DNA from: Humulus lupulus
Taxonomy: Eukaryota > Streptophyta > Magnoliopsida > Rosales > Cannabaceae
Assembly: GCF_963169125.1 (NCBI RefSeq)
Contig: NC_084798.1
Coordinates: forward strand, 168,545,980-168,609,979
Direction of reading: 5' to 3'
DNA: 64,000 bases
The notes under the pieces were generated by a model, which ran no database searches, was not told where the DNA came from, and worked only from the letters and a program-made list of their open reading frames with translations. This document shows, in pieces, positions 1 through 64,000 of this stretch. Within the stretch, counting starts at the first letter, position 1. Every line of letters begins with the position of its first letter. The position numbers were made by a program, and so were the translations under genes.

Positions 1-1095
1 CCAGATGCCTTACTGATGAAACTGCCCCCAGCCCGACCAGGGCGGGTCTCCCGAGCAGCACATTGTAGGCAGATGGTAAGTCTACTACCACGAACTCCAT
101 TATCTTGGTCACCGAGACTGGATAGTCTCCCAAGGTCACGGGGAGCTCAATGGATCCCATACAGGCGGTTCCTTCTCCTGAAAAGCCGTACAAAGTAGTT
201 GCACATGCTTTCAGGTCGCGAAGGGAGAGTCCCATCTTCTCGAGGGTTGCTTTATAAAGGATGTTGACTGAGCTCCCATTATCTATGAGAACTCGGTGGA
301 CCCTTTTATTGGCCAGCTGAAGAGTAATGACCAGCAGATCATGATGAGGGAACTGAACATGGGAGGTGTCTTCCTCGGTGAAGGTTATTGGTTGTGTTTC
401 AATCCTCTGGCTTTTTGGTGCCCTAGGTTCGGGTTCATGAGGAGACCCGTCCCCTGTCTTTAACTCATTAACATATCTCTTTTGGGCATTCCTGCCTCCT
501 CCTGCGAGGTGAGGCCCTCCCAAGATGGTTATTACATCCTCTCCATCTATCGGCAGGGGCCTGTCCTCTTCCCGAGCTCGGGAGTTATTGTTTTGTGTCG
601 TCGGAGGCGTGGCTACTCTCTGGCTCGCGACCGTCTGACCAGTACTCTGTCTTTTGACATATTGCCGGAAGTAACCTCTCGAGATCAACCCTTCGATCTC
701 GTCCTTCAATTGTCGATATTCATCTGTTGTATGCCCGGTGTCTCTGTGGAACCGACAATATTTACTGGAATCCCTCTTGGATTTTTGATTTCTCATCGGG
801 TCCGGACGCCTAAAGGGGACCTGGTTTTCATTAGCCAGGTATATGTTCTCCCGAGACTCATTGAGCTCGGTGTATACTCTAAACACGGAGAAATACCTCT
901 CCCCTTTCTTTTTCTTTCCTCCCTCAGCTTCGGGGTTACTTCCTTCTTTCTTTTTTCTCTTGGAGGGGTTCTCCGTGGTAGGCTTTGGAGCTGCTGGGTC
1001 CGCCGAGGTTGAGGCAGAGTTGATGTTTATCGTTGTAGTTTCGGACTGGGGAGTCGCTTTGAGCGTCGACCTCGCTTCCTCTACATGACAAACCT
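1..1095 (-). pseudogene. Ty3/gypsy gag C-terminus and aspartic protease, partial
   Basis: A frame of about 364 codons without a stop runs from about 1095 to base 1 on the minus strand, continuing gag in a shifted frame. It begins with EEARSTLKATP, passes a Lys/Arg-rich stretch, and holds YCRFHRDTGHTTDEYRQLK, the zinc-binding-like motif that follows gag in many plant gypsy elements. Near the left edge comes the protease signature VLIDNGSSVNILY, where the usual D-S/T-G is D-N-G, followed by a second conserved block (AYNVLLGRP) typical of the retropepsin fold. The coding quality is good, so apart from the single frameshift this is a fairly young copy. It has no start of its own. A programmed frameshift instead of a mutation cannot be excluded from one copy. 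Confidence 0.8.
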
Positions 1096-1947
1096 CTGCG
1101 CTCGTCTGTTAAACTCGGTTATTGACCTTACCGGTTTCCCTTGCATGTCGTCCCAAAGGGCACTTCCCGGTAATACACCAGCTAGGATAGCCATTAGGTG
1201 CCCACTGTCATCCACGTCTTGAGCTCGGGCTACTTCCAGATTAAATCTTGTTAGGTAACTTTTTAGTGTTTCGCCCGGTTGTTGCCGGACGTTAGTTAAG
1301 GTGGATGCTTCTGGTCTGACCCCCATCATTGCTCTGAACTGCTTCTTAAAGTCTTTAGACAACTGCTCCCATGAGGTTATTGAGTGTCTCTTATATTTTT
1401 TGAACCAACTTTTGGCAGGTCCTGCCAATGATGTTGGAAACAACATGCACCTGAGCTCGTAACCCACGTTACTGGCTCTCATGATAGTGTTGAACGTGCT
1501 CAGGTGACTACACGGGTCGGTCTTTCCTTCAAACGTTGGGACGTGAGGAATCTGAAACCCTTGAGGAAATTGAGTGTTGGAAATATGGGGAGCAAACGGC
1601 TCGAGCTCCTGGTCAGAGTCCTCATATCGACCATTTCCTCGTTCATTCTTTAAAAGCCTAAAGGCTCTTTCGAGCTGATCGATTCTTTCTTGGACTGGGT
1701 CAGTAGGAGGTACTGTTTGGAATTGATTGTCATTGATCGTGATTCCAGGCTCGCGTCTCTGCGAGGGATCTCTACGCCTATTCAAGCGATCCCTTAGGTC
1801 CGGATTTGTTTGATCTCCATTACCCCAACTCTGGTTCAGATGATTTCGCAGGTCGGGACGATTCTTGCGGCTTCCAGTTTTATTACGACCTCGGTCATGT
1901 TTACTGACGGACCTGGTATCTCCGGACTCATCACTGGTGAAACTCAT
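1096..1947 (-). pseudogene. Ty3/gypsy gag (retrotransposon gag domain), frameshifted at its 3' end
   Basis: The frame opens with ATG at 1947. It holds an Arg/Ser/Asn-rich N-terminus of about 100 residues and a gag core with FPTSLAGPAKSWFKKYKRHS, WEQLSKDFKKQF, LTNVRQQPGETLKSYLTRF and an AILAGVLPGS stretch, all typical of the plant Retrotrans_gag family. The open frame continues upstream of this ATG for tens of codons, so the true start may be further out. The frame ends at a TAG near 1092, directly after QRFVM. The adjacent frame then stays open to the window edge. A one-base deletion near 1095 explains this best, because adding one base would link the two frames at the usual gag position. The function would be capsid formation in the cytoplasmic virus-like particle of the element. 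Confidence 0.85.
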
Positions 1948-2470
1948 TGCTCGGTTATTTCGTAATGGATTCTTCCCACGTCGCCTCGTCTCCGCCGTGC
2001 GAGACCGAGACGTTTGACTTTTCTCAGATGGAGCGCCTCTTCGCTCCTGGAAAGTCTCCCTGTTTTCTTGTCTTTCCCCTGCACGCCCTTCATCCTGACC
2101 TCGAACGGGTTGAGCGTTCCTGCGAGGGGGCGAAGGATATCTTATGGGTGATGGAGGGAACCGTATAGGGGACGGTGGATGCCACCCTTGTCGCGGCCTA
2201 GAGGGTCACATGGCTTCGAGGTCGTACGCGTGTCAGGCTCGGAACCCTTGATCCGACATCATCCCTGATGATAGATGCGTCTCGGAAGCCACCTTCGAGA
2301 TCATGAATATTTCGAGGTCGCCATGTTCGAGGTTGTATCGAGCCTTGAAGGCTCGATATTCAATCCTGGAGCATACTTTAAACCTTATGAGTCCACTCGC
2401 TGCGAATCCAACTTTCGAGGTCATATTTAACATAGCTCGAAATCTGGGTATAACAATAAGTATGAAGTAT

Positions 2471-3692
2471 TTAGTTTTGCATTAAATATTATTATAGGGG
2501 ATAATTCCAGCAAAACTACTTAAGTAGTTACAATTCTTGCAGTTAAATACCTATGTAAAGATTTTGATGTCAAAATTACTCAAGTAGTTACAATTCTGTC
2601 ACTTAAATACCCATGTAAAAAATTTGATGGATAAACTACTTAAGTAATGGATTTTCTTGTACTTAACTCACTCTGTTGAGTCACTATTAAAACTAACCTT
2701 ATGAGACACGTGACAGCCTCCAATATGTCCGTTTTTTAATTTTTAAATATTTTAAAATTAATTAAAAATTTCAGAAAAAAAATTCCCAAAACAATTAAAT
2801 AACATATTTTAAATTCATAAAAAAATTAAAATATGTATTTTAAAAACTAAAAAAATAACATTAATTTAATGAAAAATCTAAATAAAAATCATAAAAATTT
2901 CATTTTCATTTTGATTAAAATCTAACTTATATGATACATAATCTTATTTTTTATTAAAAATATTATCTTTTATATTTAAAAAGAAAATATGTTTTTTTAT
3001 TTATTTGATCTAACTTATATAAATATATATTCATAGTGAATTATAAATATATTATATATGTGCGTTGTGTGTAAATAAGTATGATTATATATAAGTACAT
3101 AAGAAATTAGAATAACATTTATCTTCTATATCAAGAATAAACAAATTTATTCTCCAACCATGACGGTGTAATTTGAATAATATCACAAATGTAATGTATC
3201 TTAAATACGGTAGTTTGTGATCTAAAAATTATCATATTATATATATTTTTAAAAAGAAATCATAAACAAAGTTTTAGTTTAATTTTTCTTTTGATATGTT
3301 ATGCATTCTTTTATATATAATATTGTTTATTTGTTTAAAATTTATATGATAAATATAGAAATTTAATAAAAATAATTAATAAATTTTATAAATAAAATTA
3401 AGCAAAGATGTTGTTTGTATCTAGTATATATAAACGTATTTAGCCTTTGATAATTTTGAATATGTAATCAAGTAAAATAAAGGTGGGAGATGACAAATAG
3501 TTTTGCAATTTTATTTTTAATTTGGTGCAACAAAGTTGTTCGAAAATGCATTTTGCCAAAGTTCACACTACCGAAAACCAAGTAGTAGAACATCATTCAC
3601 TAAAAAACAAAAGTTAAAACATTTTTGTGAAACTGCAATTATTGATCAATTCCGTAATATATATAGCTGATCATTTTGTACGTAAAAAAAGG
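2471..3692. other. AT-rich intergenic DNA
   Basis: Very AT-rich spacer between the gypsy remnant and the 3' end of the reductase gene. At 2495-2690 a motif of the type AAACTACTTAAGTAGTTACAA recurs about three times with roughly 60-70 base spacing, a weak local repeat. I see no coding potential, RNA gene or element border in the rest. Confidence 0.6.
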
Positions 3693-5155
<1,463 letters not shown>

Positions 5156-5194
5156 ATTTTGGGATTCCTTTGATATTGTGTGTATATGGATGTA

Positions 5195-5218
5195 CTATAT
5201 ATAGGGACGATTATATAA
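5195..5218 (-). promoter_or_regulatory. TATA-box candidates for the reductase gene
   Basis: On the minus strand CTATATATAG lies at 5204-5195, about 40 bases upstream of the start codon at 5155, and a second AT-rich TTATATAA lies at 5218-5211. If the first is used the 5' leader is short. A direct repeat containing AGGGACGATTATATAA occurs here (about 5203-5218) and again near 5269-5284, so the upstream region carries a duplicated copy of the second TATA-like motif. Confidence 0.45.
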
Positions 5219-5289
5219 GTGGGGTATATGCCTTTGTCCCCGCCGCCAGTAAGAGTGTCTTTGTTTAGGGACGATTATATAAATGGTTT

Positions 5290-5844
5290 GAAGATGAACC
5301 AGAGAGTGAAATCTAGAAGAAAAGTCAAAGGCCGGACTAAGGTTCGCCAAATAGAAAACTGTTATTAATTAGTGAAAAACAATAAGAAGCAGAAAAAGGA
5401 GACGACAAGATGAGGATATAAATGCCGGTGAAGAGTTTGAGAAAGGTTAGATGCTTTTTGACCACAAAACATTATTTATGTCAATGAAAAATATATATAT
5501 AAATAACTAATAATATCATTTAATTTTTTTAATGACCTCAATTGTTATATTGAGATTATGTATTTAGGGATGGTTTCGTTAGACACATGATTTTACATTA
5601 ATTCTAGTCCATAGGATCAAATGAAATCTAACGGTATTTATATTAAAACACAAGTCATAAAAGGATCAAATTCAAACAACTTAGTTATATACATCTTTTT
5701 TCGCTTAGTCTGTCCATCACCACACTCCACCATTACTGTCCACCTTCATTCGCCACCACATATTGATGCCTCCGGTCTCCACTATTTTAGTCGCCGCCGC
5801 CTTCCGTGACCTTCCTGTCACTGCCATACAGTGACGGTGTCATA
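5290..5844. other. Upstream spacer of the reductase gene with a dispersed repeat
   Basis: AT-rich DNA with no gene. The part at about 5680-5815 (CTCCACCATT, CCACCTTCATT and a GTCGCCGCCGCC-like stretch) clearly resembles 47270-47390, on the same strand. It is probably a copy of an interspersed repeat and not a gene, because the short frame through it has no recognisable domain. Confidence 0.5.
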
Positions 5845-6060
5845 CAGTGACGGAGATAGGGGGGCCAGAGGTGGCCATGCCCCAACTTTTTCTTAATTTT
5901 TTATTAGTTATATCAATTATTTAATTAGTTATTATTTATTAAGTTTGGACTTAAAGTGAAAAAATATAAAGCAATTGTTGAAGGCCCATAATTGCTTAAA
6001 TGTGACTTTTTTTTTCTCACAATCAAAATATATATTCATTATAAAAAAGTTTATAATATC
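5845..6060 (+). mobile_element. hAT transposon terminal fragment
   Basis: CAGTGACGGAGATAGG starts at 5845 and is followed by a G-run, GCCAGAGG and GGCCATGCCCC. This is the typical terminal layout of plant hAT elements (CAGTGGCGGA-like inverted repeat, then a run of G). A near copy, CATACAGTGACGG, sits just upstream at 5826. Only AT-rich DNA follows, with no transposase, so this is an end left after truncation. The right limit is arbitrary. Confidence 0.5.
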
Positions 6061-7039
6061 ATACACTCTAAAAAAATAAACATCATGATAGAAAGAAGGG
6101 AAATCTTCTAGCCATGCAAATTCATCGTCTACCCTAAAGCATGCACTATTTGAACGTGACCCATTTTATTTGTTAGTAAATTTGGTATTGTTGACGGTAA
6201 GAACTTGTCAATCAAGTTAGATAGGAAAATTTCTTATCTTAAAAGTAAATGAAGAGCTGTGAAGAAACTTAGAAGAACTTAGGGTAGCTATCTGAACTTA
6301 GAATCAAGTTGTAGAGTGAAAATGGAGAGAATATTCATATCACTCAAGAATTTCTGGTTACAATGCATCATTTTCCCGAACCCTTTCTTATAGTTCAAGG
6401 AAGATTCTATTTATAGGGGAGCTCTAATGGCCCTTAGTACAAAAACGGTCTTAAGGGGACAAAGAGGTGGTGGTATGACAGGGCACCTCAGAGGATCATA
6501 GAGTAGGCATTAGTGGTGTCGGGCTCCAGATATGTCGAGCCTGAGATTTGTCTGAGGCGTGAGAGCAGGTGTGCCTCCTCTTAGTACTTTGAACGATCAC
6601 TACTCTCCTGAATTATGTACGGCCACTACTCTTCGGATGGTCGTTTCTGGTTCGTGCTCCATACTACTCGGGCCTTTTTCTTACATCTTCTTTACCCATG
6701 CCTTAATAAGTCCTTGAGAGCTTGAGTGTAAGACATTTATAGCTCGAGGTCGAGGAGGTACTTTTCCTCCAGGCTATAGGGACTCTTTGAGCTTATTTCC
6801 TTTCAAGCTTGGTGATGGCCTTAAGTTGGTATTCCAAGTTTGTTGATGCTGCCCAAATCATCTCCTTGGCTTCTAGGGAGTCTTGCACACGTTTCATGGT
6901 CCGGGGAGGGGTTGAACCTGTGCTTGGGCTTCAGGGGGGCCCTGATCTCGCCCTCTAATCTCGCCCCTATGCTGAGCTTGCCCCCAGGTCGCCCCTAGGT
7001 GAGCTCGCCCCCTGAGCTCACCCTTAGGATACTACAAGA

Positions 7040-7472
7040 AAAAGACTCTACAACGACGACTTTTGTCATCACTGTAGATCAAGAAGTCGTCGCGGTAGTT
7101 GTACAGTGACGACCTGTCATCACCAAAACGGTGTCGCTGTAGGTCCGTATGTGTAGCAACCTACAGTTTTTCATCGCAGTAGTGTTTTACTACAGCGACG
7201 ACATGTCGGTCGCAGTATGGAATCTTTTTTTTCGGTTGGATTGGGATATTGCGACTACATGTCATCGCTGTTGGTGGTTGCAAAATTTCAAAAGCTCCTA
7301 CAGCGACCACATCTCATCACTGTAGGCCCGTCGACCGCCCCATCTACAGTGACAATATGCCATCGTTGAAGAGTGTGGGTTTATATGCCTACAATGACAC
7401 CAGTGTCATGAAAACTTAGATTTTTGTGTTCAGCATGCACCCTACAGCGACGACATGTCGTCGCTGTAGGTA
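7040..7472. repeat. CACTA 1 left subterminal palindromic repeats
   Basis: About eight diverged copies of a unit built on CTACAGCGACGACATGTCGT with the complementary half TCGCTGTAGG. The best copy (7442-7469) is close to a perfect 28-base palindrome. Matching units sit at the other end of the element. In En/Spm elements such arrays are binding sites of the TNPA-type protein; here that role is inferred from position and family. Confidence 0.8.
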
Positions 7473-7673
7473 TACAATTTTAAAAAAAAAAATTAATTAA
7501 TTAAATTCATTAAATTTTATTTAATAAAATATTAAATATTAATTAAATAATAAAAACAATTTAACAATATCCATAGTCTCCAAAATGTAAGATAACAAAA
7601 CATAAGTAGTATTGTCTCCAAAATAAATAAAAACACAAAATATTAATAAGTTCAAAATAATAATATAATAAAA

Positions 7674-9292
7674 CTAAATGTCATCAAAATCAATTCCAAA
7701 GTCTTTATCGTTGGGCTGTTATGGTGGCAGTGGTGGTTGTGGCTGGTGAGGTTGTTGTGATTGAAAGCTTACCATCATGGACTGTATCATATTCATGTCC
7801 AAGTTGACAGGCTGAAATTGTGGAGCTTGGATGTTCGGCTTTGTTGCTTGCAAAAATTGTTGCATTTGCTGGAAGTTGTTGTTCTAGGTCATAAAGGCTT
7901 GACTAAAGTGTTGAATCATGAACTGGAAAGCCTCAGGTGGTATCGTTGGAGGGCCAACTATGGTGGACAGAAACGGTGATGCCTCTGATTGTGAAGAGAA
8001 TTCGGTGGCGCTTGAGGCAAAGGTACTAGTGCCCTTCAACTTGCATCCAATACCTCGGTTGTGGCCACGATGTTGACCAAGTACCTTTGAGACGACTTGT
8101 GTCTCATTGACAGTGGCACTTCCTGCTTCAAATTCAGGTTGAGATTGGGATTGGGATTGTGTCTGGACTTCTTGCTGCAAGGCATCCTGCAGTTTAGAAA
8201 CAAGACAATTAATACATAATATAATTGAATATTATACATTAATACAAAACTTAGAAAGTTAGTTACATATGCATCCTTAGCATTTGTGTTCACCCATCCA
8301 TGTGTCGGATGATTGTGCATGTCATGGAACGTATCGATAATGTTGGGCAGTTCCTTAGTCTGAAGATTCATCTTTAGAAAACAAAATTTAATAAAATCTC
8401 AGTTAAATATTGAAATTATTATTAAGATAACTTAAAATATTTCAAATTATCTATATATTTTTATTTACCTTCTTAAATCAAGCAAAAGCATAAGAAGTCG
8501 ATCCATGGAGACTTGGATACTTCTATTTTGCTCTATTGGCTGCATTTGCCTTTGAGGGTGCCATGAACTGTGGAGTGGTGAAAATGTCAACCAACTTCTG
8601 CCAACTCTCATTTTCCATGTCCTCCGCTGGATTCTTTTTGGCTGTCTTGATATCATCATACCCTCCATGTTCATCGGAGTGTCTTTTCTTGCGACCTTTT
8701 CTATCCTTGTAGCGATCCTGAAACTCTCGCTCAATCCCAGTCTCTATCAGTCGCCACTCAGAGAAAGCTTGGGGAAGAATGAAAAGTTCCTTAAAAAAAT
8801 GGTGAGATTTTTTAAATTATAAAAAAATATATATTACATGTGAATGAGTAGATAAATTTACCTCAAGTTTTTGCATCAATCCAATCTTGTGCTCATCTGG
8901 AATACTCTGCCACAAGTCATAATATAATGGGACATGGTGACCAATAAGGTTACCAATAAATCTCGTGAACAATGTCCCAAAATCACCAACTGATTTGTAG
9001 GTTCCCTCCTTCAGATCAAATTGTAGAACCAATGGATCTTTATTGTCGTTGACGAGCTGCTGCAAATTTTTGGATCGAGACCGACCTCTTCTTTTTGCGG
9101 GAGCCGCTGCATATGTTAATTAAACATTACAATTAAATTGAATAAAATAATAACAATTTGTCATTTATTGACAAAAAGATAGACTAATTATAGTATATTA
9201 CCTGTCTCATAGGAAGTAAGAACTCGCGTGGGATCTGGAGGAGGAGGATCTGCTCCATCACCGCCATGAGAATGAGCAACAGTAGCAGACAT
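7674..9292 (-). pseudogene. Transposase_24 (Ptta/En/Spm, TNPA-like) gene with several stops
   Basis: The first exon runs from ATG at 9292 to a GT donor after 9202 (Gly/Asp/Pro-rich). A second exon to about 8863 carries KRRGRSRSK, GTYKSVGDFGTLFTRFIG and VPLYYDLWQSIPDEHK. The third (about 8790-8470) carries IETGIEREFQDRYKDRKGR and a WQKLVDIFTTPQF block. The fourth has GWVNTNAKDAY. The last has ETQVVSKVLGQHRGHNRGIG and a Gln/Pro-rich tail ending in FGIDFDDI at 7674. This order matches plant Transposase_24 proteins. In-frame stops occur in exon 3 (two) and in the Gln-rich tail (two). At least three replace a Gln codon (TAG or TAA for CAG or CAA). The protein would bind the subterminal repeats. 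Confidence 0.8.
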
Positions 9293-9489
9293 ATCTTTGC
9301 AGTTTAAATAATTATTAGCTTAAAATCAGTTATAGTTGGAGAATAATTACATAACTTAAATAATTTCGGTAATGTATTTGAAACTATTGAAATACAAATA
9401 TTGTTGAGAAAAGTCATATATTGATTGAAAAGTCTTGAAATTTAAACTTACACATTAAACATACAAATATGAATATGCATAAGAAAATA

Positions 9490-11676
9490 TTATTCCTCAT
9501 CAATGTCAATTCCTACATCATCATCTGTATCTTCTAAATCATCTTCACTAATTTCGTCATCATCATCGTCATTGATGAAATCATCATCCACATCCGGAAC
9601 AGATCGAGACGTTTCCCCACTTATGCTAGTGTGACTAGGTCGACCCAAATGCATAATCTCCAACTCTCCTAATTCTACATTGAGTACAAAATTTGATGCA
9701 GTGCTATCATGCATGACATCAACCTCGTTATCATCATCAATACTTGGATGATCCCAGATCTTTCGATGATTGAATTCTTCTACTACCTTCCAATTTTTCT
9801 TTCTTGAAGGATCTTCCAAGTAGAAAACTTGGTTTGCTTGAGTGGCAAGAATAAACTGATCGTTCTTGTACCATTCAGAATTAATCATGATACTAGTTAT
9901 GTTATTCTCAGTCACACTTTGACTCTTGCTTGCATCGGTGATAAACCATTTGTATCGAAACAATACCACAGAGTAACCATGGGAATAGCATAACTCTACA
10001 ATCTCCTCAAGTTGGCCATAGAAAGTGAAACCATCGGTTCCTGGCACCGAAACTCCACTATTTTGAGTGGTACATCTTTCGTCATGACTATGGACCAAAA
10101 ACTTCACACTGTTAACAATGCCATTCGTGTAGGAGTATGCATTCTGATTGGACCTGTTTGCTAAAGAAAATAATTCATCAGTACACTCAGGTGATTGCAC
10201 TTGTCGCAAATGACCCATCTATAGAGTATGACACAAAAAAAAGAAAACACAATGAGATGAGTATTAATCGATACAAATTTCGTAAGAATTCTACAGTTTC
10301 GATAATTTATCTTCAATTTAAACCAGCTAGGGAAATCATTTTGAAGATTTATGTTTGAATTTTCTCGAAAGCATTCACTATATAGCACAAGGATTAAGGT
10401 AAGATAACATTTTGTCATGAATTAAATTTAATGAATTAATATATGTGTTGAGCTACTTACTCCATATATGGTTGGATTTCAGGGAAATTGTTGAGAACAA
10501 ACCATTCTGCTTCTTTTTGATGAAGATAGTCAAGGGATATGATTTTCTTTTTGCTACTTGAATGACATTGTTATTCAAAAACTGACAACTGTCTTTTAGG
10601 AATAACAATATCCTCATTTCTTTTTGGACGATTAAATTTAGTCTGTACGACTTGAAGATATTGCGAACAAAAAGTCAAAGCTTCATCGACAACATAACCC
10701 TCCGCTATAGAACCTTCAGGGCGCGCCTTATTCCTGACATAATTTTTCAACTTCTTCATACATTGCTCAAACGAATACATCCACCTCATGTAAACTGGTC
10801 CTCCCAGGATAGCTTCTTGCGGTAAATGAAGAGTTAAATGAATCATTATGTAAAAAAAGGCTGGAGGAAAAATCAACTCCAACTTTCACAAAATTTGTAT
10901 CACTTGATCTTCTACATTCTCCATGTCCTTAACAACCAATGTACAAGCACAAATTTGCTTAAAGAAATTGAAAAGTTCAATGATTGTCTTCGAAATAGAC
11001 TTATCCAAGTAGCCTTGAACTCCTACCGGCAACAGACTTTGCATAAGAATGTGACAATCATGGGATTTCAACCCAACAATGTTGCCATCACTGTCAGTTA
11101 CTTTCTTAAAGAAATTTGAACTGAAGCCATCAGGAAGTCTAACTCCTTTTATGAACTGACAAAAAAACCGTCTATCATCCGGTGTGAAAGAGTACATAGG
11201 ATGTGCATCATCTTCGCCAAGAAGTTCAAGGAAGACAACCAAGTACAATCAAGGTATAACTCAGCTTCGACCTCTTTAAACAGGTCATTAAATTGATTCT
11301 TCAAACTATTTCCACCACCATCTGAAATTCCTTCATTTACGTCTTCTTCGTTAGTGTCTTGTTCACCAATAACATCATTGATGATGTCAATCATCTCATC
11401 AGTCACTGGAGCCCCGTCGTCCACTACTGGAGGCATATCAACTTCACCGTGGTAGGTCCACTTCACGTATCGATGTAGAAACTCATATCTGTGTATGTGA
11501 ACCTCCACCACATCCAATTTCTGATTCAGCATATTGACACACTAAACGTATGGACATTTGACTTCTCTCAAAGCATTTACATGATTCTTGGCCATTTGTA
11601 TAAATGCTTGAAGACCATTCCAAAACTCATCAGAGTAACATCTTCTATTAGTTTTCCAACTCTTGCCAATCGTCAT
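9490..11676 (-). pseudogene. TNPD-like CACTA transposase, catalytic core deleted
   Basis: Reading from ATG at 11676: a transposase-associated domain (CY-DEFWNGLQAF, AKNHVNALREVKCPY, then HRYVKWTYHGE) interrupted by a TAG near 11553, an acidic linker, then ELYLDCTWLSSLNFLAKMMH. After that the frame passes straight to DDRRFFCQFIKGVRLPDGFS and GLKSHDCHILMQSLLPVG, and on to a DUF4218 region (MELIFPPAFFYIMIHL, RWMYSFEQCMKKLKNYVRNKARPEGS, 10882-10571). The last exon (10218-9490) is DUF4216 (VHSHDERCTTQNSGV, FYGQLEEIVELCY, VLFRYKWF) with a long acidic tail. The several hundred residues of the TNP2 transposase core that normally sit between the first domain and DUF4218 are missing, at about 11240. 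The gene therefore cannot encode an active transposase. Confidence 0.8.
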
Positions 11677-11679
11677 AAC

Positions 11680-12800
11680 TGATTCAAGTGGAAAATAAAT
11701 TATCACAATGTGATAATCATAAAAAAAAACTACCTTTATTTGCTAATAATTTTATGAAATTTTATGAATATATATTATCAAAATTTATGAATATATATTA
11801 TTGCTAGTTATGAATGTATTATAAAGTTTCATTATACAATCAAATATTTAATTATAATTATTATTATGTTATTTAATAATTATAAAATTCTTAATATAAT
11901 TTTTTCACTTTTTATTTTTTTTAAAATAACAATAAAGTTTTATACTTGTAAAATTATTATTTTAATTTACACTTTATAATTTTTTTAATTAATTTTTATT
12001 AGTTGCTTTAAAATTTATTAATTAAAATTTTTAATCACACTACTTTGTAATACTTTATTTTTCTAAATCTACAAAAGTTCGGCAACATAACGACTGTAAT
12101 CTAGCATATCCCAAAATTTAAAATCTGCATAAAAACATATAAACCAGTCCCAAAATATACATAAAATTTAATACAATCATTTGAATTCATAAATAAACAA
12201 TAAAAAAATATTATAAACATACTCACAAATCAACATATTATTTATATAACCTAATTTATATATAATTCAAAACAAAAATTTTATTTAACCTAACATATAT
12301 ATAATTGAAAACAAAAAATTATAATAAACATCTAATCATATTAATCTAACCTACCACATAATTTAAAAATAAATTTCACATTCACATTTATATACATATA
12401 AACATATTCACATAATCACATTTATATACATATATTTAACCTACCATACATTTTTTTATAACATAACATTTAATTAAATTAAATTAACATAAAACAAAAT
12501 TAAAAATCACAAATATAATTAAATTAACAATACAAATTCCTAAAATGAAAAAAAAATTCAACACTATCTAAAATAAGCAATTACACAATTAAAAACATAA
12601 TTTAACCATTAATCAATCACAAAATATTTAAAAAAAAAATTACCCAAGGCTCTGGCTAGGGGATTATCCAAAGGCAAAGGTTCGGGATGGTGATCCAATA
12701 CCCAAATCTGAAAAAGAAAACAAAAAAAAAATGTCAAAACTCATTTCCACCAAATACAAAATACACACATATATTAAGAAAAAAATACATAATAAATGAT
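11680..12800. other. AT-rich interior of CACTA 1
   Basis: Extremely AT-rich, low-complexity DNA (many TTTATAT and ATTAAAAT runs) upstream of the transposase genes. I see no coding potential. Around 12643-12710 a slightly GC-richer patch with splice-like AG and GT sites could be an untranslated exon. Confidence 0.5.
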
Positions 12801-12959
12801 ATAATAGCAAGATAGTGGGTTTAGACTACCGAAACATGGGAGAAAGTGGCCAAAATTGGGTTGGGCGGTGTTGGACAGCTTTGGGAGGTAGAGAAAAATA
12901 AAGATTTCTCTGTTTTTTTTTTTTGAAGAAAACAGAGGAGAATGAGGAAGAAGGCCTCT

Positions 12960-13765
12960 GCCTGGGGATTATATCGTTGTGGCCTATATCGACGACATGT
13001 CATCGCTATAGGTAATGACAAGTCATCACTGATATCAAACGCACTGTTTTACTCAAACAAAAATACACTACAGCGACAACATGCCGTCGCTGTCAGATAG
13101 TGAATAGTACACATATCCTCTCGTGTGCTACCCGTCTACTCTACAGCAACGACATGCCGTCACTCTAGGCAATGAAAATTTGACTTAAATTTTTTGGTGG
13201 TTCGCTTTCCCACATTTTTTTTGTCCTATTGCGACAACATGTTGTCACGATAGAGTACAAAATGACTGACCAGTGGATTAAATTGGATTCTATAGCGACG
13301 ACTAGGAATGAAAAATAGGCAACCAACTCTTGGCGGTTAAGTTTCCTCCCTGTCCTACAGTGACGACATGTCGTCGCTCTAGAATAACATATTTCCCTCC
13401 TTTTTTTCCACGATGACTCTATAGCAACGACAAGTCGTTGCTATAGGGGTGCACATAGGCAACCAACTCTGGGCGGTTTGAGTTCCCTGAGCATCCTACA
13501 GCAACGATAGGTCATCGCTATAGACAAACATATTTCCCTCCCTTTTTTTGACGAAAACCCTACAGCGACGACATGTCGTCGCCGTATAGTCACTTCTCGC
13601 CTCATGTTCCTACCAAATTCCTGATACCCTACAGTGATGACGCGTCGTCATTGTAGGGTACCAGGAATTTGGAGGACCTAATCGTGTGTTGTTGACAACC
13701 CTACGGTGACGACGACCTTGGAGTCGTCACAATAGATGTCATCCCTATAGAGTCTTTTTCTTGTA
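12960..13765. repeat. CACTA 1 right subterminal palindromic repeats
   Basis: More than ten copies of the CTACAGCGACGACATGTCGT / CGTCGCTGTAGG unit, in both orientations, spaced by 60-100 bases. Good copies lie near 13360-13380, 13560-13590 and 13630-13660. Density is higher than at the left end. Immediately left of it (12820-12960) is a GC-richer block that probably holds the element's promoter and leader. Confidence 0.8.
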
Positions 13766-14138
13766 GTAGGGTCCTAGGGGGAGTGAGCTTGGTCCTCATG
13801 TCTCCTCCCTCTCTTCAAAGCAACTCTTGGGCGCTGGCGTCTTTTTTGGCTTTCCTTATCATTTATCTATGCTGACATTAGTTGCTTAGTAAACAATAAA
13901 CTCCATGGAGGCTTGAGATCGCCCCCAAGCCCTAGGGAGGCTTGAGCTCGGCCCCAAGCCCTAGAGAGGCTTGAGCTCACCCCCAAGCTCTAGGGAAGCT
14001 TGAGCTTGTCCCCCAAGCCCTAGAGAGGCTTGTGCTTGCCCCCTAGCTCCAGGAAGGTTCGAGTTTGATCCCGAGGCTTTCCTATCTCTTGGGACTCCTC
14101 TTGGGTGCTTTAGTTGATGTGGAATTTGGACATCCACA

Positions 14139-15820
14139 CTTGCACCCCAGTCTATGAGAGGGCCTTTAGGTGTTCTTGTAGACTCTTTTTGTGCCATCTT
14201 TATAACATGCAATGTATAAGTGTGTTTATTTGTTTGTGAGATATAGAAAAGCTTTCTTCATGAGTGGTGATCCTTAGGACTCCTTTAAAGTATAATTAAT
14301 ATCAATCATTCCTTGGTACATATCCCATAGGTACCATTGGTGTACACAACATCGGGCCACACGAAGGAGTTTGAGCCAGACTACGCGGAGGGGCCCAAGA
14401 AGTAGCATCTAGCCATGGTGAGCCCTTGTGTGGTGCTCCTAAGGCATTGCCCTGTGTGGTTTGTGTGCATCAAACGCTTGACAGATTTCAAAGTGAAGAG
14501 TGCCTTAACAATTCTTTCTTGTAGCCCCTTCGTCTTGTTGACTTCTTCTTTATTATCAGCCGGTCGACTCGACCGTGAAGTCTACCAGTACTTGCTCATT
14601 AATTGATACCCTTGAAGAATAAGTGATGTCGAAAAAAGATCTATCTTTGGCCGGGGCGTAGAATGATCGACTTACTATCAAGATTCAGGGACTTGAGAAA
14701 CAACTTGATGAGGCCACACACAAGATAGGAATAGCTGTGGAGAATACTTCATCTTCGTCTAAGAGTAAGAAAAGGGTGGAAGCTAAAGTTCTTATATAGT
14801 GTTGGAAATAGAATCCTGGTTCCGACTTCTCCTCATTTGGTGACCACGATGTTACTAAGAGTTGCGAATGGAGTGCTCGTGGCAGGAAACCATGAAGTTT
14901 TTTCATGCGCTGTCTTTTGCTCCCATGTGTGGGCAGCTTCTATCTTTTTACTTTGATTTGGTTGTAATGCTACTTGACTTATTTTGCCTGAGAGGTTTTT
15001 CCAGCTCTCTTGTTTTCTTCATGATGAAATTTTAACAAGAACTGTTATGTCTTATGCTTATTTTGTGGCAGAACATTAACATGTCCTTATATGCACGTGG
15101 GCTTCTTATTAGCACTTCTTTATTTTGAAAGGGTTCCCCTTGGGACCTCTCCACTGCGTGTGATTCGTGTCTGTTGGTGCACATTGACTACTTGTAAGGA
15201 TATGTTGACCCTTTGGGTTCTTGCTATTCTTTTATATATTTTTGCACGCATGTTTTATTTTGTGCGAGAAGCGTCCTTCTCATCATTATGCATAGTATTA
15301 TTTTTGCAAGCGTCTTCTTCGAGACCATTTTTGCAAGTGTCTTCTTTGAGACCCTTTTCACAAGCGTCTTCTTTGGCACCTTTTTTGGGCTAGGTGACTT
15401 TGGTCGACCTAAGATTATTATGAGGACCCTTTTTGGTCCTTAAGATGATCTCCCCTTTGTTTGGGACCCTTATAAGGAGATGGTAATTGTGAAACCTCAT
15501 AAACACCTATTTTCAAGGCCCTTTTATTGATTGCGAGGGATTTTTTTGCAAAGACCTCCTTTATAAGGTCTTTTTTCCCTTGGTAAGGCGACTTGGTCGA
15601 TCTAGACTTATGGATCTCTTTGGGCTCCCCTTTTTCTTATGCGACGTGGTCCCTATGTAGGGTTGGTGTGTTTGTGAGGAGGTCGCTTTTGAGGGACCTT
15701 TTGACTTTCTTAGATTCTATAAGGGTAGCTAGTCCTTATAGATTCAAATGTTGTCTTATGAGATTCACCACTCATACATATATATTATAAGTATTATATA
15801 TATATACATATCTCACAAGG
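14139..15820. other. Interior of the LTR element, no recognisable gene
   Basis: Moderately AT-rich DNA right of the left LTR. A short plus-strand frame near 14625 (MSKKDLSLAG, then a stop, then IKIQGLEKQLDEATHKI) looks like a decayed coiled-coil protein of the kind found in retroelements, but it is too broken to name. At 15290-15370 a roughly 27-base word (GCGTCTTCTT.GAGACC.TTTT) repeats three or four times. Nothing else could be supported. Confidence 0.45.
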
Positions 15821-16120
15821 CCATGCACCTATTTTGCACTTGGCCAGGCGCCTATTGAGGCTAGCGAGGCTAGGCACCTATTTTGCACATGGCTCGGTGC
15901 CTCTTGAGGCTCGCAAGGCTAGACACCTATTTTTCACATGGATAGGTGGTTGTTGAGGCTCGTGAGGCTAGGCACCTATTTTGTACATGGCTAGGTGCCT
16001 ATTGAGGCTCGCAAGGCTAGGGACCTATTTTGCACATGGCTAGGTGCATGTTGAGCCTTGCGAGGCTAAGCACCTATTTTGCACATGGCTAGGTGCCTGG
16101 TGAGGTTGGGTCTAGTACCT
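15821..16120 (+). repeat. 49-base minisatellite, about six copies
   Basis: The word GCACCTATTTTGCACATGG recurs at 15825, 15874, 15923, 15972, 16021 and 16070, an exact 49-base spacing each time with scattered substitutions. Each unit also holds GGCTAGGTGCCTATTGAGGC and a GAGGCT.GC.AGGCTAG part. No insertions or deletions separate the copies, which suggests a recent expansion. Confidence 0.9.
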
Positions 16121-17100
16121 CCCAAGTGGTTGATGGGATCTATCTTGCCAAGCACTTTGTTTTTTGTTCTCTCATATACTCTTTGAAAATTCCAACTGAC
16201 AATGACAGTATGTGCGTCATATAAGTGTTCTTGGAGATGAGATATGTAATATATAAGATAGGTGTTTGACATTAGTAATAGTAGACAATGTGCAAGAGTA
16301 AGCACAATGTCATTTTCATATTACATCTTGGAGTCAGCTTGGCGACCTCTTTGGATCCTATCAAGATAAATTACATCTATCGAAAGCCAACTATGCTGAA
16401 ACTTTTGATTCCTTACGAGGCATAACTCAAATAATGAAAAAATACGACTACTACTTTATGGGGGCCAATTGAGATGACTTCTTTGGTTCCTAAGCAACTC
16501 AAATAAAGGGAGTCTTATCAGAGGTTATCCATGATGAATCCCACTAGCTTCTCCTTGAAGCCTTCTTGTAGACCTCTTCCAATATTCAACTTGATCAACG
16601 ACTTCCCTATCACAACGATCTCTTCTACTCAGAGTCTTCAGACGTATTGGTAAAATGATAATTGGAGGAAGGTTTGATTTCCCTAACATGCAAGTTCTGG
16701 TATTTGCAAGTTTTGGATAATGGAAGTTCCTTGGATATAACATTCCCTTTTTTTTTTTTACCATTTTTCTTTTATACATAAGGAATTTGCATTCCGGTAT
16801 TATTTTTTTATTTAAGTGCCTCCAAATTAGCAAAATCAAAATCATTTGTACTTATCTCTTAACACATGATTAGTTGTAAAACTAATGAAAATTAATTACA
16901 TGACCGTGTATTGGTTTGAGTATATGTTCAACAAAGATTTGACTTCGATTCATGTCAATAAAAAAACTTTGACTTCGAGTTGATAAGTGGGACAAGCCAA
17001 ATAAAAATGATGTGAATGATTTTTTTTTTGATATTTAGTTATTAACGTAAAAATAATTAACTTTGTTAAATAAAAGAATGACTTAATAATAATCAACCTA
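16121..17100. other. Spacer between minisatellite and CACTA 2
   Basis: AT-rich DNA inside the LTR element. No frame with recognisable domains. The last three bases, CTA at 17098-17100, form the left copy of the suspected target duplication of the next element. Confidence 0.5.
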
Positions 17101-17780
17101 CACTACAAGAAAAAATGCTTTTAATAACACTGAAAATGTGTTATCAAAACATACGATAACACTTTCTGATGTGTTAAGACCGACTATGTTATCGTAGGTC
17201 AGGGTACTTTACATAACACTTTATCAGTGTTATACAGATGTGTTATTGTACTGTCAACAATAACACACTTTCTGTGTTATTTTAATATATAGATAAGTGT
17301 TTAATTATGTTATTTATAGTCGATTATATAACACATTTCAATACTTATAAATTGGTGTTATACTACACTTTAGTATAACACTTTTTTGTGTTATACTACA
17401 CTTTAGTATAACACATTTTTTGTGTTATACTAAAAAGTATCGCTGCCCAGAGACAGTCCCCCATCCAACACTAAAGCAAAGAGCAAAGAGTAGTCCCTGT
17501 GGGGCAACCAGCCAGCAAAGGATCCGGGGTTTTCATTGACCAGCGATCAGAAAGCGGTCAAAGTCAGGTCAGACCGAGCTGGTTGAGCAGCAGGAGGAGA
17601 ATCGGTCTAATCTCAGGGAAACCACAGTCGGAGTCATAAGGAAAGTAACACATTATTTGTGTTATACTACACTTTAGTATAACACATTATTTATGTTATA
17701 TAATGAAGTTTGCATAACACAATTCTTTGCATAAAAAGTGTTATTGTAATAGATATTATAACACAATTTTTGTATTATTT
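17101..17780. repeat. CACTA 2 left subterminal repeats (TGTGTTAT / ATAACACA)
   Basis: TGTGTTAT or its complement occurs well over a dozen times, in pairs forming hairpins such as TAGTATAACACATTTTTTGT with GTTATACTA. The longer word ATACTACACTTTAGTATAACAC is repeated at about 17358-17380, 17391-17413 and 17662-17684. The array is interrupted at about 17446-17645 by an unrelated GC-richer block. Confidence 0.75.
17446..17645. other. GC-richer block inside the subterminal array
   Basis: About 200 bases (CGCTGCCCAGAGACAGTCCC at the left to CCACAGTCGGAGTCATAAGG at the right) break the AT-rich repeat array of CACTA 2. Composition and word use differ sharply from both sides, and the same TAACAC repeat resumes afterwards. 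It is probably a captured or inserted piece. I do not recognise it and see no clean open frame through its whole length. Confidence 0.5.
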
Positions 17781-17789
17781 TAATATTTT

Positions 17790-19257
17790 GATAAGTTTAA
17801 ATTCTCATTATATATTTCATTTATTTATCACTAATTTATTCTATTATATTTTAATTTTTTTATATAATTAAAATTAACTTTCTAATATATACTAGCATCA
17901 TCAAATGAACTTGATTTTCAAATAACAAAAAGTAAAAACATTCAACATTGTATTAACAATCCACAAATTAGTTTAAAACATTCAACATTGTCATCAACAA
18001 CAAAAATTTCTTTAAGTATTCAAGTAGTCTTAAATCTTCAACATATTGAAAAGTTACTACTTTCAGCACAAAATATTCTACTGCTGCCCAACACAAAGCC
18101 TTCAAAATTAAGTATCATTTTCTATTTCGCTTGTCACATCTGCAAAATAAACAAAAAAAATATTTTATTGTTATTATCTAGCATCACAAATTACTTCAAG
18201 AAAAATGTTACGGAAATTATTTCCAAGAAAGGACACCACATACAAAAGATAATCACAAATGTAAAGCCAAGGACAATAAAAAATGCGAATACAAAAGCAC
18301 TGGAAATTCCTTCTGATTTCTCTTTTCCAAAAAAAGAAAAATTTCTACCAAACTTTATAATGTATTTCCAAACTAAAAAAAGTCAAGGACCCAATTTAAT
18401 TGAACACAGAAATCAAATCCCTTTTATAAAGAATAAACTAAGCAACATTGATGATATAATTGTTTCACAAGTACTATTTTTCTCTACTGTATGCACACAA
18501 AGCTTGATTAATTAATAGTAAGAAATCAATTATATAGAAAGCTCAACCAATGATATATACATACAATGAGTTTTCTAAATATTGAATGTTCAGCTACGTA
18601 CCTACAGCTTCTGTTTGTTTTGATAGGGTGCTGAAAGAGGTTAGATTTGGGCACCTTGGCTTAGATAATATTGCAGCAGTGACTAATTTAAAGAGACTGA
18701 GAATTGGACTATCTCTACCATCTTGAGAATGTAATACTTCCCCATCAGCACTGGGAAGTAAACCCAGCCAAGGGGCTATTTACATGAAGTGCCAGGTATC
18801 TACTTCTCTCTGTTCAGCATCTGAGATAGCAACAATAAGATTCAAGTGGCCAGAAACACTTTTTTCAACTTTAACTAACCAATTAGATGATATACATCAT
18901 GATTCAGGCATCTCCAGTTCATTTTGAAGACTTCAGTAAAATTATAGCAAAAGCAAGGACACCGGCAACCTTAATTTTATAAACAAACTCTAAAGAAAAG
19001 TCCTCAAGTTCAAGTATAAAGACATCATGTACCTGCCACACCTCCATAAAAAGGAAGCAATCTAATGGACTTTGGCAATGATTCTTGCAATCCAGTGATC
19101 ATTGGTTCAAGTGTTGATAGCTGAAGCAAGCAGGAAGAGATCATTATGCTAAATAAAAGATATCAAGAGCTACGTTAGATTTAAATAAATATTTTAATAT
19201 AATGCCATGTAACCATAACATCACCAAACTAAAGTTCAACACCACAGAAAGAAATAC
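17790..19257. other. CACTA 2 interior, no identified gene
   Basis: AT-rich DNA. The frame at 17988-18515 is long but of very biased composition and shows no domain. At 18625-18720 a plus-strand stretch (GHLGLDNIAAVTNLKRLRIG) looks like a piece of real coding sequence, possibly leucine-rich, but it is short and I cannot assign it. Confidence 0.4.
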
Positions 19258-20095
19258 CTGCTGCCGCCGTGAAGTTGAGAACCGAACCAGCCAGCCCTGC
19301 GCCCAGCCACCGTCCCTACCGAGCCCCTCCCTATACATCATTAAAACACGAACTTGTTCCACTTTATGAGCTTCCAATACTTCGAGTTTGCTCCTTTCAA
19401 GATCACTTTAAAATTTTGTGATACTCTCAGATTTTGTTTCAATAGCTCCCAATATGTCTTCCATCTGCTTTTGCACATCTTCAAAAGCTGCACCAGCAGC
19501 TCTCTGGGAGTATAAATTATAAGGCAAATGGTTATCTATTAAAGTGTCAATATGAATATAGATAGTGCATGCTATATACAGAATAATTGATACAAAAAAA
19601 AAAAACAGTGGTACAAAGCCATATCCGACAATAGTATAATATATATTTATATATAAATTAATATAGTACAAACAAAAAACACATGTATTTCAACAAATAT
19701 ATATATTTATTAATATGAAACTGAAAACTCAAAACCATAGATGAGATTTTGAGAGACGCACAGAGAAGAAGAACATGACAGCTGGTAGGGCACTTGTTCT
19801 TGCTTATGGTTGGCAACAAAGAAAAATAGAGACTAAGAAAGTTGTATATGGTTCCAATCCAAGCATTTAAAAATTAACAGAAAGAAATATAGGCAGAATA
19901 CTGCTAGTAATATCATCAGAAATGACAAATGATACTACTTCAAGGGTAAAAAAAAAATAACATAACATTCAAAAAATGCACCTCTGTTTCATTGGCTGGC
20001 GAGCATTGTAAACTGAAATCCATTGTGTCGCTGGAACACCTAGATGAACCTTCTTCCTTGGTTGCCCATCATCATCTTCTGCAATATTCAATCTA
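19258..20095 (-). pseudogene. Two-exon gene fragment, predicted coiled coil, unidentified
   Basis: One exon lies at 19503-19258 with an AG acceptor and GT donor; a preceding exon ends with a GT donor after 19982. The two join in frame through ANETE to RAAGAAFEDVQKQMEDILG. The product is a charged heptad-type helix (ESITKF, stop, SDLERSKLEVLEAHKVEQVRV), then a Gly/Arg-rich part. The in-frame TAA near 19406 sits where a Glu or Gln would be expected in the helix, so the copy is dead. I do not recognise the parent gene. The kept introns show it was copied from genomic DNA. Confidence 0.5.
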
Positions 20096-20099
20096 CCCC

Positions 20100-21715
20100 A
20101 TTTTTGTCCAACTTGGCTAATAATCTAACAATAATTACATTGAAATAAGAGCATAAATAAGGTATAATTAATAAGCATGTGTTAAAGTAATTAACAAATA
20201 CAAACTAAGCACTGAGCAGTGTACACTTTTGTATTGAATTGAATGAATACAGAATACAAGTGGCACCAATATATACATGCCACAAAGAAGAATCAAGAAA
20301 AGTAAGATACAGTTCTATACTTAAATAAACTATATGTTTCAACTAATTTAGGGATATAAGGTCCAGTACTAAGCTCAAAATTACTCTCAATAACTTAACT
20401 AAACTAACCGATTTAACTATATTATATATATATATAAGGTCTAGTGCTAAGATTAAAGTATGTGCTATACTTACTAATGGTGACTTTGTACTGTACAGGC
20501 ATTACAGTCTCAGACTCCAAATGAAACTCTAAAAGCTCTAAGCTAGAGTATAAACAGTCAACTAGAAAATATTGAAGAAAGACATTTTCCCAAGTTAACA
20601 GTTAGAAAAAGAATATTATTACATACCAACCAGTTATCCATGAGGCAAATGGTGACCACACACTTTATCTACCTCATACCAGCCAGCCAGCCAGATATCT
20701 TTCTCTTTCTCTTCAAAATTTTATTTCTGCCTCATAGAAACCTTCCACACACTTCACAGATTAGATAGAAAATTCATTTCTTATCTTCTCCTAAAAAAAA
20801 GCTAAAAAATTGTTATTGTTAAATACAAAGTTTGTAATAAAGATCAGATCAGGCTACAAAAACAGTGCCAGTCCTTGAGGTTTTGCTAGGAGTAGAGTCC
20901 TTATTGGTCTATGTTTAATAGAGGGATCTGCTACTCATTTTTCAGTTCTTTTGTTTTGCTTCATCAAACTCAATTTGCTCTTGTTTTTCTTTCTTTTTGC
21001 TTGAGCAAAACATGCATGAGAGTTAATAACCATATATATATTACCTTTATTAGTTATATTCAAAGGTATCATGTAGAGTTATTAATGACCGAATATTACT
21101 TGTGTATTCCACAAATACTCTACATGGCTATCTATCTAAATGGAATTTTAACAAATTTGACCATATATTATAAACAAGGTAGCAGACAAAAGTGAAAGAA
21201 AAACAAATGAATAAACTTAAACAGTACACAAATAGAAAACATTCAAACTCAGATTTAGAGCATTGATCTCTTTCATATTTATAGAATACCAATAAAGCAA
21301 CAACAAATGACATGATAACACCAGTTATATACACATATCAAGAAAAATGCTCTGTATGTGCATGTTAAAAAATTCCCATCCAATTCACACAAACCATGTC
21401 TTATGGTCGATTCTAAAATATATTCACAAGAACAATGCATCTGTTCTGTTCAAAATTTCCAGGTATGCTTAAAAATATCTATATTGTACGTGTCTTCAAA
21501 ATCAGTATTTTCTTTAAGTTCTATTCGGTTTCAAATGAATTTTAATGTTATGCCATGAATGTTGGCTAACCCTCAATGGTAATTGTTACTTTGTTAGAAT
21601 AAAAACTTGTCAATTTCTTTATAGACCATATACTTCTTGGATTTGCAAGGTCAAAATATTACTCAGCTAAAATATTACATTAATAGAGGAATGAAGTAAG
21701 GGTAGAGACTCTTAC
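20100..21715. other. CACTA 2 interior, AT-rich
   Basis: No supported coding region. CCAGCCAGCCAGCCAG near 20678 is a short simple repeat. The short frames here have low-complexity composition and are probably chance. Confidence 0.45.
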
Positions 21716-21981
21716 CATAAAATGCTCTCCACTTGCAAATGTAAAAGCCAATTAAAATCATCCCATAAGTTAATCCATTCAAAATAGCTATAATTATCAA
21801 TGCTCTCTTCACCTTAAGATCAGCTCTTTCTTTTCCTAAATAAATTTTTGGAGCAAGAAAAGAAAATATTAATGAATTAATATAGAAGGAAGGGAATTTG
21901 AACTTGATAAGGAACTAAAATTTTCAACCTGTAATCTGTACCAGTTGTTTTTCAAGAATGACCTCTCTCTTGTGTCCAACA
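21716..21981 (-). pseudogene. Two-exon fragment of an unidentified membrane protein gene
   Basis: Exon 21981-21929 (53 bases) and exon 21835-21716 (120 bases) have intact AG acceptors and GT donors and matching phases. They read VGHKREVILEKQLVQIT, then GKERADLKVKR and a single clear membrane helix (ALIIIAILNGLTYGMILIGF), ending CKWRAFY. No stop interrupts the joined frame. The pattern, a charged helix, one transmembrane segment and a short basic tail, suggests an internal part of a membrane-anchored protein. I cannot name the family. It lies within the group of same-strand captured exons. Confidence 0.55.
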
Positions 21982-22506
21982 CTACAATCAGTAAAAAAAA
22001 AAAAATCAGTGGAAATAGATCAATCACAACAATCGGGGAATAGAAAACGCATAATATAAAGGTGAATACAGCAAGGTCAAGCTCTATTAAATATATCTTC
22101 GATTGTATATTTAGGAAGGCACCACTAATCAGTAAATAACTAACTTCATGAGCTCTAACACCAATGAAATTGTATACATTTAAGTTCTTTGCAATAAGAA
22201 TCATATCAACAAAAACCACAGAAAGAATCATATCAACAAAACCAGAAAACTCATAATAGAACATAAGATACTGAGAGAAACATATACCAAGTGTTAGCAA
22301 TTGTTCTTGAACATAGCTTTTTAACATATGGATACTTATTAAAACCCTCATTTACTTCTGGCCTAATGATTGAGATCACATCTATACAAAATAAAAAATA
22401 CTAACTATATGCTCAAACCAAGAAACAAGTAAAATAAAAAATTATCCAACTGTTAATTCTTAATATTCAAACATCATATTCTAATTTCAAGAAGATTCAT
22501 ACTAAC

Positions 22507-22645
22507 CAGGACATATTGGAAGCACTACAATTGACATTCCAACAAATGCCAAGGCAACAGTCCGCCCAGCCAGCTCTTCAAGACCATCTGTTAAATTAAC
22601 TCTGTTTCCCATAGAAACAAGACAAAATGAGGTCAACCAGTACCC
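22507..22645 (-). pseudogene. Exon fragment of a MraY homologue (phospho-N-acetylmuramoyl-pentapeptide-transferase)
   Basis: The frame reads [20 protein letters not shown] then [14 protein letters not shown] and [13 protein letters not shown], ending in a GT donor after 22507. Plant nuclear MraY homologues, plastid proteins related to the bacterial peptidoglycan lipid I synthase, carry NLTDGLDGLAGGTAALAF at this place. The conserved Asp-Gly of GLDGL is replaced by Glu-Glu and the following Gly-Gly by Gly-Arg, so this copy has lost conserved active-site-region residues. An in-frame stop lies just upstream of GYW, so the left limit is approximate. Confidence 0.75.
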
Positions 22646-23566
22646 ATTTTATTCAGGGAACAAAACAAGCTATCAAATGAGACAGAGATGAAAATTTTGA
22701 TACTTCTCCTACCATAATTCTTGGAGTGAAAATATGTTGAAACTTTCGGTTTTAGTATTTAAAACTAATAGCTGAAGTATTTTAGTATTTAACCAAGCTA
22801 GTTTTTATTAATTTCTAGTTCCAGCTATTAACCCAAAAGATTATATACACATATAAATATATTAAGCAAAAGTTGTAAATATGAGCAGAAAAAAATTCTG
22901 AGACATATATGTCATTAGCAAGACAGAACATAGTGTTTCCTGAGTAGAATATGTGTGCATATACACATATACAGACATATGTATTTTTATCTCCCATTTC
23001 TAATTTAATTAAATAAAATCTGATTTAATGTCAACTATTGCTTATTTTTTTCAAATATTTTCAACATTGAGTTTTTAAAAATAAAAACACCAATATTATT
23101 ACAAAAATGTATAGAGAGGCTTTGTAAGGGTTTTCTCATTGTATTTTGTAGGGGTTCTAAGTGAAGTAAGATTGCTTGTTTTTTTTTCCTGGGATTGATT
23201 TTTAAGTGTCTTCAAACTCAATATTTCCATAGTTTCTTATTTAGATAACTATTGATAAACATGACTTGTATATATTATTTATGTCTTAATAATACAATGG
23301 CTTCAGTTTTATCATGTTTTGACTCTTTCTTGTTAACTAAAGTTTAGATGAGCTACATGTACCACAAGAATAAGACTAAAAAAATAAGACCACAAAAACA
23401 AATCAATAAATAACAAGAACAAATAATGAGAAGTAAGAAAGATACATGGCTAATGGATTTAGAATATCATCCCTATACATGCCATCCCTTGTAAACCACT
23501 AAGGCAAGTTGAGTAGAAAGAAGGGAAAACATACACACACACAGAGTAGGGCAGAGATATTCTTAC

Positions 23567-23647
23567 AATAGGATGTGCCAGCAGCTCGCCAAAGTTGTAG
23601 ATATTATCCCCAAGCAGTACTGAAAGTGATAAACCAAATGCCAAGTC
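23567..23647 (-). pseudogene. RPN9 (26S proteasome lid subunit) exon, downstream fragment
   Basis: An 81-base exon with AG acceptor and GT donor reads DLAFGLSLSVLLGDNIYNFG and ends GELLAHPI. GDNIYNFGELLAHPI is the hallmark of RPN9/PSMD13, a non-ATPase lid subunit of the proteasome. It continues in phase 0 from the exon at 25060-24936. Within the stretch, AFGLSLSVLL differs from the common AFDLSLAALL. The following exons of RPN9 were not found. Confidence 0.85.
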
Positions 23648-23779
23648 CTAAAAAATTGTACAAAAAAATCAAAATACTGAAACTAACAGCCAAAACAGCT
23701 GGAAAAGTTTAATGCATGTTGTTGGTCAAACAAAATTTCTATAAAGAGGCTCCAATTTAGAGAATACATTTTAAAAAAA

Positions 23780-23905
23780 TATGAATTTATTCTTTTGCCA
23801 GCTAGCCATAAATTAACCTTGTATGATTGTATCACAAGATTCACAATACAAGAAGACCACATAAGTTTATTCTTTTGCCAGCTGGCCATAAATTAACCTT
23901 TTAAA
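23780..23905. repeat. Short direct repeat around RPN9 intron
   Basis: TTTATTCTTTTGCCAGCTAG followed by CCATAAATTAACCTT occurs at about 23787-23821 and, with one difference, at about 23866-23900. The two copies of about 35 bases are 79 bases apart, a small tandem-type duplication. Confidence 0.7.
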
Positions 23906-24467
23906 CTATTTTAATTTCCTATCAGTCACTAACTCCAACGTGATATATTAGTGTTAATTAGTTTTTAGAAACTTAATACTTTGTTACTTTTAAAAATATG
24001 TCTTATTGTTTTGATAACATTCGTAGCCTCATTACTTTAGTAATTTATTATTTTAATTTTACTTATATTTTAGTAACTTTAATATTTTCGAAAAGGTAAC
24101 TTATTATTTCAGTTACTCTTTAGTAACTTATTGTATCCACTACTTTTCAAAACCAAATATGTAATAGATAAATATTAACTTATCCACCTGACTGGCTATG
24201 TAAGCAGAAAAGAAAAACAAACAGAGTGATATGTCCAAAAGTAAAAAAATATAAACACATTTTCATTACTTCAAAAGCGTTATTGTACAGTTTGGTAAAA
24301 GATATATACTGTAGAAAACATGAAGAAGAAGAAACTATATAGATCATCCTAGTTTCTACACAAAACAATAACATAAAGAAAGATTATAACATAAAAACAC
24401 AGTGAACTCAACAAAGCCTTTAAAACTTCCTCATCTCATTTAAGAGGAATATGATTAATTCCTGAGA

Positions 24468-24661
24468 CTATTGCAAAGCATTTAAAATTGAATAAATAAA
24501 GTCCAAGAAGCCTGTTCCCTTAAGAATATCTTTACTAGTCAATAGCTCAAAATCCAACAACAGCAAGAACCCAATTACAGCTGCCTTCCCATTTATAATC
24601 TCATTCTTCCCTATGAAACCAAATCCTCCTGAGCTCTCATCAACTACCATCCTTACCTATC
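24468..24661 (-). pseudogene. Last exon of a light-harvesting-like (LHC-like / LIL or stress-enhanced) protein gene
   Basis: After an AG acceptor the frame reads FGFIGKNEIINGKAAVIGF, continues LLLLDFELLT, then GTGFLDFIYSILNALQ and stop. NEIINGKAAVIGFLLLLDFE matches the conserved chlorophyll-binding helix of the LHC superfamily (E..NG.AA.IGF), as in one- and two-helix plastid thylakoid proteins. Only this terminal exon is present. It sits between the two RPN9 exons on the same strand, which is not a natural arrangement for either gene. Which LIL or SEP member it came from is not clear. Confidence 0.6.
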
Positions 24662-24935
24662 AAGCACACCAGAATTGATGATTATAGTAGCCTATATATA
24701 TATATAGACTATGTATAAATCTTATCAAATATGTAACAGTTAAAAATTCCAGCATTTTTTGTAATTATTTAGCATGATAGCTTATGTATTTGATATTATA
24801 TCTATAGTCTAGAAGCCATTTTACAAAATATCATCAAAACATACCAGTTTACAAGATAATGTTACAAAAATATGTATATTCCCAAAAGATGTTGATGCTT
24901 ATATGTACATTAACTTAACATGAAGTAACACTTAC

Positions 24936-25060
24936 CAGCTTAAATGATTCTGACAGAGATTCCACTAAGGTATACGCTAAGTAAAGAAGAGCACTTTTGT
25001 AGAACTCAGCAAATTCTTGACGAAATTTATGGTATTGATAAGAAACCCAATAATAAATGG
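24936..25060 (-). pseudogene. RPN9 (26S proteasome lid subunit) exon, upstream fragment
   Basis: A 125-base exon with AG acceptor (…GGCTAG) and GT donor (…CTG/GTAAGT) reads YYWVSYQYHKFRQEFAEFY then KSALLYLAYTLVESLSESFKL. The QEFAEFYKSALLYLAYT block is highly typical of RPN9/PSMD13. Its end phase fits the exon at 23647-23567, so the two are consecutive exons of one gene. The intron between them has been enlarged or invaded, since an exon of another gene lies inside it. No stop is seen in either exon. Confidence 0.85.
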
Positions 25061-25449
25061 CTAGCCAACCGAGAACCCAAATAAATATTTTCATATAACA
25101 AATAAATACAAGAGGGCATATATATTCTCATATAACAAAAACAGAGTAATAAATCAAATGAAAATTTTAAAATTTTAATGACACCAATTGATTCAGCTAT
25201 TTAGGTGCACCAGTAAGTAATCTATTTTTCATAGATTTACTTATGTTTTGCAAGTTAACGTATTTCACAAAATCAAAATTGAAGGTGCTTGAATGAAAAT
25301 AAAAAAACATGTAAAAGCTTGAATTTGACACTGTTTCTGATCCAATGTTTGAGGACTAAAATGCCAATGTGAGTGAAATTTTGATTTAGACAGAACAACC
25401 AACTCTTATTCCTACTTCAAAGTCACAAGGGAAAAGAAAGTCTGTGTAC

Positions 25450-25530
25450 CATCCTGAGTCATGAGTGGATAATCAGCAGCACTTAATGTGATAAACCAGT
25501 TCCAATCTGCATTAATCTTGAGAAACAACG
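25450..25530 (-). pseudogene. Exon of a GlcAT14-type beta-glucuronosyltransferase gene
   Basis: An 81-base exon with AG acceptor (CTGCAG) and GT donor reads ALFLKINADWNWF and continues ITLSAADYPLMTQD. DWNWFITLSAADYPLMTQD corresponds to the DWDWFINLSASDYPLVTQDD block of plant GT14 enzymes, Golgi beta-glucuronosyltransferases that act on arabinogalactan proteins (core-2/I-branching family). The match is strong over the short length; Asn for Asp and Ala for Ser are the main changes. No neighbouring GT14 exon was found. Confidence 0.8.
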
Positions 25531-25976
25531 CTGCAGCATAACAGATAAACCAGTCACTTTTCAAATAAATACCCTCACTCTCAACATTTCTCTATAGTAA
25601 TTATTTGAAGTATTATAAACACATATATACCATATCATAACTTAAATATCTGATAAAATATGATGCTTGATCATGATCTAGCTACATATTTCATTGAGAC
25701 AGATCATTTCAGTTATATCTTAATCTACCACATAAATTAAATTTCTACAAAATATTTGTCTATACAAGGTTGCTGATATAATAATATTTGTGTAAAATAC
25801 AATTGAGAATTGAGATACACTTTTGTCCTTTATTATTGTTATTAAATAAAAGCTAGAGCCTAGACGGCCAGAACCTTCCAAATTATTTTAATATTTGTGT
25901 GTGTGTGTATAAACCCATTTGTAAAGAAAGGTGAAAGCTCATACTTGAGAGAGGAAATTCCATCAATATTTTTGTA

Positions 25977-26162
25977 ATGGAAATCATAGAGTTCCATGAA
26001 CCAGAGCCAAACCACAATAATGGGCATGTGGCAGCCATCTTTGGGGTCACCGGGGTTGTGGGGAGGGAGCTGGCAAGAAGGCTCACATCAAAATCTGAAT
26101 GGAAAAAGGTTTATGGAATTTCCCGGAATCCTCCTCATCTTGAGCATTACCAACAGCACTAA
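25977..26162 (+). pseudogene. 5' coding piece of a PRISE-type (progesterone 5-beta-reductase / iridoid synthase-like) reductase
   Basis: From ATG at 25977 the frame gives an acidic leader then [19 protein letters not shown], a Rossmann GxxGxxG nucleotide-binding loop, and [20 protein letters not shown], with a stop at 26160-26162. This combination is typical of the start of short-chain reductases of the PRISE group, which reduce activated C=C bonds with NADPH. Family members are about 390 aa, so this is only the first sixth. It lies on the plus strand, opposite to the other captured exons. Confidence 0.7.
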
Positions 26163-26917
26163 ACTAAATGCAAATCCTAGAATATGATTCAAATGCAAAT
26201 GCAAATACCAACACAGTAATATGATTCAAAGAAGAAGAAAATCAGATCTAAACATTTATTTTAATAAAGATAAATCTAATTAATATATACATATATCAAA
26301 CTACCTCTCTCCCTTTCTTCTCGACCCTTTCTCTACAAATTAACCAACCCTCAAACTTCAACCTAGCTCTAAGCTTCAAACCCAGCCCTGTTTCCAGCCT
26401 CGCATCGTCGACCACACCACATCCCCATCGCCAGCCATGCGTTGTTGAGCATGTCGAGCCTCCGCATCGCCAAGTCCCCAGAAGCCTTCGTCAGTACACC
26501 ATACCTTACTGAGAGCATTAGGGCTTCGTCGAGGAGGGAGAGAGAGGCAGAGGAATGAAAGTGATGAAAGAGAGGGGGGTCGAGGCGAAAGAGTGCCGTG
26601 GAGATGAAGAGAAAGAAAGTGAATGAGAACTGAAGAGGTGGAAGAGTGGAAGAGAAAGTAGTGTATATCTAGAAAGAGAAGATGGAGATGGAGAGAAACA
26701 AAGGCTATGATGGAGTCGGGCAAAGTGTTTTTGGTGAGAGAAAAGAATGAGGAGAGATAATTAATTTTTTTTCAATTGCCGCTTAAAATTTTTAGTTTCC
26801 CACCTTTCATTTTCAGAAATCCAATTTTACCCTTTTTGTTTCTAATATGACTTATTATAATACTTTTTTAATAAGCTTTATATTCATATGTTGTGGAAAG
26901 GGTAATTTGTTGTAGTG
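26163..26917. other. Right arm of CACTA 2, including a GC-richer leader-like block
   Basis: 26330-26740 is GC-richer than its surroundings, pyrimidine-rich at its left and rich in GAGAGAG/GAAGAG on the right. It may be the promoter and leader that drive minus-strand transcription through the captured exons. 26760-26917 is AT-rich and ends at the terminal repeat. The ATAACAC repeats of the left arm are absent here. Confidence 0.4.
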
Positions 26918-26920
26918 CTA

Positions 26921-28322
26921 CCAAATTTCGTGTTTATATATGTAAATTATCATTTGGTTTGATATTAGCAAATTTTAGCAATGCCAAGTAGAGGTGTACA
27001 AATGACTTTACCATTTTAATGGAAGTTGACTAAAAATATAATTAGAAAGTGGGTTGGGGCGATTCATGCAAAACGTTGAAGAGATGGGTGACAAGGCCTT
27101 GTCACCTAAATTTTTTTTTTTAATACACTATATTACTTGGTGTTAGTTTTTTTTTTTAATTTTTTAAAAAAAAAAGTTCGCTACATTTTTTTGTTTGTAT
27201 TATTTGTATTTTTAATTGTATGTAATTGCATCATATATATTTTTTCTATTTAGATATCATTAATTTAATAAACAAAAATTATTATATATGTTAGTATAAT
27301 TCTATTTTTTAAAATGAGCTTTTTTTTACTTATAAATTTTGACTCTGGAACATAATATAAATTTTCCATTTAGATGTAACTGAAAAAATAAACGTGAGAA
27401 AATATATATGTATGAAGATGAAATATATTATAACAAAAAAAAAAAATAGAGTACATAAGTTAGGAAAAAGGTAATGGGCAATTGTTTGGAAGAGAATGTT
27501 AGAATAGACAATGAAATTAATGTTTAGAAAGGTAGATGGAAAGTGATTTACATAATAGAAAGGAAGGTATGATATTTAATTTTTGTCTTTTTTTTTTTGG
27601 GTAAAATTTGTTTGTAATTTGGTTGGTTTTCAATTCAAACTTAAGAAGACAATGAAAAGTCATTTTCTGCATTTTTGTACACAATCTAATGGCGTAGATA
27701 TGGGTGGTCAGAAATCTGTACCACCACTCAACTGATCACGTACCATACATTTATTTTCATTTATTTATTTTTAAGGAATGTAATGCACCATAGAATTTAA
27801 CGAAACTGCTTTTATGAGTTTTGTTTTTTAAGGAGGAAAAACAGTAATAACAGTAACAGAGAAAAAATATCTGAATACACATAACATAACAGAATTTGTA
27901 CCTTAATAGTTGAGACCAGATATAGACATGCGGACGACCAAAGAAAACTAGGATAGCAATCACTCCACATATAATACGAGGTTCTTTTTAAATATAATAT
28001 AATATATATTATTACTATAAAATAAAATAAAATAAATACATATGTAAGTATATATGAATTAGAGATATTATTATTTACGATGAGGAGTGAAGTTAAGTGT
28101 ACATGTTATGATTCACTTGTGGTTGTAGGGGCTAGAGACATGGATTAGGACGTGGAGACAAATAATCATGTAATGTAAACAAATTAGTTACTTATATATT
28201 TGTGTCCAAAAACAGTTACTTTTCAGATTGGTGCTTGCAAATCTCAAAATATTATATCTATCGATCGATCTATCTATATAGTAGTGGCCTGCCTTAGTTG
28301 GCTCTTTTCTCTCTCTCCAAAG
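26921..28322. other. Interior of the LTR element right of CACTA 2
   Basis: AT-rich DNA without a recognisable gene. Just before the right LTR there is a pyrimidine-rich run (CTCTTTTCTCTCTCTCCAAAG) and, at 28258-28275, a short ATCT/ATCG simple repeat. No primer-binding site with clear tRNA match was found. Confidence 0.5.
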
Positions 28323-29486
28323 TGTTGACGGTAAGTAATCATCAACCAAGTTAAATTGGAAAACTTTTGATCTTAAAAGTAAATGAAGAGCTGGGAAGAA
28401 ACTTAGAAGAACTTAGGATAGCTATCTAAACATAGAATCAAGTTGCAGAGTGAAAATGAAGAGAATATTTGTATCACTCAAGAATTTCTGGTTACAACAA
28501 TACATCATTTTCTCGGGTCCTATTTATAGGGGAGCTCTAATGGCACTTAGTACAAGTTCCAAGGGGACAAAGAGGTAGCTGTATGATAGGGCACCTCAAA
28601 GGATCATGGAGTAGGCATTAGTGGTGTCGGGCTCCAAGTTTGTCGGGCATGACATTTTTCAGAGGTGTGGGAGGAGTGTGCCTCCTCTTAGTACTTTGTA
28701 CGACCATTACTCCTGACTTATGTACGACAACTACTCTTCTGATGGTCGTGTCTGGTTCATACTCCGTACTACTTGGACCTTTTTCGTACAACCCATGCCT
28801 TATTAAGTCCTTAAGAGCTTAAGTGCAAGAAATTTAAAGCTCGAGGTTGAGGAGGAACATTTATAGCTCCAGGCTATAGGGACTCTCTGAGCTTATTTCC
28901 TTTCAAGCTTGGTGATGGCCTTAAGTTGGTATTCCAAGTTTGTTGAGCCCTCCAAATCATCTCCTTGGCTTCTAGGGAGTCTTGCACACGTTTCATGGTC
29001 CGGGGAGGGGTTGAACCTGTGCTTGGGCTTCAGGGGGGGCCCTGAGCTTGCCCCCTAGGGGAGCTCACCACCTGAGCTCGCCCGTGGGGTCCTTAGGGTT
29101 GTGAGCTTGGTCCTCATGTCTCCTCCATCTCTTTAAAGCAACTCTTGGGCGTTGGCATCTTGTTTGGCTTCTCTTGTCATTTCTCCATAGTCACATTAGT
29201 TGCTTAGTAAACAATAAACTCCATGAGGCTTGAGATTGCCCCCAAGCCCTAGGGAGTCTTGAGCTTGCCCCCAAGCTCTAGGGAAGCTTGAGCTCGCCCC
29301 TCAAGCTCTAGAGAGGCTTGAGATAGCCCCCCAAGCCCTAGGGAGGCTTGAGCTCGCCCCCAAGCTCTAGGGAGGCTTGAGCTCGCCCCCATTCTCTAGG
29401 AAGTTGCGAATTTGATCCCCGAGCTTTTCCTATCTCTTGGGACTCCTCTTGCGTGCTTTACTTGATGTGGAATTTTGACATCCACA
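28323..29486 (-). repeat. Right LTR (uninterrupted copy)
   Basis: About 1.16 kb starting TGTTGACGGTAAG and ending GACATCCACA. It aligns along its length with 6189-7029 plus 13769-14138, with scattered substitutions and small gaps. Minus-strand TATA motif CTATAAATAG at 28529-28520. At 29225-29420 the word AGGCTTGAGCTCGCCCCCAA repeats about six times, matching a similar array in the left copy. Confidence 0.75.
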
Positions 29487-29491
29487 GATAT

Positions 29492-30140
29492 TATTTTAGT
29501 AAAGTTAGTCTATTTCATTTTCTTTTTTCCTTTTTAAAAGGAAAACAATCCTAATTTTTTCAACATATGAAGACAAATGGACTTGGAGCCGACTGGTACA
29601 ATACAAAATGAGAAATGATCATTGAATTTTCAATATTAGGTAAATCATTATTGATTATTTTATTTTTGTTGTAATGTTTTCTCTTGACTTGTTTTCTACA
29701 TTAAACATTATCTTTGATATGATAATATGATACGTATACTCTCACAATCTCATTGTTCTCACTGTTTTTATCTTTTTGTTAATATGGCCAATATATGTAT
29801 ATATAACTTTTCAAATTAAGTTAGATTCAAACAGTACTTGTTGAGAGTTTTCTTAGTTTTAAAAGTTGAAATTTGTATGTTGATATGTCATGCTCTATTG
29901 ATGATGTAAATAATAAAAAAACAATATAAAAAAAGAGAGTATATGAAATAGGATTTTGAAAGATTGATTGTTTGCTATGCCACTAAGGATTGTAATTTGT
30001 ATATAGTTGCAATTCACAAATCTATTACATTTAAAATTATATGTGTTGTTGTAAATTTTAATTTATTTTTTTCTTATATATATATATAAATATATATAGC
30101 TTCATAATACAATTTTAGGTTCAAATACTCTTCCTTGTCA
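29492..30140. other. AT-rich spacer before the hAT gene
   Basis: No coding potential seen. It presumably contains the left non-coding part of the hAT element, but I could not find a terminal inverted repeat that pairs with the one near 47256. Confidence 0.45.
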
Positions 30141-30477
30141 TGGGGAAGCTGACAACTAATGCATTTTTCAAATGAAAAATCATTGAAGATCAACAATTTG
30201 GAGAAAATGGTCAAACATATATTCTGAATTCTAAAAATTTAGTTCCCACTCATCCTAAGAAGGTTCAAAGAATTGAAAGTGAAAATTTTCATATTGCCTC
30301 TTTAGAGCGTGATCCTGGAAAACGTCCTTTAATTGGGAATACCAAATTAATCAATAAGATGAAATTCGTTGAGCTTATATTAAAGTTGGACCATAGAAAA
30401 TCAAACTTGAAAGTTATCCACTATTTGGACCAAAGTAGCATCTTCAAAAATTTTGTAGCTCTTGGTTTGAATTGTTT
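30141..30477 (+). pseudogene. hAT (TTF-type / DUF4371) transposase gene, N-terminal part, split by CACTA 3
   Basis: The frame from ATG at 30141 (MGKLTTNAFFK, then a stop) continues with PTHPKKVQRIESENFHIASL and ERDPGKRPLIGN, matching the conserved ERDPG.R..I..Y segment of plant TTF-type zinc-finger hAT transposases. It ends with a segment that in one frame reads SSWFELF and then meets the CACTA end at 30478. The next expected residues, WLEYS, are found at 44889, after the third CACTA element. The frame holds an early stop and frameshifts, so the gene was already decaying or has decayed since. Confidence 0.7.
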
Positions 30478-30499
30478 CACTACAACAAAAATGAGTTTT

Positions 30500-30890
30500 A
30501 GGGGCAACGCATGTCGCCCCTAATAACCCGAAAAGTCGCCTCTGATTAGTCGCCCGTGGAAAAATTTCACTGAAGGGTACATTAGGGGCGACTCGAAAGT
30601 CGCCCCTGATATTTGAATATGTCGCCCCTAAAAGTTGAAATGTCGCCTCAAAAATTTGAAAATTTTGAATTATTTTTTTGATATGTCGCCCCTGATACTC
30701 TATTAGTCGCCCCTAATACTATACTATGTCGCCCTAAATGGTTGCACGTGGCATATTATCAGGGGCGACAATGTCGCCCCTAATACTTAATTATTAGGGG
30801 CGACACGTCGCCCCTAATACTATACTCTGTCGCCCCAAATGGTTGCACGTGACATATTATCAGGGGGCAACAATGTCGCCCCTAATACTA
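30500..30890. repeat. CACTA 3 left subterminal repeats (GGGGCGAC)
   Basis: About fifteen copies of GGGGCGAC or its complement GTCGCCCCT, often as inverted pairs such as AGGGGCGACAATGTCGCCCC. A longer unit with GGTTGCACGTG.CATATTATC is present twice (about 30738-30760 and 30838-30862). The right end of the element has the same core words. Confidence 0.85.
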
Positions 30891-30899
30891 TTTTATTTA

Positions 30900-31904
30900 T
30901 AAAAAAAATAATAAAATTAATTAATTAAATACAATTTTAAATAATTATTTATCGAAATTATTATTTAAAATTTAAATAATTGAAAACAAATATATTAAAA
31001 ATAAAAATATTATATTAAATATTCAAATTAGTTTATTAAAATAACAATTGTACATATTCATAATACATTAACATAGCAAATATTCTTATTGTTCATAAAA
31101 TTTAACAATAATTAATAATAAAATAAACCTAGTCTCCTAAATCAGTTGCCTCGTCGTCCTCCCTATTGTCTCAGCTTCATCTCTCTTCCCAGATTCACAG
31201 ACCCAATCTTCAGGGACCTAGTGCTTTATTTTTCTTCCCATGCAATAACTGAAAACAGAGAGATATAATAATCATTTATGATTGATTATTATCAATACTT
31301 GTATCATCACACACACTCAAAAAGACATGGAAAAAATATATATGAAAGTTAGAAGCAATAAACACGTGCAGAAGAATATCTTCATGTTGAAAACAAGAGC
31401 ATCATAGAGTTGCAGCACACCATAGCTTACAAACATGAAATTTAGAATCATTGTTCTGAGCTAATGTATTAGCAAGCATACGACTTTGAACAAAGCCAGG
31501 AAACATAATAAGATGACAACAACTAACAAGCCAAATATTCTAGTCTCTAAGTAAATTAGATGATAAAAAGTCATCTTTGTTTACAAAAAGAATGGTGAAA
31601 CTACAATCATGACTACATCCAATGATTACAGTCCTTACAAAAAGAAGTTTGGTTGTTTCTTTCAAGCCAACGTTTCCAGCAAATCAAATAGCTACATCCA
31701 CATAAAAAAAACCATAACTTAGTTAAAAGTCCAATAGTCCATAACCACAAATCAATTTAGCTAGTGAATCCATCAATTCAATTTTTGTTAACTAATTTTG
31801 CGTTGTTTAATCTGCTATATATGTTCATCTTCTTGACATAACAGATGATATGTGTGTGTGTATAAATGGCTTCTATAACTAATAAACGTATTTATGATGT
31901 TTAG
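30900..31904. other. CACTA 3 interior left of the captured gene
   Basis: AT-rich DNA. Around 31138-31265 a short GC-richer patch (CGTCGTCCTCCCTATTG) might be the end of a minus-strand element gene, but it is broken by stops. The part just before 31905 is intron of the captured gene, with a proper AG acceptor. Confidence 0.4.
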
Positions 31905-32631
31905 GTAGACCTAGGCATTGCTATTCAAAAGGCCTGTGAGAACCTTACACAACCATTCAAGTTTTTATATCCTTTGGATATCAATATCAAAGACAAAATT
32001 GAGGCTATAGCAAGATCATATGGTGCCAGTGGTGTTGTATACTCAAAACAGGTAAGCTTCTACAACATTTTCATATCATGTAAATCTTTTTGATTTAAGA
32101 ATTGCTGTTCAAAGATTAATTAATAATGGATGTGAGAACCCAAACAAACATGATTTCAGAAAGTTCTATTTAAGAATGAAACAATGTTTTGTTAAGAACA
32201 AAACTTCTGAATGAAAGAGAAGGTTTGTGATGTTGTGTTATTCTACAAATTTTCCTAGTGATATAATATACTGAGTGAATAAAAAATGTGATTGTAGATG
32301 AAGTTCATGGCAAAGTTTACATGTTTAACTCATGAAATAAACTTTTCTTTTGCCTAAATAGGCAGAGAAACAGATTGAGATGTACAGCAGGCAAGGGTTT
32401 TCAAGTCTGCCCATCTGCATGGCCAAGACTCAGTATTCACACAATGCAGCTGAGAAGGGAGCCCCTAGCAGCTTTGTCCTACCAATAAGGGATGTGAGGG
32501 CTAGTATTGGGGTTGGATTCATATACCCTTTGGTGGGAACAATGAGTACAATTCCAGGACTTCCTACAAGGCCATGCTTCTACGAAATCGATCTCGACAC
32601 CACTACTGGAAAGGTTATTGGTCTCTCTTGA
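31905..32631 (+). pseudogene. Formate-tetrahydrofolate ligase, last two exons captured
   Basis: Exon 31905-32051 (AG before, GT after) reads VDLGIAIQKACENLTQPFKF and IEAIARSYGASGV; exon 32362-32631 reads [20 protein letters not shown] through [19 protein letters not shown] to VIGLS and stop. This is the C-terminus of 10-formyl-THF synthetase, the cytosolic one-carbon enzyme of about 635 aa. Only about 138 residues are present. In the second exon [12 protein letters not shown] lacks two residues (Phe-Ser) that I expect after TQYS from other plant enzymes, consistent with a 6-base deletion. The intron is kept and both splice sites are intact. No ATP-binding part is present, so no enzyme can be made. 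Confidence 0.85.
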
Positions 32632-33577
32632 ACAAGGCCTCTATACTTTGGCCAAAGTTTGGATCAAGGGCAGACTTTTCATTACCATGGTTTGATGGTT
32701 TTGCTAAAATTTTATCATGCCATATTCCATCTGTATTGGATAACTAAACATATTTTTTTTTTCAAATAAAAGAAGCATGTTAAATTTGAGTCTTGAATGC
32801 TTATAAATAAGCTTAATCATGAACATTTTTGAAAGGTTTAAGTTAACTGTATAACTGCATTCCTTTTTGTTTTGTTTATGAATGACCTAACCTAAATAAT
32901 AAATTAGATTTATTAATTGGTCCAAGAAAAAATGAGAGCCAAAAATAGATAGAAAAAAAGGTTGTGCTAGTGATAGTCAGAAGCTGATATGAGTAATAGC
33001 ATTACTGCTAAATGCCAATAGATAAATTCTCAAAGAAACATACTTTCTGTTATTTTCACTAATGATGAGTTGGTTCAATTTAATATAATATATAACATAG
33101 ATTAAGATAAACTAAATATTTGTATTGTTAAAAAAGTCTAATAGAGTAATAGACTAATCTAATACAACACAAATCAATTCTAAGTCCACAACATAATAGA
33201 GAAATCACACCAAAAAGTCCAAATTGCATAGTCTAAATATCTAATAAGTCTAAAAGGAAAATTCAAATTCAAACAAGAAGGTAGAAAATAAAGCCCAAAC
33301 CAAAATCCAACATTCATGGTGATATCAATTTCCCATGACCACCCGTGCCAAAGACAAAGCAAATGGATACATGAATAAATAATAATGTATGAGATAATAT
33401 CATATTAAGGGAAATATATAATGTTAATTGAAATACAACTCTAAGAATTAAGTTGCTTGTTACCTTGAAATTAATTTCCCATGAAGAACAAGACATTAAT
33501 TCCAAACAAGTAAAATAAAGATAGTTCTGATTTTTTTTTACTAAAAACACAAGACATTAAATCAAAACAAGTAAAAT
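32632..33577. other. 3' flank of the captured gene and tandem-duplicated DNA
   Basis: The first part is probably the 3' untranslated region of the ligase gene. At 33491-33540 and 33552-33600 a 61-base unit (AGACATTAAT..AAACAAGTAAAATAAAGATA) is repeated in tandem. The LINE inserted in the second unit, and a third copy lies beyond it at 38494-38540. Confidence 0.6.
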
Positions 33578-33580
33578 AAA

Positions 33581-33592
33581 GATAGTTTTGAA
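33581..33592 (+). repeat. LINE target-site duplication, left copy
   Basis: GATAGTTTTGAA, extendable to AAAGATAGTTTTGAA, occurs directly before the LINE and again directly after its poly(A) at 38464-38475 (with AAA contributed by the poly(A) run). The perfect match indicates a recent insertion. Confidence 0.85.
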
Positions 33593-33640
33593 AAACATAC
33601 TACAACTAAAAGGCGTGTGTAGTGCTCTGGCTTCTCTCCG

Positions 33641-34879
33641 ATGAAGAAGAAGAAGGTCACTCGGAAGCCTCCATCCAGATTTCGAAATGAGGAAATTCCT
33701 TCCCCTAAGATTGGGGTGGATCAGTTGCCGTCTGATGTAGATCCCTTGCTGCAAGTATCTGAAGAGGCCGTTAGTCTGGCCAAGGGTTCTGTTGCGAAGG
33801 GTCTGGTCCCTTCTGATGGTGATTTTGATACCCGCCTAGCTGATGGATCGTCGATTGCTAATGGAATGGAAGGGTCTGTGAAAGAAGATTTCATTGGTTC
33901 TGCTCAATCGCACTGGGCAAAACTTAAGGACAAGCAGACGATTAGTGAGGCAGCTAAACTTCATTATGAGGAGCCTATCGTCAAAGAAGGAAAGAAGGTG
34001 GCTCAGCTAGATTTGAATGAGGTTGCTGAACAAGCTCAATCTTGGAATTCAGCTGTTATCTGTATGGTGATGGGAGCCAACCCCCCATTTACAGTCTTTG
34101 AAGGGTTTGTGAAACGTGTTTGGGGCCATCTGGGAATTGAGCGTATTGTGAGGATGCATATAGGCCTGACCATTGTGAAATTCAATGATGAGGCTACTAG
34201 GGACTTTGTACTGGAAACGGGTATGGTGCATTTTGACAAGAAACCGGTGATTGTGAGACCTTGGACTCAAGATCTCGATACTATCAGATTGGTTAGGTCG
34301 GTTCCTTTATGGATCAGATTACCTAATCTTGGTCTTCAGTATTGGGGCCAGAAATGTCTCAGTGCATTGGTTAGCACTATAGGGAAACCTATAATGGTTG
34401 ATAAATTCACTAAGCAGCGATCGATGATTAGATATGCGAGAATTCTAGTGGAAATGGAAATATCTGATAACCCGCCTTTTACCATTTATTTTGTGAATGA
34501 AAGGGGTCAAGTTCAAGAGCAATTTGTTGAGTATGAGTGGCTGCCCATTAAGTGCAATAACTGTAAAGGGTATGGCCATAACATGGCTGAATGCAAGAAA
34601 ATCGATTCCAATAGGTGGGTAAAGAAGGAGGTAGCAGCTCTGGAAAAAGAGGGAGTATCTTCGGTTTTAGGAGCTGTTGCAGCTGATCAATCTACAGGAT
34701 GCTCAGCCAAAGATCCTGGTTCATCTAAGGTAGACTTGGGGAAAACTGAAGTAACTGGTAGTGATCCCAGTATCACTACTGGTAGGGATACTGTTGGTAC
34801 TTCTCAGGTTTTGTCCTTGTCTCCTGATCCTAATAATAAGGAGAATTGGGAAGTGCCAAAAAAGACAGGGAATTCTTGA
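33641..34879 (+). CDS. LINE ORF1 protein (DUF4283 and zinc knuckle)
   Basis: 412 aa, intact. A basic N-terminus (KKKKVTRKPPSR) leads into a DUF4283 region at about residues 130-290 (SWNSAVICMVMGANPPFTVF, RPWTQDLDTIRLV, VPLWIRLPNLGLQYWG, PIMVDKFT, then WLPIKC). A zinc knuckle CNNCKGYGHNMAEC (CX2CX4HX4C) follows at about residue 305. A Ser/Asp-rich tail completes it. Plant L1 ORF1 proteins bind element RNA and form the ribonucleoprotein particle with ORF2. The ATG at 33641 lies about 50 bases from the element start. Confidence 0.9.
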   Translation: MKKKKVTRKPPSRFRNEEIPSPKIGVDQLPSDVDPLLQVSEEAVSLAKGSVAKGLVPSDGDFDTRLADGSSIANGMEGSVKEDFIGSAQSHWAKLKDKQTISEAAKLHYEEPIVKEGKKVAQLDLNEVAEQAQSWNSAVICMVMGANPPFTVFEGFVKRVWGHLGIERIVRMHIGLTIVKFNDEATRDFVLETGMVHFDKKPVIVRPWTQDLDTIRLVRSVPLWIRLPNLGLQYWGQKCLSALVSTIGKPIMVDKFTKQRSMIRYARILVEMEISDNPPFTIYFVNERGQVQEQFVEYEWLPIKCNNCKGYGHNMAECKKIDSNRWVKKEVAALEKEGVSSVLGAVAADQSTGCSAKDPGSSKVDLGKTEVTGSDPSITTGRDTVGTSQVLSLSPDPNNKENWEVPKKTGNS

Positions 34880-34991
34880 GGGAAAGGGAAGATGCATAGG
34901 CCTGGGATTGCTAAGAAGCAGAATGCATTTAAAGTTCTTCAAGAGCAAGTGATAGGTGGTCCGAGTGGGCATTTAGATGACTTGAATCTAG

Positions 34992-37900
34992 ATGGATTGC
35001 TCCAATCTACTTAGTTGGAATGTGAGGGGTATGAATAAAAGAGGGAAGCAATTGGCTATCCTGAATGTGTTAAGGATTAATAAAGTTGGTATTGGAGTTT
35101 TGTTGGAGAATAAGCTGAAAAAGGAAAAAATTGAAGATATGATGGGTAATCTTTATTGTGGGTGGGATTTCTACAGCAGTAGAAACTCGGAAGGTAGGCT
35201 TTTGGTGTTATGGAGGAAAGCTTTTGCTAAGGTTCAGGTATTATTTGATCACTGCCAAATGATACACTCTTCAATAAAATTCTCAGGCAATTTGAAGGAG
35301 TATTTGGTTACCTTTGTTTATGGTCTTAATACGATTGAAGAGAGATTAGAGCTATGGAGGGGGCTTTCTTGCATTCAAGTTATGCATAGGCCTTGGTTGA
35401 TTATGGGAGACTTTAATGCAGTTTTCAATTTTGATGATAGGGTAGGAGGGAGGCCTATTAGCTCAGCTGAATTAGTTGATTCTAATGCCTGGCTTGCCAT
35501 GTCTCATATGGTTTCTATTAAGAGAATAGGCTCCAATTTTACTTGGACCAACAAACAAGATGGTGAGGACAGGATCTATTCAAGGATAGATCATGCTTTT
35601 ATTAATGAAGATTGGATTGATGAGCTGCCTAATTCAATAGCAGAGTTTCACTGGGAGACTTACTCGGATCATTGCTTCTGTCTCATTAAATTTCTCAAGA
35701 TAGGATCGCTGGGTACAAAACCTTTCAGCTTCTTTAATTTTTGGACTTCTCACAAAAGGTTTAAGGAGTTGGTGTGTGAGAATTGGAATAAACCCTTGGC
35801 TTTGAGAGGTTTGTTGGGTGTGACTAGGAAGCTTCTCAGATTAAAGCATGTGCTGAAAGTGTTCAATAGGAGAGAATTTGGTGATATTGAACAAAGTTTT
35901 CACTTGGCTAAAAGTGATTATCAGTTGGCTCTCACTAAAGCTCAAGCTACTCCATCAGATTTAGTTGCTCAGGAGGCTGAAAAAACTGCAGCTTTGCATT
36001 ATCAAGAGATTGCTGAAAGGTACCGTAGTTTCTTAATACAAAGGAGCAAAATTACTTGGTTACAGAAAGGGGATGATAATAATGCTTATTTCCATGGATG
36101 CATTAAAAAACGAAGGGAGGAGAATCGTATTGTCTCCTTTATGAACGATCAAGGGGAAATAGTTGAAGATTATGGGGCAGTAGTTCAGCATTTTTTGAGT
36201 CATTTTCGTGATTATATGGGCAGTGCTAGTTCAGCTGATGGTTCTTTTAATGCTAAGTGTATGGAGTATGGATCTTATCTGAGTATAGAACAGCAGTTAA
36301 ACTTGACTAGAAGTTTTAGCAAATCTGATGTAAAGAAGGCCCTCTTCAGTATTTCTAGTGTAAAAAGCCCAGGCCCAGATGGATTTGGGGCTGAGTTTTT
36401 CAAAACTATGTGGATGGATTTTGGAGATGAAATCTCTACATCTGTTTTGGAGTTCTTTCGAGATGGGAGGATTCCTGAATCCCTTAATGAAACTATGATT
36501 GCTTTGATTCCTAAAACAGGTAATCCCAGCCGAGCAGTTGATTACAGGCCTATAGCTTGCTGCAACACTCTATATAAATGTATCTCCAAAATGATATGCA
36601 GCAGGTTACCGGAGGTTCTTCCTCATTTGATTAGTCAAAACCAAGGTGCCTTTGTTAGAGGGAGATCGTTAGCTCATAATATACTCATCTTTCAAGACTT
36701 GATCAAGAACTATAATAAGAAGAACTCTTCTCCTAGGTGTGCTCTGAAAATAGATCTAAGCAAGGCTTATGATACAGTTGACTGGTGCTTTCTTGAGAAA
36801 TTACTCATTGGGTATCATTTTCCAATCCGCTTCATTCAATGGGTTATGGTCTGTCTGCGGGGTACTTCTTATGTTATGGTGATGAATGGTAGATTACAGG
36901 GAGGTTTCAAGGGTGTTAAAGGCCTTCGTTAGGGGGATCCTGTTTCTCCTTTGCTTTTTGTTTTGATCATGGAATATCTCACGAGGTTGCTTCAGTTGGG
37001 TGCTCATCATCATCAAGAGTTTCGTTATCACCCTTTGTGTAAAAGCCTCAAGATTATTAATCTTTGTTTTGCTGACGACTTAGTTGTTTTTTGCAAGGCT
37101 AATTGTGGCTCGGTCCAGGTGCTTAAGCAGGTTTTCGAAGAATTTGGCAACAGCACTGGTTTGAGGGCTAATTCGAGTAAGTCCCAGGTATTTTTTGGAG
37201 GGGTTTCTGTGGCAGACAGGCTCCAGCTTCTGAGATTATTGCAGCTGGATGAGGGAACTTTCCCTCTCAAGTACCTGGGGGTTCCAATGCGTCCTACTAA
37301 GTGGAAAATGGCTGACTGTGATGAAATCCTTAAAAAGATCAAGTTAAGACTTCATACTTGGGCTAGCCGGCATCTGTCTTATGCAGGGAGAGTTCAATTA
37401 ATAACTTAAGTTTTGTTGGGGCTGAGGAATTATTGGATGAATATTTTCATTCTTCCTCAAAGCATTGTTAAAGAGATTGATAAGCTGTGCATGTGGTTTC
37501 TTTGGGGCAATAATGGTTCTAGAAGCAATTTCCACCTTACTTCTTGGACTACTGCTTGTCTGCCGAAAAGGCTTGGAGGGTTGGGTTTTGGTGAGGGATC
37601 TAAGTGGAACAAAGCCATGCTAGCTAAGTATGTTTGGGAGATCAGTAACAAGCCTGATATGCTTTGGGTAAAATGGATAAATTCCGTTTATTTAAAGGGA
37701 CAACAGCTCTGGCAGTACAAACTCAAGATTGATACCAGCTGGTATTGGAGGAAAATTTGTTTGCTGAGGGAAGTTTTTTCTCAATCTGACATTGCAGCTG
37801 CTGTTAGACAGGGAAGGTTTAAAGCTGGTTTGTTGTATCTGAATTGTATTCAGATGGATCCGGTCAGCTACCATAAGTTTGTCTGGAACAGAACTAGTGT

Positions 37901-38369
37901 GCCAAAACACAGATTTATCACTTGGCAAGCGGTGAATGGCAGGTTGTTAACTCGGGACCACCTGAACAGAGTGCTTGGCCAGCTTGAGAGCACTCTCTGC
38001 CCAGTTTGTGAGTCTGATACCGAAAACCATGAGCACCTGTTTTTTGTTTGTAATTTCTCCCAGATGGTTGCCCGTTTGGTGCATAGTTGGCTGGGTTGTT
38101 GTTGGCCTTTGAGGTTCAGTGATTGGTCTCAATGGATTGGGAATATGAGAAGTGATGTTACTGCTATGATTGTGGCTGCTGCCTTTTCTGCATCAGTGTA
38201 TTATATCTGGTTTAATAGGAATTCTTGTTATTTTAATCATTTTTCTTATAGTGCTGAGTGTATAGTTGAAAGGATAAAAACTGATATTGCCTACAGATGT
38301 AATCACTTGTCTCAAAGGAAACTAACAGTCAAAGAGTTGGTCTTTGTGAGGAAAATTTCCTCTGTTTAA
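34992..38369 (+). pseudogene. LINE ORF2: endonuclease, reverse transcriptase and zinc-binding domain, two nonsense stops
   Basis: One frame of 1125 codons. Domains: apurinic-type endonuclease at residues 1-230 (LLSWNVRGMNKRG, LLENKLK, MGDFNAVFNFDDRVGG, SDHCFC); reverse transcriptase at about 440-780 (SPGPDGFGAEFFKTMW, DYRPIACCNTLYK, ALKIDLSKAYDTVDW, FADDLVVFC with the catalytic DD); C-terminal zf-RVT at about 950-1010 (HRFITWQAVNGRLLTRD, CPVCESDTENHEHLFFVC). A TAG at 36930 stands where Gln of the conserved QGDP motif is expected, a C to T change; a TAA at 37407 is the second stop. The reading frame resumes unchanged after each. No RNase H domain is visible. The protein would nick target DNA and prime reverse transcription there. 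Confidence 0.9.
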
Positions 38370-38475
38370 TGCTTTTGTTCCCTTCTGTTTGAGGGGTTGG
38401 TTTGTAATTCGGTTGTGATTAATAAAGATTGTTTCTTTCTTGATTAAAAAAAAAAAAAAAAAAGATAGTTTTGAA

Positions 38476-39170
38476 TTTTTTTTATACTAAAAACAAGACA
38501 TTAATTCAGAACAAGTAAAATAAAGAGAGTTCATGAAACTACTATACTAAAATCATGTCAACCTAATCACAAAATACAAAATTATTATATCCAATATAAA
38601 CACAATTTCAGCAACAAAGCATGTGAAATATTTTTACTAAAAAACAGAGAAGTAATGATCCAAGTAACCAATCACAAATTTAAGTATATGGCCCATTAGT
38701 GTGACAAATCAAAACAATCAAAGAAAAATGTCCTGCAGCAATGGAAATAATTATTGTTAAGAAATTATTGAAACAAAAACAAACCCACCGTGAGCACTAA
38801 GCAGAGATAACTTCCAAGAAACTGAAATTAATGAAAATTGATATGATAATTTTCTCACCCACCAAATCTAATCCAAATTAACGTTCACAAGTTATAAATC
38901 TCAATCACAAGAATAAGTAAATAACATTACCAATTCAAAATATCTAACAGAAACAAAAGAGTTGGAATACAAATCTCTATCTATATGTATAAATCCAAGT
39001 AACCAACATTTGAGATTTGACAAATCTCAATCCATCCAAAAGATGCAAAACTGAAAACTTAATCAAAATAAAACAATAGAGTTATAAACATACACAGATG
39101 ATAGATTTACAACAAAAAAAACATAACACAAAAGCAATCAATAGATAAAAAAACAAACAAGATAAACCAA
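38476..39170. other. CACTA 3 interior right of the LINE
   Basis: AT-rich DNA. The first 65 bases are the third copy of the 61-base tandem unit described at the left of the LINE. No gene is seen. Confidence 0.55.
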
Positions 39171-39179
39171 GATATTTAG

Positions 39180-39720
39180 ACTTATACCTCTATGAGTAGT
39201 GAGCCCGTGTGAAGCTTTCGGAGGGCTGACCCCCGCCGTTCGTCCAAAGCTGCAACCACTCCGAGACCCACCATTTGTCCTGAGTTGTCGCCGTTCTGAG
39301 CCCTCCATGCTGCCATGGAGATTGATAGAAGTAGTGTGAGAGAGGGAAAGACATTCAGATTTTCTAACAAAACATAATGCATGAGGGGAAAGAAATAGAG
39401 TAACTTGGATTTTAGTGGGTTCTAAAATTCCATCGAGACCTCTGCTGCCACCGCCGTCGTGGTCGAAAACACTTGCAGCGTCGAGACCTCTTGCAGCTCC
39501 GAGCACCCTTGCAGCGCCGAGAACCACCTGCAGCGCCGCCGAGAACCTTGGCCGAGATTGTCCAGGCATCGAAAAGCGTGGCCGACCAGCAGCATAGCCG
39601 TTGCCGAGCACCATAACCACCAAGAACAACTGCACCGCCGGTTAGATGGGGAACCCAGCCGCACAAAACTTCTTCTTCTTTGTTGTGCTGAAAAAAGAAT
39701 GAACCATAATCCCTAAAGCC
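39180..39720 (-). other. GC-rich leader-like block with a short CAG-rich tandem repeat
   Basis: A block much richer in GC than its surroundings. At about 39470-39547 the word CTTGCAGCGCCGAGAACC recurs four times with a spacing of 18-22 bases. Several overlapping frames exist on both strands, as expected in GC-rich repeats, and none shows a domain. By comparison with the blocks at 12820-12960 and 26330-26740 it may be the promoter and first exon of a CACTA gene. Confidence 0.4.
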
Positions 39721-40665
39721 CCAAACCGAATATATATGTATTTCTTATTAAAAAAATGATTTTAATTAATCAATAAAAAAGTGATTTTTAGGTCTGATTT
39801 TTTAATTAAAATTTTCTTATTTAATTCATTAATAAAAAACAGATTTTTAATTTTTAATTATTAATTTTGTTAAGAATATATTTATATAACATATAATTTT
39901 TTAGAGCCCACTTTGAGTATCATCAATACTCTTTTAGAGCCCATTTTCCATTTATTTTATATTATGGTGTATATACAATATTGTTACACCCCTAAATTTG
40001 GAGATTCATTTGTCTAATCTCTTAGCTTGCGAGATTGCAGACCGAATATATAAATTAAAGAAAATATGACTATTTATACAAATGAATATATATCCAAAAG
40101 CTACATCATTGGTCCGGTTTGAGCATGAGCTAGGTGCGCATCACTCGGTCACAAGTAAATCGCGTATACCTTTCGGGGGGCGCAGAATAATTACTGAAAG
40201 GGGTAAATAGAGTCAAGGCATACTCTAATAATTTTCTCTAACCATGGGGAAGTTGGATAAACACGATAGAATTAATTTATTTTTTACTCTTTGATAAAGA
40301 ATGAATTCCATACCAAAGAGTGAGGGACAAACTGTAGTGGGCAAAATCAGTGACCTTGATAAAAAATAATCCAACAAGCAATCACTCAGCCCAATGAGCT
40401 AGTCTAATTAGCCAACAAGGCCCAAACCGATGTAAGTGGGCTCGCGTATACAATGTATCATCCAAACGCCCAAAACCATACCCGAACATGAACCCAGATA
40501 CGCTCAGTCAGCCAGGGACCTTGAAACAGTCAAGGCTCCCACCACATTCGCCAAGAATAGTTCGGAAAGAAACCACTTGGAACGAGTACAACTTTTTCTT
40601 AGTTCAAGAGTAGTAGCTGGTTACGATTTTGAAACCAAAAGAAAAAAGTTTTCCCAAACTTGTAA
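39721..40665. other. Spacer with possible LTR remnant
   Basis: AT-rich to 39970, then moderately GC DNA from TGTTACACCCCTAAATTTGG (39979) onward. Starts of this TGTTACACCCC type are common in plant gypsy LTRs, but no partner or duplication was found, so this is only a suggestion. No gene. Confidence 0.35.
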
Positions 40666-40667
40666 CC

Positions 40668-40765
40668 TGTTACCAGTTTTAAACGTGTAACTGTTACCAG
40701 TTTTAAACTTGTAACTGTTACCAGTTTTAAACTTGTAACCTGTTACAAGTTTTAAACTTGAAAAA
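40668..40765 (+). repeat. 24-base tandem repeat, four copies
   Basis: TTACCAGTTTTAAACTTGTAACTG-type units start at about 40671, 40695, 40719 and 40744. The same GTAAC.GGTTA word recurs singly near 40785 and again far away near 49455 and 49590. Confidence 0.8.
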
Positions 40766-40769
40766 GTTG

Positions 40770-41340
40770 TAACCGGTTATAATTTATCTCATTGCTGGTT
40801 ACCTGAATAAAATTTTGAAAAAAAGGACAATTTCATATTCAAATTCTCAACTCATAAATCAATTGTTGGTCTCAATTTTTTTAATAGAATTGTAGATCGA
40901 CTAATATTGATCTTGAGTAGCATAAAATCAATCGAAATTGTGAATGAAAGTTTACAATATGTGGGAATGTGGAAAATTTTGAAACTTAATTGCCAACAAA
41001 TAAGAGTATAAATCCTGTAAATTTTTTGGTAGAAAAAGTTAGTGATCGAGGTAGAATGACAAATGAAATTATATTATTACATTAATTATCTCTTTAATTA
41101 AAATTTTAAGATGGCATATATGTAAGTTTCACTATAAATAATATTGTTTCCATGATTACAATAAAAATTATGACTAAAAATATATTTAAAAGTCCGTAGC
41201 TAAAAGTATTAGCAACAAAAATAATAATTTATTGTGACTAAATATATTTTTGCTCAAGGACAAATTGTTACTGTATAATACTTTCAGTCACAAATAATTA
41301 TTTGTTAAGATTAAAAACGACATATAGTCATAAAAAATTT
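40770..41340. other. AT-rich spacer
   Basis: No gene. 41160-41335 contains several short words of the type ATGACTAAAAATATAT and AGTCACAAATAAT in both orientations, which resemble the subterminal array of yet another small DNA transposon. Confidence 0.4.
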
Positions 41341-41344
41341 ATGT

Positions 41345-41505
41345 TATGCATGGTAGGTCGGTTCCTTAAAAACCGACCTGCCATGCTTCTCTTTGACTAA
41401 TATGATAGGTCAGTTCCCTGAGTACCGACTTATGAACATATATTAAGTCGGTTTCTGCAGAACTGACCTACCATGACCGATGCCTGATGTCCAGATTGTA
41501 GTAGT
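41345..41505. mobile_element. Orphan CACTA-type end (GGTCGGTT family)
   Basis: Reading the minus strand from 41505: CACTACTACAATCTGGACAT, then repeats of GGTAGGTCAGTT..CCGACTTA in inverted pairs. A good hairpin is GGTAGGTCGGTTCC / ACCGACCTGCC at about 41352-41382. This is the classical layout of a CACTA terminus. The other end of the same element was not found in the window, so it is truncated or was broken by later insertions. Confidence 0.6.
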
Positions 41506-41515
41506 GATTGCCCGC

Positions 41516-42206
41516 GGCCAACATGATCTCCTGGCCGCGACCTCCGCGCGAACATGGCCCAGAATATGACCCGTGGCCGCGACCATCAAGAATCACTGGC
41601 CGCGGCCGTGCGACAAATTTTTCTTTAAAATTGAAATTTTAAATGTAATTATTGGGGGCTATAAAAGGGATTAGGGTTAACTTTTATCATAACTTTGGAT
41701 TGCGATTTTTAGAGGCTAGAGCAGCAGAGGAGGAGGAAAAAACATCATCATCTATATTCTTCAATCTAGTTTTTCATTCTTCTCAAAACACTTTTATTTT
41801 CATTGAATATTTATGTTTATGAATATAAAATATGATTATGGAGTAGTTTTCTTTATATTTAAGGGTTATTTCAAAACCCTAGACATGATATCTTGAATGC
41901 ATTGATGAATTTTATTTTTTTTATTCCCTTATATTAAATTGCTTCTATTTTTCTATTTGAATGTCATGGATCTTGTAAAATCTTGTTTAGATGGCCACTA
42001 ATTAAGGTTTTGCATTGTTCTACTATCATCTTAGGATTTCTATTCACCTAATAGTTTAGGATTCTAAGTAAAGTGATAAATTGCAATTAAGGTATTGTGA
42101 CGGGTATTCTAATTGTGATGAGAAATAGAACCTAGGTTAAATGAATTGCATGCTTAATGAATTTTTTGCCTAGATTAACCTGTTTCCACAAAGTGTAATG
42201 CTTTTA
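41516..42206. other. Unassigned DNA with repeated GGCCGCG words
   Basis: 41518-41620 holds four or five GGCCGCGACC-type words; then AT-rich DNA. It flanks the solo LTR and continues on its other side (43447-43740) without interruption of sequence character. It could be part of an older retroelement. No gene is recognised. Confidence 0.4.
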
Positions 42207-42211
42207 CTAGG

Positions 42212-43441
42212 TGTTGACTGTGTTTTTAGCCAACGACGTGAGAATGTCAATAACGACAAACCTTCAAGAGAATTTAAACGACACAGACAGTTTAATCAAC
42301 AAAAGTAAATAACACACAAGATTTTATAGTGGTTCAGCCCCGTTCAGTCGGTAATAGCCTAATCCGCTTAGATATTTTATTACTTTATCTACACTCAAGA
42401 TCAGATGAACCAGTGTCAACTGAGTTTCTTCAGTGTAAATTTTCAGGAATACAAAAAGGGTTCTCTCTCAAGGAAAACGCACTTTCTCTCTCTAGAACTC
42501 AGACCAAATCTCAAATTGCCAAAAGTTCTTTTCTGATCCCATCAACCCTCTATTTATAGGCTTGGGATCCTAAACTGATATCCCCCTAGGATCGAGATAT
42601 TTTATTACTCATATTATATTTAAATTACACAAAATATTCAAAATACAACAGATTCCTCAATTTGAGTGAGGAATGAGAGATTCCCGTGATGCCCAGACCG
42701 ATTCTTGCTGAAGCCGTTTCTGGGAATTTGACGTAGTCTGGTCCATTTGTTTGATGAATATCTTCTTCTGGTCGAACACATGCATGCTGGACACACACAA
42801 GTGCTGGTCGGACATATGCATGCTGGACACATGCATATGGACCATACTCCTTGGACTGCTCCTTGGACCAAGGTTCGAGCACACCTCTAGTCTCTCCTCG
42901 GACCAAGGTCCGAGCCACACCTCATGGGGCTTCTCCTCGGACCAAGGTCCAACCCCATCTCTTAGGGCTCTCCTCGGATCAAGGACCAAGGACCAAGGTC
43001 CGAGCCACACCTTGGCTCTCCTCGGATCAAGGTCCAAGCCACACTCTCCCTTGGCCTCCTCGGATCAAGGTCCGAGCCACACTCTCCCTTGGCCTCCTCG
43101 GATCAAGGTCCGAACACATGCATGGGGCTTCTCCTCGGACATGGTTCGACCAGACCTCTTGGAATGCCTTCCTCGGACCAAGGTCCGAGCACATCACTTG
43201 TGCCCCTCCTCGGATCAAGGTCCGACCGGACCTATTGTGGCCTCTCCTCGGACTAAGGTCCGACCGGGCACACCTTAGCCCAAGTACTCTCCTCGGGTGC
43301 ACTTGGCTTGGTTATGACATCTCTCAAGCAGTCCAAACTCTTCATTGATGTACTGGCTACTGCTAAGTCATATCACCCAACTAATCCATGCCACTTGTCA
43401 ATTTTATTGCCACATCATCATTTTCAAATTTTGAGATAACA
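42212..43441 (-). mobile_element. Solo LTR with perfect 5-base target duplication
   Basis: The 1230-base unit begins TGTTGACTGTGTTTTTAGCC and ends TTTTGAGATAACA (TG...CA). CTAGG stands directly on both sides (42207-42211 and 43442-43446). No internal gag or pol region is present, so it is an LTR left after LTR-LTR recombination, or a very short non-autonomous element. The TATA motif CTATAAATAG at 42559-42550 indicates minus-strand orientation. It contains the repeat array of the next entry. Confidence 0.85.
42880..43290. repeat. CTCCTCGGACCAAGGTCCGA tandem-like array inside the solo LTR
   Basis: About ten copies of CTCCTCGGACCAAGGTCCGA and variants with GGATCAAGG, each followed by a variable 15-25 base spacer (for example GCCACACTCTCCCTTGGC). 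Each unit contains the inverted pair CGGACC/GGTCCG. The array makes long overlapping frames on both strands that are not genes. Confidence 0.8.
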
Positions 43442-43759
43442 CTAGGTTAAATAGATTGCATGCTTATTGAGTTTATTGCTGGATAAAAAGGGTTAATTAA
43501 GAGCGCTTAGCTTTAATTAATTATATTAGGCAAACTGGGATAATTAACTGCTTAAGTGTTATCTGCGGGGTTAATATTTTAATTGAGAATAGGGAATATT
43601 ATTCATCATTGTTGATAGATTGATTGTTGAAGGTGGAGAGTAATTCTTGACTATTTCTTTAATATCGTTATATCCTTAGTTATTCAATCATTGATATTTA
43701 TTTCATTTTATGTTTTCAGCTATTAAAACTAAAACCCCTTTTTAATTTTAATCTAGTAT

Positions 43760-43995
43760 TAGCATTGGTCTAGAATTAACTGTCGGCGTTGGGGTCAATA
43801 GCGACACATTTTAACTGTCGGCATTGGTCTCGAATTAACTGTCGGCGTTGGGGTCAATAGCGACAGTCAAAAGCAACGGTGACAGTTAGTAGCTGTCGGC
43901 GTTGGTCTCTATGCCTACAGTTTTTAACTGTCGGCGTAGAGTCACACTAAGCAACTACGACAGTCAACAAAGTTGACTGTCGTGGTTGGGTGTCG
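43760..43995. mobile_element. Orphan CACTA-type end (ACTGTCGGCGTTGG family)
   Basis: Reading the minus strand from about 43999: CACTACTACAAAACTGGGCT, followed by inverted copies of GACTGTCG and of ACTGTCGGCGTTGG. Five or more copies of the latter lie at 43780-43930. This is a third family of CACTA end nested in CACTA 3. No partner end was seen. Confidence 0.6.
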
Positions 43996-43999
43996 GGAA

Positions 44000-44270
44000 A
44001 GCCCAGTTTTGTAGTAGTGAGTGAGAGTGAGGGTGAGGGTGCGGGGACAGTGGCGGTGTGGCTACAATCAGCTGGCTGAGATCGAGAGTGAGGGTGAGGG
44101 TGCGGCGACGGTGGCGGTGAGGCTGAGATCGAGAGTGAGAGTGAGAGTGAGGGGGAGGTCTGCGACAATAAATAAATCGAAACTATAAGGCAAAGAGGAA
44201 AATGAGGGTTTGCGACTGTGTAATTAGGTTTTATGCAGTGGAGGAGAATGATAAAATGTATCAGGGGCGA
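44000..44270. repeat. GTGAGGGTGAGAGTGA simple-type repeat
   Basis: Purine-rich runs (GAGTGAGGGTGAGGGTGCGG and similar) repeat irregularly between the orphan CACTA end and the right subterminal array of CACTA 3. Confidence 0.6.
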
Positions 44271-44880
44271 CATTCTATAATAATTTTCACAAATGGTGAA
44301 AATTTCTCAACATCAGGGGCGACTTATACCACTATCAGGGGTGACTAATGATGTGTCGCCCCTGTTCTAGAATATTAGGGGTGACATATAGTCGGCCCTA
44401 ATAATTTTCACAAATGGCAAAAATTTCTCAACATCAGGGGCGACTTATACCAATATCAGGGGCGACTAATGATGTGTCGCCCCTGATTGTAGAATATTAG
44501 GGGCGACATATAGTCGCCACTAATAATTTTCACAAATGGAAAAAATTTCTCAACATCAGGGGCGACTTATACCAATATCAGGGGCGACTAATGATGTGTC
44601 ACCCCTAATTCTAGAATATTAGGGGCGACATGTCGCCCCTAATAATTTTCACAAATGGCAAAAATTTCTCAACATCAGGGGCGACTTATACCAATATCAG
44701 GGGCGACTAATGATGTGTCGCCCCTAATAATTTTCACAAATGGCGAGAATTTCTCAACATCAGGGGCGACTTATACCAATATCAGGGGCGACTAATGATA
44801 TGTCGCCCCTGATTTCTAGAATATTAGGGGTGACATATAGTCGCCCCTAATAGAGTCGCCTCTAAAACCAATATTTCTTG
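44265..44880. repeat. CACTA 3 right subterminal array, about 120-base units
   Basis: AATTTTCACAAATGG starts at 44282, 44403, 44525, 44644 and 44729, giving units of 121, 122, 119 and 85 bases (the last with a deletion). Each unit carries three or four GGGGCGAC boxes in inverted arrangement, for example AGGGGCGACATATAGTCGCC. The sequence agreement among units is high. Confidence 0.9.
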
Positions 44881-44885
44881 TAGTC

Positions 44886-47256
44886 TTTGGCTAGAATACT
44901 CTCCATCAGCTGATGCAATACTTTGTTTTCCTTGCTATGTATTTTGTAAGTCAACTAGATGGATGGAGTCAAACAAATTTGTTCTTAGAGGCTTTATGAA
45001 TTGGATGAAAGTCAACGCTGGAAATAATTGTGCTATGTTATGACATGTGGGTAAAAGTCTTAACTCGGTTCATAAAAATAATGTAAAAGCCTACAATGAT
45101 TTGATGAATGCTTCTATACATATTAGAGATTTTATTGAAAAACAAACTTATGAGAAAATTGAGAATAATAGATTGAGGCTTCAAGTTACAATTGATGTAG
45201 TCAAATGGCTTGCCTTTTATGCTTGTGCCTTTCAAGAACATGACGAAAGTAAAGAATCAATTCATCGAGGAAATTTTCACGAACTTCTAAAGTTATTGGC
45301 ATCTTAAAATGATAAGGAACTGATGATTTTTATTCTTTTATATATCATTTTCTAAAAATTGTAATCGTTTATATTTCTTATATCTTTGTGCTCTTTCATA
45401 AAATAATTTGTTTAACTAAAACTAATGTATAGGTTGCAAGTGTTGTTGAAGAAAATGCTCATTCAAATGCCTCATATACATCCCCCAATACTCTTTATAT
45501 ATTTTCCAAAAAGTTGAAGAAAGAGATTCGTCAAGAAATTGGAGACTCAAAATTTTGCATCATAGTAAATGAAGCATGCGATGAGTCCAAAAGAGAGCAA
45601 ATGGCTCTTGTTTTGAGATTCTTAGATAAATAAGGGTTCATTCGTGAATGGTTTTTTGGTGTTGTCCATGTACGTGATACTACAACATTAACTTTAAAAG
45701 AAGAAATATTTTTTGCTCTTTCTCAACATAATTTATCTATTTCCAACATACCCGAGCAAGGTTATGATGAAGCTAGTAACATGAGAGGAGAGTGGAAGGG
45801 CTTGCAAGCTTTAATTTGTAATGAATGTCCATATGCATATTACATTCATTATTTAGCCCATGTCCTCCAACTTGCTTTAGTTGTAGTTTCTCTAGAAGTA
45901 ACTGGAGTTCATTAATTATTCTCTAACTTGGTTTTCATAATAAATATTGTTACTACATCTTGCAAGCGTAATGATGAATTAAAGGAGGCTCAATTTGTTG
46001 AATATGCTACTAAGATTGCAAATGATGAAACTGAATAAGGGACAGGCCTAAATCAAATTGGCACCTTAAAGCGAGCTGGAGATACTTGTTGGGGATTCTC
46101 ATTTGGATTCTATTTATAGCTTGTTAAATTTTTTTAATGCAACTTGTGTGGTTTTGAGTAAAATTACAAAAGGAGTTTCATATTCTCAACGCGGAGATGC
46201 AGATTTTGCTTACAATCAATTATTATCTTTTGAGTTTGTTTTCATATTACATCTTATGAAAGCGATTTTGGAAATTACTCGTATTCTTAGTGTAGCCTTA
46301 CAATGCCAATCACAAGATATTATGAATGTTATGCATATTGTTGCAAGCACAAAAAGGCTACTTAAGAACTTTCAAGAATTAGGATGGGATTGTTTCTTCA
46401 TGAAGGTTAAATCATTTTATGAGCAACATTAAATTGATATCCCAGATTTGGGTGCTCGATATGTTGCATAGCGTGGAAGATCTCGAAATCAACAAGATAA
46501 GATTAGTGTTATGCATTATTATCGAGTTGATATCTTTATTACTACACTTGACTACCAGTTGCAAGAATTAAGCTTTAGATTCAATGAACATACAGTAGAG
46601 TTGCTTTTTCTTAGCACTGCTTTTGATCCTAAAGATGGATTTAAATTGTTCAAGATTGATGATATATGCAAACTTACAGAGCAGTTCTATCCTGATGATT
46701 TCTCATAGCAAGAAGTAGTACGTCTAAGAATTGAACTTCAACATTTTGAGCTTGACATTCCAAATCATCCTCAATTGCAGAGTTTATCTATCTAGCATTC
46801 ATTAATTGTGTCAATACTTGGTGAAAACAAGGAAAGAAATTATGTATCCTCTTATTCACATATCACTAAGGCTTGTTCTTACTCTTCCTATATCAACAGC
46901 AACTACGGAACGAGCATTTTCAATCATGAAAATTATCGAGACAAAGCTCTATAATAAGATGGAAAATAATTTTCTGAATGATTTCTTAATTGTTTGCATT
47001 GAGAAAGAAATTGATGCAAAATTTAGTAATGAATCGATTATCGATGGGTTTGCATCAATAAAGAATCATCAATCACAACTTACTTATAAAAATAAAAATT
47101 GATGTTTTGAATTATAATTATCGCTCTTTCTACTAGATACTTGATATTTTAAATACTATAGCATTTATTTACATGTTATATACATATTGTATTTAGATCT
47201 TTATGATGAATTATTATAAATTATGATTGTATAACAATAGATCTTCGTCACGGCTG
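44886..47256 (+). pseudogene. hAT (TTF-type / DUF4371) transposase gene, C-terminal part and right end
   Basis: Directly after CACTA 3 the frame reads WLEYSPSADAILCFPCYVF, the conserved TTF zinc-finger block. DUF4371-type segments follow: FREND-equivalent RGNFHELLKLLAS near 45300, then SKFCIIVNEACDESKREQMA and GYDEASNMRGEWKGLQALI at 45550-45830. The C-terminal hAT dimerisation domain is at 46860-47010 (LPISTATTERAFSIMKII, NDFLIVCIEKEID). At least five stops and some frameshifts break the frame. CTTCGTCACGGCTG at 47243-47256 is the probable right terminal repeat (complement CAGCCGTGACGAAG, like the hAT end at 5845). The protein would cut and paste hAT elements; this copy is dead. Confidence 0.8.
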
Positions 47257-48290
47257 TCATACGTCAACTCACTTATATCTCTTTTTGCTTCGTCCTCCAC
47301 CATTGTTGTTCACCTTCATTGGCGTTGCCAAATGGGATGCATTCGGTCACAGCAAATTTATTCGCCGCCTCCCATCACCGTTAATTTAGAAGCCATGCCG
47401 CCACAACAATAGATATTCTAACTTTTCTATTATCTTTTATAAATATATAAGCTAATCAAATTATTTTTAGCTATATCTAAATTCTAATATTAGAATATTT
47501 CCAATAATAAGGTTGTTTAGCTCTTTGTGATTTTAATTAGTATTATTTTATATTTTTCTAACACCAGGTTTTTTTGTGCATATATTCCTTGATTTTGTAT
47601 TTTATTCTTCTATTATTTTTAGAATGTCTGGCTTTGCTGTGACTAAATTAAAGAAAAAAAAAAGAAAGAAAAAGGACCTTATGGGTGAACAACGAAGCTT
47701 GCAGTAAATGTTGATGTGGAAAATTTTCTTGCATATTTTTGGAAATTGATCTTTCTTTTCCAATGGCTTTAGATCCCTACTCTTATTAGAATCTTGAATC
47801 TCTGAAGTGAAAAAACCACATAAGGTTACCTGCAAGAAAACTCTCCGATGCCTTGGTCAATTGAGTGTTTATTCAAGCAGAGTAACAGTAGAAAAATCAG
47901 AGTTGCCTTTGTTGTTCTCAACATTGGCTATTTATAGAAATTGAGAGGAGAGTCATGGATTAAATGGAGAAACGAGATTGGTTATTTAATAACCAACTTT
48001 CTCGCTTGTAATCATCCTTTTTTAAAGTTCATTTTAATAATAAAATAAGAATTCTTTTTCGCTTCTGCAGTAAGGGCTTACTTTCTCTTCAGCACAGAAG
48101 TGGTCTTTGTATTTGTAGAATGATTACTAACTTAAACGCCCTTGCTGGACTTTTAAAAAGAAATGAATAAGAGAAGTTTACATAAATATGGGAAAAATAT
48201 ATATAGTTTCTAAATTTATGGGAAAAAAAATAATTGTACAAAATATGGTAAGTTTTGGAAAAAAAGTTTAAATATGGTAAATAAATTACC
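47257..48290. other. Spacer with dispersed repeat and LTR-like piece
   Basis: 47270-47390 resembles 5680-5815 (CTCCACCATTGTTGTTCACC etc.). 47820-48010 has an LTR-like character, with a minus-strand TATA motif CTATAAATAG at 47937-47928, but no clear borders. No gene is seen. Confidence 0.45.
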
Positions 48291-48590
48291 ATATCTTATT
48301 TTCTCTTCTCTCCTCACGATCTCTCTCTCTTCATCTCATTTATTTCTTTCTCCTCCCCATTTCTTCCTCATTTCTTATTTTCTTCCTCACGATCTCTCCT
48401 CAGATTTCTTCCGGCGATGCTACCTCTGCCGCTGCCTCCGACGACGACGACGAACTGATTTTCTTCTTCTTCTTTCTTTCTTCTTTTTCTTCTTCTTCTT
48501 TCTTTCTTCTTATTCAGTCTTTCTTATTCTTCTTTTTCTTTCTTCAAATCTAGTTTTATTCTTTTTCTTCTTTTTCACATCTGATTTTGA
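48290..48590 (+). repeat. Pyrimidine-rich tract (CTT/TTC microsatellite-like)
   Basis: Long CTCT and TTCTTC runs, interrupted by a short GC-rich piece at about 48410-48450. The open frame through it is only a product of the composition. Confidence 0.7.
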
Positions 48591-48990
48591 ACTTCATATT
48601 TGATTTTTCTGGGTTTTTTTTTTCTAAATCTGTTTAAGTAACTAGGTACTTGACTTCATATTTGATTTTTTCTGGGTTTTTTTTCTGAATCTGTTTAAGT
48701 AACAAGGTACTTGACTTCATATTTGATTTTTCTGGGTTTTTTTTCTTTCTAAATCTGTTTAAGTAACCAGGTACTTGACTTCATATTTGATTTTTCTGGG
48801 TTTTTTTTTCTTTCTAAATCTGTTTAAGTAACCAGGTACTTGACTTCATATTTGATTTTTCTGGGTTTTTTTTCTTTCTAAATCTGTTTAAGTAACCAGG
48901 TACTTGACTTCATATTTGATTTTTCTGGGTTTTTTCTCTTTCTAAATCTGTTTTAGTAGCCAGATATTTGACTTCATATTTGATTTGATT
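48590..48990 (+). repeat. 61-65 base minisatellite, about six copies
   Basis: TACTTGACTTCATATTTGAT starts at 48647, 48708, 48772, 48837 and 48901, and in a diverged form near 48964. Spacing varies because the central poly-T run changes length. Each unit holds TTTCTGGGTTTTTT, AAATCTGTTTAAGTAACCAG and GGTACTTGAC. Isolated diverged copies lie near 49355-49410 and 49500-49540. Confidence 0.9.
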
Positions 48991-49872
48991 TAAGAAATGT
49001 ACTTAAGAAAAGTTGACTGCTATTATTTAGTGTAGACTAGGGTAGTATAAGAAGCTAGGTAGTTGAATATTTTAGGGTACTTTTAACATATGAAAGCTTA
49101 GGTTAGCTGATTAGTTTTTTTGGTTGAAAATGGCAAAAGTTGTCAAAAGGTTCTTCTCTGTGATGTTTAGATCAATTGGATATAGGTTTAGCAGCCAAAC
49201 ATTCATCAAATAAGGTTCTAACATAAATATTTATGTGTTTATTAATTATTTAAAGAAATAGAACTAGAACGTTTGCTCAAAAAATGTATCGATAGGTTTA
49301 CAAAATTTATTTAGAATACAAGTACAAGAAATAAAAAAACAAGCAAACAAAACTTTTGATTTTTCTGGGTTTTTTTTTTCCAAATCTGTTTAAGTAACCA
49401 GGTACCATGACGTCTGAATCATTTTATTCATATCAGATTTTTTTAAACCTAGGTGTAACTAGTTACAATAGAGATTAATTTAGATTCTTTTGTTTAGATT
49501 TGATTTTGTTTTGACAACTGACTATGCAACCAGGTACCATAGCAATTGATTATTTTTTTTAGATTTGATTTTTTTTTCAAACCTCGCTGTAACCGGTTAC
49601 GGTTATAAAGTGGTACGTGAGCATTCAGTAGGTCGCGAGACAGATATGTCCATATCCGGTGAACAAAACAAATTACACTTTGTAAAAAAGTATAAACCCT
49701 TTATATATTCCTTTTATTTATTTGGGGAAGAGAGAGACTTAAAAGTGCGACAAAGTGGCCATTACAAAGGAAATGGGAAGCCTCCGTTAATAGCAGAGGA
49801 ATTGACGACAAGGGAAAACTCCCCCATTCACACGCTGAAAACCCATTACAAGGAAGAGAAAGGGGTGTAAAA
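48991..49872. other. Spacer and possible 5' region of the HDAC fragment
   Basis: AT-rich DNA with two isolated copies of the minisatellite unit. 49590-49870 is less AT-rich and may be the promoter and leader of the histone deacetylase exon. The short frame here has no domain. Confidence 0.4.
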
Positions 49873-50033
49873 ATGGTGGACGAAACTACGACTAGACATA
49901 GGCGAGTTGGGTTACTATACGATAATCGAATGTGTAAGCATGCACCTCCTCCTAACCACGCAGACCATCCGGAAAACCCTGATCGCATCAAAACCATTTG
50001 GACCAAACTTCAAACCGCCGGTATACCACAAAG
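49873..50033 (+). pseudogene. First coding exon of a class II histone deacetylase (HDA5/HDA18-like)
   Basis: From ATG at 49873 the frame reads a short leader, RVGLLYDNRMCKHAPPPN, HADHPENPDRIKTIWTKL and QTAGIPQR, ending at a GT donor (CACAAAG/GTATAA). GLxYDxRMCKH and HPExPDRI are the opening of the Zn-dependent deacetylase domain of plant class II enzymes, which remove acetyl groups from histone lysines in the nucleus or cytosol. None of the later exons, such as those with the catalytic His and Asp residues, occur in the following 14 kb. It is therefore a fragment, or the first exon of a gene disrupted by the elements on its right. Confidence 0.75.
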
Positions 50034-50840
50034 GTATAAACTTTTTCATTCTTCACATTTTGATTGACTGCTGAGAAAATTGATGAGAAAGAAAAAGTTT
50101 TTCAGTTGTCTTGGCTGTTTTAGATGAAGTTTCGTTTAAAGCTTTTTCATCATTAGAATAGAAGGAAAGTATGCAACTGAGTCGAAAGAAAGGATAAAAA
50201 TTAACACAGATAAATTAAAATTATAAAAAATAATAAAAAATAGGTACCAAAAAAAGTATAAAAGATAAAATATAGTCTTTTACAAATATATGGAAAAAAA
50301 ACTCCCATAAAAATATAAATAAAAAAAATATGCCATAAAAAACTTAAAAAAAAAAAAAACTGCCATATTTTTCAAAGTTTATAAAAAATTCCCATATTTG
50401 GTGTAATTTCCTCAATGAATAATTAGGATGGATAAAAATGATTTGGGCCCAACGTCACATGAGAAAATTGGTCTTAGGCCTAATGCAACATTTTTTGGGT
50501 TCCAACAATTGCCTTTCGGCTCGTATTCAGTCGTTCTACAGACGCCGATGTGGGCTGATCTTTGCAAATAATCATTCCAAAAATGTCCATTTTCTAATCA
50601 CGTTGTAAGCATTTATTGTTTATAATCATGTTTTGTTCGGTTTCATCAATCACCTCCCACGTTCCCAAGAATCGAGAACCAATGGGGAACACCCAGAACT
50701 GTTGGTGATTTAGCTTCCCTCGTTATTTAGAATGGGGAAAATAAAAGGTGGCTTCTCCTTTTCTTCTTCTTATTCAACTCTGCAGCCACACTTTTTCTTA
50801 GTCATTTCTCTCTCAAGAACTATGTAAATCTTAAAAACTT
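50034..50840. other. Downstream of the HDAC exon, no gene
   Basis: The beginning is presumably intron of the deacetylase gene; then A-rich runs (50215-50400) and a moderately GC part (50440-50760) without recognised features. Confidence 0.45.
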
Positions 50841-50859
50841 TTCACTCCCAATAGCTATA

Positions 50860-51457
50860 AATTATGGCCCACAAACCATCCTCAGAGCTTAATCCGAAGA
50901 GAATTACCATACCACTCTCGATCATTTGCTCACGGAATGTGACATACCTGAGAATGTCACGATTCGCAAACTTAGTGAGAGAGAATTGCGTAATTTGGTG
51001 ACACAAAGATTTCGTTAAACCAGAAGAAAGAGTGCTTTGTTCCAAGCACATTGAATATCTTTGTTTCCCTCTCCCTGCAATTCTTGTACAAATTGTTTCA
51101 TGCCCCAGGCGCACATTTCCCAGTTCATTCCAAAATGTTGTGCAAGAAATAGTTGGGGCACGCATGCTGGGAATCATGCAAGGTCTTTCGATTGGGTCAG
51201 GTGACATTTATGCCGCCTTCACTAAATTAAACAACAAGTATTCTAAGAACAAATCATGGAAGACATTTTACTTGTATCCCAGAAAGGATAGGTACATCGT
51301 CATTGATTACGACAACTCAAACAAGAACTGGGATGAATATGTCTATGGGGTTGGCATGGAATGGTACCCCATGTTCCTACCTCGAAACATATTTCCACTA
51401 AAAATAACTTTCATGACTGGTAAGCTTCGAATTTTAGTACCTTCAATTCTATTTTAA
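50860..51457 (+). CDS. Unrecognised ORF, possibly retroelement-related
   Basis: The frame at 51032-51457 (141 aa) reads VQEIVGARMLGIMQGLSIGS, KLNNKYSKNKSWKTFYLYPR and DRYIVIDYDNSNKNWDEYVY. Codon-like composition and a mixed residue content make it look like real protein. The pattern K.WK..F[FY] followed by a W-rich part is reminiscent of gag-like proteins in plant gypsy elements, but I cannot assign it. The frame seems to extend upstream (about 50865) with a stop near 51000. It ends shortly after a possible GT donor near 51419. Function unknown. Confidence 0.4.
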
Positions 51458-51616
51458 TTGCTAAAACTAGGAGCTCTGTCATATTGTTTTTGATATCATA
51501 TCTGCGTTAGCACACTAATTCTTGTATGCCCAAATTTTTTGAATTTATTTGTGTTTTTCTTTTGTTTATTTTTTCCCCAGATTGTTTCTGGCCGAAAATA
51601 AAAATTAGTGATGAAT
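51458..51616. other. Short AT-rich spacer
   Basis: No feature seen. Confidence 0.4.
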
Positions 51617-52327
51617 TGTAGTGCACCAAAATTTTTTTTTAGATTATTTAAATTTTTGTGATTTATTTGATTTAAATGTTAAGTGTGATGAATTGTTTTT
51701 ATTTAAGTGTTGTTATTTTATTTGGTTGATTATTTGTTTTATTTGATTGTGTGTTATTTTATTTAATTGTTAGAAATGTTTTGGTTAATTAATTTAATAA
51801 GTGAATAATTGTGTAACATGTTATTTTACTATTAGTGTTACATTTTAATTAAGTGTGACAATTGAGGTAATTATGTGAGCTATGGTGGAATGCACTAAGG
51901 TGCATGATAGATAGTAATGCACCCTAGTGATTTAGTGTGTGTTAGTGCATGGTAGCATGGTGCACATGTGTAGATTTTCTACACATTTTATGTTTCCTTA
52001 TTTTAGATTTTATTTGGGTTAATTTGTTTATAAAAAAAAAAAGAAAAGAAAAGGGAAATAGGGAGTTGGGCGTGTGACCCAGTGGGAAATGAATAATTTC
52101 CTTAAGATGGTAAAAATCAAAAATTGAAGACCATAATCATTTGGGGATAGGCATGATCATATTTTTACTCCTTTATATCTTTTTAAAATAAAGAGAAATT
52201 AAGAAAAATAAAAGGGAAATGGAAACTTACCTTATTGTGTTAGGGGAGACTTTATGGGAGGATTTGTGATAAAGGGGCTATGAAAGGAGAGAAGAGCCAT
52301 TGCTCTTGTGTGTGTGTGGCTGCCGTG

Positions 52328-52415
52328 ACCTAGAGAGAGAGAGAGAGAGAGTGGCGTGTAGAGAGAGAGAGAGAGAGAGGAAGAAAGAAAGAAAGGAAGA
52401 AGGAAGGAGAAGGTG
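52328..52415 (+). repeat. (GA)n and (GAAA)n microsatellite
   Basis: Two GAGAGA runs of about 18-20 bases separated by GTGGCGTGTA, then GAAAGAAAGAAAGG. Confidence 0.9.
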
Positions 52416-54539
52416 AGGAGGAACCCCTCCTAGAGTATGTCTTCTTGTTTTCTCTTTTGCATAATCTCTTTATTTGATAATATGATATTGATTTGTGTTA
52501 TTTTCTTGTGTGTGTTTGGGTTCTTCCTTCTCCTCATGGTGGTTTTCCCATAAAAACCCTAGGCTTGAAACAAGGGTGTGGAGTTTGGGTATTGATCTTT
52601 TGTGTTCTTGATTTTACAATCAAGAGAGGTAATGGCCTTTTCTTAGCCCTTATATTGTTTTTGGTGGGTTGTATATGAGGTTTTGTTAATGGTACTAATG
52701 GTTGATTTTGGTAGGATTGATGTATAGGATTTGGATTTTGTGAGAGTATGATTTGTGTTTAAGGGTTGTGATGTTGATTTTGCTATGCATAAAAAATTGT
52801 AATAATCTATGAATACTTGTATGGTGATTTCGGCCTAGGCACACCCAAGGGTGTTCTTGATATGTTGTGTGATTTACAATATATTAGATCCATGTTTTAG
52901 GACCTATGTTATATGGGTAAGAGAATAAATGGCAATCTTGATATCTTGATCATGAAATTTTGTTAGATGCATGTTATATTTTGAATGATTAAATTATAAG
53001 ATGCATGAAAATAATGATAGAAACATGCTAGGTTAATATAAGGCATATGTGAATATGGTGCTTATAAATTACTATATGTTATTTTATTGATAGTGTTTTG
53101 TTGGTTTTCATGGAATTGCAACAAATGGTTTTTAAAAGGATTCATGTGAATATGTTAGTGATATTAGGATCATGCATATTATAAGAGTATAATGAGATTT
53201 TAAGCATGTATGATTTTATGTAATTTTTGAGACAAAAGTTGAGTTTTATAAAGAATTAAGCTTGCTGTTTTTTTTTTGAAAATAATTGGGTAAAAGTTGA
53301 TAAAAAGATGAGTTGCATGCATAAATAATGTTCTTGATGAATATGTTAATTTTTATGAAATTAAAAGAGGATTTTAAGTCTCATGTTATGATATTTTACT
53401 CAATTAATTTCCTACAGAATTTTTATTGAATTTTGAGAAAATATGGGTGTATAAAATTGAATATGGTGATTTTTAATGATAATAATAGTTGTTGGAATTT
53501 TGTAATAAAATATGAAGTAAGTTTCACTAAAAATGAATTTGAGTAATTTTTGGAATAAATTATTTTTCCTATGTTATGGTAATATTGAAAAATGACATTC
53601 TAATGGTATAAATGCATATTTTGTTAAATAATGATTTTTCTTTATTTTGATTGAGAAAAATATTTAGACTCTATTTATTGGTGATTTTTGAATAAAATAA
53701 ATGGTGGCTGAAAGTTTGTTTTAAAAAGGTTAACAATTGTTATTAAATTGTCACATATGGATTTTTGCTACTTAAAAACTAAGTCTTAAATAAATTAAAT
53801 CAAAATGTATTTTTCCACACTTAAAATATATTTTTCACATCATTTATGTAACACAATGACAAAATATTTTTTCTAAAGAAACATATTAAAATAGGTATTT
53901 TAATTAAATCCAAGCTTGTTGGGAAATTCTTGGTAAATTAATATTTATTTAATGAAAATGTCACATAGTTTATTTTGAGCTAAAATAAAATAAATTTATA
54001 AAATAAAATAAAGTTTTGAGAAATTTAATCAACTTAGAAATTTTAAGAAAAACAAAGCATGTAATATGTCTATTGATTTTAAAATAATAAAAGAAATGTA
54101 GAATTATCGTTTTTGAAAACGTCTTTATTACGCAATGTTCCCACGTATGCATGTTACATGCAAATCAACTTTTACGTCCAAAATCATGATTATTATTCAA
54201 CTATGTGATTTTTATAAAACAATTATGTTAGTAAAATGGGTAGAACGAGCATTATTCTTTTGGCGATAATTGCATGTTTAATGTAACTGTTATCATGAGT
54301 GCATGGCCCATGCACACATGAGTTGTATGGAAGGGCAAAATAGTAATTTTATGAACCTAAGAAACGTTATTTTGATTATGATATAGGCTCGTTGAAAGAT
54401 TGTGAAATTCTTAGCTTGGACCTGAGGTAAGGAAGTTAGATAGACTTTATGATTTTATGCTATGAATGGTAAGGCTGTTATATGAATGAACTGTTATGAA
54501 ATTATGAGTGCCTTAATGTGATGATCTGTTGAATCTGAT

Positions 54540-54625
54540 TTGTGTATGGATGTTAGATACATCAAACAGAATACGATGTTAGATACATCAAACAGATTTC
54601 GATGTCAGATACATCGAACGCGTTA
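54540..54625 (+). repeat. About 30-base tandem repeat, three copies
   Basis: GATGTTAGATACATCAAACAG appears at about 54550, 54579 and (with changes) 54601, forming a short array. The embedded GATGT..GATACATC is itself partly palindromic. Confidence 0.7.
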
Positions 54626-54754
54626 CTAAGGGCATTGAGACGCGACTCCTAGGGCGGACGCGCCGAGGTTATTCAAGGACCAATGATCTCCTATTTACCT
54701 CATAGGGTGACATGGACAACTAGCATTCCATGCTCATCATGTATGCTGTATGTT

Positions 54755-54935
54755 TGTGATATGATGATATGTCACATTTATGTTATGATATGATGATATG
54801 TCACATTTATGTTATGGTATGATGATATGTCACATTTATGTTATTATATGATGAAATGTTACATTTATGTTATGATATGATGATATGTCATATTTATGTT
54901 ATGATATGATGAAATGTTACGATTATGTTATGATA
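54755..54935 (+). repeat. 29-base tandem repeat, six copies
   Basis: TCACATTTATGTTATGATAT recurs at 54772, 54801 and 54830 with exact 29-base spacing, then three further diverged units with TTACATTTATG or TCATATTTATG. Confidence 0.9.
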
Positions 54936-55519
54936 TACCATGATGTTTTAGATGAACGTTAGTGTTTGGTTGCTTGTTGTTTTTCTTACTTGCTTATTTG
55001 CTTGTACTTCCTTACTGGGCTTTTAGCTCACCCCCTTACTTTTCTTCCAGGTAGCAAATAGGTTTTCTCTATGGCACGCGTGGTGACGTGAGGAGTTCTT
55101 TCATCATGGGGTGTATGGCGTGGGGCAATCCTATGGATGATAAAACGATCAACGTAGAACGCCATTTAAATTATGTTTTGTTTTTAAGAGACTTTCCTAA
55201 ATTATCAGTGGGACTCTGTTATTTAAATTATTTGGTTTTCTTTGAACGTTGCATAAAAACCTATGTTTTATTTTAAACTTATGGCGCCAACTTGCATGAT
55301 TTTAAATAAGTCCCCCTGAGACTTTAATAACGGATGGTATTCTTTTATAAACTATGTTATGCGAATGTTTTGTAAGAAATAGTCTAGGGCGTTCTTTACA
55401 TGAATGAGAAAGCCTTTTAATGCAAAGAGGTTTCTTTCATGAATCTAAGGATTCATCCATCAGCATCTAGACGATCTACAACCCATACTGATGCAGATCA
55501 TGTCTCACTTGTGTTTTAC

Positions 55520-58500
55520 AATCGACATGGATCCCAACGCTGACACAGTTTGATCCATGTGGGGCGATTGTAAGGAGGCAGATGTTCTCAAGGCATGTGA
55601 GGAGTAGGATAAGTGGTTCACTTCCCGTCCCTTACCATCTTATGCCCTTTCACTCTCTGTTGAAGTAATCAAGAGGACTATCTCTGATACCCAAACGACT
55701 CGTGAAAGGTACCGTTCTGTTCCGAATGCCAGAGGTAGAGGAGCATCTTCCGTGGAAATCCAAAGACATGCTTTCAATATTAGTGGTGAGAATATTTACT
55801 TGGTTAATTCTCGAGTTTTGCCAAGCCATCCCAACAAGCCTTACCCCAAAAAGTTGTGGGTTCATCTGAACCCAAAAGGAAAAGGAAAACCCCACCCGCA
55901 GACTCTAATGAGGACTTTGACGATGGGGTAGTGTTGGCATCCCAATTTAAGTTTTTGAGGAGAGAAACCACTAGCTTGTCGGCCAGAAAATCTCTTGGCG
56001 CAAGTTTGACTCCTGTTCTTTGTATATTATCAAGTTATGTCATAGCATCTGCTAGATAGGAAGGGTGACTAGGATTTAATAATCAGGTCACTGCCCCTAC
56101 TTCGGAGGCGTTAAGTACCCCTTAAGCATCTTCCATCACTCGTAATTCTGTGGGGGTGTCCACTAGTTCTACTCCAGTGCATCCGCCTGTGTCGAAATCC
56201 CTTAGTGTGGGATCTTCCCGAGCATCAGGACACGCTACTTTAGTGATCACAATTTTCGTTGTTACGGTCTCTATTATTTCTTAACCATCTACCCCTCCAG
56301 CATCTTCTGCAAGGGTCCCTACTCCTGTAACTTTTGGAGGTGCCCCAGTTTTACAACATGCCACTTCTGGTGGCCCAGATGAAATAAAAAGGGCTCGAAT
56401 TCTTTAAAAAAGAGTCATTTCCTTGATAATATGTTTGCTAGTGTTGATGCATCTCCAGAGGCAGGAGAGACAGATAGTCATCCCAGGAGTTGTATCCTTG
56501 AGGGGAGCTATGCAATTGAAACTCCTTCTACCCCATCACCACCACTGCTCCCCCTCTCTTCAGGTTTTGACTCACGAACTGAATTTTTAAATCAGCTTGG
56601 TTTGACTGTGGTGAGTACCCCCATTTTCTTACAAAGCGAGTTGGATTGTGATGAAGAAGGGAATGTTGATGTGGTTATGGTTATGAGTGAGCCTGAGAGG
56701 CAAAAAACTCAAATGGACATTGTTGCCTCTGCTGTGCCCAGTAGTTCCAATGTAAGTTCCTCCCTAGGAGTCACACCTATGAAAAACATAGTTATGTCCC
56801 TTCCTCCTTTGCCCCTGGTAGAAGTTGTTAGGGTTGTGGCAGAAGTGCCTGCCACATCACCAAGGGCTAATGAAGTAGTTGTGTCCGATGCCCCTCCTGC
56901 CTCTATTCTTGATGGAAGAGTGGAGGCAGTTACGGCCAGTGGAAGAGATGGTGTGGTGGCGTGCAACCTTAAGGAGGAGGACATTCTTCGAGCAGCAGTT
57001 GGGTGTTTCCCAAATGAATTGGTGGTGCACATGAATGACTTCCTCAAGGCGAATGAAATGATGCGTGAGCATCTAGTATTGGTAAGTTTTATCATGTGTA
57101 TGGCTTAATTTGTTTCATATTATATGAAGCTAATTGTAGTGTACATGGGTTTGTAGGGATGCTTTTGTTCGGACGTGCTTGAACATCACGATTTAGTCAG
57201 CAGAGGACAACAGAAGGTGGTAACGGAGGACTGGAAGAGGAGAACTATAGATCTAGAGGCACAGTTGGCAGAGGCTCGTCGAGCTTTGGAGCATGAGAAA
57301 GAGCAGAGGGTAAAGAATGAAAAGTTAGTTGAAGAGATGGCAGAGGATGTAGATAGCCATGCAACGGAGCTGGTGAATTTGGAGATGGAAAAGAAGAAGG
57401 TCGTAGAGGAAAAGTTGGAGATCCCAAAAGAAATTGGAGTCAACAGAGGAGTTAATGAAAACCGTGAGAGAAAAAGTTAATGAGGCGGACAAGCTCTGTA
57501 TTACTGTGATTGCAGAGAAGGATGTAGCAACACTAGCTCCGGGTGATATGCAAGAAAATCTGATAGTGGCGGAAGGACAAGTTAATGACCTTCTATAAGA
57601 TATTGAACAAATCCATATTGAGAAGACTCGGGAGCGTATACGTGACTGGGAGGTTGTAGAGAAAGTAAATATTTGGATCAGGGAAGTTGAATTAGCCAAG
57701 TATATGGATACTATTTTGAATGATGATAAACAATCACTCTCACAAAAGAGGGATATACTTGTCCAATACTGCGAATCATTCAACATTACTCTTGGTGACT
57801 ATGATCTGAAACATTACTTGCGGGACTTGGGTGATATAACTTTCAGTTATCCAGCGGAACATCTAGAGGTGTTGCGAGTGAATGATGACAGGCTAAGGTT
57901 CTTGTACCACGCTGACAGGTCTTTAGCAGAGGAGTTTACTCTTCCTATTGAAGTTATGGACTCGACAGACCTGAAACTAAAGCGGGTTGTACAGACTATG
58001 GTAACCATTGCAGCAGAGGAGATTATGACGCTACAGAAGGTCCCACGAGTAGACCAAATGGAATGCCAACAGCTGGTGCTGGAGGCGGAAGCTCATCTTC
58101 TGCAGAAAATAAGAAGGTAGATTGTGGTATCCGTTAATCTTAAAAATATAGTACCCAGAAATAGTTTTTACCTTTATTTTTTGTAATTGTTGGATTTTTA
58201 AATAACTAGTTATTTTTGTACGGACAATATGAATCGTGGTATAATTTGTTGGACTTTTAAGTCATTGAGAATTGTTACTGATACTGAAATGCATTCTACT
58301 GTCATTTTGTTTTTAGTGTTGAGCTATGTTGCGCATGATCAGAAGCTATTTAGGCCCTATGCGCATAGGTACTCTAGGCAACTGTATAGGTGGCGGGAGC
58401 GCCTGCCAAATTAATCATTTATAGCGTGATAATATCGTAAAATTAAATTTTAAAATATAACTCATACCTTACAAACATAGAGGGACTTATAATAAGGTTT

Positions 58501-58740
58501 CCATTGTTTGCAATATAGGTGAGAGATATATGCGATGTTACCTAATCACATTTTTGCAGAGGATCTTCGTCAAGGAGAGTTGGATGGAATTGTCAATAGC
58601 TCTGCAGAGGTGATTGAAGAGAGCATTCTCTTTTATATTTCATGCAAGAGGTATGGAATAGGGCACGCTAACTTAGCCTCTACGATGGAGGAGTATATTA
58701 GGAGGATAGATGATTTTAACTTTTAATAAACTTTGCAAAA
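55520..58740 (+). pseudogene. Gag-like / coiled-coil frames of a degenerate retroelement
   Basis: A chain of plus-strand frames broken by stops and shifts. 55690-56060 has RYRSVPNARGRG and KRKRKTPPADSNEDFDDG, a basic then acidic stretch. 56431-57108 (225 aa) is Ser/Pro/Val-rich with a final LKEEDILRAAVGCFPNEL. 57175-57480 is a coiled coil (RRTIDLEAQLAEARRALEHE, KEQRVKNEKLVEEMAED) preceded by a possible intron with AG at 57156. 57704-58120 continues helical (DLKHYLRDLGDITFSYPAEH). The succession resembles the long hypothetical gag-side protein of some plant gypsy elements. I do not recognise a catalytic domain, so this is a structural call. Confidence 0.45.
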
Positions 58741-58785
58741 TTTAGCAAAGCTCGTTTTGCATGTAAATAATATAAACATAGTCAA

Positions 58786-59990
58786 CTTGTAGCGTCCCAA
58801 AACTCCTAATAAGATTAAGTACTTGGATTAGCGTGTCAGGAGGGCACGTGAGGTAATTATTTGAATTATATTATCATATAGTTGAGAAGGCATGATTATG
58901 TGTATTAAATATGTATAAAGACACGATTTTGCTAAAAAATGGTATTTTTGTAATTTTGACCTATTGAGGGTATATATGTATTTTATGTGTTATATGCTTG
59001 AGACAACATGGTTATGTGGATATATTTGTGATATTCAGTGGGAGTGGATCATTTTGAGTAGGTTTAACGGAAAAGTCACAACAATGGATAAATACCCGGC
59101 TCAGGCCGAGCCTAAGGGTATTTTTGGAATTTCAAGAATTTGAGATGATTGGTAAAGTGAAAGTAAGTGATAGAGTAATTATACTTGATGGTTAGGTGTT
59201 AAATTAATAATTGGTGGTGTAATTTGAGGTTTAGTGTAAATTTAAGTTAAATGATCATTTTAACCTTAAGGTTCCTTGAGAAAGGTATTGATAGGGAAGG
59301 GTATATTGCTCTTTTGGCCATGGGAGTAGACAAAATTGACTAAGTGTGGGAAGCCCTTCCCTACACACATTTAAGACCCTTCTTCCTCTTCCTAGTCTCT
59401 TCTTTGCCTTATCCTCAAAGTGCACCCAAGTTCTAGAGGACAATTCTCGAGTTGGAGAATTTTCTTAAGGAGTTTAGCTTTAAGAAGGAAGATAATAACT
59501 TCTAGGATTAGCTTTGGCACAAGAATCTTGGATTACAATTTAGAGGTAAGCTTTATTTGGATTGTTCTTGATTTTCTATATGTGTTCTTGATAAAATGAG
59601 TTTCTTGATGCTTTTTGAATTAAAAGGGATTTTTAAGGTTGCTTGGTGAGCATTTGGGCATTAGAAAGAAACTCTAAGGTGCTTGGAAACCTGATTTCTG
59701 AACTGATTCCATAGATGGAGTGGGATTTTGTGGTTGATTCTGGAATTCTAGAGCAAGAGTTTGAGTTTAGAACTCAAAATGTCCAATCGGTGATTTTGTT
59801 GTGTATTTGGTGTTTTAATGGTATATTGATATTGTATTTGGGTTGAACTAATTGTACTTAGGTTATTTCTGGTGAATAACTGCTGGAAAATCTGTTTGCG
59901 TTGTCAAGTCCTAACTCGAACTGATTATTCTAGCACTAGCTAGATGTTCTACTCGCTTGATATTTATATGTGTTTATCTGCCAGTTGTAC
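58786..59990 (+). repeat. LTR-like region
   Basis: TGTAGCGTCCCAAAACTCCT at 58786 is a frequent type of start for plant gypsy LTRs, and the following DNA is non-coding with a leader-like part (59470-59560). No partner or duplication found, borders uncertain. Confidence 0.4.
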
Positions 59991-60009
59991 CCCTAGCTGG
60001 GTGGTTGAA

Positions 60010-60495
60010 TCCATGTTAAATTTTAGAGTACAACATTTTCCCCATAAGCATCTGCTCGTGCTTGACGTCATCAGTTTCTGACACACACAGTAGGGGATTT
60101 TAGGCTTCTAGCATGTGAAATCATGCTTGCCTATTGCTCGAGTGTTGAACATGTGGACGTTTGTAATTGGCGTTTGTTCGGGTTTCAAGGATTGTGACAA
60201 CTTTCCTGTCAACCTTTTACCGTCGCAAGGGTCATTCAATCTTGGCCTTTAGATCCTGCACTGACCTAATTGAATGGCCCAGATTAATTCCCAAAGCTTA
60301 CGTATAAATAGGGAGATCAGACCTGAACTTCACCACCTTCGCATTCAAAAACTTTCCCTTTAGAAACGAAAATTCCCTTTTTCTCTCAAACCTTTTCCAA
60401 AAACCTTCGCCGCCCTTCCGTTTCTCAAAAGCTCTCAAGCTCTTGCCTGTGGAAGCATCAATATTCTAATTGAGTAGACATATAAGCTGTAAGTA
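60010..60495 (+). promoter_or_regulatory. LTR promoter region of a gypsy-type element
   Basis: CGTATAAATAGGGAGATCAG near 60300 is a good TATA box on the plus strand, followed about 30 bases later by a CTTCACCACC-type start region and a pyrimidine-rich leader. The GATTGTGACAAC and TGACGTCATC words upstream (TGACGTCATC near 60063 is a bZIP/ACGT-type element) are typical of LTR enhancers. It lies upstream of the gag-like frames at 61081. Confidence 0.5.
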
Positions 60496-61080
60496 TATCC
60501 TCATCTGGTTTGAATCTTTCACTCTTTATTTTCCAATGAGTTTTTTTTACTTCAATTTTTTTTTAACTTTCAGTACCATTCTGTGCTCTAGCCATGTCTG
60601 AGTTCAAATATGGATCAGTTTAGGCTAAAAGAACGATATTAGACCTGTTTAGAAATAAGGTTTTAGAAAACTAGGCAAACTTTTTGAGTTTAGTAAGGAA
60701 AATGTTGTTGATGAATCGATAAAAATCCTTGCTTGGATATGGAAACTAATATGATTTTTGGTTTGTCTCTGGGTAGCTTAAGGGTCACGATTCCTTAAGC
60801 GGTTTTGAATTAAAACGCTTTCAAAAGAAAAGTAGTAGGTCTGACGGGTCTGATGAGTGAATCCCGAAGTATCAGGGAATTTTCCGAGTCTATAGTGTGT
60901 GGCCTAGGACTACGTGTGGAAACACGCATTGGTGTTAGGACATAACTTAACTCATGTAACTTTTTGAATCACAAAAATAAACCACACTGAAACCCTTGGG
61001 TCACTGTCCTTTATTGCCATAGCTAGTCATTATTTTACGCCGCAACTAATAGGCCGCTTTATCGTCAGGCGAGCTAGATC

Positions 61081-62990
61081 ATGGCCCATTCAAAGAAAAA
61101 CATCACGAGCTCTTCTTCTTAGAACAAGAAAAAGGTCAAGCAGGTCGCGTCCGAATCTCCTATTCCCCACTTCAGCCCAGTGGTGTAAAGGGAGATTGTT
61201 GTCTCCTCTGACACCTTCTTCGAGGCTGAGCACATTGTGCCCTGAATTATGACTCAGGAGAAAGTAAACAAGATATTGGTGAGGCATGGGATCGAGATGT
61301 GGATTGATGGCCTTATTGCCCGACCTCCGTTGGACGGAGAGCGGAGCTGCGCTCCTCTTCAAGACAACTTTGGGGCTTGGAGTGATGAGCACCTGAAGGC
61401 AGGTGCTTTTCTCCCCTTAGACTAGTACTTTGTAGATTTCTTGAACTACGTCGAATTGGCTCTGTTCTAGCTCCCCCAAAACTCGTATCAACTTTTGGTA
61501 GAGATAAAATATTTATTCTTGAGGCACGAGTTGGAGGTCCTCACTCCAGCTGATATTATGTACTTCTTCTGCCTCAAGGCCAGTCTTAGTCAGAAGGGGC
61601 GAGGTGACGACTTTTACTACCTCACTCGCTTCCCCAACTAGGCCTCTATTATTGACCTCCCCAGTCATCCAAGTGACTATAAAGTCCAGTTCTTTATGTC
61701 GAATGGGTTCAAGAACTGCAATCACCGATACTTCAATCGCCCTCGTAAATCTCATAACTTTTTGAACTCCTTACGCGAACTCCCTTATCATTTTTTTATT
61801 GAGTTTAATCCTCCTAACTATGTTCGTTCTTTGTGCAACTATATTCAAGAGGACATGGTGAACTGAGACCCTTGGAGGTCAATACGAGACGTTGTCTCGT
61901 CTTTCTTCGAAGGAGAAGGAATTCCGACAGGTAGTAAATGATGCTACCATTAAGGCCTGCAACCTGATATGCAAAGATCAGATGTTGGCTATCAGGAACC
62001 GAGGTCCACCGTCCATAATACCCGAGATTCACCCTCCTCAATAAGTCCTTCCCACCATTGAAGACACCGAGAAGGAAGAGGATGTGGCACCGCTGGTGCG
62101 CAAGAGGAGAGTTCCTGAGGATGGGAAAGATCCTGACCCAGAGCGAGCTGAGTCCGAGGCAGTAGCTGGCACTTCCAGCCTAGGTAACCCATATAGAGAA
62201 TTAGATCGGGTTGCTGCCAGTTTTAGGCTAATTCGTTTCAACCCCCATCAACTCGTGAGTCGACACCCTATTGACCTAGACCAAAACACAATGCTCCTCC
62301 AGTGTGTGGATCATCTAGTGGTACGCTATGACCATAGCTACCCCAGATGCACCATTGTGGTAGACAATACCCTCCACTTTAGGTCCACCATTTTTGAGGA
62401 ATAAGGCACAAATCATAGGACATGTACCCTTCCTTACATCAATATGTATTATCCACTGGTTTTAGGTAATTCCTAGATGAATCTAGCTTAGAAGAAGAGC
62501 CTAAATCCCTTGGGACCTAGGATGTAATAATTCTAGACTCTCCCCCACCTCCGGTAGTCTAGGAGTTAGAGGTTACACACAGTCTGGTTCATAACCCCGA
62601 GCTGATCATAGTAGATTCCTCCCCTAGCTCGGAGGGTAGAGTTCTTGCTCTATTATTTTCTTTGCATTATTTTGACTAACTATTCCTTGTATTTGAATCT
62701 TCTGCTCGTTCCTTTTTAGGTGAAGAGATAGATTTTCCAAATGCCTTGGGTTTAAAGGGTGCCTTCAAGGCTGGTGGGGCCGGAGCTGGGCCCGTGATAA
62801 AAAGGCCTAGATTTCCAAAGAAACATGCCTCCAAGACTTGAACCCCCACCGAGTCTTCGGTCAAAGACAAAGGTGCCAGCTCCACCCGGAAGCAGCAAAA
62901 ACAAACTAAACCCGCAACCCCAGTAACAGTAACCACTGTCTTCGAAGCTCCTCCTCTTCCTCGACGTGTACTTGTCAAGAAAAATTATGT
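61081..62990 (+). pseudogene. Gypsy-type gag-like gene (Transposase_28 family), many stops
   Basis: From ATG at 61081 (MAHSKKNITSSSS, stop) the frame reads IEMWIDGLIARPPLDGERSC, GAWSDEHLKAGAFLPLD (stop), YFVDFLNYVELALF, LVEIKYLFLRHELEVLTPAD and IMYFFCLKAS. This order (A.F.PL..F...FLN...L...QL.PNS..LL) is the signature of the plant 'putative gypsy type transposon' domain, Transposase_28. Further on come PSDYKVQFFMSNG and NFLNSLRELPYHF, then shifted frames with acidic and Pro-rich content. At least six in-frame stops show that it is dead. The protein of this family is encoded ahead of pol in Tat-like gypsy elements; its biochemical role is unknown. Confidence 0.65.
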
Positions 62991-63713
62991 TGTATCAATG
63001 GAAATTGGTAATAAATATTACAACTCTAGAATAAATAATACAAATAAAAATTAGATTGATTAAATAGTGTTACAACTCTATAACTGAAAATACAAATAAA
63101 TAAGAGAAAGATTAGAAGAAGAGAATGGTGAAATAAAACTCTAAGCAAAATGATACAAATAAAGTAAAAAGGTTTGTAACAAAAGAAATGAGAGGATTAC
63201 AACTCTTAAACAAAAATACAAGTAAATAGAACAAGAAGAAAAGCAATAGTAGAAAATATAAGAATAAGAACAAATAACAAGAAACTCTCACTTACACAAC
63301 CAAAGTGAAGAGTGTTGGGGATCACTGACTTGAACAAGGTTTGAAACCTTTTTCCAAAAGCTTATTTTCCCCTAACTCAAGCACTAAGGGATCTCTCACA
63401 GATTTTGGAAATGATTTCTGGAATAATCAAGCCTCTAGGTGTTTTCTAGCCAAATGCTCCAATGGATAGAAAAGTTGTGTCAAACAAGTGAGCAATAGGC
63501 TCCTATTTATAGAGTTTAGAGACATCCTTTGAATTTCAAATTCCATCAACCCACATGGCTGTTATCAATGATTAATTGGATGTTTATAGAATTAAAAATG
63601 AGATTTGGGAGTTATTTGTATTTTTGGATTTGTTAAAAAAGGATTGAAAAAAATGAAATTTTGGTCAGTCAAGCACACTGACCGCAGCCAGGAGTGTTAG
63701 TGGTCGAGACCTT
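62990..63713 (-). repeat. LTR-like region, minus orientation
   Basis: A-rich stretch (62990-63270) with the repeated word TTACAACTCT..AA.AAATAC (three or four copies), then non-coding DNA with TATA motif CTATAAATAG at 63512-63503 on the minus strand. Layout resembles the minus-strand LTRs elsewhere in the window. No clear borders. Confidence 0.4.
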
Positions 63714-64000
63714 TTGTAACGCCCTAGTTACCCCAGAACAATTACGGTGAACTGGAAATTTGACTGGCTACCCGAGTCCTTTGGTTAAAAACGTGCTTCT
63801 AAGTGTTATTAACAGGCTAAGGTGGAAAACCAATAAAAAGGAAAGGACATATTTTATTTAATACATAAAACTGTTCATGGGCCCATCAAAAACATTTACA
63901 AGTTATTAACAACTCAAAATGGTCATTACTATTTCAAATTTACAACCTGCCGACCTAAGCGGCAAAAATAGGGTAAACCCCTAGTTCCTCTGAGAACTCC
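63714..64000 (+). repeat. Possible LTR start at the right window edge
   Basis: TGTAACGCCCTAGTTACCCC at 63714-63733 is typical of the start of plant gypsy LTRs. The rest is cut by the window, so this is based on the start only. Confidence 0.35.

Follow-up and report, generated by a model that had tools for sequence, protein, structure and literature searches.

The 64,000-bp stretch of the Humulus lupulus genome analysed here (the window) contains a 9,817-bp segment, at positions 17101-26917, with the termini of a CACTA (En/Spm) element. Its left start is CACTACAA (17101 onward reads CACTACAAG) and its right end, up to position 26917, is TTGTAGTG. The left terminal inverted repeat (CACTACAAGAAAAAATGCTT, 17101-17120, plus strand) and the right one (26898-26917, CACTACAACAAATTACCCTT on the minus strand) begin with CACTA and match at all eight outermost bases and at 15 of 20 overall, as is expected of a CACTA element, and the trinucleotide CTA lies directly outside both ends (17098-17100 and 26918-26920), giving the 3-bp target-site duplication of this superfamily. 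Ends, duplication and the length of 9.8 kb are exactly those proposed in the first-pass annotation of this DNA.

To place these borders among other candidates, we collected all CACTA..TAGTG pairs 0.4-25 kb apart within the window (n=1287), 30 of which had a matching 3-bp flank. Among these 30, the exact terminal match is longest, at 8 bases, for the 17101/26917 pair, which is also the only one to agree at 15 or more of the 20 outermost bases; when no matching flank was required, five other pairs in the window reached 15 or 16 of 20. Chance expectation was estimated from Markov-1 simulated windows in runs of 300 and 10,066. An 8-bp pair with matching flanks arose in 2 and 50 of these windows, respectively, and none of the 10,066 combined such a pair with a terminal match of at least 15/20. 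An exact scan for the left-end pattern in viral and prokaryote contig collections returned 0 matches in each, a result with no bearing on plants.

Two further CACTA elements lie in the window: element A (7030-13768) and element C (30478-44885), the left end of which likewise starts CACTACAACAAA. Six-frame scans of 17101-26917 detected no transposase domain, while a like scan of element A (three minus frames) returned four, namely Transpos_assoc, DUF4218, DUF4216 and a sub-cut-off Transposase_24. The TNPD/TNPA transposase is a feature of autonomous CACTA members only; the lack of its domains in the six-frame scans is as expected of a non-autonomous member.

The two arms of the segment differ. 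The left arm carries a subterminal array of ATAACAC/GTGTTAT motifs (17124-17790), with 19 motifs within 17101-17801 compared with a largest cluster of 4 in the 10,066 simulated windows; the array is broken at approximately 17440-17640 by a GC-richer piece (GC 0.54, against 0.26 and 0.19 on its sides). The last 700 bp of the right arm contain none of the window's 31 such motifs, and a relaxed count of AACAC/GTGTT gave 23 for the left arm and 1 for the right, against a mean of 1.6 per 700 bp across the window. Elements A and C, unlike this segment, display their own subterminal motifs on both arms. Short subterminal repeat arrays on both arms are characteristic of CACTA elements, albeit not strictly required; the right border, lacking the left arm's repeats, is weaker than the left. 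On the minus strand, the right arm shows a short reading frame preceded by a CT-rich, leader-like stretch (26290-26770). Three frames of this interval returned no Pfam match and, judged by its sequence, the interval possibly represents a promoter and 5′ leader.

Between the arms lie exons of seven families, set in AT-rich, intron-like DNA: RPN9, MraY, GlcAT14-type Branch, LHC/PsbS-like, PRISE-like, DUF7477 and FragX_IP/PIR. Fragments of several unrelated host genes are the hallmark of gene-fragment-rich (Pack-) CACTA elements. The first-pass annotation had described exons of at least five unrelated host gene families, mostly on one strand and with GT/AG splice sites kept, without a transposase; each of these points held, with the tally now at seven (the PRISE-like member being weak), all pieces except the PRISE-like one on the minus strand and AG/GT borders at seven exons, although these boundaries were chosen by us and therefore describe the exons without testing them independently. 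We selected the pieces by eye, mostly from 102 stop-free segments of at least 38 aa, such that the E values below need correction of that order. RPN9, DUF7477 and Branch exceeded curated cut-offs, with MraY, LHC/PsbS-like, FragX_IP and PRISE-like weaker. An unselected six-frame scan with an E value limit of 1 recovered only PSD13_N (from RPN9, in two frames), Branch, DUF7477 and a weak Rossmann match (0.06); the MraY, LHC-like and PIR exons were absent from this listing. In an equal-sized stretch of the window (38400-48216), the three minus frames gave no domain match, and the three plus frames gave hAT-type domains (we take DUF4371 to be linked with hAT transposases) and two weak matches below cut-off (0.11 and 0.71). 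Neither Rfam, at its gathering threshold, nor a tRNA scan gave any match in the whole window.

RPN9 (PSMD13) is represented by two exons, as the first reading had it: exon a (24936-25060; GTAAGT donor, upstream boundary set by eye at CTAG) and exon b (23567-23647; AG/GT borders). Joined, they matched PF22037 (E value 3.1e-24, above the curated cut-off; exon a alone 2e-6 in the six-frame scan) and, in the PDB, 8amz_O ('PCI domain-containing protein', 9e-33) and yeast RPN9 (1.3e-12). Between them lies the last exon of an LHC/PsbS-like gene (24468-24656), with a stop at its end. The LHC-like exon was also among the original proposals and is upheld by the PDB matches (4ri2 PsbS, 4.6e-6 with two repeats summed; HliD, 8.2e-5), without a match in Pfam. 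That it is flanked by both RPN9 exons suggests layered capture, a point new to the present analysis.

The proposed MraY homologue is represented by an exon at 22507-22601 (AG/GT borders) and is supported by TIGR00445 (3.6e-7), though its 30 bits fall short of the whole-protein cut-off (192); PF00953 matched at 2.3e-4, also below its whole-protein cut-off, and MraY in the PDB at 0.04. The GlcAT14-type exon (25450-25530, AG/GT borders) is likewise sustained by Branch (PF02485; 1.8e-6, above the curated cut-off; 2.2e-4 in the six-frame scan, below it), with xylosyltransferase 1 as a PDB match (0.009); GlcAT14 is presumably the name for plant members of PF02485. The exon at 19982-20116 (AG/GT borders) belongs to a DUF7477 gene (PF24289; 1.6e-15, and 4e-13 in the six-frame scan), plant members of which we take to be those named casein-kinase-I-like. 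Two exons are assigned to the PIR/CYFIP family (FragX_IP, PF05994; we assume PIR to be the name for its plant members): exon a (19033-19120, AG/GT borders) and exon b (18602-18809; GTACGT donor, upstream AG set by eye), which contains an in-frame TAA. Exon a alone gave an E value of 0.044, exon b 0.14 (10.4 bits) without the stretch past the stop and 0.0027 (16.1 bits) with it, and the two together 3.1e-5 (22.5 bits, below the curated cut-off of 23.3). Searching the PDB with the PIR exons alone revealed no relative, only three antibody chains (E 0.44-0.64).

A PRISE-like (progesterone 5-beta-reductase-like) fragment, reminiscent of a first exon, opening with an ATG and truncated at its other end (25977-26159, plus strand), is opposite in strand to the remaining cargo. 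The original assignment to a PRISE-type reductase has weak support from PDB matches to progesterone 5-beta-reductases (6el3, 5mlh and 5mlm, E 0.002-0.011) and from weak, sub-cut-off Rossmann matches; this is the weakest of the seven families. The first-pass annotation had also counted two or more genes without a name. This stands for exons e5a (21929-21981) and e5b (21716-21835; AG/GT borders, no Pfam match), which are phase compatible across a 93-bp intron and probably derive from one gene; among the others are the DUF7477 exon and the two FragX_IP exons. Short, zero-stretch PDB matches of e5 (six designed SAKe6 proteins, 5e-6 to 6e-4, and one cytochrome, 0.4) were treated as chance, and an LHC-like label at e5b was dropped, the LHC-like exon being that at 24468-24656. 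One more exon-like frame (19330-19503) is preceded by AG, contains a stop and lacks a GT donor at the end chosen for it; its family matches are at chance level only (E 0.1 and 0.14).

When the exons were chained (1302 nt, with RPN9 exon a and PIR exon b taken shorter than given above and the stop of the latter falling outside), the longest ATG-started frame comprised 91 aa, mostly PIR, and a reading of the cargo as a chimeric protein was dropped. A protein-coding role is unlikely owing to the lack of a long frame in the chain and the in-frame stop in the second PIR exon.

We consider it probable that 17101-26917 is a non-autonomous CACTA-like transposon filled by DNA from about seven unrelated nuclear genes. 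The cargo would be captured genomic DNA, consisting of exons with pieces of their introns, and the element would depend, or once have depended, for its movement on the transposase of an intact CACTA element at another place in the genome. The position of the LHC-like exon between those of RPN9 and the inversion of the PRISE-like piece point to a piecemeal gain of the cargo, most likely through template switching in the repair of transposition breaks or gaps. Any transcript started in the right arm would be spliced into chimeric, non-coding RNAs of sense orientation to all donors but the PRISE-like one, to which they would be antisense. Several observations count against this explanation: the right arm without motifs, the exact terminal match of 8 bp, and the absence of MraY, LHC-like and PIR from the unselected scan.

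The first two of these are also what favours the main competitor, a composite in which one half of a CACTA element survives as the left arm, the right end stems from another element or from chance, and the scraps between were gathered by several insertions and repair without ever forming one mobile 9.8-kb unit. Motifs on the left arm alone, when elements A and C have them on both, and the 50 simulated windows with a flank-matched 8-bp pair would fit such an origin; however, the segment joins identical CTA flanks to a 15/20 terminal match, a combination of matching flanks and ends that arose in 0 of 10,066 simulated windows, and the left end of element C demonstrates that such ends exist in this genome, so we regard the composite as doubtful. 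Far less credible is a Helitron or Pack-MULE with its exon cargo nested inside a CACTA element. Maize Helitrons typically carry exons of several genes on one strand, but a simple scan, which misses divergent ends, placed 0 of the window's six 3′-end-like hairpin sites within 17101-26917, where no 3′ hairpin followed by CTRR was found; as for a Pack-MULE, among the 25 longest inverted pairs (185 in all, 16800-27200) none of those enclosing the exon region exceeded 34 nt, divergent ends again being missed. An ordinary host locus or one degraded gene would account for the splice-type exon borders and AT-rich, intron-like surroundings; we rejected this reading, the least likely of all, on the grounds that several unrelated families contribute no more than one or two exons apiece, with one family nested in another and one inverted.

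A bolder version of the transposon explanation, to which we give little credence, holds that captured DNA with a promoter-like leader fully replaced the right subterminal array, and that one right-arm transcript joins sense exons from six or seven genes and the PRISE-like antisense piece. If true, a one-armed transposon would be a source of multi-gene regulatory RNA. For the non-autonomous CACTA-like transposon that we favour, the mixed, layered cargo means that donor junctions could reveal whether capture is by template switching, and the one-sided array beside two both-armed CACTA elements offers a natural test of whether two arms are needed for mobility.

Gene-fragment-rich CACTA elements are known from soybean, morning glory and Arabidopsis; they are a route of exon shuffling in plant genomes, which may thereby yield small RNAs against their own genes. 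The element described here is a striking case within this already known class of gene-shuffling elements. Helitrons and Pack-MULEs likewise shuffle exons, often from several donors on one strand, whereas the scans of this segment found neither a Helitron 3′ end nor a long inverted terminal repeat, and the segment has CACTA ends and a 3-bp duplication. Members of the Tpn1 family of Japanese morning glory are En/Spm-related and also carry captured host exons and introns; the donors differ, and the comparison made here is one of cargo. Pack-CACTA/Pack-TYPE elements of Arabidopsis and other plants are similarly non-autonomous CACTA elements with captured chromosomal DNA, but mostly carry one or few fragments between matching arms. 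A close parallel is Tgm-Express1, reportedly a gene-fragment-rich CACTA element at the soybean Wp locus, said to hold fragments of five genes in <6 kb and to produce alternatively spliced chimeric transcripts. CACTA ends, a 3-bp target-site duplication, the lack of a transposase and several unrelated host-gene fragments with introns are common to both; the hop element differs in holding seven families and one further gene in 9.8 kb, and in bearing subterminal repeats on one arm only.

The CACTA-like element at 17101–26917 (9,817 bp) was described in the first-pass annotation as carrying exons from at least five unrelated genes, and family and structure database matches bear this out, bringing the tally to seven. 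Reading right to left along the minus strand, the cargo opens with a GlcAT14-type exon (25450–25530; Branch, PF02485, E value 1.8e-6), followed by RPN9 exons a (24936–25060) and b (23567–23647), each of which was found on its own by PF22037 in the six-frame scan. Joined, the two RPN9 exons reach 3.1e-24 against PF22037, and their best PDB chain is 8amz_O (E value 9e-33; 59 of 67 aligned residues identical). Between them lies the last exon of an LHC/PsbS-like gene (24468–24656, minus strand), which ends in a stop codon, returned no Pfam match and hit PsbS (4ri2, 4.6e-6) and HliD (8.2e-5). The stretch separating the two RPN9 exons also holds a 43-bp direct duplication (23781–23823 and 23861–23903, 91 % identical).

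Further left on the minus strand are a MraY exon (22507–22601; TIGR00445, 3.6e-7; weak PDB match to MraY, 0.04), the pair e5a (21929–21981) and e5b (21716–21835), which are probably two exons of one gene with no family assigned, their phases being compatible across a 93-bp intron, a DUF7477 exon (19982–20116; 1.6e-15) and a stop-containing frame with no family assigned (19330–19503). The cargo closes with two FragX_IP (PIR/CYFIP) exons, PIRa (19033–19120; E value 0.044 alone) and PIRb (18602–18809; 0.14 alone), which follow the order of the profile (positions 598–629, then 684–735) and together score 3.1e-5 at 22.5 bits, slightly under the curated cut-off of 23.3. When sequence on the upstream side of an in-frame TAA was included, the PIRb score rose from 10.4 to 16.1 bits, so the exon probably continues through this stop as a decayed copy. 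The only plus-strand fragment is a first-exon-like PRISE-like piece running from its ATG at 25977 to 26159. In the PDB it matched three progesterone 5-beta-reductases best (E values 0.002–0.011), the fourth match at E up to 0.1 being a designed protein; we consider this the weakest of the seven family assignments.

The queried pieces were picked by eye, mostly out of 102 stop-free segments. When all six frames were scanned against Pfam without preselection (E up to 1), the list contained RPN9 in two frames, Branch, DUF7477 and a single weak Rossmann hit, and none of the MraY, LHC-like or PIR exons. Short exons are diluted in frames of 3,272 residues and lose score accordingly, as the Branch exon illustrates (1.8e-6 as a piece versus 2.2e-4 in the scan). 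Seven exons (GlcAT14, RPN9b, MraY, e5a, e5b, DUF7477 and PIRa) are preceded by AG and followed by GT; the LHC-like exon has AG in front, a GT donor follows RPN9a and PIRb, whose acceptors were set by eye at the nearest upstream AG, and the frame at 19330–19503 has AG in front and no GT at its chosen end. As boundaries were set at such sites, these borders are a description rather than a test. The intron-like DNA inside the RPN9 and e5 pairs suggests that the cargo was taken up as genomic DNA rather than mRNA.

The proposed CACTA-like ends and CTA duplication are also upheld. The left end reads CACTACAAGAAAAAATGCTT after a CTA flank, and the right end reads CACTACAACAAATTACCCTT on the minus strand, with CTA outside it on the plus strand; the termini share their first 8 bases and 15 of the first 20. 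Among 1287 CACTA..TAGTG pairs lying 0.4–25 kb apart in the window, 30 have equal 3-bp flanks, and of these the 17101/26917 pair has the longest exact terminal match and is the only one to reach at least 15/20. Without the flank condition, five other pairs match at 15 or 16 of 20, so the terminal match is not decisive by itself. An 8-bp pair with equal flanks arose in 2/300 and 50/10,066 simulated windows (two Markov-1 runs), and in 0/10,066 when at least 15/20 was also required.

The window contains 31 copies of ATAACAC and GTGTTAT, 19 of them in 17101–17801; across the 10,066 simulated windows the largest cluster was 4 per 700 bp. The left-arm cluster looks like a CACTA subterminal array. It is split by roughly 200 bp of higher GC content (17440–17640; GC 0.54 versus 0.26 and 0.19 alongside), one reading frame of which gave no Pfam match. 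Neither motif occurs in the last 700 bp of the element, and a relaxed count gave 23 in the left arm versus 1 in the right. Two other CACTA-type elements in the window, A (7030–13768) and C (30478–44885), have motifs close to both ends (GTCGTCG/CGACGAC and GTCGCCCC/GGGGCGAC, respectively), which makes the one-sided array a real anomaly and the main ground for treating the right border with caution.

Element A has the terminal inverted repeat TACTACAAGAAAAAGACTCTA, flanks GGA/GGG and GTCGTCG-type repeats on both arms, and splits a repeat whose uninterrupted paralogue at 28323–29486 represents the empty site. Element C, which carries GTCGCCCC repeats in each arm and has flanks TTT/TTT and a right end that reads GACTACAAG, encloses a LINE-like unit comprising endonuclease and reverse transcriptase at ~33.6–38.4 kb. 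Elsewhere are hAT transposase remnants (45.0–47.0 kb, plus strand; DUF4371 over two frames, Dimer_Tnp_hAT), frames of a zinc-binding dehydrogenase-type gene (3693–4837, minus strand; ADH_zinc_N at 3693–4082, slightly sub-cut-off) and a retrotransposon gag domain (1081–2205, minus strand).

Six-frame Pfam scans with stops as X revealed no transposase domain in the exon-bearing element, in line with the earlier reading. The three minus frames of element A yielded Transpos_assoc, DUF4218, DUF4216 and Transposase_24 (the last under its cut-off), so comparable genes would have been detected. A further 9.8-kb stretch of the window gave no Pfam match in its three minus frames, and hAT-type plus two weak sub-cut-off matches in its three plus frames. 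The element is most likely a non-autonomous CACTA element, which a transposase from an intact relative would move. Element A is nearby but is not an obvious helper, since its subterminal repeats differ and its three minus frames gave no match to Transposase_21.

Capture looks to have proceeded in layers, since the LHC-like exon lies within the RPN9 pair and the PRISE-like piece is inverted. On its minus strand the right arm bears a CT-rich, leader-like sequence that could drive transcription across the exons; the longest reading frame in the chained exons is 91 aa in 1302 nt, so any RNA would likely be non-coding, and small-RNA effects are conceivable. We rate the element as belonging with the already known gene-fragment-rich CACTA class, which includes soybean Tgm-Express1, the morning-glory Tpn1-family elements and Arabidopsis Pack-CACTA; relative to these, the hop element has a larger number of donors, and its subterminal array is confined to one arm.
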